Source: Pelobates cultripes (Eukaryota; Chordata; Amphibia; Anura; Pelobatidae). Taken from it: a DNA stretch of 64,000 nucleotides. Position numbers and translations under genes: made by a program. Location: the NCBI GenBank assembly GCA_933207985.1, contig OW240913.1, forward strand, positions 261,242,734 through 261,306,733. The letters run 5' to 3'. Below the pieces are notes generated by a model. It did not search any database. It was not told the origin of the DNA and was given only the letters and a program-made list of their open reading frames with translations. Positions 1 to 64,000 of this stretch are shown here, piece by piece. Each line of letters starts with the position of its first letter. Position 1 is the stretch's first letter.

Positions 1-460
1 GCTTCCGCCCCCCCCCACTACCTCCAGGGGGGGGGCACGGCCCACAGCAGATGCCACCGCACGGACACCAGGGGCGGCGGAAGGACCGGGCGCGGAGCAG
101 GCCGTGCGCCACGTGGTCCAGGTGCGCGGCCCTGTTGAAGCCTCAGGCCCGGGCTGCAGCTCCTGTACCGGGCCCGAGGAGGAGAGTTGGGGCTCACAGA
201 GCCCGAGGGAGGGTGCCCAGGGAGGGTGCCCAGGGAGAGCCAGACCGCTGGGGAGGGGAACCTCACCTCCAGGCTGCTGGGGAAGGAGGAGGCCACCATC
301 TGCAGCACCATTACCAGCCCTGAGGGCAGACAGGATGGCTGTAAAACCAGGATCCAGCATCCAGGGCCCCCAGGCAGAAAATCCAGCAAGCCCAGCAACA
401 GGAGGATCACAGGAAACTTGTTGCTGGCCCGGCTCCTAAGTGGCACTGAGGTCAGTCTGA
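1..460. other. CpG-rich segment, unassigned
   Basis: The segment is GC-rich, and bases 50-200 are rich in CpG, unlike the AT-rich DNA that follows. The minus strand is open for 142 codons (446 down to 18). Its first residues include a hydrophobic run (VILLLLGLLDFL), and a donor-like GTGAGG occurs near 269. I recognise no protein family and see no TIR or direct repeat. It could be a CpG island, an exon of an unrecognised gene, or the end of a GC-rich repeat cut by the window edge. Confidence 0.25.
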
Positions 461-1209
461 TCTGTCACCACCCACTTCCTCACATCTCACACTCCCACAT
501 GTAGCATATAGCCAATCATGCATCATCCATCCCACACTCATACATGTGCCCCTGTCCGCTAAGCTGCGCACTCTCCCTGGGGCCTGGACAATTACTGGTA
601 AGGTGCTCTGACAAGGATTCATTATGTATGTAGCTAGGGTTGTTCTTTACCTGGTTGCATCTGCAGGGTTTTACCAAGCATCAACAATGTGAAAAAAGTA
701 AATGCGGTCAGATAGCTTAACATAGGTCTTCATTGGAAGTATTAATTAATATGTCTAGGAAATACACAATTAACTTTTTAGATCATTCTTGGCATGTAAA
801 TAGTCAAAAAGCTTTTCAAAAACATTGACAGTTTTTATATTTCTTAGACGATCTACAAAACCAGTTATTTCTAGCGATGAGCATAAACTGCCTGTTATGA
901 CTGACTTGTGACAGCAACAAACCTTAAACCAACAAATCAAACTGTAATAAAAATTGCAATGTAAACAAATCATAAATCCATTGAATGACCTTTAAAATTC
1001 CGCTCAAGGAAATCCACAAAAACATAAATGATTAGTAAATTACATTTGGTATTTATTAGAAGTATTTTTTTTTTTTTTAATCTAGCTATTTAACTGTGCT
1101 CATTTATGTATTGAGACAAAAGGCACCATGCATTACTTTATCCTCTTATGCCATCCTGAAAATCGAAATGGAGAACTATACTTTAATTTTGCATTCTGTG
1201 AAACAGTGC
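461..1209. other. Intergenic DNA without recognisable gene
   Basis: AT-rich unique-looking DNA with short homopolymer runs. I see no conserved open frame, RNA gene or clear transposon end. Confidence 0.5.
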
Positions 1210-1640
1210 TTAAAGGGGCACTCCAATGCCAAAAAAAAAAAGAAAAAAGATAAAAATCACTGTATAGTAGATATAACCACAGTTAAGCATATATGCATGT
1301 AACTAGGCATTTTTTTTTATATTGGGTGTATATCAGAATAAAACAGTTTTCAAAAGCTGAAGATCTCTTGTTCAAAGCCTTTCCAAGTCCTCCCTTCACT
1401 ATTGTCCCCTAATCACAGACGCCCCAATGCAACTTAATTAAAAGTCTTTGCGAGACAGGTGCTCTGGGAAATTACCTGTTGTATGATTGACAGCCAGGGG
1501 GTGTAACAAGGTTAAATTATCAAAGTGCCAATTTCTATCAAAATCTGTGCTTTTTGTAAAATGATAAAAAGCACACACTCTTCACACATAAAGCACTTCA
1601 GCAAGCTAAAGTGCTTTATGTGTTTGTAGTGTCCCTTTAA
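1210..1640. mobile_element. T2-like TTAA MITE
   Basis: The element begins TTAAAGGGGCACTCC and ends GTAGTGTCCCTTTAA, giving inverted termini that carry the TTAA target duplication. The TTAAAGG terminus matches the T2 MITE family described from Xenopus, which uses TTAA sites like piggyBac. It is about 430 bp and has no coding capacity. Confidence 0.75.
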
Positions 1641-1877
1641 GATGCTGCAAATTTGTCTAAAAACAATCATTTAATGATAGGTGTACGCAGATGAGTAGGG
1701 AGAGCGTTTGTTTGCACCAGAGAACAGCCAGAGGACTGGTGCTATGTTGGTTTACAGTCCCTATTAGCAATGTGGCACAAGGGGAACCAAAGCAGAGGTC
1801 ATGCACCCTCTGCTTCCTCTCTCAATTAAGTTATGCGCCTGGAGGTGCTGTGTGATTGGATGGAATAAGCTAATGAT

Positions 1878-1935
1878 TCAAAGGAACACTATAGGCACCC
1901 AGACCACTTCAGCTCATTGCATACCCTGCAAAGGT
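1878..1935. mobile_element. T2-like MITE terminal fragment
   Basis: The stretch AAGGAACACTATAGGCACCC followed by AGACCACTTCAGC repeats the outer part of the MITEs at 28235 and 37037. The TTAA is lost here and no right end is visible. Confidence 0.6.
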
Positions 1936-2312
1936 TATTATGTCAGATTTTCAGAGTTTCAGTTCTGCAGGGCCCCTTTACCCTTGATGGTAGCTGTTTT
2001 GAAAAGCTTACTTGAGAGCATCTAGACATATTTAAAAATAAAATAAAAAAAAAAGGGGGGGGGGTGGCTGGTTTGATAATTGCCCTGTTTCAGCAGGTTT
2101 GGCAGATACCTGGACACCTTTATGGAGGTATGTCTATTCAGTTGCCATTCGGGCAGCAGAGTCAGTTTCCCAGGAGTGGAGTCATGCTATTGGACACTCT
2201 ATCCAGAGGCCATCATTGGTTTAATAGCACAAACTACTACAGTGAAAAATCAGAGTTGAGTTGATCTTTCTTCAGGGTAGTGGATCATATGTGGGATTGG
2301 CATATATAAGAT

Positions 2313-2425
2313 TACCAAATTAGGGAGTTATCTACTAAACAGCCGAAACACCAAAGTTAAGAAAAGTCAGTTTTTTATTTAATTTTGATTTTTCAACAGG
2401 TAAATAGATAGCTCCCTAATCTGGT
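2313..2425. repeat. Short inverted-repeat element
   Basis: The arms ACCAAATTAGGGAGTTATCTA and TAGATAGCTCCCTAATCTGGT are nearly perfect inverted copies separated by about 70 bp. This is MITE-like; the family is not recognised. Confidence 0.5.
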
Positions 2426-2617
2426 ATCCTTACTAATACCAATATATTTGGGCAGAATAGGCAATTTCCTACACTAAAACAGTTAAAATCAGCAAAGCTT
2501 CTGGCAGTCTTTGAGTTCCCTATCTGGCACCCCCTTAGGCGACCATCTGGGCATCTTGCTATCCCTGCAAAGGATGGATGCCCACAATTTTATCTTGGGT
2601 ATATGTGGCCCGCAAAA

Positions 2618-4340
2618 TTAAAGGGGGTGATCCTTTGCCAACCCCTGCTGTATGAGATAGAACAGAAAGTCTGATCCTCCTCTGCTAACATCTTCTCTCT
2701 CACAGGTGAGGAAGCATATAGGGGGTGTATTGGGTGAGAAGAAGACATTAATGGCATGAAGGTGGAGGGTCTGTGTCATTTGTGGCATTGAGCAAGAGGG
2801 CATGTGGCATCAGAAGTCAAATATTACAGAACTGACATTGACACTCAAATGATGCTGCTGGAGTTGGAGTTACACTTCCAGCAGCAAAAGGATTCCTGGC
2901 ACCATGACCCCTTCAAATCACTAAAGTGGTCATGGTGTTTGGAGTAACCATTTAAAGTCTATTTTTTTCTGTGTGGATTTATATGCCGTTAATATTAATA
3001 GTTTTATGTTTTTGAATAGTTTATGAATTAGTACTGCATAAGTATAAATAATTAGGTAAAGCATTTTCCTACATACTGAGTTATACATAACTTGCAATAT
3101 ATATTTTTTTTTTTACCAGTAGAGACTCTTGTGCTTGAATATGGCACTAAAAAGCCCTCTATACCTTTTGTAGGGTTTTTCACTAAAGTGAGAATTTACA
3201 GTGAATTTAGAATGAATTTCAAATTTAAGGTCAACACTATAAAAGTTTTCTAAGTCAGCCATTATTTCAGTTTGGTTGCTCTGTCATTAAATGTGAAATT
3301 CACTTTAGTTTATAAACCTGAATGGGCACTGCAAGCATAGTTAAACAGGCGCTCACAGTGCCCTTTCTCTCAGCCCTCCTACTATAAGGTTACAAAGCAG
3401 GACTGCTGGCATAACATGTATCTGTGTGACTTGGCAGGTCTCATAGGGGGAGTTGTCAAGTCCCAGGTCTGGAGTCTAGTACCCTACTATATTAAAACTT
3501 TACCAACCGCCACTAGGTGTTATGTGTATGTTACAATATGAATTTATTATAAAGTGTTTCCAATTTTTCCTTATTTTGTTTTGTGCATGAGTTCTGCATC
3601 ATCCTCATCTGTGTATTAGTTTTCAATGTAGCATGTTAGAGTAAGGTGTACTATAAAAGCATCATAACAACTCCAGCTTATTGTAGTGGTTATAGTGTAA
3701 GGAGTCTTTAAAAAGGTACGTCTCTTTTCAAGCCAATTTTATGAATTGCGAGTCACTGATTGCCTGAGAACATTAGCTGACCAATCTCAGCCAATCAGTG
3801 GCGCCCCTGCCCATCGGCACTCCACGCTTCCTGGAAGTGACATTTTAGAGGCAGGATACCATCTGGGGGGGAGTAGAGATTGACACTGGAGGCATCTTTG
3901 AGGTAAGAGTGCATCTAAGGGCCTCCTGACACCATAACAACTTAATTCTGATAAAGTTGTTATGGTGCCTGGCGTGTTCCTTTAAGTTGTTCCCTCTATC
4001 AAATCCTCCTCTGCTGACGTCACTCCCCATAGTGTCCAGGAGAAAACATGCTGATGGGAGGATATGGGAGGCACGGAGGGAGGCATAGCCACTGCCATTA
4101 AACGCCTGTTTCCTATCCGTACTGACGTTCATTATAGACAGAATTTACATTAGTCAGCCTGGAACTTTTGTTCCTAATTCCCTAATGACGTCCCAGTGAC
4201 ACTGCTAGAGGTGAAGTTACACCTCCGCAGCAGAAATGATAAACTTTGTATGTAAAGCAAAATGCTGCACACACAGACTACATGCACTATGACCACTTCA
4301 AATCATTGAAGTAGTCATGGTGCCTGAAATAGCCCTTTAA
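2618..4340. mobile_element. Cluster of T2-like MITE remnants
   Basis: Right termini ending in TTTAA occur at 2952-2955, 3708-3711, 3982-3985 and 4337-4340. Each is preceded by the family's inner motif in a form such as GTCATGGTGCCTGGAGTAAC. TTAAAGGG at 2618 is a plausible left end for the first copy. Several copies share an internal ATCCTCCTCTGCTGAC segment. They are probably three or four adjoining or nested copies. Exact pairing of ends is uncertain. Confidence 0.5.
3173..3318. repeat. Palindromic MITE, CACTAAAGTGAGAA family (copy 1)
   Basis: The left end reads TTTTTCACTAAAGTGAGAA and the right end is its rough inverse (AAATTCACTTTAGT). Copies of the same element occur at 12165, 14645 and 40160, so it is a dispersed palindromic MITE. 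It is non-coding. Confidence 0.6.
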
Positions 4341-5172
4341 TTTTAACTGAAGAGCAAACAATGCACTTTGTCTTAATTTTGTGTGTTAATTATTTTAATT
4401 AAATTATATGCTTTATGTGTCATACCATGTCTACCAAGACGTCAGTATGGACAAACAGAAAACAGAACACAAATACTGGAGAATTTTTCAAAATCCATGT
4501 TCATGGAAAGATTAAAAATTCCGTTCCGTTAAAGAAACGAAAGTTTTGTTAGTGATATATTCTCTTTATTGTCTTGTCTATTTAAAATCACATAGATCAA
4601 GGATGCTTTTATGTCTCTGAAAATATGTATTAGTATAGTGACTCACTCATAGATAACCTTATCAACTACAGTGTTTATTTAATAAAAATAATGGATCTGT
4701 TGTCAATAGCGATGCATGCTATGGGATTTACAAGATATGTCATTTTATTGCACTAGATTTACTTTGGAGCTAATAAGTACTTTCATTGGTAATAAGTACA
4801 AGAAAGACGACTATAAACTAAATCAATGTTAGATAACAGGCAAAATGATCTTGTTCAGCTTAGTGTATTTGACACTGCATGCAAGGAATGGAACAGCTGC
4901 CAACTATTCAATAGCAATTTTAATATTTTGTACAGTGTACTGTTATTTGTAAATAAAGCTATTCAATGTGGTGTTATCTTAATCTAAAATCCTTAGAGTG
5001 TTTTAGAGCTATGGCAGGAATACAGAAGCAGCTGTCCCCATACAAAGAGTATTAACCAAAGCAAGGTGTATCCGGCTTTTGCTGCTTGCTTGCAGGTGAC
5101 TTACTAAGTGCACTAAGCTAGACAGTTGTATACTTTGCTGTGTATCCAGAGAAAAGAGCATGCTACATAGAC
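4341..5172 (+). other. Upstream flank of GPRC6A
   Basis: AT-rich sequence leading to the first coding exon. It should hold the promoter and 5' UTR, but I cannot place a TATA box, initiator or upstream non-coding exon with confidence. The reading frame of exon 1 stays open from 5140 but has no ATG before 5173. Confidence 0.4.
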
Positions 5173-5366
5173 ATGGCACTGTGCGGACTACTAATCATCA
5201 TTGGGATATTTCGTAATGGGATATACTGCTGCAAGACCCCAAATGATTTTGTTGGAGCTAGATCTCGAGGGGACATTATGATTGGTGGATTGTTAGCCGT
5301 ACATGGTAGAATGATGACTTCACATAAAGGATATCCAAAAATACCTGTTATAGAGAGTTGTGCAGG
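5173..5366 (+). CDS. GPRC6A: GPRC6A coding exon 1
   Basis: It encodes residues 1-64 plus two bases of codon 65. The ATG at 5173 is chosen because the next residues form a hydrophobic signal peptide ([11 protein letters not shown]) and then KTPNDFV, matching the mature N-terminus of the family. The donor is GG|GTAAGT at 5367, a strong phase 2 site. The conserved [12 protein letters not shown] segment starts the ligand-binding domain. Confidence 0.92.
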
Positions 5367-6459
5367 GTAAGTATCATTTTCTGACATGGGTGGCGTTGTA
5401 GAATAGATATGTGGATTATGATGAATAAAATGTGAGCACAAGATTATTTAATAAATAAGAATCTAGGTCTTAAGGGATTCTAGAAGAAAACACTGAAAGG
5501 CACTGCGGATTTGATTTAAATCAAGTCGCTTTCAATCACAATTTAAATCACCATTTAAAATTACTAGACAGTAAGACTCGATTTAAATAATGATTTTTTA
5601 ACGTAAATACTCATTTTTGCTGGTTGTAATAATTTTTAATATTTGCAACCAGACGAAGATTTCACATTTAGAATATTTACTTTTTCAGATTGGTTATCAG
5701 TTATATTAAGACTGATTTTGTTTTATCATTAGAAATAGATAACGATGAAATTATTGCAAGGTAAATGATTTCTAGTTTGACAAGTTAATCACTCCTATTT
5801 AAAGAACAATTTAAATTAAAGGTATTCATTGTGTACATAGATTTGCAAAATAACATTTGGATTAAGATCCTTTTCTGACTTTGTATCTTTGTATTATACC
5901 ATTTTTGCTGTGAAATAGTGCATGTTATCTCTGCTGACCTCAAGTGTAATTAACTTGGATTAATGGGATTCAATTCTGAAAATGTAAATATTATTTGAAT
6001 ATACATGCTATATAACTATTAAATATTTCAGGCTGAGTAACATTTAGACTATCACTTGTCATAAATAGAAAACTATATTTAGATTGATTTCTCCTTCAAA
6101 ATCAATTTAAAAAAAAAAAATCAGATTTGTTTTTAATTTAAAAATAATCATGAGTTTTATTCAAATATATGTTACGACCAAGTAGTAAAAAAAACCTCTA
6201 AAATAAATGCCCATTTGAAAATCAATTTTAATGATTAGATATCACTGATCCTGATTATTTCTAAATAAATAAAATATAAATAAGGTGCAGCCCATGTCTT
6301 TTAACCCCTTAAGGGCTAAGGCAGTTGTACAAGTTGTGATCAAAACAAAATGTAAACAAAACTTTGAATTTGCACACTATGTCTGTTCAACCAGAATTCA
6401 CCTCTGTGTATATATAATTTTTATTTATTTTTTTATTATTTTTTTTTAGTTTGTTTATT

Positions 6460-6495
<36 letters not shown>

Positions 6496-6837
6496 CATAC
6501 ATACATACACAAAATAAAGAATCCAGCGCACTCGCTTATTCACTAAACAAAGATTTCAAATCTTAGAGATTGTAATAGTTTTATTTAAAAACACCTCACC
6601 TAGGCAAAAAATTATGGGGGTTTAGTTACATTATATGATCATACATTGCATAAGCCTGCTAATTACATCAAAGTACCCCATATTCGGAGGTGTTTTTAAA
6701 TAAAACTACTACAATCTCTAAGATTTGAAATCATTGTTTAGTGAATAAGCGAGTGCGCTGAATTCTGTATTTGGTATATTTTGGCCCCAGCAGCACCCTA
6801 TAATGTATGCATGTTCAGATGAGTTCAGCCCTCTTGG

Positions 6838-6895
<58 letters not shown>

Positions 6896-9800
6896 TAAAT
6901 TAATATAATTCTAAGTGTATTTTAAAATTTATATATATTATATATTAATATTGACATTAACTTAAAGACATAGTGTGTATGTATGTATATATATATATAC
7001 TTCGATCATATATAGATTATATCTATATATGATCGAAGTATATATAATTTACTTTTACACTGTTTTTAAACTTTATTGAACTTTCTTCTAGGCATCAGGG
7101 GGATTGCCTGTCATTCCAGGCAGGTCCCCTGCAGGCACTGCTGTGCACGGCTATTCTGTCCATGTGATAGCGACCTCATAGTGATCACATGGCCCGGGAG
7201 GGCCGGATCAGCAGCAAGGGGACTACCTGGGATGCCAGGCAAGCCCCCCCATCACGACCGCCGATGTGGGATTGCTGGCAAGCTGGTACAGTGCCTTGGA
7301 AAAGTATTCACCCCCCTTGACTTTTTACCTAGTTTGTTACATTACAGCCTTAAGTTCAATGTTTTATTAATCTGATTTTTATGTGATGGATCAGAACACA
7401 GTAGTCTAAGTTGGTGAAGTGAAATGAGAAAAATATATACATAAAACTATATTTTAGAAATAGAAAACAGAAAATTAGCATGTGCGTATGTATTCACCCC
7501 CTTTGTCATGAAGCCAATAAAAAGCTCTAGTGCAACCAATTACCTTCAGAAGTCGCATAATTAGTGAAATGATGTCCATCTGTGTGCAATCTAAGTGTCA
7601 CGTGATCTATCATTACATATACACACCTTTTTTGAAAGGCCCCAGAGCAACACCTAAGCAAGAGGCACCACTAACCAAACACTGCCATGAAGACCAATGA
7701 ACTCTCCAAACAAGTAAGGGACAATGTTGTTGAGAAGTACAAGTCAGCGTTAGGTTATAAAAAAAATCCCAAACTTTGATGATCCACAGGAGCACCATCA
7801 AATCTATCATAACCAAATGGAAAGAACATGGCACAACAGCAAATCTGCCAAGAGACGGCCGCCCACCAAAACTCAAGGAGGGCATTATGAAAGAGCAGCA
7901 CAGAGACCTAAGGTAACCCTGGAGGAGGTGCAGAGTTCCACAGCACAGACTGGAGTATCTGTACATCGGTCGACAATAAGCCGTATGCTACATAGAGTTG
8001 GGCTTTATGGCAGAGTGGCCAGAAGAAAGCCATTACTTTCAGCAAAAAACAAAATGGCGCGAAAAGGCATGTGGGAGACTCTCAAAATGTATGGAGGAAG
8101 GTGATCTGCTCTGATGAGACTAAAATTGAAAACGCTATGTCTGGCTCAAACCCAACACATCACATCACCCAAAGAACACCATATTTTTCAGCAGCCGGGA
8201 CTGGGAAATTGGTCAGAGTTGAGGGAAAGATGGATGGTGCTAAATACAGAGATATTCTTGAGCAAAACCTGTACCAGGCAAGGACGGAGGTTCACCTTCC
8301 AGCAGGACAATGACCCCAAACACACTGCTAAAGCAACACCTGAGTGGTTTAAGGGTAAACATGTAAATGTGTTGGAAGGCCTAGTCAAAGCCCAGACCTC
8401 AATCCAATAGAAATCTGTGGTCAGACTTAAACATTGCTGTTCACAAGCGCAAACCATCCAACTTGAAGGAGCTGGAGCAGTTTTGCAAGGAGGAATGGGC
8501 AAAAATCCCAGTGGTAAGATGTGGCAAGCTCATAGAGACTTATCCAAAGCGACTTGGAGCTGTGATTGCGGCAAAAGGTGACTCTACAAAGTATTGACTT
8601 TAGGGGGGTGCGCACTTATGCACATTGACTTTTTCTGTTATTTTGTCCTATTTGTTGCTTGCTTCACAATAAAAAAAAATCTTCAAAGTTGTGGGCATGG
8701 TCTGTAAATTAAATGATGCAAATCCTCAAACAATCCATGTTAATTCCAGGTTGTGAGGCAACAAAACACGAAAAGTGCCAAGGGGGTGAATACTTTTGCA
8801 AGGCACTGGAAGTGCATAGGATGGCGGGGACGTACTATGCCACCCACTGGCATTTAGGACCCGGTTCCCAAGGGCGGCATAGTACGCCCGCTGTCCTTAA
8901 GGCATCATTTTCCTGCTTGGATTATTGCTGTTTACTAAAAATATGATCTCAGTAACAGTGTAATTCTGATTTGCATGTTTATGAAATTTGAACGATCATT
9001 TACTATTTTGCATTTTTATTGTTTTAGGTTTGAAATACAAGGCTTACTGCAAATGTTGGCTATGATTCATGCTATTGAGACAATAAACAATTCCTCACTC
9101 ATACCAGGAATAAAACTTGGGTATGAAATTTATGACACTTGCTCGGAAACTAGACTGGGTGTATTGGCAACAATGCGATTTCTTACAACATTTAATTCAA
9201 CGGAAGACACTTTAAAATTTCAATGTAACTACACAGACAATACACCGAAAATTAAGGCCGTCATTGGAGCCAGTTATTCAGAAGTTTCTATAACTATTGC
9301 AAAAATGCTAAACACACAACTTATTCCACAGGTGGGTGTTCAATAAAGTAAACATTTATTTTTATGTTGGGAAATGTATACTGTCATTTTCTTAAATGCA
9401 TTTAACCTGTAGTACAGTGGTGCTCAAAAGTTTGCATACCCTTGGTGAACTGTTAATGGATGTACCATTTTCAAAGAAAACATGAGTGAGCAGGCAAAAC
9501 ACATTTATTTTATTTCTTATGGGATTCATATGCAACTGTTTGTTATAACAGAGTGGCACATTCATAAAACAAAATATGGTAAAGAAAAAAATTAAATGAC
9601 TCCTGTTCAAAAGTCTGCATACCCTTAGTTCTGAATACTGTGTATTTTCCACTTTAGCATCAATGAGAGCATGCAGTGTTTTGTAATAATTGTCTATGAG
9701 GCCCCAAATTCTTGCAGGTGGTATAGCTGCCCATTGGTCTTGGCAAAATGCCTCCAGGTCATGCAAAGTCTTTGGTCGTCTTGCATAAACCGCACGTTTG

Positions 9801-10624
9801 AGATCTCACCAGAGTGGCTCGGTGATATTTATTTATAAAATATTTTACCAGGATGGATACATTGAGATTTCTCTCGTTTTCAAGTATGTCCTGGGTCTTT
9901 GTCCACAAAACTTCGCATTGTTACATTAGGATACAATATTCAAACTATATATAAACACACACATATAAATTTACTTCAGAAGTTTCTATAACTATTGCAA
10001 AAATGCTAAACACACAACTTTTTCCACAGGTGGGTATTTAATAAAGTAAAAACATATATATTTTTATGTTGGGAAACGTATACTGTCATTTTCTTAAATA
10101 TATATTACTCCATTTGTTATATTACAAAAGCTAAATAAAAGTTAAGCAATGTAACCATGGTTTGAGCACCTGTTTGCCACCTTACATAGAAGCAACACTT
10201 TGATTCAAGGGAAGCTCAGTTTATCATTTTGGCACCTTTAAGGTTCCTGTCACTCACCTGAGGGAACTCTTTGAATGTCACCCTGTTTTATAGTAGGAAG
10301 CCATGTCCAAACATATTCTATGTGCTTTAAGTAAGGTACCTGTCTATTGCACAGTTGACTTTATTTGTTGCAGAAAAAATAATTATGTATGCTACTTAAT
10401 TGTCATGTCTATACTTTCTGTCTCAGTATACACCATGAGGTCAGAACAGGAAATAGTTATCTCATCAATAGTTGGACTTATGACTCCATATTATATAGAA
10501 TGTGTGACATGCATGACAATTAAGTCCATAGTTAGGAACCATAAACATGACACCTGTCAATTAATTTCACATACCATGAGTGGCATTAATGACAATTATT
10601 TAAGTAACAGCCAACATCCACACA

Positions 10625-10661
<37 letters not shown>

Positions 10662-11535
10662 AAGGAGTAGTGGGAGCATTCAAAAGGACTTCTTTTCGAT
10701 ATTTTCTTTTATTGTTGTATCACATTTGTGCAAAAGATATCAATCAACGTTTCAACCAGGGACGTATTAGCCGCGTCATTTTTCAGGGGGCGGCACTGGC
10801 TGATGGTCGGGCGGGCGGCTGGCAAGGGAGCTCTTCCTCTGAGCGGTCTGCTCAGCAACCTCGCATGCCACAGAGTGAGGCTGGGAGCCGGAATATGACG
10901 TCATATGACTCTGTGGCGCGTGAGGGAGCTGAGCAGACCACTCAGAGGAAGAGCTCCCTCGCCAGCCGCCTGCCAAGCAGCCCGATCGGCAGCCACTGGA
11001 CCCCAGGGAGTTAGAGAACTCTCCCCCCCTCCCAGCATTCCCAAAGGTAAGGGGGGGGTGTTAAATTAAAAAAAAAAGTGTTAATGTGAGTGATTGTGTG
11101 TGTCTGACTGTGTGTGTGTGTGTTTGTGTCTGACTGTGTGTTTCTGTCTGTGTGTGTGTCTGACTGTGTGTGTGAGTGTGTGTTTGTGTCTGTGTTTGTG
11201 TCTGACTGTGTGTGTGTGAGTGTGTGTTTGTGTCTGTTTGTGTGTCTGACTGTGTGTGTGTCTGTGTGTGTGTGTTTGTGTCTGACTGTGTGTGTGTGTC
11301 TGACTGTTTGTGTGTGTCTGACTGTGTGTGTGTGTATTTAGAAGGTAGGGCAGGGGGGAGGGTTGGGTGGGGGTGGCGCGGGAGGAGGTGGGCGCCTGAG
11401 TTTTGTCCTGCCTAGGGCAGCACAAAACCAGGATACACCACTGGTTTCAACCCCTATATATTGTATGCTGGGGATGCACCTGGGCAAGAATTCCACTACC
11501 TACCACATTAGAGGGTGAGTGTCAAGTTAATCTTG

Positions 11536-11571
<36 letters not shown>

Positions 11572-12493
11572 TATGTGTGTGTGTATATATATTATAGTAG
11601 TACATTGTATATATAATTATGCTTAGAATAAAAAGTTAAAGTGCCAAAGGACAAACTAGCTCTTCCCTAAACTCAATGACTTTAGTTGTACTTGTATACA
11701 GTAGGGTGCCATCTTATGATCGTATGCCTTTGCAATGCTCGTAAAGTGATCGATTGAGATCTTTGCATGTTTTCTTCTCTATAAAAAATAGTTTTTTCCT
11801 CTATATTATTTAATTATATATGGCAGCGATGGCCTTGTATTCAACCAATTTAATTTAGGTTTGTAATCCAGCTTCTATTCGAGAAGTGTAAAATCTTAAA
11901 TGAAACAAACAAACATCACATCCCTTCAGTTGCAGTTCAGCTAGACATTTTATAGAATATTTTACTGAGTATTTTGGGATATTTCATATATCTGGGCATA
12001 TGTCATTGCATCTTAATCTTAAGTAGCCCAAGTAAAACTTTGATCGGTCAGTTGGAAGGACCTTGTAACTTTTGGGGTTGTAAGAAAGCAATCAAGATAT
12101 TGACACATCTAACTTATTTTTTCCCTTCACATCCTCCCACATGATGCTTTGCGACACCCACAAGGTTATTCAATAAAGTAAGAATTGTCATGAATTCAAA
12201 GTAAACTTTTAATTTCAAGCCAACATAGCCAATCTGAAATCAAGATTGACTTGGACATGTTTCCATTTTGTTGATTTTGACCTAAATTTTGAAATTCACT
12301 TCGAATTCCTGGCAATTCTCATTTTAGTAAATAACCCTGACAGTGGGTTATAAAAAATTGTCAAGACTCATAAGAAAGGCAAATTTGCAGCAATTGTTTT
12401 ATATTATCCATTATATATTATGGAATGGAAAGAATGGGTCACCCAAATGTATTATACTATTTAAAAAAAAACTGTTTTGACACAAACTACACT

Positions 12494-12571
<78 letters not shown>

Positions 12572-15500
12572 CACAGACTTATCAGGTGAAACTATTTGCA
12601 TTAAAATACAATAACGTTAACTATAATCTTCCTAGATCAGCCATTCTTCATCTGCTGAAGTTCTAAGTGACAAACTTCGCTTTCCTGCATTCCTGAGGAC
12701 GATACCTAATGATGCCCATCAGACCAGAGCAATGGCTAAACTCATTGAAACATCTGGCTGGAACTGGATTGGAATGATAGTCATGGATGATGAATATGGT
12801 CGCTCAGCTTTAGAGAGCTTTGGAACACAGACTATGACCATCAATGTATGCATTGCGTTTAAAGAAGTTATACCTGCACATTTATCTGATAGTACAATAC
12901 AATCTAAGATAGACGAAACAGTCAAAACAATACAACAAGAAACCAGGGTAAATGTTATTGTTGCCTTTTTGAAACCTTCACTTTTAATCAGACTGTTTAA
13001 AAAAGTATTAGAAGTGGGAATGCAAAAAACCTGGATTGCGAGCGACAGCTGGTCTTCAGCTGTTGGAATTAGTTCTATTCCAAACATCCACAGAATTGGC
13101 CAAGTGATTGGGTTTATATTTAAAAGTGGAGACACTTCATCATTTAACAAGTATCTCAGAGATCTAGACCACAAACAGTTTGAGGAGAATCGACTTTTGG
13201 ACCAATATGCTGCACTACTTTCTGATTGCCCCAAAATAAAATTTAATGAATTATATAACTGCATTACCAATTATTCAAAGGAGCAAGTATATAACATAAA
13301 GAGGAACAAATTCAAAACTTTAAGGGAGGATTTTCTATCTGCGATGGTGCGGCCAGGGGTGGTTTACAGTACTCAACTAGCAGTAACTGCCATTGCAAAT
13401 GCAATTCGACATATATGTGTGGACCGAAACTGCGCAAATCCAACTGCTTTTGCTCCCTGGGAGGTAAACTGATTACATTAAATGCTATTTTTACCAAATG
13501 CCATATTTAAAATATATTACTAGAAAATTAGATTTCACTTTACTGATTCAAGCAAAATCTTAAGATTTATGATGCATTTCCATTTAGACTATAAAGCATC
13601 ATGTTACTACTTTGTTTGTAAATCTCTTTTCTATGCTATGCCTCGGGTAACGTACCAAGAAATATGTGGTTATTTTGAATACAAGATAGCTGAATATATA
13701 TAAATGCATGCAGCTTGTGAGAGTTTACAGACTAAGCAACTGAGAGAAAGAAAGGTATTATTAGGGACTAAAGATGTCCTCAACTGTTCGCTGAGGATCA
13801 AGATGAATGCAGTTACATGGGACTATCATTGAGTGTCTTTGATTCTTACTATTAGTTGATATTGATTTTCTCCTATTTACCTCCTGGACAGCATCCATTG
13901 TAGCGCTTTGCATTCTTAGTGAGCTGTCCAGGAGGTGGGAGGGTCTGGGAGGGAGGGTCTGCTGCTGATTGGCTGGAATGTGTCTGCTGACTGTGAGGTA
14001 CAGGGTCAAAGTTTACTCAATGATGAGTCCACGGCGAACTGTTCGTGGCGGACCGTTCGCGAACCGTTCAGCGAACAGTTCGGGACATCACTATTGGTAA
14101 CATTATAAGGAGGCAACAGGAGCAAAATTGTGAGGGATGCCACCTGAAATTTTATATTTTGTCTCCTTTTCACTATATTGTGTCTCATCCAAGATGGGTT
14201 AGGGAGATTAATATAACATAGATTACATATGCTAAGCATCAAGTTAGAGCTCAGCTGATTGCATACATGTAGATAGAAGAGTCTGATAACTAGGTAGTAT
14301 GATAAAGCTTAGACTGATATGAATACCTAGTTTGAAACAGATACTAAACAGCGGATATGATGGTAATCTGCATTACATTGCATTTAAAGAGATGGTATCT
14401 GGAATCCCCTGGCACTGTTAAAACATTTTCAAATAGTTTGACACTGAATGAGGACCCTGGGTGACCATAACCTGGCCCATTTGCACAGTTTAGCCAGAGT
14501 GGCTGACCACTCTCATTCTAACATAGCCACCCATTTCTGGTGTTGCTAAGGAAGAGTATATTCTATGACTTTTCTGTACCTCTAGTGGGGGCTTAGCTGT
14601 GGCAACCAAGGACCCTCATTTAATTTTGAGTCAAACTATATCAGTGTTACTCACTATAATTTAAAGTGAATTAAAAGAGAATTTCAAAGTGAATGCCAAA
14701 CTAGCCAAACTGAAAGCATAACTGACCAAGAGATTTTTTTTTGGTTTAGCTATTTTGACCTTAAATTTGAAATTCACTTTGAAATCCCTGCAATTCTCAG
14801 TTAGTGAATGTATATTTCCACATTATACTTGTTTCTTTCCAATGAAATAGCACTTTCACTTAGTAATTCTCAAGTTCCATCTCTTCATTTGTTTTCTTTC
14901 TATTATATTACTTTATACCGTACCCCCTTTATCTCTTTCTTCCTGTCTTTCTGGTAATTTCTTTCCTTTCCTTAGGACAGTAAATAAGCCTTGTGTACAG
15001 AAGGGAAACAGCTCAAAGCAGCTGTCATGAAAGTATGCAAACATAATTTCTCCATCTGTGTTACTGAAGTAAAAGTAGCAAGTTGCCAGAAACCCATTTG
15101 TGATTGACTCAGTTGCGGAACCATGATGGAGCTCAGCCTCCACTGGACCGCCAGGGATCCTGCTCATACCTTACTGGACCACCAGCCACACTTAGAATAT
15201 CCTGTACATACACAAACAAAATTCAGCAACCACACACACAACACTCAACCAGCATACACAGACAGTCAGCCACCATGCAACTCTTGCCACACGCAAATCC
15301 ACCACTACACACTATTACACCGCTCACAGAATCAGAGCACAAGGCTCTAGGGAGAGGTCCCAATCTGGCATCATGCCTAGGGCCCTGGGCAACCTTGCAC
15401 TGGCTTTTAGGATAATGATCTTGATAAAGCTGACCAAGAAAAAATTATTTGAAGAAGCTCTGGAGAGTTTAATATGCATATTGTCTAGTGAAAAAAAAAT

Positions 15501-18500
15501 CTACACCTAGATATACCTATGTTGGTGAAGGTTCCTGGTGCTATATTTATTCTATATAGCATCACCCTGAACTGGAAATGCAAACCTGCATTGGTGAATT
15601 TTATGGTGGCGTTGTAAGATAGGGATATGATAATAGGTGTCTTTCTAATTAAAGATGAGCCATGCATCTACAATGACTTAAAATTCTTAAGATTAAGTTA
15701 CTTGTTAAATTTGAAAAGATAGGTGTCAAGTTCTAGTTCCCTTGGGGAAGAATAAGCGTAGGAATACACACCAGAGAACATTTTTTATTGGAAAAAGAAC
15801 AATAAGTCTGATTTTGAGGAGTGTGAATACATATTCAGGCAAGGCTGTCCTTTTGTTTTCATGATGTATTCTGGTTTTGGAAGAAGGACATCTAAATGCT
15901 ATCTTGCCCGTTGTTAATGGCATTAAACAATCTTGCTCATGTTTTGTGACAACCAAAATTGTCTAAAAAGCCATAAAAGGAATAGGACCCATTAGCTCTG
16001 GAACATCTTGCAAAATCTGATTTGTCTCTTCTCAAGGACTCAGACCTTGATTATTCTGGACATGGGCTATAGGATCTTGAATCCCTGTAGGCATCAGACT
16101 ATCTCTAAAATCTCTTCTTGAACAGCTTTTGCCTGGAGTAAAGTCAGTGGGCCTTAAACCAAAATAAACAAATGAATAGGGCTAAAGAGAAAATATGGCA
16201 AAGTCAGTGGCGTACACACAATCCATGGGGCCCCAGTGCGAAACTGATCTGTGGGCCCCTCCCTCCCCTATTCTCTCCCACCCCCTTCTCTATTCCCCCC
16301 CCCCCCGACAGACACACACATACATAGACACACACACACACACACATACATACAAACAGACAGGCACACATATATACATACAGACAGACACACACACACC
16401 CATACATACAGACTGACACACACACACATACAGACAGACACACAGACACATACACATAGGCACACACAGACAGGCAGACACAGACAGACAGACACACATA
16501 CATACATACACATACACACGACGCACATACATACACGACGCACAACACACACAATATTTAAGTCACCCTCCTGTTTCTTACCTTTTAGGTGCAGGAGGGT
16601 GACTGGGGTCCAGTGGTGGCTCAGGTGGATGGGAGTCAGAATTCCCACTCTGACTCCCTGGTCTTCCTACTGCGCTGCTCTCAGTGTTAGCTGGGAGGAG
16701 TGACGTGCAGTCACTTCCTCCCAGCTCGGTGTGATGTAATCACAGGGGGCCCGGTCGTGCTGTTAAAGCGCCCAGCGCAGACCGGGCTCCCTTACAATCT
16801 ATATTCCTTCAGGTGGCCCTGACAGCATGGGCCACCCGCTGGACCCCTTGGACGGCAGCCCCGGCAGTTTGCCGCGCCGGCCGGGGCCGCAAAAGATAAT
16901 GGTGGGTTCTGCATAAACAGAAACAAAGTGATTTAACTCCTAAATGAAAGTGAATTGAGCAGTGAAATTGCAGGGGAATGATCTATACACTAAAACTGCT
17001 TTATTTAGCAAAAGTAATTTAGGTGACTATAGTGTTCCTTTAATTATTATTTTATGAGAAATGGGACTTTCCCTTAGAAACTGCATGTGGAAGCATAATA
17101 TAGAATAGACTGACATTTAGCATTATTAGAACCTCTTTTCTGGTCTTTTTTTGTAGGCAGACATTGTGCCAGGGAACTTGGGTAAATCTTGACTCTAAAG
17201 ATAAGTGGGGGCCAGAAACAGTTTGTGAAACTATTAGCCCATTTGGAATATTTTTACCTCTAGGTTCCATTGCACCTGGTAATGCATGAATCATGCATCT
17301 TCAATCCAAAGGCCTCTAAAATGTATTAAAAAAAATAAATAGTTTTCTTGCTGAGTCTTACTATACTTTTAGCCTATGCGCAAAGAATAGGTAAGTGAAC
17401 CCTGAAGGCAAATTTATCATTTATACAGTAGAGTTAGAAACAATGCACACTAGTTAGTAGTGTAACTAGTTGAAGTAATTTATTAATCTTAAATGATCAC
17501 TATAGGGTCAGGAAGACAAACATGTACACTGCTCAAAAAAATAAAGGGAACACAAAAATAACACATCCTAGATCTGAATGAATTAAATATTCTTCGGAAA
17601 TATTTTGTTCTTTATATAGTTGAATGTGTTGACAACAAAATAACACAAAAATTAAAAAATGGAAATCAAATTTTTCAACCCATGGAGGTTTGGATTTGGA
17701 GTCACACTCAAAATTAAGATGGAAAAACACACTACAGGCTGATCCAACTTTGATGTAATGTCCTTAAAACAAGTCAAAATGAGGCTCACTAGTGTGTGTG
17801 GCCTCCACGTGCCTCTATGACCTCCCTACAATGCCTGTGCATGCTCCTGATGAGGTGGCAGATGGTCTCCTGAGGGATCTCCTCCCAGACCTGCCAACTC
17901 CTGAACAGTCTGTGGTGCAACGTGACGTTGGTGGATGGAGCGAGACATGATGTCCCAGATGTGCTCAATTGGATTCAGGTCTGGGGAACGGGCGTGCCAG
18001 TCCATAGCATCAATGCCTTCGTCTTGCAGGAACTGCTGACACACTCCAGCCACATGAGGTCTAGCATTGTCTTGCATTAGGAGGAACCCAGGACCAACCG
18101 CACCAGCATATGGTCTCACAAGGGGTCTGAGGATCTCATCTCGGTACCTAATGGCAGTCAGGTGACCTCTGGCGAGCACATGCAGGGCTGTGCAGCCCCC
18201 CAAAGAAATGCCACACCACACCATTACTGACCCACTTTCAAACCGGTCATGCTGGAGGATGTTGCAGGCAGCAGAACGTTCTCCATGGCATCTCCAGACT
18301 CTGTCACGTCTGTCACATGTGCTCAGTGTGAACCTGCTTTCATCTGTGAAGAGCACAGGGGCCAGTGGCGAATTTGCCAATCTTGGTGTTCTCTGGCAAA
18401 TGCCAAATGTCCTGCACGGTGTTGGGCTGTAAGCACAACCCCCACCTGTGGACGTCAGGCCCTCATACCACCCTCATGGAGTCTGTTTCTGACCATTTGA

Positions 18501-21500
18501 GGAGACACATGCACATTTGTGGCCTGCTGGAGGTCATTTTGCAGGGCTCTGACAGTGCTCCTCCTGTTCCTCCTTGCACAAAGGCGGAGATAGCAGACCT
18601 GCTGCTGGGTTGTTGCCCTCCTACGGCCTCCTCCACATTTCCTGATGTACTGGCCTGTCTCCTGGTAGCACCTCCATGCTCTGGACACTACGCTGACCGA
18701 CACAGCAAACCTTCTTGCCACAGCTCGCATTGATGTGCCATCCTGGATGAGCTGCACTACCTGAGCCACTTGTGTGGGTTGTAGACTCCGTCTCATGCTA
18801 CCACTAGAGTGAAAGCACTGCCAGCATTCAAAAATGACCAAAACATCAGCCAGGAAGCATAGGAACTGAGAAGTGGTCTGTGGTCACCACCTGCAGAACC
18901 ACTCCTTTATTGGGGGTGTCTTACTAATTGCCTATAGTTTCCACCTGTTGTCTATCCCATTTGCACAACAGCATGTGAAATTGATTGTCACTCAGTGTTG
19001 CTTCCTAAGTGTACAGTTTGATTTCACAGAAGTGTGATTGACTTAAGTGTTCCCTTTATTTTTTTGAGCAGTGTATTTCTGACCCTATAGTGCTAAACTC
19101 ACCATATAGGTGGCTTGCCCCCCCTTATCCTCCCTATAAAAGTTTAAAACTCACCTTATATCCAGCGCCGCAGGGGTGCGCCGACGCTGACCCCTTTGTG
19201 ATATCATCAAAATGGCCGATTTTTAGCCAATCCAATACTTTCCCTGAGTGGCTAAAATCGGCATTGGGGGCAGGGCCAAATGCTGTTTTGGCCAATCAGG
19301 ACCTCCTCATAGAGATACATTTAATCAATTCAGCGTCTCCAGGAGTAGTTATTTCATATAGTAAATGAAATATACCTTTAAGATAGGAGCAGTGTTTCAT
19401 AAATGTATAAAACTGAATAAAACTTAATAAAACGTAACACAATTCAATTAAAATACCAATGTATTGGTGAATAAGAAAGTCCCAATGATCCCAATAATTT
19501 ATGTACTTTAAGATCATAGATGATGGTCTTAAGTTACAGATATTTTCCTCCGTTCTATAAAGAAATAAAATGGAGATCCATATTGCTTACTGTGTTGAAT
19601 ACTTTAATAACATTTCTGAATTAAAATACACTCACAATTTGCAGATCTCTACCAAGTGTTTATGGAAAGGCTTGTTGTTGGGGGTAGTTATCACGGTTCT
19701 ACAGTTTGGCCGGTAGATGAAAACCAGTCACCAGAGTGGGTAGTCCGACGAGCCAGGATCAGGAGAATGGAGAGCAGCGGAGTCAGGAACAAGGCCAGAG
19801 TCAGGAACCAGGAACAAACAGGAAACAGGAAACACAGGAACAAGGAGACTTCTGGGGAACAGGAAACCACGCAAGGGCAAGGAGGTACTGGGATTTGCTG
19901 TTTAAATAGGCTGCACTAATTAGCAGCAGGGCTGGTTACTACTATCAGGTGAGTAACCGTGGCAACATACTGAAGGAGCTGATCATTAATATCAGCTGAA
20001 AACTCAGCCACAGAAAAAGGAAGGGTTACTGTTTAAAACAGCATAGAAACCCTGACAGTACCTGCCCCTCAACGACTCCCCCCATATCTGCTGGTGGGTC
20101 CAGGCTTCATGGGGAAGCGGGCGTGATAGGAATGAAGGAGGGATGGTACATGGACATCAGAGGCTGGAACCCAGGAGCGTTCCTCTGCACCAAGTATTGG
20201 ATCTGTCCTCTGAACACTCGTGAGTCAATGATGCTGTGTATTTCATATTCCTCATGATTGTCAACCAGAACAGGACGTGGACGTGGCACTGAGGTGGTGT
20301 AACGATTACATACCAATGGTTTCAAGAGGGAAACATGGAATACATTCGAGATGCGCATGCTAGCAGGAAGGTCAAGTGCGTAAGCTACAGGGTTAACCCT
20401 TCGAAGTATACGAAATGGCCCAACGTATCGGGGTGCCAGTTTTTGTGAAGGAACACAGAGCCGTAGGTTGCAAGAAGGCAGCCAAACCCTCTCTCAGACC
20501 CTCTCTCCGACCTGATAGGTAGGTGCAGGAAGGTGTCTGCGGTCGGCCTGGAGTTTGTAGTTCTGCATTGCGCGATGCAAAGAGTTCTGAACCTGCACCC
20601 AAGTGGAACAGAGTTCCCTGAGATGTTCCTCCAATGCTGGTATCCCTTGTGGCATGAACGTATCAGGCAACATGGACGGTTCAAACCCATAGTTCGCCAA
20701 GAACGGGGATAGCCGGGAAGAGGCATTAAACCAGTTGTTCTGGTGGATTAGAAATGTAGCAACGAATAAACTGTTTCAAGGCTAGGTTAGCTCGTTCTGC
20801 AGCACCATTGGATTGCGGGTGGTAGGCCGAGGAGAAGGAAAGCTGAATTCCCATCTGTGTGCAAAAAGCTCTCCAAAATCTGGACACAAACTGGCTACCC
20901 CTATCTGAGATTATTACTTTGGGTAACCCATGCAAACGAAAGACCTCCCGAGCAAAAATTTTTGCTAGTTCTTGAGAAGTTGGTAGTTTTTTCAAGGGTA
21001 TGCAATGCAACATCTTGTAAAATCGGTCAACAACCATGAGAACGACTGTATTGCCACTGGAGACCGGAAGATCTATGATAAAGTCCATGAACAAGTGAGT
21101 CCAGGGTCGTTCACCATTAGGTATGGTTTGCAGGAGACCCACTGGAGGGTGTCGTGGGGTTTTATTTTGTGCGTACACAGGACAGGCAGCTACAAAAGCG
21201 GTGACATCCGAACGGAGATTAGGCCACCAAAATTGCTGAGAGACAGACCAGATTAACTGTTTTTTGCCTGGATGTCCAGCTGCTTTCGGGTTGTGATATG
21301 TACTTAATAATTTAGTACGGAGATGAATGGGTACAAAACAACGGCCATTAGGTTTCTCTGGAGGAGCATTAATTTGTTCAGCCAGAATCTCCTCACCTAG
21401 AGGTGAGGTGAGGTTAGTATGGATGGTGGCCAGTATACGGTCCGGAGGAATCACAGGAGTAGGGGTTATCTCCTCTCTAGATGGAGGGGAGAACTGTTGA

Positions 21501-24500
21501 GACAAGGCATCAGCCCGAATGTTTTTAGTACCGGGCAAGTAAGAAACCACATAATTGAATCTTGATAGGAAGAGAGCCCATCTAGCTTGCTGGGGGGAAA
21601 GCCGCTTAGCTTTGGAAAGATATGTAAATTCTTGTGGTCTGTGAGGATGAGAATTGACACTGAATTACCCTCAAGAAGGTGCCTCCATTCTTGGAGAGCT
21701 AAAATTATAGCTAGAAGTTCTCGATCACCAATCTGGTAATTGCATTCCGCCGGGATCAATTTCTTCGAGAAATACCCGCACGGATGCCTGGAGCTCTCTG
21801 GGTTAGGACGTTGAGACAGGAGGGTGCCTACTCCTGTCTCAGACGCATCGACTTCAAGAATGAATGATAAGGCAGGGTTAGGGTGTGCCAGTATAGGAGC
21901 AGCAGCAAAGGCGACTTTGAGAGACTCAAAGGCAGTAATGGCTTCCTGTGACCAATGCTGTGGATCAGCATCTCTCCTGGTCATATCCGTGAGAGGTTTC
22001 ACCAAGGAAGAAAAGTTGCATATGAACTTCCGATAATAATTGGTGAAGCCAAGAAAACGCTGTAGAGAGCGAAGACCCGTAGGTCGAGGCCATTGTAGTA
22101 CAGCAGAAAGTTTCTCTGGATCCATAGAGAATCCAGCATCTGAGATAACATAGCCCAAGAATGTGACCTGTTTGCAGTTGAACTCACATTTCTCCAATTT
22201 ACAGAACAGATTATTTTCTCTGAGTCTTTGTAGAACACGAGAAACATTTGCGTGATGGTTCTCGAGAGATGTGGAATGGATAAGAATATCGTCAAGATAA
22301 ACCACCACACATTGCTGCAGCATATCTCGCAGGACATAATTTATAAATTCCTGGAAAACCGCCGGAGCATTGCAAAGACCAACGGGCATTACTAGGTATT
22401 CGTAATGCCCGCTGCTGGTGTTAAATGCGGTTTTCAATTTGTGGCCCTCTTTTATCCGGACGAGATTATTTGCCCCTCTCAGATCAAGTTTATTGAAGAC
22501 CGTTGCTCCCTTGAGGCGGTTGAATAACTCTGTGATGAGCGGAATGGGGTAGGCATTCTTAATGGTGATGCGATTGAGACCCCTATAGTCGATACACGGT
22601 CTCAACTCACTCTTCTTTTTCACAAAGAAAAAAGCCGGCCCTGGCAGAAGAAGATGACTTCCAAATGAATCCCCATGACAACGCATCGGTAACATACTCC
22701 TCCATAGCTCGATTCTCTGCTACAGACAGCGGGTAAATCCGGCCTCGGGGAGGAATGGCACCAGGTTGGAGTTCGATACCACAGTCATACGGACGGTGTG
22801 GCGGCAGAACGTTGGCTTGACCCTTGTCAAATACATCTTGGAATTCTTGGTACTCAGCGGGTAAGGAAGAGGCAGAAAATGTGCCCAAAACTTTGGCTGG
22901 TTTCCGGAGACAAGAAAATGTGCATTGCTGGGACCAAAATAATATCTCAGATTTGCGCCAATCAATTGTGGGGTTATGCTTCTGTAGCCAAGGGTATCCC
23001 AAAACAACCTGGTAATATGGAGAAGAAATTAGCTGGAATTGGATCGTCTCATGATGTAGAGCCCCTATGGCCAGAGATATGGGCACGGTCTCCTGGGTCA
23101 GGTGGGTTGGCTGTATTGGTCTGCCATTGATGGCTTTGAAAGCTAGTGGAGAGGCCGTAAGGGTATAGAGTGCTCTGATGCAAATGCACAGTCTATAAAC
23201 AAGCCTGCGGCCCCAGAATCAAGCAATGCCTGGGTTTTAGTGGATGAATCAGGCCAGGAGAGGATAATAGGCACCAGTTTGTCCTCATAAATCTCTGGGT
23301 CTGCAGAAAGACCACCCAAGATCTGCCCCTGACAGTATCTTGGGTGAGGGCCCTTTACTGGACGAATCTGGCAAAACTTTAACATGTGACCCTGGTGTCC
23401 GCAGTATAGGTACAGGCCCTCCCTTCTCCTAAAGGCTCTCTCCTTGACAGAGAGGTGTGAGAAGCCTAACTGCCTCGGCTCCACACCCGCAGAGGGCTCA
23501 GGCTCAGGAGGTTTGGGTGGGCAAGAAAAGCTCTGTGCCAAATATGCAGGAGGTCTCCGCAGGTGCTCCCTGGATGAGGATCTCTCTCGGAGTCTGATAT
23601 CAATGAGGGTGACAAAGGATATCAGTTCCTCAAGATCTTTAGGTAATTCTCTGGCTGCAATCTCATTTTTAATAACATTGGAGAGCCCCTGTGCAAAGGC
23701 AGCCACGAGAGTCTCGTTGTCCCAGCCACCCTCTGCTGCCATGGTACGGAATTCACTGGCATACTCGACAATAGTTCTCTTGCCTTGAGCATTAGACATG
23801 AGTTGTTTGGCAGTAGGGGTGGAGCGAGCTGGAATATCAAAAACCCTTTTAAAGGACGCAACAAATTCAGGGTAATTGTAAATAATGGGCCTCTCTGCTT
23901 CCCAGAGAGGTTTTGCCCAAGCTAGGGCTTTTTCAGACAGCAAAGAAATCAAGAACTGGACTTTATCTCTGTCTGTAGGAAATCTCTGGGGAAGCATTTC
24001 AAGGTATCCTCTAACCTGATTTACAAATTCTTTGCACTGAGCTGGGTTGCCCCCAAAATACTGAGGGAGCGGGACAGACCCAGTCATTCCTCTAGCCGCA
24101 ACAGATTTGGAGGCTACAACCGGTGCTAGAACAGGAAGTGAGGCAGAGGCGGCCGCCATCGCAGGCTGGCCGGGTGCTGGATCCAGATGAGCATACTGGT
24201 CCAAATGATGGTTCTGCTGGTCCCACCGAGTAACTAGGTTAGGTATAGGTGTATTGCCTGTACCATCTGTATTCATGGACCTTGCGTAATGTTAGGGACC
24301 AGGAACCAGACAGAGATAGAACTAGATGCAAAAACACCTTTATTAATAAATAACAAATAAAGAAATAACCAAAAGCAAAGTCCAGGAGGCAAGCAGGGGT
24401 CAGTCACCAGAGCGGTTAGTCAGACGAGCCAGGATCAGGAGAACGGAGAGCAGCGGAGTCAGGAACAAGGCCAGAGTCAAGAACCAGGAACAAACAGGAA

Positions 24501-25284
24501 ACACAGGAACAAGGAGACTTCTGGGGAACAGGAAACCATGCAAGGGCAAGAGGTACTGGCATTTGCTGATTAAATAGGCTGCACTAATTAGCAGCAGGGC
24601 TGGTTACTACTATCAGGTGAGTAACCATGGCAACATACTGAAGGAGCTTATCGTTGATATCAGCTGAAAACTCAGCCACAGAAAAAGGAAGGGTTACTGT
24701 TTAAAATAGCATAGAAACCCTGATAATGTATAAAAGTGGGCCATCTGGCCATAATAAAATAGTTTATTTTCACCCTTCACTCAGTCTTGACTAGTGTTTG
24801 GTGTACCAGCTATAGTCTCTGCAGGAGAGCTCTAATCACTAGAAGCTGGATCCATGACCCTGTTACAGGGTGGGAACTGACAGCGAGAGCCCAGGCAAGC
24901 TGTGGCGGCAAGGGGCTGGAGCGCTGATGGTGTCCTGGCGATAATTCGGGAGCGTGTTTGACGGAGGTACCCAGTTGGGGTACCAGGTGGTCCGCCAGAC
25001 TATTTATGAAATATATAACTTATAAATATAGATTTTTTTAATGCTTGTTTAAAATATGGATTTATTTAGTTGTCTAAAATGACACTAAAACATGACTTGA
25101 TATATAACTGTACTATTGACGTACTGTTTGACACATTGTAATAGGATTCTAAAAAACAAAGTTGCTAGAAGCTCTAAAAATATTCGAGCATCTAACAATT
25201 TTAGAATTCGGTTTCCTAGTCTTGAGATATAACAGTAAATTAAACTTTTGAATTAAGAGTGCAGTATTTTGATATAATTTCAGG

Positions 25285-25321
<37 letters not shown>

Positions 25322-28300
25322 TAAAGTTTACTGTAAGTATATTGTAATTACATATTACATATTTCTATAATTATTGTTTTGGGTTTTTTTCAGCTCTTAC
25401 AAGCTTTGAAAAAGGTAAATTTCTCCTTCGGAGATAGAAATATTCATTTTGATTCCAATGGAGATGCAAACACTGGGTACGACGTGTTGCTCTGGAAGGA
25501 GGGTGTAATTGGAAACATTAACATCACAACAATTGCAGAGTATGATACACAGAAAAACATTTTCATATTTCACAATAAAGAAAAGGAGAATGAGTTCAAA
25601 CTCTTGATGGTAATGTACTATGTTCAACACATAGACATAGACATAGAATGTGACGGCAGATAAGACCCATTCGGCCAATCTAGTCTGCCCAATTTTCTAA
25701 ATACTCCCATTAGTCCCTGGCCTTATCTTATAGCTAGGATAGCCTTATGCCTATCCCACGCATGCTTAAACTCCTTCACTGTGTTAACCTCTACCACTTC
25801 AGCTATAAGGCTATTCCATGCATCATTTACCCTCTCAGTAAAGTAATACTTCCTGATATTATTTTCTGTTGCCCCCCTAATTTAAGACTATGTTCTCTTG
25901 TTGTGGTAGTTTTTCTTCTTTTAAATATGGTCTCCTCCGTTACTGTGTTGATTCCTTTTATGTATTTGAATGTTTCTATAATATCCCCCCTGTCTCGTCT
26001 TTCTTCCAAGCTATACATGTTAAGATCCTTTAACCTTTCCTTGTAAGTTTTATCCTGTAATCCATGAACCATTTTAGTAGTTCTTCTCTCTCTATCACTA
26101 TCCTTCTGGAGATACGGTCTCCAGTACTGCATACAATACTCCAAGTGAGGTCTCACCAGTGTTCTGTACAATGGCATGAGCACTTCCCTCTTTCTACTGC
26201 TAATACCTCTCCCTATACAACCAAGCATTCTACTAGCATTTCCTGCTGCTCTATTACATTGTCTGCCTACCTTAAAGTCATCAGAAATAATCACCCCTAA
26301 ATCCCTTTCCTCATATGTTGAGGTTAGAACTCTATCAAATATTCTGTACTCTGCCCTTGGGTTTTTACGTCCAAGATGCATTATCTTGCACTTATCCACA
26401 TTAAATGTCAGTTGCCACCTTACAACCTTTTCAAGCTTTTTAAAAATATAGACCAAATAAATACATGCATGAAAAATTCATGCATGTAATTCATTGGGGG
26501 CATATTTACTACACAGTGATTTTATGGAGGGTGGGTTTGCCCATTTGAGCAGATTGTTCCTTTAAATAAGTATTGTTACTGAAGTGCTTCAGTATATTTA
26601 ACTTTTTATTGGTGTGGAAAGAAACACTTAGAAATGAAAACGCAGTTTATTGAATTAAATTTTTTACACATTTGTTAAAAATATACTTTATTGGAGGGGG
26701 AGGGTGTGTGTGGAGGGTGCAGGGATGGAGTGGGATCTGTGGAGGGAGGGGGCGGTGCAGGGGATAACGGTTCTGTGCAGGAGAGGCAGGAGGCGAGGGG
26801 GTCTGTGCAGGGAGGGGCGGTGCAGGGAAGAAGGGATCTGTGCAGGAGAGGCAGGGGAAGAGGGGATCTGTGCAGGGAGGGGGCTGGCAGGGAGGCAGAT
26901 GGATCTGAGCAGAAGAGGGAGGGAGGAGAGGGGTTGTGTGCAGGGGAGGCAGGGGGAGAGTGGATCTGTCAGATAGGCAGGGGGATCTGTGCAGAGGGGA
27001 GTGAGGGGGAGAGGGGATGTGTGCAGGGGAGGCAGGGGGAGAAGGGATCTGTACAGTGAGGGGGCTGTTAGGGAGGCAGGGGCATCTGTGCAGGAGAGGG
27101 AGAAGGCAGGGGAATCTATGCAGGGGGAGAGGGGATATGTACAGGGAGGGAGGCTGTCAGGGAGGTGGGATCTGTGCAGGGGAGGCACAGGGAGAGGGGA
27201 TCTGTGCAGGGGAGGACGGGGGTAGGGGATCTGTGCAGGGGAGGACGGGGGTAGGGGATCTGTGCAGGGCAGGCAGGGGCAGATTGGATCGGTGCAGGGA
27301 GGGGGCTGTCTGCTAAGTAGGGTGATATGTGCAGGTGAGGGAGGAGGGGATATGTGCAGGGGAGGCAGGGGAAGAGGGGATCTGTACATGGAGGGGGCTG
27401 TCAGGGAGGCAGGGGGATCTGTACAGGAGGGGGGCTGTCAGTGTAGTGTATGCAGTGTGTGTATTGCATTAGTGTATTAGTGTATGCAGTGTGTGTGTTG
27501 TATTAGTGTATGTAGTGTGTGTGTTGTATTAGTGTATGCAGTGTGTGTTGTATTAGTGTATGCAGAGTGTGTGTTGTGTTAGTGTATGCAGTGTGTGTGT
27601 TGTGTTAGTGTATGCAGAGTGTGTGTTGTGTCAGTGTATGCAGTGTGTGTGTTGTGTTAGTGTATGCAGTGTGTGTTGTGTTAGTGTATGCAGTGTGTGT
27701 GTTGTGTCAGTGTATGCAGTGTGTGTTGTGTTAGTGTATATTAAATTAATTAAATGTTTCTCCCCCTCCCTGTTTCTTACCTGTGTCCAGGGAGGGGGGA
27801 GATTCCATGATCCCTGGTGGTCCGGTGGCATGGGGGGCCCCCCGGCTCCCTGTTACCGCAGAGGGGGCCCAGCACACAGCTTCTCCTCTCTTTTAATAAC
27901 TCTCGCGAGACCCGCAGAGCTTTGCCATGGTAACCGGGTCTTGCGAGAGTTATTAGAAGAGAGTAGAAGCTGTGTGCTGGGCCCTCTCTACGGTAACAGG
28001 GAGCTGGGGGCCCGCGGCTGCACACATAGATAGCGATATTTTTATGTTTTTAAGGTACTTTTTGGGGTTTCATAAAATTGTATGCAGTGGCGTACACATG
28101 ATCCATGGGGCCCCGGTGCGAAAATTGATCCGTGGCCCCCCCCCGCGTGGGTCGGGGCCGCAACACATGGCGGCGGGCACCTGGTCGCAGGGGTTGCAGG
28201 GCTGCGACCCCGCGACCGCGGTATGTACACACACTTAAAGGACCACTACAGACACCCTGATCACATCAGCTCAATGAAGTGGTCTGGGTGCCAGGTCCCG

Positions 28301-31300
28301 CTAGTTTTAACCCTGCAGCTGAAAACATAGCCGTTTCAGAGAAACGGCTATGTTTCACTGAGGGTTAATCCAGCCTCTGGTGGCTGTTTCATTGACAGCT
28401 GCTAGAGGAGCTTCCACGATTCTCACTGTGAAAATCACAGTGAGAAGACACTGTACGTCCATAGGAAAGCATTGAGTAATGCTTTCCTATGGGCGGTTCA
28501 AATGCACGTGCGCCTCTTGCCGCACATGTGCATTCGGAGCTGAGAGGCGGAGGGATCCCCAGCGCCAAGGGAGTCCGACGCTGGAGAAAGGTAAATGCTA
28601 AAGACATACACACACACACTCTCACGAACAGACGCATACACACTAGCTAACAGACACACACATTTACTGACAGAGACACACTCAGCGACAGACATACATA
28701 CACACTCACTTACAAAACATACACTTTCACTAACAAACACACACTCACTAACAGACATCAAACACACTCAGTAACAGACACACACAGTAACACACTTACT
28801 AGCAGACACACACCCAATAACAGACACACTCACTGACACACACACTAACACAAACACTAAAACAAACACTAAAACACACACTAACACATACATACACATA
28901 CACACACACACACTAACACACACACACACATACACTAGCACACACATACACTCACTAACATACACACACTAACATACACTCACTAACATACACACATACA
29001 CTATCACTCACATACATACACTAACACACACACACATACTATCACTAACATACACACACTAACATACACACATACATACACTAACACACACACATACACT
29101 AACACACACACATACATACACTAACACACACACACATTTTTTTAAAAAAAAAATTTTTATCCCCCCAGCCTCCTTACCTTTTGGAGTGCTGGGGGGATTC
29201 CCTGGTGTCCAGTGGTCCTCTGGGCTCCTGGGCGGGTGGCCGGTCGGGCAGGCGGGCGCGCGAGGGAGCACTCAGTGCTTCCTCTTCAGCTCCCTCGCGC
29301 GCCGCATAGGGATGCCGGCGCCGGAAGATGACGTCATCTTCCGGCTCCGGTATCAGTGCGGTGCGCGAGGGAGCTGAAGAGGAAGCAGTGAGTGCTCCCT
29401 CGCGCGCCTGCCTGCCTGCCTGGTGACAGCAGGGCCAGCCTCGGGGGGCCCTGGGGTGGTCGGCTCCTGGGCCCCCCAGGGGAAGAGGCTGGCCCTGGGC
29501 GTACATACCGGGTCGCAGGGGCGGCCGGGCCCCCTGGTGGGCCGGGCCCGGTCGCAGCCGCGACCCCTGCGACCCTGGTATGTACGCCACTGATTGTATG
29601 GTTTTTTTTCTGTGCTTGGAGATAATAAGGTTAGATTAGTACAGTTCCTGATTCAATTATCTCCCAAGCACAGAGGAAGGATTCTATTGTTTGTGTATGG
29701 GAGTGTCTCACTGTATGACTCTGTTTTTATCGGTTGTTCACTTTGTGTCCCTGTGCCCAACAAGGTCCACCTGGGTGTCGCCCTTGTTGGGAAACTTGCA
29801 TAAAAGGCCAGTGTGCCTCCATTAAAACCTATTCCAGCTTACACTCCAAAACTGTGTGTCGTCCTGTTATTGGAGGGAAAGAAGATTTACTCCTGTGTCT
29901 GCTGTTCCAGCTTGCAGGGGATTCAATGAGGAAAGTCCTTGTAAGGACTAGAGCTATTTCCCCATTCGGCACCAGGAAGGAGTGGTTCCAGGGCCCCAGT
30001 CAAGCCACGGCGACTGTAGGCAAACGTACTGCGGTTTGTCCCCTGTTCCAGCTAGGAAGCGGTCCTTGGCGGAGGTACCCAACCAGGGGTACAGGGAGCT
30101 CCGTCACAGGTAGTTATACAGTTTTTAAACAGCCTTTTCCAATATATTATGATATAGACCATGTAATGGACCCAGGGCCTTTACTAACAGAAAATTCCCT
30201 TGAAATGTTTCATAACTATATATTTGAAATTTGAGGCCTACATACTTGGTATATCAACAACAAGTTCATAAGACTCATTAGCCAGGTGACCCACTAGCTG
30301 AATGACCTGGGTACTGTTCTATATTTAATAAGTTGTGGGATCATGTTTATGATCTTATCCTACTCCCTTTCAATATATAGTCCCAGGCTGGTTACCATCC
30401 ATCTGGCTGCTAACAGTACCCAAAATACCTGTGCCAACAATGAGCTCACTAAATTCAAGGGGAAACTAATGGAAGAACTCAGATATGGCATGAAGGTATA
30501 GCCTCTATGCTACATATTTAGCTTTTCTTTTTTGAAATTTTTTATTTTTGTTGTGCCAGTAAGTACATTCAGGCTTGCGATGCCACAACAGCAAGAGCAA
30601 ACGTTTCGGTAGTAAACATAGTTTTACAGAGTTGTGGCATATAAAGATTTTGCACATTTTTGTAAAAGAAAAATTTATAAAGCTATAATAATGCTGATAA
30701 AGACACAGTGCATTGTAACGAAATTGGGTATTTTAAAAAAAATGCTTAGCCCATGCACTGGTAGCAGGAAAATTGGTAAAAAAAAAAAAATGAAAATTGA
30801 TAGTTTAGATTGCAACGCACAAAGTTACTACTAGTAGAAACCACTGGAACACCACATCTAAAACTTTAGGCACTCCCTGGTCTTTTGGTGACAAGGCTGC
30901 TCACTTAGACATGTATAAAGGCTCTATAAATGTAGTGGACCCTGAGTCTACTCCCTGTCAGCTAATGAAAAAGTCCCAACACTGCCCAGTTTTTCCCGTT
31001 CCGCCAGCCCCGGGCCGCAGCACGAGCATGCATGTGCCCTCGGATCTGGCTCTCCTGTGAGTCGACATCGGAGTTCCTCTGGGTGTGAGGTACTGGGTGT
31101 GAGATTTGTCCCCTCAGGACTCACGGACCAGGTAAGCAGCCACAGGGATCCGACCCGGCAGTCGGGTATGGAGATGGGAACAGCCAACAGCCCTCTTCTG
31201 AGTATCAGGGCCTCAATAGCATGGTCCAGCATCATGAGCAAAATCCCTCCACCTTCCTAGATGTATCACCCAGCAGAAAAAACTGCTTAGGTGGTCTAAG

Positions 31301-34300
31301 GGAGCTGTGAATGGCAGCCATGTTGTGAGCGGCGCGCGGGAATCCGAGGGTCAGGTAAGCTTTACGCATTCATCCTCTTAGTGTTGAATCCCTCAAGTGG
31401 AGAATGGGATAACCCCCACCCCAAAAAGGGGGAACAGGACCAGCTGAAGTGTCTTAGTGTCGATGTGGGAAAGCTGAAAAAATGAGAGCAGGGCAGCAGC
31501 CATCTGCCCAGCTCCTCTCTCTAGTAGGCCACAGGCACCAAAGCTTTATTGCTCCCCCACAGGGGCTCCAAAGCTCTTGACCTTAAAGTTTGCTATATCA
31601 CTGGTATCCGCCAGTGGAGTCTGCCTTATGTTCCCGGGTAAGGAAAAGCCAGTAAACCGCTTGTTTCACTTTAAAAAGAAATTTCTCGCAGGAGATTCTC
31701 CCACGTGCAACCGGTCAGCATAGCAGTCCGGTGCCGCCCCCTCTTTGCCGCCCCCTCTTTAGCTTTCTTTTTAAAGTAAATCAGATATATTTTATTGTAT
31801 ATGGGTTTTAGTTCATTAAAAATAAAGAGAGTAGCCCATTTCCATGGGAAGAACATGTTGACTTTATAGCGTTCATTGACAAAGTTCAGTTGATGTGTAA
31901 ACATAAAATTATCTTATTTTACAGAGAAATATTATGACAGTTATCCCATATCCTTATATAATGGGGCCCAGGGGTAATGCAGTAGAAGTCTAATTATCTG
32001 ACACTTTTTTCCTGGTGAACAGGGCATGTCAAGGCCCTACAAATTGGGGATGGCAATGATTTTATTGGGGTTAGCATGGACATATTTATGGACCATGGGA
32101 TAGAGGACCTTCTTTCCCATGCAAAACTATAATCTCACAGAGTTCTCACCCTGTCATTTACAGAATAAGAAGACATAATAGAATCTTGGAATCCTGGTTA
32201 ATAGGATATTTGCAATAGTGAATACTCATTATATATTGTCAATGACTGGTGGAGTGTCCTGTTTAAGGCATTGGCATATTATAGTACTTTTACAAGTTCA
32301 AAATTTTACAATATTTTGTTTAATAAATGTATGTTTATGTTATTGTGTAAATACAGAAAATAAAGTCCAAGTGTTCAGATGAATGCAAACCAGGGCAAAT
32401 GAAAAAAACATCTGCAAGCCTTCATACATGCTGCTATGAGTGTGTTAGCTGTCCAGAAAATCACTACACTAACATCCCAGGTAAGGACAATATTTAAAGA
32501 TGGACATAAAACTGTTTTCTATAGATATTTAAAAAAATTGCCTCAAAGCTTTTTTTGGTAAAATAGAATATTCAATAACGTAATTAACATGTATGTGGAC
32601 AGGTTGTTCATCCAAGGATAAATCTGATTTTCATTATGGAGTCAAGAATGATTTTCTTCCCTTTTTAAGCATAATTGAAAATTACTACATTTGGGTTTGT
32701 TTAATAATTTGTATTGTTTCGAATGTCAGAAGACAGTATACATGGAATTCACGTCAGGCAAGACATTATCGCCCATCCTCAATCACAACAAACAAATATT
32801 ACAAGTAATTGAGGGACATATATTCTATATAATAATTCTATCATTTATGGATGTATTTAAAACCTTATTCTAAGTCCCCGTATACAAAACAGATACATAA
32901 ACAAAAGGCACGTCTGTGCAACCAAAGTGTGTGTCCCCTCTCTCCCATTGTAATTAAAACAAAAGAAAACTAATTTTAAATTTTTTAGCCCTCTTTAGCA
33001 TAGCTTGTTAACCAGGGATTCCAAATTTCTATAAAGGATCCAAATCTTTGAAAACTGGAAAAGTAACCTTTTTCCATTTTACATTGGAAGTTTATTTGGT
33101 TCTTAACCATTGTCCAAGAAATTTCTTGATTTTTTTTCCACATTCTTGCAATCACTAATTTCATAGCCATGAAAATTTGAATGGTCAAAAATCTGCCATT
33201 TTTTGTTGTTGATGTTATCTAGAAGTAAATGTAAGATTTTTTTTTTCAGGAGATATAGACTTTTGCTTTTAAAGGGTCCAAAATTATGTTTAAAATTCTA
33301 TTCCAAATTTTCTTAACCAATCTGCATGACCACCATATATGTTTACATGTACCTTCGTTTGTACCACATCTCCAACATAATGAGAGTTGAATAGGATCTA
33401 TTTTATGTAATCTAGTGGGGGTAAAGTGTCAACTGTGCTTTATTTATAGTGCAGCTCTTGAATATTTACACAATGGGTGACTTTCCTTAACTGCATCCAA
33501 CTTCTTCCCAATTCTGGTATATCAATATCTAATCCAAGGTCTTTAGACCAGGCAATTTAGGCTCTAGATTTATTTACCCTGTTTCATGTTTTTAAGAAAC
33601 ATTGGGATTTTTTCAGGATATTTCTATTAGAGTGAGAAACAAGGATATTTTCTAATACTTCTAGTACCTTTAAATTTGTCATATTTGAAAGGTGTCCACT
33701 TATATAATAATTAATACGGATAAAGTTGTAATAATCTTTACATGGTTTTTCAAAGTCTGATATTATTTGCTCAAAGGGTATAAAATAAGATCAGTCAAAG
33801 AAATCTGCCACTTGTAGATCCTTATTACTGTACCACTTCATCTTCTTCATCTCTGGAATATTAGAGTCCCCTTATTCTTTCTTTTATTATTTCTTGGTTT
33901 ATCCATAATGTATTATTACTATTCTTAATATCTAAGAGTATGTGCTCAATCAAAAACCAGTCTTCAGTTCTAGAAGTATGTGAATGTATAGCTTATAAGT
34001 GCAACAATGCACATACTCGACTATATTGCATTAAGTTAGGAAAGCCCATACCCCCATTAGATTTACCTCTATATAAGATTTTTTGGGGGGAAATTCTTGG
34101 TTTCTTATTTGACGATCTACATTTTTCTACTACTTATTGAAATTGTTTGGCATGGTAAGATGGAAGTTAAAGTGGAATTAATCCTAAATAATTAATCCTA
34201 AATAGTATAGGGATTAGAATGATTACACCCCTGTATAGTTCCATTCCTAGGTAAAACATAAGATTTGATTACATTCATTTTCCCCATCCATGACAGAGGA

Positions 34301-37300
34301 CGTTTTTCCCATTCTCCCAATTTATTAATTAGTTTGTTTATTAGATTTTGATAGTTAAGATCTATTATCTGTAGGGTGTCCCTGGTAATTTTAATACCTA
34401 AATAGTCAATAAATTGTTCCATCCACATAAAGGGGAACTTGTGTTGTCATTCTGTTTTCATTGATTTCTATAGCCATAGCTTGATATTTAGTTATATTAA
34501 GTTTATAATTAGAATACTCCCTATATGTGACACAGTGCCCTTCGCCACTTGTGCCTGGAGAGGACTAATTGCTAGCCTCCTGCCTTGGGACTATGGCCCC
34601 TGGAAGATTTGGCCCTTTAAAAACGTTGTTTGGGCATTTTGGATTTTATTGTCCTTTTTCTGCCCCTTTAAATTGTGTTGGAGTAAGTTTGCAACTTTAA
34701 ATTGGCACTTTGGATACAGCCGAAGTGCAGAAGTAGTCGAAGTGGCCGCCATTCGACAAACGAACACGTGGCCATGGCCATTTTGATTCAGCTGAAGTTT
34801 TATCTTCTCAGGACTTCAACTCATTCGACAATTTAAACGCAGTTCGACAATTCGAACGCAGTTCGACAATTCGAACCGTTGCCGTTCACCTATTTGAGCT
34901 ATAGTTAACAGGGGAAATAGACTGGCCACACAGCCTGATTCTCTGGAAGCATTTTGGGCATAAAAATCTGTGTGCGGTCGGTCAAAATATGACTTCCAGC
35001 TATCTCCCGAACCACTGGACCAATTCTCACAAATTTTGGATATGTTGTTCCCATAGTTAAGCTGGTTATAAAAAAAATAAGTTTTTTTAAGATTGTATAT
35101 TTTTAAAGTTATAAAAAGTGTATAAAAACTGTATTTTTCTGCCTGTGATAATTACTTTAACCCATTGTGTTCAGTAATTATATCACAGGCAGAGGAGAGG
35201 ATTTTTGCTGGAATGAATGGGATTGTTTAACTGTGTGTCGGTTTATGATTGGTTGTTCCACAAGGCCCATGTGGGTGGTAACCTTGTGGAGAAATGTGTA
35301 TATAAGAGCAATAAAGCCTGGGTGCATTCAGTTACTGCTTAACCCTCAATCTAGAGTCTTTTCTCTTATTGTTGGGAATTGCTATTTCACTACAAGGGAT
35401 TGCTATGCTCCTCATGCTCCCTTGGATAATCACTACTAAGCTTTTTTAAGAGTTTGTTCCTGCTTCGCTCTCTTGGAAGAGAGGTTCACCCACTGGAGCC
35501 TGAAACCTTGTCGTAGGTCCAGGGTGGGTAGGAGACGGGGAGACCCCAACCAAGCTGCGGCGGTTTGTGGGGGCTGCAGTGGTTATGGTGTCTGGTGGAG
35601 TGCTTGGAGCCCTCGGGAAGCACTAGGAGCATCCAGTAACGGAGGTACCCAGTCAGGGTGCCAGGAGGTCTGTTACACTATATAACTCTATCATCTTTAA
35701 CCCCTTAAGGACACATAACATGTGTGACATGTCATGATTCCCTTTTATTACAGAAGTTTGGTCATTAAGGGGTTAAAAGAGATTCTAATGGTGACTCTGG
35801 ATGTGTCAATGTTAACAGAATGTCGTTAGCATAGAGACTAGCCCTGCTTTCAATTTTGACATTACATATACTTGTAAGTTCTTCATTATTTCTCATTCTG
35901 GATGCCAATGGTTCAAGAGTCATGATATAGAGAAGGGAAGCCAGAGGGCACCCCTGTATAGTTCCATTCCTAACTCAAAACCATTGGGAGCAGAAACCTT
36001 GCCCCACTATCTTAGCCTACAGGTCTGTATACAGGGTCATAATTAATTTAATTATATGTTTGCCAAAGTTAAACCTTTTAAGGGTTGCTTCCAAAAATGC
36101 CAAGTCTCAATGTCTAAAATGTCCAGTCAAATGCCTTTTCCGTATCTAGAGAGAGGGAGATCAGAGAGGTTATATTGGTCATGGCAAAGTCGGTTATAGC
36201 TTTGATTTTCCTTGTATTACCATAAGGTTGTTGGCCTCTGACAAACCCCATTTGGTCTTTATGAATTATAGATGGAATTTTCTGCCAATATTGCTGAAAA
36301 GATCTTGATATTACTATTGATAAGGGAGATAGGTCTATTATTTGATACGTTTTATATATTTCCCTTGTTTAGGGATTAGAATGATTACAGCTTGAATTAT
36401 TAATTTAGGGAATGAATTGTTTTCCAAAATGTTATTGAATACTTTTGTTATATGGGATGAAATTATGGGACATTTTTGTATAGAAATAATTAGAGCCGGG
36501 TGATGTTTTAATTTTTAAGTTATGGATAGTCTGGATAAGTCATTTAATTTCAATGTTTTTTTCCCTAAAGCTTCCCTTTGTTTTGCATCTAATGCTTGAA
36601 TATATAAAATTCTTTAGATACCCCAGAGTTTGAAATGTTGTTGTTTTTTTTTACAATCAGTAATATTATATAATGAACAATTTCGGTTTGGAAGGGATGA
36701 CTTGCATAGAGGAATATGTTTCAATGTTTAAACTTGATGGAGTTAAAGAGTTACTCCAACCGCCATGACCACGTCAAAGATTTGAAGTGGTCATGTTGTA
36801 GTAGACTGGATGTGCAGTTCACTGCACATGCAGAGTTATTTTTATTTGTGTCCTGGGGGCTTGTTGCACCCCCAGCACACTTGACATCAGCAGCAGCAGC
36901 CAGGACATTCTCAGCTGCCTAAATGTCAATTCTGTGCATATTTTCCATCTATCGTCAGCACACATTGCACGCTTCTGACAGACATAATAATCTTCTCGCC
37001 AAGGGGAAGATTGATTTCCTCTCCCTCCAACCTTCCTTAAAGGGACACTCTAGGCACCCAGACCACTTCTGGCCATTGGAGTGGTCTGAGTGCCAACTCC
37101 CACTACCCTTAACCCTGCAAGTGTAATTATTGCAGTTTTCATAAACTGCAATATTTACCTTGCAGGGTTAACTCCTCCTCTAGTGGCTGTTAAGAGCATT
37201 TTTTAATGCTTTCCTATGTGGAGGTCTAATGCGCGTGCGCAGCATTGCCGCGCATGCGCATTAGGTCTCCCCCGCCTGTGGCCGCGCACGCGCAATAGGT

Positions 37301-40133
37301 CTCCCCCCCGCCGACGTCATCCCCCAGAGCGTGGGCGGACCCTGAACCAGTGCGAGCGACATCGGCGCTAGATACAGGTAAGTCAATGAAGGGGTTTTAA
37401 CCCCTTCAGCAACTTGGGATGGGGGGGGGGGAGGGAGAGGGGACCTGCAGTGCCAGGAAAAAGGCTTGTTTTCCTGGCACTGGAGAGTCCCTTTAATTAT
37501 AGCCCTCACACCTCCCTATACCATCTGATATTTTGTGTTTTTTCCTTCCTCCTTTTTTAACCTCCCTCTATCCCTCCCCTCGCTGACTCAGAGTAAATGC
37601 ATGCTTTCTGAGCTGGTTAAATGGTCCCCTCAAAGTCTTGATTGGACCTCGGCGCAGCTCCTGTGACGTCATACGGAGCATGTCGAGAAGTACCAGGAAT
37701 TTTGCCTGACGCTGGATTAAGGTGAATAAAAACTTGGTTTCAAAATACTTTTTAAGCATTTGGGAGGGGGGACCCTGAACAATAATGCCAATAGGGCATT
37801 ATTCACATAATTTTAAAAAATAGGGTTGAAAAAAAAACCATTAAGTCTCGAACTAGCTTACTATGTAATTATGTAACTAAGAATATTTCAATTTGACTTT
37901 TTATGGAAAGTGAAAAGAATAATAGATCTAAATCTTCAAATAATTATACTTACAAAGTGCCACATATCACATGGTAACAACAAATATTCTGAACTAATGT
38001 AAATAATAAAACCTCTACAACTATAAAAACAAATGTGTAAAAATGGTAACATGCTTAAAAGATAAGATTTAAAAAAATGTAAATATATTAAAAATACCTA
38101 AGATTTACCATGAGGACTAAGATTTACTAAGAGGACTCTCAAAAAGGTTGACTAAGCAAAACATTAATTTAGTGTTGATTAATGATCCAGTCGGCATGTA
38201 TTAATGTAGCGCGTTCTGTATAGAAAGCAATGTCACTAGAATTATTATCTTTTCATGGAGATTGGTCAACTTTTAGAACTCTCAATTACAGATGACCACT
38301 GGGTGCTTAACTGAAGCAGGACCAGCAAATCCAGAAACATTTAGTAATACAAAAGAAGATCTTCAGGCACTGGCAGTATTAAAAAAAATAAGCATTCTTA
38401 TTGGATCAAAATTGTAGCAGAGCATCATTTCAAACTAATACAAGTTACCTCAGCCCTTGAGAGTGAACTCCTTACATTACTGTGGATAAGCTTAGCCGGT
38501 CTAAATGTCTAAACACCATAAACTACATCAGCATAACAGTGCAAAAATAAAATTAAAAATGCCTCATGTGTGTTTTAGTGTATGAGGTACTTTTGTCAGA
38601 GATATATACAGAATGATATTGTGTATAAAGTCGTGGAAACATAATTTCTTTTCTAAGTTTTTGTTCCCAAAAGGGACCTATCAAAGTCCAAGTTGAAATA
38701 TGCATATGATGCACAACACTAATTTTCGTTGTGGGGAGTTTTATCTTGTTTGGTTTCACCACAATCTACATGTATGTATGTTTAGAATAGAGTACCAGCA
38801 ACATTTTCTATACACCTTATGACATATTCTCTGTTCTTTGACATCTTGTGTTTAAGACGATTATTTTCTTTTTAATTAATGGTTGTATTATTCTCAGTTA
38901 CATATATTTAATTTTTTCCCATATCTGCTTAGTTTCTATGTCTATTTTATTCAGTTCACAGCATGTATCATTTGTTCTATTACTGTTATTATAAAAATGT
39001 TTAATTATTGCTTTCTAGATATGGATTATTGTATTCAGTGCAACAACAAGACTCATTGGGCTCCGGTGAACAGCTCTACGTGTTACAAGAAGAAGATTGA
39101 ATATCTACGGTGGAAAGATGGTTTTGCTATTGTTCTTCTCGTTGTTTCTTTTTCAGGAGTAGCTGTAATTGTTGCGATAGCTTTGTTATTTGCAAAAAAT
39201 ATTGATACTCCCGTTGTAAAAGCATCTGGAGGTACCCTTTGCTATGTCATTCTACTATCCATATTTTTCAGCTTTGTAAGTGCCGTCTTCTTTATTGGAA
39301 AACCAGAAGACTTCAAGTGCAAAATACGTCAAGCTATCTTCGGCATTAGTTTCACCATGGTGGTTTCGTGTATCCTGTTAAAGTCCATAAAAATATTGTT
39401 AGCCTTTAGTTTTGAACCAAGGGTGCAATGCTTCCTGAAGTGCCTTTACAAACCCTTCACCTTAGTCTTTGTGTGTACAGGGATCCAGGTCATTATTTGC
39501 ACTCTGTGGCTAGTATTTTGGCCTCCAAGTATTCGAGAAAACTTCTCTCTGCCCAAGACAATTATATTGGAATGTGATGAAGGCTCCACGGTAGCCTTTG
39601 GCATAATGTTAGGCTATATAGCCCTACTGGCATTCATATGTTTCATATTTGCATTTAGAGGTAGGAAATTACCAGAAAATTACAACGAAGGCAAATTTAT
39701 TACTTTTGGAATGCTAATTTACTTCATAGCATGGATAACATTTATTCCTGTTTATGCCACAACCTTTGGGATATATTTACCAGCTGTTGAAATGATTGTA
39801 ATATTAATATCCAGCTATGGAATACTGGCATGTACATTTTTCCCAAAATCTTATATTATCTTATGCAAGCAAGATACGAATACAAAATCGGCCTTCCTTA
39901 AAATGATATATAAATATTCCTCCAAGAGTGCTAGCAGTCTGGCAGTTAGTAGCCAAGTCTCTTCCAATTGTACACTTACTCACTCTCCTACTTCTGTTTC
40001 TGATATATGTGGAAGGTCTTCATCAGTTAGTTGTGTAAATAACAGCTTCTCTTTTCAAGAGAGACTTGTAGCTGCTAATATGCTTTCTGCTGAGAAAAGG
40101 GGTCTTGTGCGAAAAAGGTTATCAAGCATTTGA
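5173..40133 (+). CDS. GPRC6A: GPRC6A, class C G protein-coupled receptor (six spliced exons)
   Basis: Joining 5173-5366, 9028-9331, 12636-13463, 25394-25609, 32357-32480 and 39019-40133 gives 2781 bases in one open frame: 926 residues, the length of human GPRC6A. Order: signal peptide (about 1-19), Venus-flytrap domain (about 20-510), nine-cysteine domain, seven helices and a cytosolic tail. Ser149, which binds the amino-acid ligand in mammalian receptors, is present at the same number. Position 172 is Ser where human has Thr. Cys131, the intersubunit disulfide cysteine, is kept. The third intracellular loop carries RKLP, the form linked to surface expression; most humans carry KGKY. Family knowledge: plasma-membrane homodimer, activated by Arg, Lys and ornithine, modulated by divalent cations, Gq-coupled. 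Calcium-sensing, vomeronasal and taste receptors are less likely, since residues match GPRC6A throughout. Confidence 0.95.
5501..6255. mobile_element. Old DNA-transposon remnant (GATTTAAATCA repeat)
   Basis: The left end has CACTGCGGATTTGATTTAAA followed by repeated ATTTAAATCA-type motifs, and the right end has a loosely inverted ATATCACTG. Between them is AT-rich DNA with scattered TTTAAAT. This resembles the dispersed GATTTAAATCA repeats of vertebrates, but boundaries and superfamily are uncertain. Confidence 0.35.
6514..6772. repeat. Inverted-repeat element with ~84-bp arms
   Basis: The left arm (about 6514-6598) and right arm (about 6687-6772) are near-perfect inverted copies, including AGCGCACTCGCTTATTCACT and AGTGAATAAGCGAGTGCGCT. 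About 88 bp separate them and AT microsatellites lie on both sides. It looks like a foldback MITE. Confidence 0.75.
6842..6896. repeat. (AT)n(GT)n microsatellite
   Basis: An uninterrupted run of AT dinucleotides passes into GT dinucleotides. A separate AT/ATAC run is at 6464-6510. Confidence 0.95.
6994..7046. repeat. 53-bp AT-rich palindrome
   Basis: TATACTTCGATCATATATAG and its inverse CTATATATGATCGAAGTATA meet across a few bases. This would make a cruciform or hairpin with roughly 24-bp arms. Confidence 0.85.
7289..8808 (+). mobile_element. Tc1/mariner element (copy A)
   Basis: Inverted termini begin CAGTGCCTTG and contain AGTATTCACCCCC on the left and its inverse on the right. A TA precedes the left end, as expected for Tc1. 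The TA after the right end is mutated to GA. At about 1.5 kb the element is near full length, with a decayed transposase inside. Confidence 0.85.
7687..8597 (+). pseudogene. Tc1 transposase, frameshifted
   Basis: The start encodes [20 protein letters not shown], the N-terminal helix-turn-helix region of Tc1 transposases. The frame then shifts, and homology continues in other frames: [14 protein letters not shown] linker, CSDETKIE (first catalytic Asp), [10 protein letters not shown] (second Asp) and PDLNPIE (third acidic residue). A stop near 8595 follows the usual C-terminus. At least three frame changes separate the segments, so no active DDE transposase can be made. Its position between the inverted termini fits a once-autonomous copy. 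Confidence 0.85.
9028..9331 (+). CDS. GPRC6A: GPRC6A coding exon 2
   Basis: The acceptor TTTTAG ends at 9027, and the exon runs to a CAG|GTGGGT donor at 9331. It completes codon 65 and encodes residues 66-166 of the flytrap domain, including [20 protein letters not shown] and the ligand-binding Ser149 within GASYSEVS. Potential N-glycosylation sites include NNSS, NST and NYT. Cys131 lies in FQCNYT. Confidence 0.93.
9415..9800 (-). mobile_element. Tc1/mariner 3' fragment (copy B)
   Basis: A terminus CAGTGGTGCTCAAAAGTTTG follows a TA at 9413-9414. Reading inwards on the minus strand, 9392-9766 encodes [20 protein letters not shown], which resembles a Tc1 transposase C-terminus (WAAIPP). The rest of the transposase and the other terminus are missing. 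Confidence 0.65.
9820..9960. repeat. Dispersed repeat fragment, family unknown
   Basis: The stretch with ATTTTACCAGGATGGATACA and TCAAGTATGTCCTGGG resembles a dispersed amphibian repeat. It lies between the Tc1 fragment and the exon 2 duplicate. Assignment is tentative. Confidence 0.3.
9973..10100 (+). repeat. Partial duplicate of GPRC6A exon 2 boundary
   Basis: About 125 bp repeats 9273-9398 with few changes. It comprises the last ~56 bp of exon 2, the CAG|GTGGGT donor and the first ~70 bp of intron 2. The coding part differs from exon 2 at one clear position (CTTATTCC becomes CTTTTTCC, Ile to Phe). The start of the exon and its acceptor are absent. TTTACTTCAG at 9970-9979 could act as a weak acceptor for a 50-bp pseudo-exon, which would shift the frame. 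Confidence 0.85.
10101..10620. other. Intron 2 DNA without recognised feature
   Basis: AT-rich sequence. A 118-codon open frame (10303-10659) lacks any family signature, ends in an AT microsatellite, and is judged non-coding. Confidence 0.5.
10625..10658. repeat. (TA)n microsatellite
   Basis: A pure TA dinucleotide run. Confidence 0.95.
10805..10995. repeat. GC-rich hairpin inside hAT element A
   Basis: GGGAGCTCTTCCTCTGAG and its inverse CTCAGAGGAAGAGCTCCC form the arms. They extend outwards through GGCGGCTGGC and GCCAGCCGCC. The centre holds TGACGTCA at 10896-10903. Confidence 0.8.
11084..11338. repeat. GTGTCTGACTGT-type microsatellite
   Basis: A run of GT dinucleotides interrupted by TCTGACTG units. 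Open frames on both strands here are pure repeat translations. Confidence 0.95.
11539..11602. repeat. (TA)n/(GT)n microsatellite
   Basis: TA dinucleotides with an internal GTGTGTGTGT block. Confidence 0.9.
11640..12164. other. Intron 2 DNA without recognised feature
   Basis: AT-rich sequence. No open frame, transposon end or RNA motif is recognisable. Confidence 0.5.
12165..12339. repeat. Palindromic MITE, CACTAAAGTGAGAA family (copy 2)
   Basis: It starts near GGTTATTCAATAAAGTAAGA and ends with CTCATTTTAGTAAATAACCC, its inverse. The middle contains GACCTAAATTTTGAAATTCA, also seen in the copies at 14645 and 40160. Confidence 0.7.
12497..12570. repeat. (TA)n microsatellite just upstream of exon 3
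   Basis: A TA run of about 37 units ending roughly 65 bp before the exon 3 acceptor. Length may be polymorphic or mis-assembled. Confidence 0.95.
12636..13463 (+). CDS. GPRC6A: GPRC6A coding exon 3
   Basis: The acceptor CTTCCTAG ends at 12635 and the donor GAG|GTAAAC follows 13463. The exon encodes 276 residues (167-442) of the flytrap domain. [20 protein letters not shown] opens it; Ser172 is the position of human Thr172. Conserved blocks include [35 protein letters not shown] and [11 protein letters not shown]. The WIASD-type block lies near the hinge and ligand pocket in class C receptors. Both junctions are phase 0. Confidence 0.95.
13464..13770. other. Start of intron 3, no recognised feature
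   Basis: AT-rich unique-looking sequence following the exon 3 donor. Nothing further is recognisable. Confidence 0.5.
13771..14093. mobile_element. CGAACGGTTCG-type MITE (copy 1)
   Basis: The right end reads GTTCGGGACATCAC, and the left end contains GATGTCCTCAACTGTTCG, roughly its inverse. Bases 13936-14040 match 48990-49085 in inverse orientation, including CTGATTGGCTGGAATGTG. A hairpin of CCTCCTGGACAGC and GCTGTCCAGGAGG lies at 13880-13936. It is non-coding. Confidence 0.6.
14394..14640. mobile_element. T2-like MITE remnant
   Basis: TTAAAGAGATGG opens the segment, followed by GGAATCCCCTGGCACTG. The 48540-48680 repeat has a comparable CCTGGCAGTG block. No matching right TTAA end is evident. 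Confidence 0.4.
14645..14810. repeat. Palindromic MITE, CACTAAAGTGAGAA family (copy 3)
   Basis: It contains AATTTCAAAGTGAATGCCAA and the inverse block AATTTGAAATTCACTTTGAA. Ends read ACTCACTATAATTTAAAGTG and CAATTCTCAGTTAGTGAAT. It belongs with the copies at 3173, 12165 and 40160. Confidence 0.65.
14811..16204. other. Intron 3 DNA without recognised feature
   Basis: Several open frames of 60-103 codons occur on both strands (for example 14913-15167 and 15104-15415). None shows a domain, splice context or repeat identity that I recognise. An ACAC-rich patch lies at 15200-15310. Confidence 0.45.
16205..16904. mobile_element. hAT-type non-autonomous element B, right end lost
   Basis: The left terminus CAGTGGCGTACACACAATCC closely matches element C at 28085, followed by the shared CATGGGGCCCC block. 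A CA/ACAT microsatellite (16309-16552), a CTTACCTTTT motif near 16578 and a GC-rich hairpin follow. No TACGCCACTG right terminus is found, so the element is truncated near 16900 and no target duplication can be shown. Confidence 0.65.
16309..16552. repeat. CA/CAGA/CATA microsatellite
   Basis: Imperfect ACACAC, ACAGAC and ATACAT units. Cysteine-rich open frames on the minus strand here are repeat translations. Confidence 0.95.
16905..17488. other. Intron 3 DNA without recognised feature
   Basis: AT-rich sequence. An 80-codon minus frame at 17052-17294 has no recognisable signature. Confidence 0.5.
17527..19073 (-). mobile_element. Tc1/mariner element (copy C), complete ends
   Basis: Termini CACTGCTCAAAAAAATAAAG and its inverse are intact, and TA duplications flank both ends (17525-17526 and 19074-19075). 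The length is 1547 bp. It interrupts the T2-like MITE in its hairpin loop. This TIR family is shared by fish, lampreys and amphibians and is known for horizontal spread. Confidence 0.9.
17789..18796 (-). pseudogene. Tc1 transposase, frameshifted
   Basis: The minus strand from 18796 encodes [20 protein letters not shown], a paired-like helix-turn-helix start, and continues to about 18455. A frame change follows. The next open stretch carries FTDESRF (first Asp), MQDNARPH (second Asp) and [12 protein letters not shown] (third acidic residue), the DDE catalytic set. Another frame change precedes [11 protein letters not shown] and a stop at 17789. The catalytic residues survive, but at least two frameshifts prevent a single protein. 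Decay is slight, suggesting a fairly young copy. Confidence 0.88.
19382..19685. other. Intron 3 DNA without recognised feature
   Basis: AT-rich sequence between the T2-like MITE and the gypsy element. Nothing recognisable. Confidence 0.45.
19722..20057 (-). repeat. 3' LTR of the gypsy element, incomplete
   Basis: It matches the right LTR from CAGTCACCAGAG (19722) to CCCTGACA (20057). Relative to the right LTR it has an extra AGGAAACAGGAAAC-type unit and lacks the outer ~110 bp. A GGGGGGAGTCGTTGAGGGG tract on the minus strand just inside it is a good polypurine tract. Confidence 0.8.
20107..20358 (-). pseudogene. gypsy pol C-terminus: chromodomain
   Basis: The frame encodes [15 protein letters not shown], the usual end of the integrase region, then [20 protein letters not shown], a chromodomain core similar to the heterochromatin-binding fold. 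Chromodomains of this kind direct integration toward marked chromatin. The segment is separated from the rest of integrase by a frame change. The end of the domain departs from the usual WKGY-type sequence (NAPGF). Confidence 0.75.
20393..21550 (-). pseudogene. gypsy integrase, frameshifted
   Basis: The first residues ([13 protein letters not shown]) are the RNase H-integrase linker. The zinc-binding region keeps HNPKAAGH, but the final CPVC motif reads CPVY, losing one ligand. The catalytic core has MDFIIDLP (Asp), ISDRGSQF (Asp) and NGAAERAN (Glu). After 20726 the frame changes, and homology continues as [11 protein letters not shown] and [20 protein letters not shown] down to 20494, then in another frame through the GPF-type region near 20400. 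The protein would not be made intact. Confidence 0.85.
21466..22695 (-). pseudogene. gypsy reverse transcriptase and RNase H
   Basis: The 409-codon frame covers most of the [38 protein letters not shown] (usually KLDLR.AY), FCNAP-like [13 protein letters not shown] and the catalytic YLDDILI. RNase H follows with [17 protein letters not shown] and [13 protein letters not shown]-dependent DNA synthesis is the expected role. The N-terminal residues of this frame are out of frame with the preceding protease segment, and the C-terminus runs out of frame before integrase. Confidence 0.88.
22607..23086 (-). pseudogene. gypsy protease-RT connecting segment
   Basis: The frame encodes [17 protein letters not shown], a conserved stretch after the aspartic protease, then [20 protein letters not shown] and [20 protein letters not shown], which lead into RT. 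It is in a different frame from both the gag-protease frame (ending 23143) and the RT frame (starting about 22695), so two frameshifts bracket it. Confidence 0.85.
23143..24276 (-). CDS. gypsy gag with start of protease
   Basis: A 377-codon frame starting 14 bases inside the right LTR. The central part ([20 protein letters not shown] through [12 protein letters not shown]) is a retrotransposon gag capsid region. A zinc knuckle follows near residue 295, but its first cysteine is replaced ([14 protein letters not shown]), so it is a degraded CCHC. The C-terminal part carries ALLDSGAAG, an aspartic protease active-site motif. Gag would form the virus-like particle. The frame is intact up to a stop after the protease motif, beyond which pol is frameshifted. 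Confidence 0.85.
   Translation of the reverse strand: MNTDGTGNTPIPNLVTRWDQQNHHLDQYAHLDPAPGQPAMAAASASLPVLAPVVASKSVAARGMTGSVPLPQYFGGNPAQCKEFVNQVRGYLEMLPQRFPTDRDKVQFLISLLSEKALAWAKPLWEAERPIIYNYPEFVASFKRVFDIPARSTPTAKQLMSNAQGKRTIVEYASEFRTMAAEGGWDNETLVAAFAQGLSNVIKNEIAARELPKDLEELISFVTLIDIRLRERSSSREHLRRPPAYLAQSFSCPPKPPEPEPSAGVEPRQLGFSHLSVKERAFRRREGLYLYCGHQGHMLKFCQIRPVKGPHPRYCQGQILGGLSADPEIYEDKLVPIILSWPDSSTKTQALLDSGAAGLFIDCAFASEHSIPLRPLH
24290..24725 (-). repeat. 5' LTR of the gypsy element
   Basis: On the minus strand it would run from TATCAGGG (24725; intact TGTCAGGG in the other LTR) to CCCTAACA (24290), TG...CA termini of 436 bp. An AATAAA on the minus strand near 24340 could serve polyadenylation. 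No clear tRNA primer site beginning TGG directly follows. Confidence 0.75.
24726..24998 (+). repeat. LTR fragment, same anatomy as the 34526 solo LTR
   Basis: It begins with TATAAAAG, then ATAATAAAATAG, and ends with ACGGAGGTACCCAGTTGGGG and a GGTCCGCCA terminus. The solo LTR ends CGGAGGTACCCAGTCAGGGT and the remnant at 30061-30108 ends similarly. It abuts the gypsy LTR, so the gypsy element may have inserted in or beside it. Confidence 0.55.
24999..25393. other. End of intron 3, AT-rich with (TA)n at 25287-25318
   Basis: AT-rich sequence ending in a TTTTTTTCAG acceptor at 25393. A TA microsatellite is the only feature seen. Confidence 0.6.
25394..25609 (+). CDS. GPRC6A: GPRC6A coding exon 4
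   Basis: The acceptor TTTTTTTCAG ends at 25393 and the donor ATG|GTAATG follows 25609. It encodes 72 residues (443-514) closing the flytrap domain, including [20 protein letters not shown], a highly conserved block in class C receptors. Both junctions are phase 0, as in exon 3. Confidence 0.94.
25614..26455 (-). pseudogene. CR1 LINE, 5'-truncated 3' end
   Basis: The minus frame 26456-25827 encodes 209 residues of the reverse transcriptase thumb and C-terminal region: [49 protein letters not shown] and [16 protein letters not shown], all typical of CR1. The catalytic part of RT and the endonuclease are missing. The 3' end contains CATAGAATGTGACGGCAGAT and a short CATAGA repeat tail, as CR1 elements use. 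It sits five bases after exon 4's donor. Confidence 0.88.
26456..26689. other. Intron 4 DNA without recognised feature
   Basis: AT-rich sequence. Nothing recognisable. Confidence 0.5.
26690..27440. repeat. G-rich minisatellite (GGGGATCTGTGCAGGGGAGG)
   Basis: Imperfect tandem units of roughly 33-40 bp built on GGATCTGTGCAGGGGAGGCA and GGGGGCTGTCAGGGAGGC. Many GGGG blocks on this strand could form G-quadruplexes. Proline-rich and glycine-rich open frames here are repeat translations. Confidence 0.92.
27441..27745. repeat. GT-rich minisatellite (TGTGTTAGTGTATGCAG)
   Basis: Tandem units of about 30 and 34 bp with the core TTGTGTTAGTGTATGCAGTG. Confidence 0.92.
27835..28017. repeat. ~183-bp GC-rich palindrome
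   Basis: Arms include GGCTCCCTGTTACCG with its inverse CGGTAACAGGGAGC, and AATAACTCTCGCGAGACC with GGTCTTGCGAGAGTTATT. A short loop lies at about 27920-27928. The arrangement (microsatellite, TTACCT motif, hairpin) matches the hAT-type elements, so it may be the right half of another truncated copy. Confidence 0.8.
28235..28580. mobile_element. T2-like MITE left part inside hAT element C
   Basis: TTAAAGGACCACTACAGACA and the inner hairpin around CAATGAAGTGGTCTGGGTGC match the MITE at 37037. Further internal hairpins (AGCCGTTTCAGAGAAACGGCT; CATTGAGTAATGCTTTCC) follow. The right terminus is missing, replaced by AAAGGTAAATG and a CA microsatellite. Confidence 0.6.
28598..29138. repeat. CA/ACACTAACA microsatellite
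   Basis: About 540 bp of imperfect ACACACACTAACA units. Open frames are repeat translations. Confidence 0.95.
29253..29412. repeat. Palindrome with central TGACGTCA
   Basis: Arms GCGCGCGAGGGAGCACTCA and TGAGTGCTCCCTCGCGCGC are perfect inverses. The centre is a second perfect palindrome, GCCGGAAGATGACGTCAT continuing to CTTCCGGC, with the CRE-type octamer at 29329-29336. Confidence 0.88.
30109..30940. other. Intron 4 DNA, one poorly defined repeat
   Basis: Mostly AT-rich. The stretch near 30520-30610 (TTGTTGTGCCAGTAAGTACA) looks like a dispersed-repeat end but cannot be assigned. Confidence 0.4.
30941..31660. other. GC-richer segment, probable LINE 5' region or repeat
   Basis: Contains GTGAATGGCAGCCATGTTGT and CGGCGCGCGGGAATCC with several G-rich blocks, unlike the flanking intron. 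No long open frame is seen. It recalls the 5' leader of L1/Tx1-like elements (compare 58312-58406), but the match is weak. Confidence 0.3.
31661..32356. other. End of intron 4, no recognised feature
   Basis: AT-rich sequence ending in the ATACAG acceptor at 32356. Tandem GCCGCCCCCTCTTT units occur at 31733. Confidence 0.5.
32357..32480 (+). CDS. GPRC6A: GPRC6A coding exon 5
   Basis: The acceptor ATACAG ends at 32356 and the donor CCCAG|GTAAGG follows 32480. It encodes [20 protein letters not shown] and onwards, holding six of the nine cysteines of the cysteine-rich domain (NCD3G), including CCYEC and CPENHYTN. This domain links the flytrap to the membrane helices and passes on activation. 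It ends in phase 1, matching exon 6. Confidence 0.94.
32960..34525 (-). pseudogene. L1-like LINE, 3' part of ORF2, decayed
   Basis: Read on the minus strand, 33310-33380 gives CWRCGTNEG followed by CKHIWWSC, the cysteine-histidine C-terminal motif of L1-type ORF2. The frame 34428-34198 includes [20 protein letters not shown] and [11 protein letters not shown], from just after the RT active site. Stops and frame changes are frequent. The element continues beyond the solo LTR at 35683-36740 with the RT core. Confidence 0.8.
34526..35677 (+). repeat. Solo LTR with 5-bp TSD
   Basis: It begins TGTGACACAGTGCCC and ends GGTCTGTTACA, TG...CA, 1152 bp. CTATA duplications flank it at 34521-34525 and 35678-35682. 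A TATA-like GTATATAAGAG and AATAAAGCC occur near 35300. Tandem TTCGACAATTCGAACGCAG units lie near 34835. No internal coding region remains, so it is a recombined solo LTR. The family is related to the remnants at 24726 and 28032. Confidence 0.85.
35697..35776. mobile_element. 80-bp TTAA palindromic MITE
   Basis: TTAACCCCTTAAGGAC and TCATTAAGGGGTTAA form inverted termini at TTAA, the same termini as the 6301 element. It lies 15 bp after the solo LTR's target duplication. Confidence 0.7.
35777..36742 (-). pseudogene. L1-like LINE, RT core of ORF2, decayed
   Basis: Minus-strand translation of 35790-35970 gives [20 protein letters not shown] and later [16 protein letters not shown]. This is the RT palm with the conserved QGCPLSP-like motif. 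The catalytic YADD reads YAND, so the active site is lost. Upstream RT sequence continues towards 36700 with breaks. It belongs to the same element as 32960-34525, split by the solo LTR and the small MITE. Confidence 0.82.
36743..36925. mobile_element. T2-like MITE, left part
   Basis: TTAAAGAGTTACTCCAACCG opens it. The inner hairpin is CCATGACCACGTCAAA with TTTGAAGTGGTCATG. No right TTAA end is seen before the next copy. Confidence 0.6.
37037..37496. mobile_element. T2-like TTAA MITE, complete
   Basis: Starts TTAAAGGGACACTCTAGGC and ends CACTGGAGAGTCCCTTTAA, with TTAA at both edges. Inner hairpins include CCCAGACCACTTCTGG with GAGTGGTCTGAGTGCC, and paired GCGCGTGCGCAGCATTGCCG and GCGCATGCGCATTAGG. 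An AGGTAAGTCAATGAAGGGG motif lies at 37378. Confidence 0.8.
37497..39018. other. End of intron 5, no recognised feature
   Basis: AT-rich sequence ending in the TTTCTAG acceptor at 39018. The reading frame of exon 6 is open upstream to 38883, but this lies in the intron. Confidence 0.55.
39019..40133 (+). CDS. GPRC6A: GPRC6A coding exon 6 (7TM and tail)
   Basis: The acceptor CTTTCTAG ends at 39018 and the TGA stop is at 40131-40133. It completes the cysteine-rich domain ([13 protein letters not shown], then TCYKKK) and encodes seven hydrophobic helices. Conserved blocks are [69 protein letters not shown] and [20 protein letters not shown]. Loop 3 is [14 protein letters not shown]. Compared with human, the first intracellular loop region is one residue shorter (SGGTLCYV against SGGLRVCYV). 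The tail is serine-rich and ends RKRLSSI, like the human receptor. Confidence 0.96.
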
Positions 40134-40159
40134 TAGCATAATTAATGTTAAAGGAAAAT

Positions 40160-40346
40160 ACTTTCAGGGTTATTTACTAAAGTGAGAACTGAAAGTGAAT
40201 TCAAAGTGAAGTTCAGATTTAAGATTAAAATAGAATAATAGAAAAATTATCTAAGCCAGTTATGCCTTCGGTCTGACTACTCTGACCTAAAATTTAATAT
40301 TTACCTTGGATTAGTTTTGAAATCTCATCTTAGTGAATAACTATGT
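40160..40346. repeat. Palindromic MITE, CACTAAAGTGAGAA family (copy 4), in the 3' UTR region
   Basis: Begins near CAGGGTTATTTACTAAAGTG and ends with ATCTTAGTGAATAACTATG. It starts 27 bp after the GPRC6A stop codon, so it is probably transcribed as part of the 3' UTR. Confidence 0.65.
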
Positions 40347-40368
40347 TAATATAGTAATAATATATAAT

Positions 40369-40374
40369 AATAAA
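40369..40374 (+). promoter_or_regulatory. Candidate GPRC6A polyadenylation signal
   Basis: AATAAA lies 236 bp after the stop codon. Others occur at 41101-41106 and 41517-41522; the sequence does not show which is used. Confidence 0.3.
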
Positions 40375-40379
40375 TAGTA

Positions 40380-41828
40380 ATAACCTTTATTATCTTCACA
40401 TCTATCATGTGAATCCAATAGCGCACAAATGAAGACATGCTCTGCAATTATACACTGTGAACAATGTGCGGCATATCACCATATACTACAAGGGTCCATG
40501 AGGCTTGCTGACATTTTAATTTAGAATGTTCTCAAACTGAATTAACTACAGCAAATGAAATAGCTGACACCCAGGAGTGTAATACCTATTAACGTCAGGC
40601 AGCACTCAGACATGTATGTGATTGTGTTACTATGAAGTCGAACTCCTTATCCACGCAGTGTTTCCATTATTTTGTCCATCCTGTGTATATTGCGTGTTTT
40701 TCTTGTGCAAAGTACCCATCTGTACAATTATTTTCCTATTTTAGGTACTGTATGGTATCCCTTATAAGTCTCCTTACATTTTATCATTGCAGGGAAGTCT
40801 TCAGATCTTATCATATAAAAAGCATGTAAATATAATTTTAAAATTCTAAATTCTTCTGTAGTTATATGTTGTTGGGTCTGGTTGTACAATTGTTTTATAA
40901 CTGCACTGGACACAAAGTTTATGTTTTATAAGTATATAAGAAGCAAATAGATTTTTTAGCAAATATTGGGAAATGGGGTATGGAATAATTTTAAGCTGCA
41001 AGAATTGCTGCCAGAAGTAACCCAACATTTTTTCAGGATTTGTTATGGCTTTCAATTGAAAATGGCAGATCTGTGAAAAGAACTGAGATTAAAAAGCACT
41101 AATAAAACAAATCAGAAAATAAGATCTCCTAATAAGGTGCTCTCTACCTACCTGATGTTTTTTTCTAAATTAAAATCAAATATTAGATTTTTATCGATGT
41201 GTTAATGCCTGCTGATAAGCTGTCAACTCATTCTAATAATTACCAACAAAATATCCACAAGTATCGGATTAAAGAGAAAATACGTTTTTTTCAACATTAA
41301 ACACTCACAATTTGGAATCTCCAATACTGTAACTGTATAAATAAAAGATACAGTGTGTAACTGAAAACTGTATGTCTCTAAAAACACCTTTACATGACAG
41401 CTTCTTTTGTAACTTACTATATGACAACTGATTATATTTGTCATGAATATATATTGTATCATATTCTGTTTTATTGTACACTGGTTATCACTATTTAGAT
41501 TGTTTATAGTTGTTATAATAAATTAATTGATAACTGAACCTGTCTTCCTATAATAACAAAAAAAACAAAAACAAAAAAAGTTGAAAGAAATTTTCTTTAA
41601 CTGGATTAGTCATTTCCAGATTTATTTCTTGTTAAATTAAGACCCTGACTATACTTTTGTCTTGTTTTTCAATCAGTGCAATATAGGTTTAAACATTTTG
41701 TATAAGGATTTAATTTAGCAAAACTCAATTTCTATTTTCCATTTCCCATTTTAAAAAAATAAATAAATAAATAACATGCATGGTTACTTAGTCAATTGTC
41801 TTGAACTTAGTTTTCTTCTTGCCTCTTC
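40380..41828. other. 3' flank of GPRC6A, no recognised gene
   Basis: AT-rich sequence that may include the distal 3' UTR. Open frames of 60-80 codons show no family signature. Confidence 0.5.
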
Positions 41829-42662
41829 TTCGGCACCTAAAAAAGTAGATGTGTCAAGGCACCTCAACAGTAGTGGGAGCGAATGCATCCATTTTTAATA
41901 AGGTCCAAACACTACAACTTAAATCTATGTTGCTACCCAAACTACAGCGAGACTTGACACCAATAATGGCACACTTTGAAAGGGCATGGGCTTCCTTGAC
42001 TACACCAAAAAAGATATTCTCCTTGACATACAACCTACTAAACAAAGCGACAAGAACTTCATATGACTCTCACATGGTAGCCTGGCAAACAGACATAGGC
42101 AAGACGTTTGACAAAGCACAATGGACCAGAGCCTTCTTAGCTCATAAGGGTAGAACACTTGAAACTAGTTTGTAAATTACTATACTGGTAGTACATGGTA
42201 CCAGATCGACTAGCCTGCATATACTCTAACACGTCTAGCACGTTGTGAAGGTGCCTGAGTAAGAGAGGAACAATGTGCCACAGTTGGTGGTCATGTGCTA
42301 ACATCTGCCATTTTTGGCATTTAGTGGAAAACATAATATCAAATCTCCAAGGAGAGACTATAATGCTCACACCTGAAGTGTGCCTTTTATTTATGGACTT
42401 GGACAGGCTTTTCAAAACTGACTCTAGCCTCCTTTTCCACAACCACATTGCAGCAAACCTAGCAAGGGCGTGGAAATCTACTAATGTACCACTACTGGTT
42501 GACATAAAATGGCAAATATCCTTGAATTTTGACTATGAATGCATGGCACATACACAGATCCACCCTGGGAAGCACCTGTTAGAGACCCGATTTAAGTGGA
42601 ATGACTATATTTACAATAACCAGACTACAGAACCTGGAGGACCCACAGACAGACATATTTAG
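41829..42662 (+). pseudogene. L1/Tx1-like LINE, 3' end of ORF2
   Basis: One frame (41849-42175) encodes KVQTLQLKSMLLPKLQRDLT and AHFERAWASLTTPKKIFSLTYNLLNKA. After a frame change, 42200-42640 encodes MCHSWWSCANICHFW and IAANLARAWKSTNVPLL. These are the C-terminal part of L1/Tx1-type ORF2, where a cysteine-histidine motif precedes the end. RT and endonuclease domains are absent, so it is a 5'-truncated copy. Confidence 0.7.
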
Positions 42663-42724
42663 TAAAATGCATAACAAACGCTAGAAATATTATTTAACAA
42701 AAACATAAATTAATTTATGTATTG

Positions 42725-43337
42725 CCTACTGTTACGAAACAGGCAGGGGGAGAGGAGGGGAAAGGTGCATTGAGGGATGCGACCATGAAACTATTTACAA
42801 ACCTTAGAAAGAGGGTTAGATACAACAACCGAGGTTGAAACCTTCTGCATTTAACACATGCCTTACCTTGCTCACTTTGCCCAAGTCTTGCTGCAGGTCA
42901 CTTGAGGGTTTTTTGCAGTCACTTGAGGGTTTTTCACAACCTGCCTTCTCAGAATCCTGGTTGCAGCCATCAATAGCTTCCTTTAATTTCGCTTAACTTT
43001 GTGGCCCGTTCTTTTGTCTAAGCCATATTGTTAACATGCAGTCAAATGTGACACTCAACAAACCCCTAGTCAGTTCAGGTATTTCAAGTGTTCCAACTCA
43101 AGTACACCTGGTGCAACCAATGAAGCCCTTGATTAGTTGCATCAGATGTGCCTGAGACAAAACCTGTTTTGCATATTTGTGCAGTTGAATTTGTGGAAAC
43201 CACCTGAAGCATTTGTTGTGTTGAGCTATTTCAATTGCTTTTCTTTGATATGTTCAGTGCAAAAAGCTAAAGGCCTGTCAATTTTGACAATAAACCTGAT
43301 TTTCAATGGGGGTTGAATAATTTTGATTACAATTGTA
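42725..43337. mobile_element. Tc1/mariner-like remnant, one terminus
   Basis: The right end contains CAATGGGGGTTGAATAATTT and ends TACAATTGTA, a Tc1-type terminus. The interior has repeated CACTTGAGGGTTTTT blocks (42900-42937). No left terminus or transposase frame is seen. Confidence 0.5.
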
Positions 43338-43640
43338 TATATATATATGTATTCCACAGGGAGCATAAACTCATTGGTTCAACAAATCCTGTTAATCAAA
43401 AGATGATCAGCAGTCCTAGGACTTCCAATTAAACTTTCAGTTTAAAATCATAAACTTTCATCAGGACAAATAACCACAAAATATCCACACATATATACAT
43501 TGTTAAAAACCACACAAAAAGTGAAGTACTCACCCCCCTGAGTGCTGTTTAGGCACATGATCAAACCGAGGGTGCGAACAGCTTGTGCCCAGATCTCACT
43601 CTCATCAAGTCAGTCTGCATGTGTGCCATCAATCCACCAA

Positions 43641-43680
<40 letters not shown>

Positions 43681-43690
43681 CACACACACA
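43338..43690. repeat. Dispersed repeat plus (TC)n(TA)n(CA)n microsatellite
   Basis: 43380-43490 contains AACTTTCATCAGGACAAA, also present at 45715-45733 with AACGTTTCAG nearby, so it is a dispersed repeat. The microsatellite is at 43642-43690. Confidence 0.6.
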
Positions 43691-43872
43691 CAGCCATCTT
43701 TAACGCTGGGAAAATGGGGCAGCTGCTCTGGGCCCAGTTGCTCCTGGGGGGCCCAGAGCAGCTGCCCCGTGGGCCCCGAGATTTGCACAGAGCAGCACTG
43801 GGCTGCACACTAAGGAGGCACCACGGGTGGCCCATGCACTAAGGACCACCCGGTGGGCATGTGTCAGCAGGG

Positions 43873-44073
43873 AAAACGGGGGATGTAGGGACCAGCGCCT
43901 AACAATTGAAGTCCTTGTGTGGAGTCCAATGGAGCCAATATAAGGGAGAAAACAAAATCGGACAGGAATACTAGTATCCCTGTCCCATTTTGTTTTCTCC
44001 CTTATATTGGCTCCATTGGACTCCACACAAGGACTTCAATTATTAAGCGCTGCTTCCCTACATCCCCCGTTTT
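43873..44073. repeat. ~201-bp spacerless near-perfect palindrome
   Basis: The centre is ATACTAGTAT between 43972 and 43973, with no spacer. Arms of about 100 bp match with only a few mismatches, including GAGTCCAATGGAGCCAATAT and its inverse. As a result the two strands encode almost the same peptide start (MESNGANIREKTK). The outer arms carry AAAACGGGGGATGTAGGGA and its inverse. Confidence 0.92.
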
Positions 44074-44404
44074 ACTTGCATCAATGACCAGAAAGAAGAG
44101 ACTCTGGTTTGGGAAAGTTTTAGCTGCTGTACACATAAGGAACAAGCGCCAGAAATCTCACTTGCTGCTATATGTGTCAGCCAGGGCCCGGTAAACAGCG
44201 CGACCGGGCCCTTTCCTGTTCATCAGCCAGCTGTGAGGAAGTGAGTGCCACACGTCACTTCCTCCCACCAGAGATAAGAGCCGCATGGGAGGAGGAAGGC
44301 AGGGAGGAGGGGAGTTCCAAAGGATAACTCCCAACTGCCTCAGCCTGCCACTGTACCCCTGGGAAACCACCCTCCAGAAAAAGGTAAGAACCTGGAGGTT
44401 GGCT

Positions 44405-44699
44405 AAATGTATGTCAGTATGTCTGTGTGTGTGTCAGTATATATGTGTGTGTGTGTGTGTCTATGTCAGTGTGTGTGTATGTCAGTATGTCTGTGTGTAG
44501 GTCAGTATGTCTGTGTGTATGTCAGTAGTATGTCTGTGTTTGTGTGTCAGTATGTCTGTGTGTATATCAGTGTGTGTGTGTGTGTGTGTGTCAGTATGTC
44601 TGTCTGTGTGTCAGTATGTTTGTCAGTGTATGTCAGTATGTCTGTGTGTGTGTCAATATGTCTGTGTGTATGTCAGTATGCCTGTTTGTGTGTGTGTCA

Positions 44700-44738
<39 letters not shown>

Positions 44739-45185
44739 AGTAAGTCTGGCAGTATGTCTGTCTGTGTTAGTGTGTGTGTGTGTGTGTGTGTGAGAATACA
44801 TCTGTCAGTGTATGTGTCTGTGTGTTTCAGTATTTCAGTCAGTGTATGTGTCTGTGTGTGTCAGTATATCTGTCAGTATGCCTGTGTGTGTATGTATGTC
44901 TGTGTGTATGTCAGTCTGTCTGTGTGTGTGTATGTCAGTATGCCTGTGTGTGTGTCAGCATGTCTGTGTGTGTGTGTCAATACATCTGTCAGTGTATGTG
45001 TCTGTGTGTGTTTCAGTATTTCTGTCAGTGTATGTGTCAGTGTGTGTATGTATGAATGTATGTGTCAGTATGTCTGAATGTGTGTTAATATGTCTGCCAG
45101 TATATATGTGTGTGTCAGTATGTATATGCAAATGTTTTAATATGTCTGTCTGTGTGTGTATGTGTCAGTATGTCTGTCAGTGTGA
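44405..45185. repeat. GT/GTCAGTATGTCTGT microsatellite
   Basis: About 780 bp of imperfect TGTGTGTCAGTATGTCTGTG units. Cys/Val/Ser-rich open frames are repeat translations. Confidence 0.95.
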
Positions 45186-45296
45186 TTGGGGGTTGGGCGT
45201 AATTGGGGGTGGTGAGGGGGGGGGGGGACGGGCAGGGCCCAGGGGGCCCAAGAAAATGCTTTGCCCAGGGTCCTATGCATATTATAGACGGCCCTG

Positions 45297-45468
45297 TATA
45301 TATGTTTAAAATGGAATGAGGCAAATGTGATTCTTTGTTAAACTAATTTGCATATTCCCATCCAGAATCCTTTGCGGCAGTAACATCACTGCAGATTTGT
45401 GATTTCTGTGGTAAAATCAAGTTTTATGACTTGACTGGTATGCAGATTTTTAATTAACTTTGTATTAA

Positions 45469-45545
<77 letters not shown>

Positions 45546-46424
45546 AATATAAATGAAAAAATGAAAAAAAGCCTTGCACTTCTACTTACAGTTATTTGAC
45601 CGGGTGCTTGATTGCACTAAATGTATGAAATAAAAAAATCAGCACTCCCAGGTAGCTTTCTTAGGAACTTCTTTTACAAAAAAGTGTAACAGTCAACGTT
45701 TCAGTTCCATTCAGAAACTTTCATCAGGACAACCAAGTCATATACTACAAAACAAACATTTAAATAAGGCAGAAAATCAGTTACTCACATTTCAGCTGGG
45801 TGGGCTGGCATTCTGGCTCCCAGACCACAGTACCGGATACTGAAATCAGCTGTCTGCATGATAAGTCACTGAATCAATTGCAGTGAAGTAATCTATCCTC
45901 ATAGAAAGCGCAACACGGATGCGCCGATCAACGCTCCCGTGCTGTCAAAGGTCTAACTGTGTATTGAGGCGTCCTTCATCTCCTAGGAGATCTCTGCACC
46001 CACGTGGTGCCTGCTCACTTCCAGACCGCACCTGTGTATATTACTAGCCAGGAGCTGGATACCCACCCTAGCAGTCAATGTGCCAGAGAAACCTAAATTG
46101 ATACAATGTTAGACTGACAGTACATCTGAAACAGTATCTTTATATCCTGGATGATTCTTGCTTTTGCACATGGTTCACATCAAAATTTGTGAAGCCCCTC
46201 AAAACCTATAGAGTCAATAGCGCTAAAGCATATTCATAAGGAAGATTTTTACACACTGTAATCTACTCTAAAAAGGTCAGTGTAAAATTCAACAAAGTGC
46301 AATAGTGCCTATTATTCTTTGGTAATAAAGTGTTGTCCAATAGATGGATAATAATCAATATCCCCTAGTAAAGTGAGCATAGTGCAAATGAAACATCTAC
46401 ATGCATGAATAACTTTTTCTTTTA
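45297..46424. other. Repeat-rich 3' flank with (TC)n(TA)n at 45469-45546
   Basis: A TC run followed by TA, then a segment containing AACAGTCAACGTTTCAGTTC and AACTTTCATCAGGACAACC, shared with 43380-43490 and partly with 10680-10756. No coding signal is recognised in 45850-46424. Confidence 0.5.
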
Positions 46425-46830
46425 CATCAGGTGGGTCTTTTACCTGGGAAAGAGATGAAGGCAGGCTGGCAGAGGGAGTATTATGGTCTGGGCAATATTC
46501 TGCGGGAAACCTTGTGTCCTGGCATTAATGTAAATGATACTTTGACATGTAACAACTATCTAGAGATTGTTGCAGACCAAATAAAATCCTCCATAGCCAT
46601 CCTGATGGCAGTGGCCTCTCAGCAGCATAGTTCACCCTGCCACACTGCAAAATTGGTTCATGAACACATTTTTTGCTCCAGCACATCCCAGATATGCTCA
46701 ATTGGATTGAGATCTGGGGAATTTGGAGGCCAAGGCAATACCTTGAACTCTTTCTCATGTTTTTTAAACCATTCATGAACATTTTGTCTGCAGTGGCAGG
46801 GTGCATTAAGCTGCACATACATTCACAAAA
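46425..46830. pseudogene. Tc1 transposase fragment, folded back
   Basis: The + strand (46470-46674) includes CACCCTGCCACACTGCAAAA, encoding the family's APCHTAK-type segment. The minus strand of 46675-46805 encodes the following part: [20 protein letters not shown] is recognisable with the third catalytic acidic residue. The two pieces are head to head, and both contain CACCCTGCCAC and TTCATGAA blocks. One copy was probably inverted or two copies joined. No full transposase or terminus is present. Confidence 0.7.
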
Positions 46831-47406
46831 GCCTGCACCCCAGGGTAGTGTAGTACATAATGTATGTCCAACAACAGCTTAATCATCATATCAAGATATT
46901 AGGAAGGTTTCCTCAATCTCACTCTCATACTTGACTTTATTTATTAAAAAAAGAACATGCATTGCTATATTTCTGTGCATACGGTATGTTCCAGTTAAAC
47001 AGATGTTCCTGTGTGTTATATAACACCCTTATTTCAGACATAGTTTTCGTTTTCCCATGATCCTTGTATTTGGATTTGTATAAACTGTAATGTGAAGTGA
47101 CAGTGCAGAATCATAAACAAGTTTATAATCAGCATTACTTAATAAAGGGAACAACAACATTTGCTATATTAGGAAACAGCTTGACATTCTTCTTTTAATT
47201 ACAAAAACATATATATTGAAAACAATAAATTTAATATTTATAGTATATTATATTTTTACTGACAAAATTTGTAGCGAGAAAGCAATTTGTACATTTAAGA
47301 GTAACAGAGGAAATAGCAGAAATTAAAATCACGTATATTTAAATATCTGTTTTCATATTTGCTTATTCCTTGAGTGAATTAAGGTACTGTGTCTTTTGCA
47401 TTATTT
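46831..47406. other. 3' flank without recognised feature
   Basis: AT-rich sequence. Nothing recognisable. Confidence 0.5.
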
Positions 47407-47421
47407 TATTATAGTCATTGA
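47407..47421. repeat. 15-bp target-site duplication, left copy
   Basis: TATTATAGTCATTGA, identical to 48159-48173, directly borders the tandem array. A duplication this long is typical of LINE-type target-primed insertion. Confidence 0.85.
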
Positions 47422-47557
47422 TTTCTGAGCAGGGACCCACCGAAGGGCAGGCTATTTCAGCTGCTGTCCGTTCTCAGAATACTCTTGCGACCCGTTTTTT
47501 GCTCTCCATAAGTTTAAAGGTTAATCCAGACGTGGACCCCTTGCTCACGGTGCCTAG

Positions 47558-47629
47558 AGAGATATTAGTTATGCCTCACTGTTGATGCCTAACACGGCTG
47601 AAACGATTGTCTGGGGTTGCTGTATCTCT
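47558..47629 (+). ncRNA. Type I hammerhead ribozyme motif, monomer 1 (core lesion)
   Basis: Order: AGAGATA (stem I outer), loop, GCCTCA (stem I inner), CTGTTGA (47579-47585), stem II GCC/GGC, GAAAC (47600-47604), GATT loop, GTC (47609-47611, cleavage after C), TGGGGT (stem I inner partner), loop, TATCTCT (stem I outer partner). The inner stem has six pairs including two wobbles; the outer stem has seven. The core CUGAUGA has A6 changed to U, which should abolish or greatly reduce cleavage. Stem II starts with a U-U pair instead of the usual G-C. Confidence 0.7.
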
Positions 47630-47884
47630 TGTGCAGAGAGAACTTGCTGGCATTTCGGATCTGGACTGCCCGTATGGGTGGGACCAGTCTGATATGCTTC
47701 AGATATGTTCTCTCTGTAATGACACAAGATAAGCTAAAACCAGCTTGAGTTCTGAGCGGGGACCCACCGAAGGGCAGGCTATTTCAGCTGCTGTCCGTTC
47801 TCAGAATACTCTTGCTACCCGTTTTTTGCTCTCCATAAGTTTAAAGGATAATCCAGACGTGGACCCCTTGCTCACGGTGCCTAG

Positions 47885-47956
47885 AGAGATATTAGTTATG
47901 CCTCACTGATGATGCCTAACAAGGCTGAAACAATCTTCTGGGGTTGCTGTATCTCT
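47885..47956 (+). ncRNA. Type I hammerhead ribozyme motif, monomer 2 (cleavage-site lesion)
   Basis: The same layout 327 bp downstream. The core CTGATGA (47906-47912) is complete, stem II is GCCT/AGGC around AACA, and GAAAC is at 47927-47931. The cleavage triplet reads TTC (47936-47938) instead of GTC, removing the G that pairs in the two-base-pair stem III. Stem I pairs (AGAGATA with TATCTCT; GCCTCA with TGGGGT) are intact. Confidence 0.7.
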
Positions 47957-48158
47957 CGTGCAGAGAGAACTTGCTGGTATTTCGGATCTGGACTGCCCGT
48001 TTGGGTGGGACCAGTCTGATATGTTTCAGATATGTTCTCTCTGTAATGGCACAAGATGAGCTAAAACCAGCTTGAGTTCTGAGCGTGGACCCCCTGAAGG
48101 GCAGGCTATTTCAGCTGCTGTCCGTTCTCAGAATACTCTTGCGACCCGTTTTTTGCTC

Positions 48159-48173
48159 TATTATAGTCATTGA
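48159..48173. repeat. 15-bp target-site duplication, right copy
   Basis: TATTATAGTCATTGA, identical to the left copy. Confidence 0.85.
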
Positions 48174-48947
48174 GTTTTACAAATAAAAATAAAAATAAAT
48201 AAAAAATATGGAAGACACAATATTGTGGTGTTTTGCACATTAAAAACAACAGAGATGGTGCTACAAGATCACATCCTGAAAATTCAAATAAATACAAAAC
48301 TTGTTCAGTATTGGTCAGTGGTGGTTAGAATAAAAATAATCAGCAAAGGGAAAATGTCTGTTTAATTAATCGGTGAATCAGAGTACTGTTAATGTATGCT
48401 TTCAAAATATTCCAACTTCAGTTCATCTTGTTGTTTTTTTTCAAATTGGAAAACAGAATATCCATATGAGTTATTCACTATAGTCAAATCAAATGCAAAA
48501 TAAACAAAGTGCATCTGACTCATACTGCCTAAAAGTATAATACAAAGTACACTACAGTGGTTATGGTGATTGGACTTCCCTGGCAGTGTTCGACGGTTAA
48601 CTGTCAAAGCATTTAAGGTTTTGTTGTTGACAGTTTGACACTTACTTGGCTCTGTCAGGGCATGCACTGCTTCTGGTCCGAGCTAGCATAGTGAGAGGTG
48701 AGAGAAAGTCCATATTTTTTTATCATACCAGCTCATTTGAATAGCATTTTAGGTGCCAACAAAGACACGTAAGTGTCAAAGTGAGCAAATGTAATGACAT
48801 ATAACTAGCCTAAATTGACATAATTATGTTAGTGTAATGTTATATAATTTAATCTTAAATTATTTACAACATAATTAATATAAACAATGTGTATCATCAT
48901 ATAGTGTTGTGCTTTGATGTATATAACAGACAATGATTGCTGACTAG
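48174..48947. other. AT-rich flank with a T2-like remnant near 48540-48680
   Basis: 48546-48600 reads CTACAGTGGTTATGGTGATT and CCTGGCAGTG, the inner part of T2-like elements, with a hairpin GTTAACTGTCAAAGC and TTGACAGTTTGACAC. The remainder has no recognisable feature. Confidence 0.4.
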
Positions 48948-49085
48948 TGATGTCCCGAACGGTTCGCCGAATGGTTCGCCGAACGGTTCGCCACGGACTC
49001 ATCATTGAGTAAACTTTGACCCTGTACCTCACAGTCAGCAGACACATTCCAGCCAATCAGCAGCAGACCCTCCCTCCCAGACCCT
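48948..49085. mobile_element. CGAACGGTTCG-type MITE end (copy 2)
   Basis: AGTGATGTCCCGAACGGTTCG followed by two more GGTTCGCCGAA units. From GGACTCATCATTGAGT on it matches the inverse of 13936-14040. The homology stops abruptly after CCCTCCCAGACC, so the rest is lost. Confidence 0.7.
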
Positions 49086-49547
49086 TTAAGAGGTTCTGGA
49101 AGAAATATAGTGGACAAAGTGTGAAACAGGGGTTACATCCAAAAATAAAAATCATAACCCTAATATTCAGAAAAATCTTAATAAGACCTTGCACCATCCA
49201 ATAAAAACTAAAAAAAAAAGGTGCGCTGTGTCTTTAAAACAGTAAATATTGTTTATCTATAAAATCTCAAAGATGATATTAAAACATCTATTAAAGTGCA
49301 ATACAAAGTTATACTGTGCAATCTTAAATGCGTGCAAAATTGTGATGCCTAAAATAAAGTGCAAAACCATTCGTGCCTACAGTAAAATTAAAGAGCACTC
49401 TCAATGTTTTCAATCCAGCTGTATTTTTCTCCAGCATTCAAGTATGTGTAACAAGCAAGAAAAAAAGAAAAAGATATATATTGTGAAATACAGTAGAAGA
49501 ATATCTACTAAATATATAAAGATTGAACTCCTCTCACAAGTCGAGAG
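49086..49547. other. AT-rich DNA without recognised feature
   Basis: Sequence between the two CGAAC-type repeat ends. A 139-codon open frame (49249-49668) has no family signature. Confidence 0.45.
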
Positions 49548-49845
49548 TAGTGATGTCGCGAACACGAAATTTTCGGTTCACGAACGGCGAACGCGAACTT
49601 CCGCAAATGTTCGCGAACCGGCGAACCGGGTGAACCGCCATAGACTTCAATGGGCAGGCGAATTTTAAAACACACAGGGACTCTTTCTGGCCACAATAGT
49701 GATGGAAAAGTTGTTTCAAGGGGACTAACACCTGGACTGTGGCATGCCGGATGGTGATCCATGGCAAAACTCCAATGGAAAATTACACAGTTGATGCAGA
49801 GTCTGGTCTTAATCCATAAAGGGCAGAAATCACCTAACATTCCTT
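49548..49845. mobile_element. Left end of a larger CGAAC-type repeat carrying the satellites
   Basis: AGTGATGTCGCGAACACGAA opens it, followed by CGAACGGCGAACGCGAAC and GAACCGGCGAACCGG motifs and CTTCAATGGGCAGGCG. The same kind of ATGTC(G/C)CGAAC start is seen at 48948. The satellite begins directly afterwards. No right terminus is found to 55120. Confidence 0.5.
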
Positions 49846-52800
49846 AATCACAATGGATATGGATTGATACCTGACATATGACATATTGACACAGAGCAGA
49901 ATAGGGACTGTTCCCCCTACATAGGGTCACTTGGCAGGAATGGATTGACACCTGTCCTCAGAGACCATGATACACACTGACACAGAGCAGAATAGAGACT
50001 GTTCTCCTACATAGGGTCACTTGGCAGATATGGATTGACACCTGTCTTCAGAGATCATGATACACACTGACACAGAGCAGAATAGAGACTGGTCCTCCTA
50101 CATAGGGTCACTTGGCAGATATGGATTGACACCTGTCCTCAGAGACCATGATACACACTGACACACAGCAGAATAGAGACTGTTCTCCTACATAGGGTCA
50201 CTTGGCAGATATGGATTGACACCTGTCCTCAGAGCCCCTGATACACACTGACACAGAGCAGAATAGAGACTGTTCCTCCTACATAGGGTTACTTGGCAGA
50301 TATGGATTGACACCTGTCCTCAGAGACCATGATACACACTGACACAGAGCAGAATAGAGACTGTTCTCCTACATAGGGTCACTTGGCAGATATGGATTGA
50401 CACCTGTCCTCAGAGACCATGATAGACACTGACACAGAGCAGAATAGAGACTGTTCTCCTACATAGGGTCACTTGGCAGATATGGATTGACACCTTTCCT
50501 CAGGGACCATGATACACACTGACACAGAGCAGAATAGAGACTGTTCATCCTACATAAGGTCACTTGGCAGATATGGATTGACACCTGTCCTCAGAGATCC
50601 ATGATACACACTGACACAGAGCAGAATAGAGACTGTTCCCCCTACATAGGGTCACTTGGCAGATATGGATTGACACCTGTCCTCAGATCCCCTGATACAC
50701 ACTGACACAGAGCAGAATAGGGACTGTTCCTCCTACATAGGGTCACTTGGCAGATATGGATTGACACCTGTCCTCAGAGACCATGATACACACTGACACA
50801 GAGCAGAATAGAGACTGTTCTCCTACATAGGGTCACTTGGCAGATATGGATTGACACCTGTCCTCAGAGACCATGATACACACTGACACAGAGCAGAATA
50901 GGGACTGTTCCCCCTACATAGGGTCACTTGGCAGATATGGATTGACACCTGTCCTCAGAGACCATGATACACACTGACACAGAGCAGAATAGAGACTGTT
51001 TCCCCTACATAGGGTCACTTGGCAGGTATGGATTGACACCTTTCCTCAGGGACCATGATACACACTGACACAGAGCAGAATAGAGACTGTTCTCCTACAT
51101 AGGGTCACTTGGCAGATATGGATTGACACCTGTCCTCAGAGCCCCTGATACACACTGACACAGAGCAGAATAGAGACTGTTCCTCCTACATAGGTCACTT
51201 GGCAGATATGGATTCACACCTGTCCTCAGAGACCATGATACACACTGACACAGAGCAGAATAGAGACTGTTCTCCCTACATAGGGTCACTTGGCAGATAT
51301 GGATTGACACCTGTCCTCAGAGATCATGATACACACTGATACAGAGCAGAATAGAGACTGTTCCCCTACATAGGGTCACTTGGCAGATATGGATTGACAC
51401 CTGTCCTCAGAGACCATGATACACACTGACACAGAGCAGAATAGAGACTGTTCCCCCTACATAGGGTCACTTGGCAGATATGGATTGACACCTGTCCTCA
51501 GAGCCCCTGATACACACTGACACAGAGCAGAATAGAGACTGTTCCTCCTACATAGGGTCCCTTGGCAGATATGGATTGACACCTGTCCTCAGAGACCATG
51601 ATACACACTGACACAGAGCAGAATAGAGACTGTTCCTCCTACATAGGGTCCCTTGGCAGATATGGATTGACACCTGTCCTCAGAGACCATGATACACACT
51701 GACACAGAGCAGAATAGAGACTGTTCTCCTGCATAGGGTCACTTGGCAGATATGGATTGACACCTGTCCTCAGAGACCATGATACACACTGACACAGAGC
51801 AGAATAGAGACTGTTCTCCTACATAGGGTCACTTGGCAGATATGGATTGACACCTTTCCTCAGGGACCATGATACACACTGACACAGAGCAGAATAGAGA
51901 CTGTTCCCCCTACATAGGTTCACTTGGCAGGTATGGATTGACACCTGTCCTCAGAGACGATGATACACACTGACACAGAGCAGAATAGAGACTGTTCTCC
52001 TACACAGGGTCACTTGGCAGATATGGATTGACACCTGTCCTCAGAGATCATGATACACACTGACACAGAGCAGAATAGAGACTGTTCCTCCTACATAGGG
52101 TCACTTGGCAGATATGGATTGACACCTGTCCTCAGAGCCCCTGATACACACTGACACAGAGCAGAATAGAGACTGTTCCTCTTACATAGGATCACTTGGC
52201 AGATATGGATTGACACCTGTCCTCAGAGACCATGATACACACTGACACAGAGCAGAATAGAGACTGTTTCCCCTACATAGGGTCACTTGGCAGATATGGA
52301 TTGACACCTGTCCTCAGGGACCATGATACACACTGACACAGAGCAGAATAGAGACTGTTCTCCTACATAGGGTTACTTGGCAGATATGGATTGACACCTG
52401 TCCTCAGAGACCATGATACACACTGACACAGAGCAGAATAGAGACTGTTTCCCCTACATAGGGTCACTTGGCAGATATGGATTGACACCTGGCCTCAGAG
52501 CCCCTGATACACACTGACACAGAGCAGGATAGAGACTGTTCCTCCTACATAGGGTCACTTGGCAGATATGGATTGACACCTGTCCTCAGAGACCATGATA
52601 CACACTGACACAGAGCAAAATACAGACTCTTCCTCCTACATAGGGTCACTTGGCAGATATGGATTCACACCTATCCTAATGATCCCTGATACACAATGAC
52701 ACAGATCAGAATAGGGGCTGTTCCCCCTACATAGGGTCACTTGGCAGATATGGATTGACACCTGTCCTCAGAGATCATGATAAACACTGATACAGAGCAG

Positions 52801-53908
52801 AATAGAGACTGTTTCCCCTACATAGGGTCACTTGGCAGATATGGATTGACACCTGTCCTCAGGGACCATGATACACACTGACACAGAGCAGAATAGAGAC
52901 TGTTTCCCCTACATAGGGTCACTTGGCAGATATGGATTGACACCTGTCCTCAGGGACCATGACACACACTGACACAGAGCAGAAAAGAGACTGTTCCCCC
53001 TACATAGGGTCACTTGGCAGATATGGATTGACACCTGTCCTCAGAGCCCCTGATACACACTGACACAGAGCAGAATAGAGACTGTTCCTCCTACATAGGG
53101 TCACTTGGCAGATATGGATTGACACCTGTCCTCAGAGACCATGACACACACTGACACAGAGCAGAATAGGGACTGTTCCCCCTACATAGGGTCACTTGGC
53201 AGATATGGATTGACACCTGTCCTCAGAGCCCCTGATACACACTGACACAGAGCAGAATAGAGACTGTTCCCCCTACATAGGGTCACTTGGCAGATATGGA
53301 TTGACACCTTTCCTCAGGATCCCTGATACACACTGACACAGAGCAGAATAGAGACTGTTCCCCCTACATAGGGTCACTTGGCAGATATGGATTGACACCT
53401 GTCCTCAGAGATCGTGATACACACTGACACAGAGCAGAATAGAGACTGTTTCCCCTACATAGGGTCACTTGGCAGTTATGGATTAACACCTGTCCTCAGA
53501 GACCATGATACACACTGACACAGAGCAGAATAGTGACTGTTCCTCCTACATAGGGTCACTTGGCAGATATGGATTGACACCTGTCCTCAGAGACCATGAT
53601 ACACACTGACACAGAGTAGAATAGAGACAGTTCTCCTACGTAGGGTCACTTGGCAGATATGGATTGACACCTGTCCTCAGAGACCATGATACACACTGAC
53701 ACAGAGCAGAATAGAGACTGTTCCCCCTACATAGGGTCACTTGGCATGTATGGATTGACACCTATCCTCAGGATCCCTGATACACACTGACACAGAGCAG
53801 AATAGGGAATGTTCCCCCTACATAGGGTCACTTGGCAGATATGGATTGACACCTGTCCTCAGGATCCCTGATACACACTGACACAGAGCAGAATAGGGAA
53901 TGTTCCCC
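49846..53908. repeat. ~90-bp satellite array, about 45 copies
   Basis: Unit: CATAGGGTCACTTGGCAGAT, then ATGGATTGACACCTGTCCTC, AGAGACCATGATACACACTG, and ACACAGAGCAGAATAGAGAC. Copies differ by a few bases; GAGCCCCTGATAC and CAGGGACCATG variants are interspersed. It runs into the assembly gap. Confidence 0.95.
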
Positions 53909-54008
53909 NNNNNNNNNNNNNNNNNNNNNNNNNNNNNNNNNNNNNNNNNNNNNNNNNNNNNNNNNNNNNNNNNNNNNNNNNNNNNNNNNNNNNNNNNNNN
54001 NNNNNNNN
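53909..54008. other. Assembly gap (100 N)
   Basis: Exactly 100 N between two satellites. Such round gaps are usually placeholders, so the true distance is unknown. Confidence 0.98.
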
Positions 54009-55120
54009 AAGTGGTACAGTATACGCTCTTGAGCCTGACACACAGACGCTTGCAGACAACTTACTGCTATTCAATCTATAACAGTGAAAAAAGTTTTTTG
54101 GTTTTTAAATGCACGCTATTGTGACACCAGTGAGTGAGTGGTGGCACTGGGCACAGTATCCACTGTAAGCCTGACACACCCGCTTTGAGACAACTAACTG
54201 CTATTCAATCTGTAACAGTGAAAAAAGTTTTTTGGTTTTAAATGCAAGCTATTGTGACACCAGTGAGTGAATGGTGGCACTGGGCACAGTATCCACTGTG
54301 AGCCTGACACACACCCTTTGAGACAACTGACTGCTATTCAATCTATAACAGTGAAAAAAGTTTTTTGTTTGTAAATGCAAGCTATTGTGACACCAGTGAG
54401 TGAGTGGTGGCACTGGGCACAGTATCCACTGTGAGCCTGACACACCCGCTTTGAGACAACTAACTGCTATTCAATCTATAACAGTGAAAAAAGTTTTTTT
54501 GGTTTTTAAATGCACGCTATTGTGACACCAGTGAGTGAGGTGGTAGCACTGGGCACAGTATCTACTGTGAGCCTGACACAGACGCTGGCAGACAACTAAC
54601 TGCTATTCAATCTATAACAGTGAAAAAAGTTTTTTGTTTTTTAAATGCAAGCTATTGTGACACCAGTGAGTGAGTGGTGGCACTGGGCACAGTATCCACT
54701 GTGAGCCTGACACACCCGCTTTGCAGACAACTAACTGCTATTCAATCTATAACAGTGAAAAAAGTTTTTTGTTTTTAAATGCAAGCTATTGTGACACCAG
54801 TGAGTGAGTGGTGGCACTGGGCACAGTATCCACTGTGAGCCTGACACACCCGCTTTGAGACAACTAACTGCTATTCAATCTATAACAGTGAAAAAAGTTT
54901 TTGGTTTTTAAATGCAAGCTATTGTGACACCAGTGAGTGAGTGGTGGCACTGGGCACAGTATCCACTGTGAGCCTGACACAGAAGCTGGCAGACAACTAA
55001 CTGCTATTCAATCTATTACAGTGAAAAAAAAATTTAAATGCAAGCTATTGTGACACCAGTGAGTGAGTGGTGGCACTGGGCAAGTGGGCACAGTATACGT
55101 TGAGAGCCTGACACAAATAA
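54009..55120. repeat. ~133-bp satellite array, about eight copies
   Basis: Unit: GTGGCACTGGGCACAGTATC, then CACTGTGAGCCTGACACAC, GACAACTAACTGCTATTCAA, AACAGTGAAAAAAGTTTTTT, and GCAAGCTATTGTGACACCAG. Starts at about 54141, 54274 and 54407 give the period. Confidence 0.93.
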
Positions 55121-58100
55121 TTTTATTAAAATTAAGGTTTAAATTGAGAGGATCACTCACCTTGAAAATGACTAGGTTGTTCACCTGGGAAGTAAGTCTA
55201 AAGTGAAATCTTTAGGTGTATATTATTATTACTATTACTAATATTATTATTATTCATAATGCAAACTTATTATGCAGTGCTTTACCATTTTACAAATGAG
55301 ATTTAACAGCAGACAAAACAAACAATTAGAAACTTTAACAGCAAAAGGAGGATAATGAGGACTTTGCTGGAGCAAGTTTACAATCTTGAGGTGGGATTGA
55401 AAAACACATTAGGAAGGGCACTATAAAGGATAGCAACAATAAATGAGACGGTGGAAGAGCAGTAGAGTCAGAAGGTGAGAGTAAAGAGAAGTGTGGTCCT
55501 ACTAATTACATTGATAGTAAGAGACAGATTTAAGGTAGTATAGTTAGCCAGGGAGACCATTGGCTAACCAGAAGAAATGGGTTTTAAGAGACTTTAAAGA
55601 TTAAATATTAGGGGTACATTTGATGGGATGGAACAACCTGAGCAAACTCAGTACGGTTTCTGGACAGACCAATTAGAAGAGAATTACTGTAGTTAATGCA
55701 AGACATTTCAAGAGTGTAAACCAGTCATAAGTAAAAATCTCCTGTGGCCCTGCAATTCATAAACAATTTTGCCAATAGACCCCCTCACCTATGAACAGAT
55801 AAAACAGGACAACAGGCTGGAAGGGGAAGGCTACTACTGGCCATTTATTTAAACATCATCACGGCATGAGGACACCATAAACCATTCAAACAGAATGACC
55901 GTAATAAATAAACTAATAATTTAAATATCTAGGGTGACAGTGCTTAAGGTCTAGCTAAACTTCTTAGTTCACAGGATACAGCTCAAACATGATCCTGCAG
56001 AGAGCACCCATTGCATCTTCCCATGCAGTGGCATAAGGACAGCAACTGAGATCTTTAGCTACCTTGAACTATAGGGGTGCACCCCAGCCAGGCCACTGCC
56101 CAAATAGGGCTAAACCAGCATCACTAAGTTTGACCCTATTGGGCCTAAAAAGCTCCACTCAGTCAGCTGAAATGCCTGGATGCTGCATGACAAACCATGC
56201 AGCTAAGTAACCACCTGACCCACCAGTTTGTAAATATTCTGAGAGACCCTGTAAACAGCTCCGAGAAAAGAAAAACAACTCCACAGGAGCTTGGGTAACA
56301 TTTTGGACCACCCAGTCTTTAAACCAAACAACTAAGGAGACCACCGAAGATACAAACAAATGACCTTTACTAGATCTAGCACACAAATAGCCTCCAAATC
56401 TTTGAATCAGCATTGCTGGGAGTGCCCCAAGCAGTGGACAGACACCTAGAAGCTGGAAAGTCCAGATTCCAGCCCAGCAATGAGGAGAGCATGCATAAAG
56501 CAATCCTATTGATAACCAGACGACCCACCAGTCAAACATGTATGGAGGAAGCTGATCCTAAAACAAAAACAAGAGTTAATGAATGAGAGAAAAACAACAA
56601 ATGTAAACTGAAAAAGTAAGGAAGCTAAGAAACCAAGTCAAGGAAAGGGAGTGGACATATAACCTGTACCTCTACAACGTCCATCATCCCCCATCTAATC
56701 AGGATGTCAGGGGGAAACAAGTACACAAAAATATGGCTCTCAAACTCCCTATACTCTTGGGCGGCAGCAACGACCATAGTACACATCAGCCACAAAAAGT
56801 TACCTGCGTACTTCCCATATCCCTATACATATTTAAATATCCATAGGGTTTTGGGAGGTGCGCAGGTACCTTTTTTTCTTTGGTTTTTACTGTATGTCAG
56901 GGAGAAAGCCCAGGGGAACTGCACAAGTCGCTGCAGCAATTCTAAAGGAATGGGAACTAATATGACAGGAAGACAAGCGATCCTGTCAAAACTACAAATG
57001 CAAAAACCTATTAAAAATTATACAGGAAAAGTGCAGGCGACCTCATGCACAAGAAACTAAGCACAGCTCTGGGGGATGTAAGTGGCAAAAAAGAGGACCA
57101 GCTCTTTGGAGCAAAACAAGCTATCAGCTGAGGCTGGCAAAGACACCCAAATCATGTGAGTATTGTAGTCAAACTTGGACTGGGGTATGAACAGTAAAAC
57201 AGTTTGGGATGAAATCAAAACATGAGAAGGCCTCAAGAGAGATATAGATTCCAATTTTTTTTTCTTCACCTAGGATTTGAAATGTGCATGCAAGGAGTAA
57301 ACCAAAAATAGGTAAGAGTCCCCTTGGATAGCCGCCTTCCGCAGTAACTTCTGATGTCCAAATGAAGAGGGAGTAGAAGTCAGCATAACTGAAGACGGAA
57401 GTGAAAAAGCAATAGATTCACTGACAGGCACTGCAGACTGTGGGACATGTTTATAAACTTTAGACTCAGATGACCCAGCTACAGGCTGAATGGGAGCAGT
57501 GAGGGAATCCGCACCAGCCATCTACAATGTCAGAACTGGACCAATAGACTGCCTGGAACTGTCACGAATAGTGGACTGATTAATTAATACTGCCCATATG
57601 TACTTTCAGAGACTGCCCAGTCTGTGCTCTTGTCAGGAAGTTTGCATGCTGTATCCCCGTTGATAGGTGAGGTCTGCTCATCAATTATCACAACTGTGGT
57701 TGCTCACTAGGATACGTTGGTTGGAAAAATTTTATTGCATATCACTTTATTAAGGCTTCCCCAATTGGTAGCAGATTTGCGCAATCATGTGTAAAAATTT
57801 AATAGAGGTTCTCCACTTAACAATGAGGGGAACCTCAATGTAAACATTATCAAATAAGGTGTAGCTTAAGTAATGGGCAGGATATATTATGATAGTAGCT
57901 ATTTAGGGACACTTCACTCAATTTCATATTCTTAGGCAAGTTTCGAGTGTTACCGTAATATATAGGAGATCTGTGGGAGCTTTCACAGAACTCACTATTT
58001 AGGGGTGACTGCTGGAGTTAGCCCAATAGGGACTGACAGATTTAGCAGATGTTTTCCTTATTATAGAGTAGTGGAGCTCTTAATCTTTTCTCCTATTTCA

Positions 58101-58121
58101 AGAACTTTCCAGACTCACACA
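55121..58121. other. Unassigned region, probably repeat-derived
   Basis: An ATTATTATT tract and a dispersed-repeat segment with GCAGTGCTTTACCATTTTAC lie at 55220-55400. A 126-codon minus frame at 56159-56539 is tryptophan- and leucine-rich (MFDWWVVWLSIGLLYAC) but matches no family I know. Two shorter frames at 57057-57521 (minus) are likewise unassigned. No splice-supported gene is seen. Confidence 0.4.
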
Positions 58122-58311
58122 CAGGGCCAGATTAAGAGCCCAGTGGGCCTGGTGCTGACAATTATGATGGGGCCTAATTACAGAATCTTATCGACCAAAA
58201 ACACAAAAAAACACTAAACACTAAAAAACACTACCTCCCAAGAGTCATGTATCTGATGGAGATGGTGTTGGAGGAAACCTCAAAGGATGCAACTATAAGA
58301 ATACACATACT
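58122..58311. mobile_element. hAT-like left terminus, truncated by the LINE
   Basis: CAGGGCCAGATTAAGAGCCC and the following AGTGGGCCTGGTGCTGACAA look like a hAT left end. No right end is seen before the LINE begins at about 58312. Confidence 0.4.
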
Positions 58312-58406
58312 GGGGCGGAGCCAACTGCCGACCGGAATGGCAGCACAGTAGCAGAGCTCCGGCGAGAAAGGCACTCAATCCGCGGACATCGGGCTATCAT
58401 TTAAAC

Positions 58407-59504
58407 ATGGGACACCCCAAACGCACGCCCTCATCCCAGAGAACGACAGGGAGGTCAGTGGCAGCAAAAACCGGAGCCCTGACAAAATATTTCAGGGATT
58501 CCAAGGAGGCTCACGAAAGCATGGTAGGCCCCAATATGGCGCCGGACTCGCCAGGCACTACATCCCCTCCCTCTAGCCCAGCTGAATCTACAGGCTCCCT
58601 GGTACTACAAGACCCAGACCTGAAAGGTATACTACAAAATTTACCATCTAAGCAGGACATAGCCAATATGCTGGGGAAACTAGAAGCTGCATTTCAGTCT
58701 AAACTGGAAAGTGTGGGAGCTGATATAAGGCATACTAAAGATAGAGTGAGTGCACTGGAGGACGACAGGGATGCAATACAACTCCAAGTGTCACACTTGC
58801 AATCTGTTATGGAAGCACATTCTGCACAGGCGTTTGATATACAGCGCTCATTAGATGATTTGGATAACAGAGGTAGACGAAATAATCTCAGATTAAAAGG
58901 GCTACCTGAACAGGACACAGAAAATCTAACAGAGGTACTGCAAGAAATATTTAATCTCCTCATGGGAAAACAAGCCGATACACCACTCATGTTTGATAGG
59001 GCACATAGAGCGTTGCGCCCCAGAGGTGCACCAGCGGACAAGCCAAGAGACGTAATCTGCCGTCTGCACTATTACTCCCAAAAGGATGACATACTCAAAG
59101 CACTAAGACAAGCCTCCCAGCCTCTACTATATAAAGATGCTCCAATCTCGATCTACCCTGACCTATCCTGGCTGACGCTGCAGGCAAGACGGACTCTCAA
59201 ACCTATAACAGACATCTTACGCCAACGCAACATCAGGTACCGATGGGGGTTCCCCCTGGCGCTAAGTGTTAACCACCAAGGCAAAGTATTTACCATCAAC
59301 TCCACTCATGATGTCCCCGTCTTTTTACAAGCACTGGACTTACCGGATACAAGAGTACCCGACTGGTATGGACTGCCACAACCAATGCAGAGGGAACCAC
59401 TACAACAACGCACGAGATGGCAACAAACGCCGAAAAGACGGAGGCCAGAACAAGCACTCTCCAGGGCGTCCACGCCAAGGGGAGCCCACACAGATATGTA
59501 CTGA
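58407..59504 (+). CDS. LINE ORF1 protein (RNA-binding)
   Basis: The frame has 365 residues and starts at ATG 58407 after a 95-bp leader. The N-terminus is basic and low-complexity. A coiled coil with heptads lies at about 75-150 (LGKLEAAFQSKLESVGADIR; VSALEDDRDAIQLQVSHLQS). The L1 ORF1 RRM-type domain follows with LDDLDNRGRRNNLRLKGLPE, and the C-terminal domain contains PISIYPDLSWLTLQARRTLK. Family knowledge: L1 ORF1p trimerises through the coiled coil, binds LINE RNA and acts as a nucleic-acid chaperone in the ribonucleoprotein. The tail (QRTRWQQTPKRRRPEQ) is basic. No lesions are seen. Confidence 0.92.
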   Translation: MGHPKRTPSSQRTTGRSVAAKTGALTKYFRDSKEAHESMVGPNMAPDSPGTTSPPSSPAESTGSLVLQDPDLKGILQNLPSKQDIANMLGKLEAAFQSKLESVGADIRHTKDRVSALEDDRDAIQLQVSHLQSVMEAHSAQAFDIQRSLDDLDNRGRRNNLRLKGLPEQDTENLTEVLQEIFNLLMGKQADTPLMFDRAHRALRPRGAPADKPRDVICRLHYYSQKDDILKALRQASQPLLYKDAPISIYPDLSWLTLQARRTLKPITDILRQRNIRYRWGFPLALSVNHQGKVFTINSTHDVPVFLQALDLPDTRVPDWYGLPQPMQREPLQQRTRWQQTPKRRRPEQALSRASTPRGAHTDMY

Positions 59505-59545
59505 TCTCCACGCTCCCAAACAAACGCACAACATGAACAAACAGT

Positions 59546-60134
59546 AACTTCAGAAGACCGCTAGCATTTTTGCTGCAAATACTCCTCACGCTCCTCACCC
59601 CAGTGAGCAATTGGACTACTACGGGTAGCGGGGCCTTGGGAGGGCGGCTCCCCTCTTTCCCTACGGGGATCCGCGCCCCTAACGCTACCGAACTCAGTCT
59701 ACAACCGCAAGTATTTTTAATATGTATATGCACTGATGACACTAGCTAAAGCCCAGAGGCCATAGTAACTACAACACCCATATGGCCACATGAATGACAG
59801 CTCTGTAGGAATGATGGGGTCTTGGGGAGGTGGCCACCCGGCTGGGTGCCCGTGTCCCCGACGCCGCCTGACCGGTTATACGCTCTGGGCTGGATACTTA
59901 TATCCCATCTCTCAAATAGTAAGGTTCGACAACCGCAAGTATTTTCAATATGCATATGCACTGATGACATTAGCTAAAGCCCAGGGGCCATAGTAACAGC
60001 AACACCCATATGGCCACGTGAATTACATCTCTGTAGGAATGATGGGGTCTTGGGGAGGCGGCCATGTGGCTGGGTGCCCGTGTCCCCGACACCACCTGAC
60101 CGATTAGACGCTCTGGGCTAGATACTTATACTTT
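59546..60134. repeat. Tandem ~228-bp repeat between ORF1 and ORF2
   Basis: ACAACCGCAAGTATTTT occurs at 59701 and 59929; both units continue with GCACTGATGACA(C/T)TAGCTAA, GGAATGATGGGGTCTTGGGG and GCTGGGTGCCCGTGTCCCC. A third, diverged half unit precedes them (GGGGCCTTGGGAGGGCGGC). Confidence 0.85.
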
Positions 60135-60817
60135 TACTTTTATTCACTTTCTAATAGAAAGGTCATATGTATACCCCACCTTACTGCTACCTGTGAATCT
60201 CAAAACTCTCCATCATGCTCGCACGAGCTAGCCACATAGGGAGTAAAGAGACACTGAGAGATAAAAATCTCCTGGGGAATGTTAATGACTTATGTGAATT
60301 TTCTGTTATATGACTGTTGATATGTTTTAGCAGCTAAATGCCTACTTCTGGTGCTACTGACACTGTCCCAGATACTGATTATGTATATTACCTTGCATAC
60401 GTAAGCCCACTAGCCACAAAAACAAATATAGAGTGGATGAGGCCTTTCCCGGACTCGGAACCTTAGCGACTGAAACCCCCCCCCCCCATCTGTCCATCCC
60501 CACCGGACGGGTAAATAGCCTATTTGAGAGAAGGCTATACATGCCCCAGAAGTATCAGACCAACATCTGACAACAGTCAAGTAACCACTGACTGTGCGGT
60601 GCCAAAAAGGACCCCATCTAGATAGGCCCCCCTAGACTGGGTCAGACACCGTCGACTGACTTAATACTACCAAACCTAGTACGTTATTATCGCAACTGTA
60701 TATAGTTATTGTTCTTTTTGCTTTTCTCTCTATTTCATACTCACATTTGTTGTTATATATTACTGAAATTGTTACACGACATAGTTACCGCTGACTACTA
60801 TACGACCACTGAAAGCA

Positions 60818-63800
60818 ATGGCACAGACACCAGCGACTGCCACACCTGCACAGCAGATACGGATATGTACGATCAATGTAAGAGGACTAAATATACCGGA
60901 GAAGCGCACACAAACCCTGATGGAGCTACATCGGCTCAGAGCCGATGTGGCCTTCCTGCAGGAAACCCACTTTAGGAAACATAACGCCCCCTCCCTCAGG
61001 GACAATAGGTACCCCCATGGCTTCTTCAGTGACTACACACAGGCTAAGTCTAGAGGGGTGGCGATACTGATATCGGCAAAACTTCCCTTTACGTATCATT
61101 CTCATGAGGCAGACGACAGTGGGAGACTACTTATGGTAAAGGGACAAATAGGCTCCAATATGGTAACCTTCGCGAACTTATACTTACCCAATAGGAAACA
61201 AGGGAACCCACTCAGGAAATATCTACGTAGAATAGAAAATTTCACAGAAGGAATATTGGTAGCAGGGGGTGATGTAAATGTCTCCCTAGACTCCACCCTT
61301 GACACGACTTCACAAATAAAGACCTACCAAACCCATACACGACGCCAGATTCAAAAACTCCTAGACGACGCCCAACTATATGACTGTTGGAGGACACTGC
61401 ACCCGACATCCAGAGACTTCTCCTTCTACTCCCACACAACGGGCTCCTACTCGAGGATAGATATGCTCTTCATGCCACACAGATTCTTACACCTCATACA
61501 AAAAAGTAGTTATGGTCCCATCACATGGTCGGACCATGCGCCCTTAACGCTGGAGATTCAGATCCCCTCCTTACCACTTACATCTTTCCATTGGAAGCTA
61601 AATGACTTATTACTCAATGACGCCACAATCACCAATAGAATAAGGGATACACTTACAAACTATTTTTTAGATAACAATGACCCGAATATGTCCCCTACAG
61701 TAATATGGGAAGCACACAAGTGTGTACTAAGAGGCGAGATAATTGCACTGGCCTCCAAGCAGAAAAAGCTCAGGGAACTCAGAATTAAAACACTTACACA
61801 AGAAATACGGCTTTTGGAGACTGCCCACAAAACCAATAATACGATAGACCTCTACATACAGCTGACAGACAGACGCACGAAACTACAACAGCTCCTGAAT
61901 GCCTCAGTTAAGAGGAAATTATTACTCACCAGACACTCCTTCTACACACAAGGGGGGAAATGTGGCCGCCTCCTAGCTAACGCACTCAAGAAAAAAAGAC
62001 AAAACACATTCATATCCCATATAAAGACACCATCAGGTACACTAACCGCCATGCTACCAGATATCACAAAAGCCTTTCACGATTACTATTCAACGTTATA
62101 CCATCTGTCGGACAAATCACCGCCCAAAGAAGTAATAGATAACTTCCTATTGTCCAGAATAAAGCGTACGATACCTACCGTAGACGCTAAATCCTTGGAA
62201 GCACCCATCACTTCAGACGAGTTTAGTGCAGCGGTAAGGCATCTACCAGTGGGCAAGAGTCCAGGACCAGATGGCTTCACAGCTAAATACTACAAGCTAT
62301 TTGCCTCCACACTGAGCGTACCCTTCACAACGGCATTCAATGCTCTAACAACACACACCACTCTGCCTGGCTCAGCCTTGGAAGCCCACATTACCCTAAT
62401 CCCCAAACCCGGTAAAGATCCCACTGACTGTGGAAGCTACCGCCCCATATCCCTTATCAATATCGACCTAAAGATTTTTACGAAAATCTTAGCAAACAGG
62501 CTACGTCCTCTCCTTCAACTTCTCATACACCCAGACCAATCAGGATTCGTCCCAAACAGGGAGGCTAAACATAACACCAATAAAATACTTAACCTGATCC
62601 ATTTTTCTCAACACACCCCCAAGCAAAGCGTCATCTTCTCGGTCGATGCCGAAAAAGCATTTGACCGAGTGGATTGGGCTTTCCTCCTAGCCACACTGAC
62701 AGCGTTAGGCCTCGGCCCAAATTGGATCCGGTGGATCCAATCCATATATTCAAACCCAATCGCTAAAATTCGAATTAATGGCCAACTTTCACCACCTGTG
62801 CGAATATACAATGGAACAAGACAGGGGTGCCCCTTGTCCCCATTACTCTTCATACTAATCCTAGAACCGTTCCTACAAGGAGTAAGAGACAACCCTGACA
62901 TACACGGTTTCCATATAAACAACCAAGAATATAAGGCTTCTGCTTTCGCAGATGACCTGTTATTCACGATAATGGACCCAACCACATCCATGGGCCCCTT
63001 AGTGGAAGAGTTAGAGCAATACCAAGTAGTGTCCAACTTTAAAGTGAACTTCACCAAAAGTGAAATCCTCCCTTTACGAATAGACCCCCACAACGCAAAC
63101 TCTCTTAAAGCTCGATTCCCTTTCAAGTGGACAAACAAAGCGATAAAATACTTAGGAGTACAACTCCCGAAAAACCTCTCCTCACTATACTCTCTTAACT
63201 ATAAACCCCTCTTAGAAACAATCTCCCAAGATCTAGCACAATGGTCGAAACCCCACTTTGGATGGCTCTGTAGGGTGAACATCATAAAGATGACCACTCT
63301 ACCCAAAATACTTTACCTCTTACAAGTTTTACCAATCACACTCCCAAAAGCCTTCTTCTCTACGATGAGACGGCTCTTCTCGGAATTCATTTGGGCGCAC
63401 AAACACCCTCGACTCAGCTACACAACTCTGACTAAAAGGAAAAATAGAGGGGGCTTGGGTTTACCTGATATTGAAACCTACTATAAGGCAGTCATACTAC
63501 ATCGCATATACGAATGGACAGCACCGCACCCGCACAGACAATGGAGAACTATAGAAGAGACATTCCTCTCCACACACGCACACAATGTAGTCTGGCACCC
63601 CAAAGGGCGAATGCTACAAAAGCCACCCTTCTCCCAACACCCGACCATCACCCCCGCACTGAAGGTTTGGAACCAAATCAGGGATTCCCAAGTACTATCC
63701 CCACACCCATCTCCGCGCTACCCGATAACAAACAACCCTCTTTTTCCACCGGGCTGCCAAACCCAATTCCTACAACACAACACACAATCACAACAACTCA

Positions 63801-64000
63801 CACTACAAGATGTGATACAAGAGGGAAACATTAAACCACTGACAGATCTCATAGTTGACTCCCGGATAACAACGATGCACACTTTCCAACACGCACAATT
63901 GACACACTTTCTTAAGGCCGACAATACCCTTCTAACGAAACTCCGGCCACAGACAGAATTCGAAAATCTATGCCAAATGCAGGGGATCAAAAGCAAACAC
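60818..64000 (+). CDS. LINE ORF2 protein: endonuclease and reverse transcriptase (partial)
   Basis: From ATG 60818 the frame is open for 1061 codons to the window edge, with no stop. The apurinic-type endonuclease has Asn20 (INVRG), Glu49 (LQETH), Asp152 and Asn154 (GGDVN), Asp215 (RIDM) and Ser-Asp-His at 238-240 (WSDHAPL). The RT has GKSPGPDGF, LIPKPGKDP, SYRPISLIN, Asp610 (VDAEKAFDRVDW), TRQGCPLSPLLF and the catalytic FADD at 710-713. Later, NKAIKYLGVQL and FGWLCRVNIIKM match the L1/Tx1 thumb region. Family role: nicks the target DNA and reverse-transcribes LINE RNA there. The C-terminal cysteine-rich part lies outside. It starts 1.3 kb after ORF1 in another frame, so it needs internal initiation or reinitiation. 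Confidence 0.93.
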   Translation, partial: MAQTPATATPAQQIRICTINVRGLNIPEKRTQTLMELHRLRADVAFLQETHFRKHNAPSLRDNRYPHGFFSDYTQAKSRGVAILISAKLPFTYHSHEADDSGRLLMVKGQIGSNMVTFANLYLPNRKQGNPLRKYLRRIENFTEGILVAGGDVNVSLDSTLDTTSQIKTYQTHTRRQIQKLLDDAQLYDCWRTLHPTSRDFSFYSHTTGSYSRIDMLFMPHRFLHLIQKSSYGPITWSDHAPLTLEIQIPSLPLTSFHWKLNDLLLNDATITNRIRDTLTNYFLDNNDPNMSPTVIWEAHKCVLRGEIIALASKQKKLRELRIKTLTQEIRLLETAHKTNNTIDLYIQLTDRRTKLQQLLNASVKRKLLLTRHSFYTQGGKCGRLLANALKKKRQNTFISHIKTPSGTLTAMLPDITKAFHDYYSTLYHLSDKSPPKEVIDNFLLSRIKRTIPTVDAKSLEAPITSDEFSAAVRHLPVGKSPGPDGFTAKYYKLFASTLSVPFTTAFNALTTHTTLPGSALEAHITLIPKPGKDPTDCGSYRPISLINIDLKIFTKILANRLRPLLQLLIHPDQSGFVPNREAKHNTNKILNLIHFSQHTPKQSVIFSVDAEKAFDRVDWAFLLATLTALGLGPNWIRWIQSIYSNPIAKIRINGQLSPPVRIYNGTRQGCPLSPLLFILILEPFLQGVRDNPDIHGFHINNQEYKASAFADDLLFTIMDPTTSMGPLVEELEQYQVVSNFKVNFTKSEILPLRIDPHNANSLKARFPFKWTNKAIKYLGVQLPKNLSSLYSLNYKPLLETISQDLAQWSKPHFGWLCRVNIIKMTTLPKILYLLQVLPITLPKAFFSTMRRLFSEFIWAHKHPRLSYTTLTKRKNRGGLGLPDIETYYKAVILHRIYEWTAPHPHRQWRTIEETFLSTHAHNVVWHPKGRMLQKPPFSQHPTITPALKVWNQIRDSQVLSPHPSPRYPITNNPLFPPGCQTQFLQHNTQSQQLTLQDVIQEGNIKPLTDLIVDSRITTMHTFQHAQLTHFLKADNTLLTKLRPQTEFENLCQMQGIKSKH

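Follow-up and report, generated by a model that had tools for sequence, protein, structure and literature searches.

The element analysed here resembles, by published description (PMC7229834), two repeats of other amphibians. Newt satellite 2 is a repeat of ~330 bp with a hammerhead, and the axolotl retrozyme Rtz_353, with its ribozyme HHR_Amex2, is a tandem repeat of ~350 bp that carries a type I hammerhead with a two-pair helix III closed by a tetraloop and a U-U at the base of helix II. The Pelobates repeat shares all of these features with Rtz_353 and differs from it in its unit of 327 bp and its anuran host, whereas the newt-like axolotl hammerhead HHR_Amex1 has one pair in helix III, versus two here. 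The non-LTR retrozymes of coral and mussel, compared by description from the same source, have other sizes, and cleavage and circles were shown for them. The portion of PMC7229834 drawn on here contains no description of 3' ends or head-to-head arms for Rtz_353. The LTR retrozymes of plants are also hammerhead repeats proposed to spread via circular RNA (PMC4918200), but they have a type III hammerhead, LTRs and a 4-bp target-site duplication (TSD).

According to a 2020 review, animal retrozymes lack a conserved motif that would indicate the mobilising element (PMC7761336), and a review of 2024 still names either LINEs or Penelope-like elements (PLEs) as the mover (PMC11722881). A purified PLE protein of Anolis starts reverse transcription (RT) internally, at a site that lacks homology with the target; at AT-rich DNA, it cuts both strands and extends each of them (PMC11167929). 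Poseidon of Anolis is comparable to the element described here in its internal RT start, its AT-rich target and its possession of a hammerhead (PMC11167929). With the Penelope elements of rotifers, the present element has head-to-head arms and TSDs in common; in many rotifer PLE copies, head-to-head pLTRs form the boundaries, and some of these lie inside a TSD (PMC3846280). The copies analysed here have a fixed site of initiation and also occur as two-armed insertions, features that can discriminate a LINE from a PLE, and their variants, hardly common to both arms, bear on how head-to-head PLE insertions form.

The window, which is the whole 64-kb stretch of Pelobates DNA that was analysed, contains a tandem array detected by TRF at 47418-48159 (period 327, 2.3 copies, 95% matches). 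A direct-repeat search identified 300-nt direct copies starting at 47418 and 47745 (96%) and an 88-nt piece present in three copies, the third at 48072. Both analyses confirmed the claim of an earlier note on this DNA that the array consists of two full 327-bp monomers and a partial third. The coordinates given in that note, 47422-48158, were found to be bounded exactly by a perfect 15-bp TSD, which it had not mentioned. Places within the monomer are given below as phases, where phase = (position - 47749) mod 327 + 1. The features of the locus are as follows.

47407..47421, + strand: left TSD copy, 15 bp, TATTATAGTCATTGA, 15/15 identical to 48159-48173
47422..48158, + strand: 737-bp retrozyme insertion of 2.25 copies (two turns of 327 bp and 83 nt of a third)
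47422..47748, + strand: monomer 1, phase 1-327
47557..47629, + strand: putative hammerhead of monomer 1, from the letters of stem I, core, stem II, GAAAC and stem III and the pairing scheme
47579-47585, + strand: core of monomer 1, CUGUUGA, damaged (core A to U)
47600-47603, + strand: GAAA of monomer 1; GUC at 47609-47611; predicted cleavage 47611|47612
47749..48075, + strand: monomer 2, phase 1-327
47884..47956, + strand: putative hammerhead of monomer 2, from letters and pairing scheme
47906-47912, + strand: core of monomer 2, CUGAUGA, intact
47927-47930, + strand: GAAA of monomer 2; UUC at 47936-47938; predicted cleavage 47938|47939
48076..48158, + strand: partial third turn, phase 1-83, ending in CCCGTTTTTTGCTC
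48159..48173, + strand: right TSD copy, 15 bp, a perfect match to the left copy

By the features that could be tested here, the element classifies as a new member of the animal (metazoan) non-LTR retrozymes. Its 327-bp tandem unit lies within the range of 150-450 bp for retrozymes, which occur as dimers up to multimers, its hammerhead is of type I, and no stop-to-stop frame of at least 130 aa overlaps 47422-48158; PLEs, in contrast, encode an RT and a GIY-YIG endonuclease. Its TSDs exceed 4 bp, being 15 bp in the window with a median of the same length in the family, and the same genome contains PLEs, a label that depends on the reading of their frames. The GC content of the column-majority monomer is 50.5%, slightly above the stated retrozyme bound of <50%. 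The proposal of an amphibian retrozyme-like element was thus supported by the features tested, with GC content as a borderline case. Our main reading, to which we assign a probability of about 0.7, is that this non-autonomous retrozyme is inserted by rolling-circle RT from a fixed internal site, with one or both target strands primed, by Penelope-like machinery.

A type I hammerhead can be fitted to phases 136-208, with CUGAUGA at 158-164, GAAA at 179-182 and GUC at 188-190. Its stem I comprises outer, middle and inner helices, its stem II consists of a U-U followed by GCC/GGC, and its stem III consists of two pairs with the tetraloop GAUC. The outer and inner helices of stem I had been recognised in the earlier note, but the middle one (CAGC/GCUG in the family, U/G-wobbled in the window) had been overlooked. 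The stem and core letters named there for each full monomer are present, except that each monomer of the window carries one lesion, CUGUUGA in monomer 1 and UUC in place of GUC in monomer 2, and neither hammerhead is complete. The UUC is still an NUH triplet, but the second stem III pair is broken.

The family as a whole retains the motif. Among 30 loci (L001-L030) that were chosen through similarity to the whole monomer and not through the ribozyme, the core and a cleavable NUH triplet were both intact in 39 of 42 spanning turns. Pairs of stems I and II other than the U-U were retained in at least 40 of 42-43 turns in these loci, and the second stem III pair in 40/44 turns; most other changes were G-U wobbles. 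The copies differ from the column majority by a median of 3.3%, and because they are young, there is little true covariation in the hammerhead helices. The U-U at the base of stem II, about which a worry had been raised, is fixed in the sample (42/43 turns, and 80/81 in loci chosen by the core), and the same U-U occurs in axolotl HHR_Amex2 together with a two-pair helix III and tetraloop (PMC7229834); it is therefore no defect. The family majority sequence retains CUGAUGA, GAAAC and GUC, in agreement with the expectation that a consensus would keep these elements. The core was not clearly more conserved than the remaining monomer, since random sets equalled it 1,223 times in 20,000. For the window hammerhead, structure prediction (z -2.63) kept stems I and II, but the minimum-energy form paired the core region differently; the whole monomer gave a z of -3.66. 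A long hairpin adjoins the hammerhead in the predicted fold at phase 205-295 (47953-48043 in the window), and this may possibly be a protein-binding arm.

The covariance search proposed in the earlier note gave a divided result. The window had no Rfam match at gathering level, and its copy matched HH9 below threshold (14.5 bits, E 2.7). In 20 loci (63 kb), no hammerhead was found by Rfam at E up to 0.5, and the matches in these loci were miRNA-, snoRNA- and sRNA-like, all under gathering. When one intact copy (L061) was scanned alone, Hammerhead_1 was the top family, with 18.1 bits and E 0.04 against a gathering score of 34. SNORD25 matches over the hammerhead were sub-threshold and were rejected.

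The proposed genome search for copies with both CUGAUGA and GUC intact was positive. The whole core, including the cleavage triplet, had 1,347 matches genome-wide and the reversed pattern had none. At least 2,403 matches to the 3' end (≤2 mismatches) were found genome-wide, versus one for the reversed control, and copies are spread over many chromosomes. In order to examine the insertions, 96 loci were scanned, 30 of them from a similarity search in which 40 of 2,420 candidates were scored and 66 (30 + 20 + 16) from the core-pattern listing, the latter all on one contig (C1). After the removal of six duplicates, 11 insertions running off the locus, one with an N-containing flank and one shorter than 60 bp, 82 distinct insertions remained; short copies are under-sampled among them because the chosen loci hold the ribozyme core or most of a monomer. 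The largest of the 82 measures 1,429 bp with its arms summed. The array at L023, which reaches the edge of its locus at ≥2,890 bp, was left out.

The 3' outer ends of these insertions are fixed. Eighty-six of 97 fall in phase 75-97, a zone of 23 nt located ~220 nt past the predicted cleavage site. The 5' ends are scattered, with 2/67 in this zone, and 54 of the 67 single-arm insertions are longer than one monomer. In the 82 insertions, 5' ends appear to cluster near phases 12-31, 61-74, 112-128 and 307-327, which could possibly reflect pause sites or sampling bias. When at least 7 nt of each copy was required to lie outside the element, with a score of 11 or more, TSDs were detected in 34/82 insertions versus 0/482 mismatched flank pairs, with a median length of 15 bp; the other 48 insertions had no TSD at score 11. 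A looser count that allowed copies inside the element gave 37/82 versus 3/482, and the stricter one drops L046, L047 and L049. Among 45 TSD-bearing 3' junctions, 40 could be placed well, of which 37 lie at phase 81-89 and three at 73-79. The 3' end of the window insertion, at phase 83, is within the 81-89 zone.

These data bear on the view that the repeat is an ordinary satellite spread by DNA recombination, with the hammerhead likeness due to chance or a relic. Its tandem layout and the lack of an Rfam match at gathering level would fit such a satellite, but the dispersal over many chromosomes, the TSDs, the fixed 3' end and the 1,347 intact cores against none reversed do not, and we regard this view as barely credible; the TSDs and the 3' ends already refute it as a complete explanation.

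The target sites resemble those expected from the main reading of Penelope-like insertion at AT-rich DNA. The AT content was 0.74 in the TSDs and 0.58 in the loci. Microhomology between target and template averaged 1.95 nt, versus 0.57 nt with shuffled TSDs (maximum 1.00). A regular A-tail was not found, as a run of five A residues occurred within 12 nt after 4/97 3' ends and an A4 end at 1/45 TSD junctions (L068). Insertion heads were rare at phase 184-197 (2/79 in an initial set of 67 insertions). Since the predicted cleavage phase, 190|191, lies away from the insertion ends, these ends have another origin than the ribozyme cut.

Fifteen of the 82 insertions are head-to-head pairs, in which an inverted arm is followed by a direct arm, and none is tail-to-tail. 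The start zone recurs in these pairs, with 27 of their 30 outer ends in phase 75-97. The three others are at 43 in L034, whose alignment seems to end prematurely, at 103 in L007, and at 287 in L009, where the piece measures 27 bp and could be noise. One TSD encloses the whole pair in 11/15 cases. At the junctions between the arms, 14/15 pairs range from a gap of 6 nt to an overlap of 4 nt; ten have overlaps of 1-4 nt, one has an overlap of 16, one has 0, and three have gaps of 1, 2 and 6 nt. With their fixed internal 3' start and, in the pairs, head-to-head arms enclosed by a single TSD, the insertions carry the marks of PLE integration.

The same retrozyme might instead be moved by a LINE of the L1, L2, CR1 or RTE type through ordinary target-primed RT, with the inverted arms arising by twin priming. 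The TSDs of L1 are usually ~15 bp, as here, a frame in the window weakly matches the L1 ORF1 type under the Pfam cut-off, and the literature leaves the choice between LINE and PLE undecided. However, under twin priming the inverted piece can begin at any internal position, whereas the outer ends of the pairs concentrate at one start zone. The scarcity of A-tails and the few variants shared by head-to-head arms (below) also argue against a LINE, and we consider movement by one improbable.

The main reading, in which a template is read round repeatedly and each nick can be extended on its own, also concerns the variants carried by the copies. Repeated reading of one circle should pass its private variants to successive turns of an arm. 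Adjacent turns shared 46/439 rare (<5%) variants in 54 insertions, 26 of which had at least one shared variant; in permutations the shared fraction had a mean of 0.005 and a maximum of 0.0185. Head-to-head arms shared 1/150 rare (<5%) variants in 12 insertions, one of which had a shared variant. The difference between turns and arms at the 5% cut gave a Fisher p of 1.5e-5 per variant, a value that is too small because variants within one insertion are not independent, and a p of 0.02 when counted per insertion (26/54 versus 1/12). Arms of different pairs shared 17/1,701 variants at the 5% cut, which is approximately the level of arms of one pair. At the 15% cut, turns shared 87/587 and arms 14/214 (p 0.0016, per variant and optimistic), and arms of the same pair shared more than arms of different pairs (95/2,505); some pairs may therefore share a template or a subfamily. 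The template is shared within an arm and largely unshared between arms in the sampled copies, and most head-to-head arms were copied from their own template.

Another possibility is that head-to-head pairs form by self-priming or fold-back of one molecule instead of by priming on both nicks. Head-to-head is the commonest orientation in rotifer PLEs, where it has been interpreted as self-priming (PMC3846280), and the excess sharing of same-pair arms at the 15% cut points the same way. Fold-back copies one molecule, which predicts that private variants are common to the arms just as they are to turns; the sparse sharing at the 5% cut, far below that of turns and close to that of unrelated arms, counts against it, and fold-back appears highly improbable as the origin of these pairs.

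The template could also be a linear multimeric transcript, with the hammerhead as a passenger or acting only on expression. Ribozyme-dead RNA of one Anolis PLE was inserted in vitro as well (PMC11167929), the insertion heads lie away from the cleavage site, and a source array could already share variants among its units, so that sharing between turns alone cannot separate a circle from a linear multimer. On the other hand, the mostly intact cores would be expected to cut a linear multimer, and animal retrozymes with such a fold give abundant circles (PMC7229834). We give a linear template a minor but real chance.

In support of a Penelope-like enzyme as part of the main reading, 24 GIY-YIG matches were found in the genome among 150 of 2,774 candidates scored. 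Seven Penelope-type loci were compared, of which six are mutually related and one is of another kind. With these few PLE copies, no similarity between the retrozyme and the seven loci was detected (best match 16/18 nt, E 1.5), and therefore no partner PLE is named. The 16/18-nt match, near the end of an ORF in L083 and on phase 71-88 of the retrozyme, in the start zone, was treated as chance. A loose hammerhead expression matched 5/7 of the Penelope-type loci, of which only L081 and L084 have a convincing candidate. A conserved hammerhead-like motif is present in an aligned region of ~650 nt at 1451 in L081 and, in reverse-complement view, at 1372 in L084; judged from its letters (CTGAGGA..GAAAC), it looks like a minimal PLE hammerhead. 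Rfam found no hammerhead in L081 and L082, although L081 has this motif.

We infer that the hammerhead is active in cleavage, that the template is circular and that the enzyme is Penelope-like, and the proposed mechanism would proceed as follows. Type I hammerheads, probably acting as pairs, would divide transcripts of tandem copies into units of 327 nt that would close into RNA circles, as expected from the family. A Penelope-like reverse transcriptase-endonuclease would nick both strands of an AT-rich target with a stagger of ~15 nt. The cDNA would begin at one fixed internal site of the circle, at phase ~81-89 and ~220 nt past the cleavage site, where a few nucleotides of primer-template pairing would help it start, and RT would then go round the circle, often for more than one turn, and stop at varied places. 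Extension of a single nick would yield a tandem array, fixed at its 3' end and ragged at its 5' end, as in the window. If both nicks were extended on separate templates, the two cDNAs would join head-to-head, mostly via short overlaps. The Pelobates insertions would resemble the scheme described for Anolis (PMC11167929) in two-strand priming, in the fixed internal start and in the AT-rich target, and differ from it by a few nucleotides of target-template homology.

For animal retrozymes as a group, we see an even chance that they are parasites of Penelope-like machinery and integrate by two-ended target-primed RT, in which each nicked strand would prime rolling-circle cDNA on a separate ribozyme-made circle, both from one internal start site, before the two cDNAs join head-to-head. 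If true, the two-ended reading would name the mover of animal retrozymes and would give an in vivo record of PLE chemistry. The integration anatomy would be the new part, as the element itself is of a known kind; no published report of this insertion anatomy was found in the titles and abstract openings of the open-licence papers that literature searches listed.

The window contains several other features. Frames with Pfam matches to ANF_receptor and 7tm_3 lie at 12636-13472 (+) and 38880-40133 (+), a combination as in family C receptors, for example a vomeronasal V2R or a relative of the calcium-sensing receptor, to judge from the predicted domains. Pfam identified a Ty3-type retrotransposon, whose gag, RT/RNase H and integrase lie in separate frames, at 20726-24291 (-), and a DDE_3 transposase frame, probably of the Tc1/mariner type, at 17826-18473 (-). 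In addition, TRF detected a 91-bp satellite at 49887-53908 (~44 copies, 94% matches) and a 133-bp tandem array, with an alternative unit of 404 bp, at 54030-55082.
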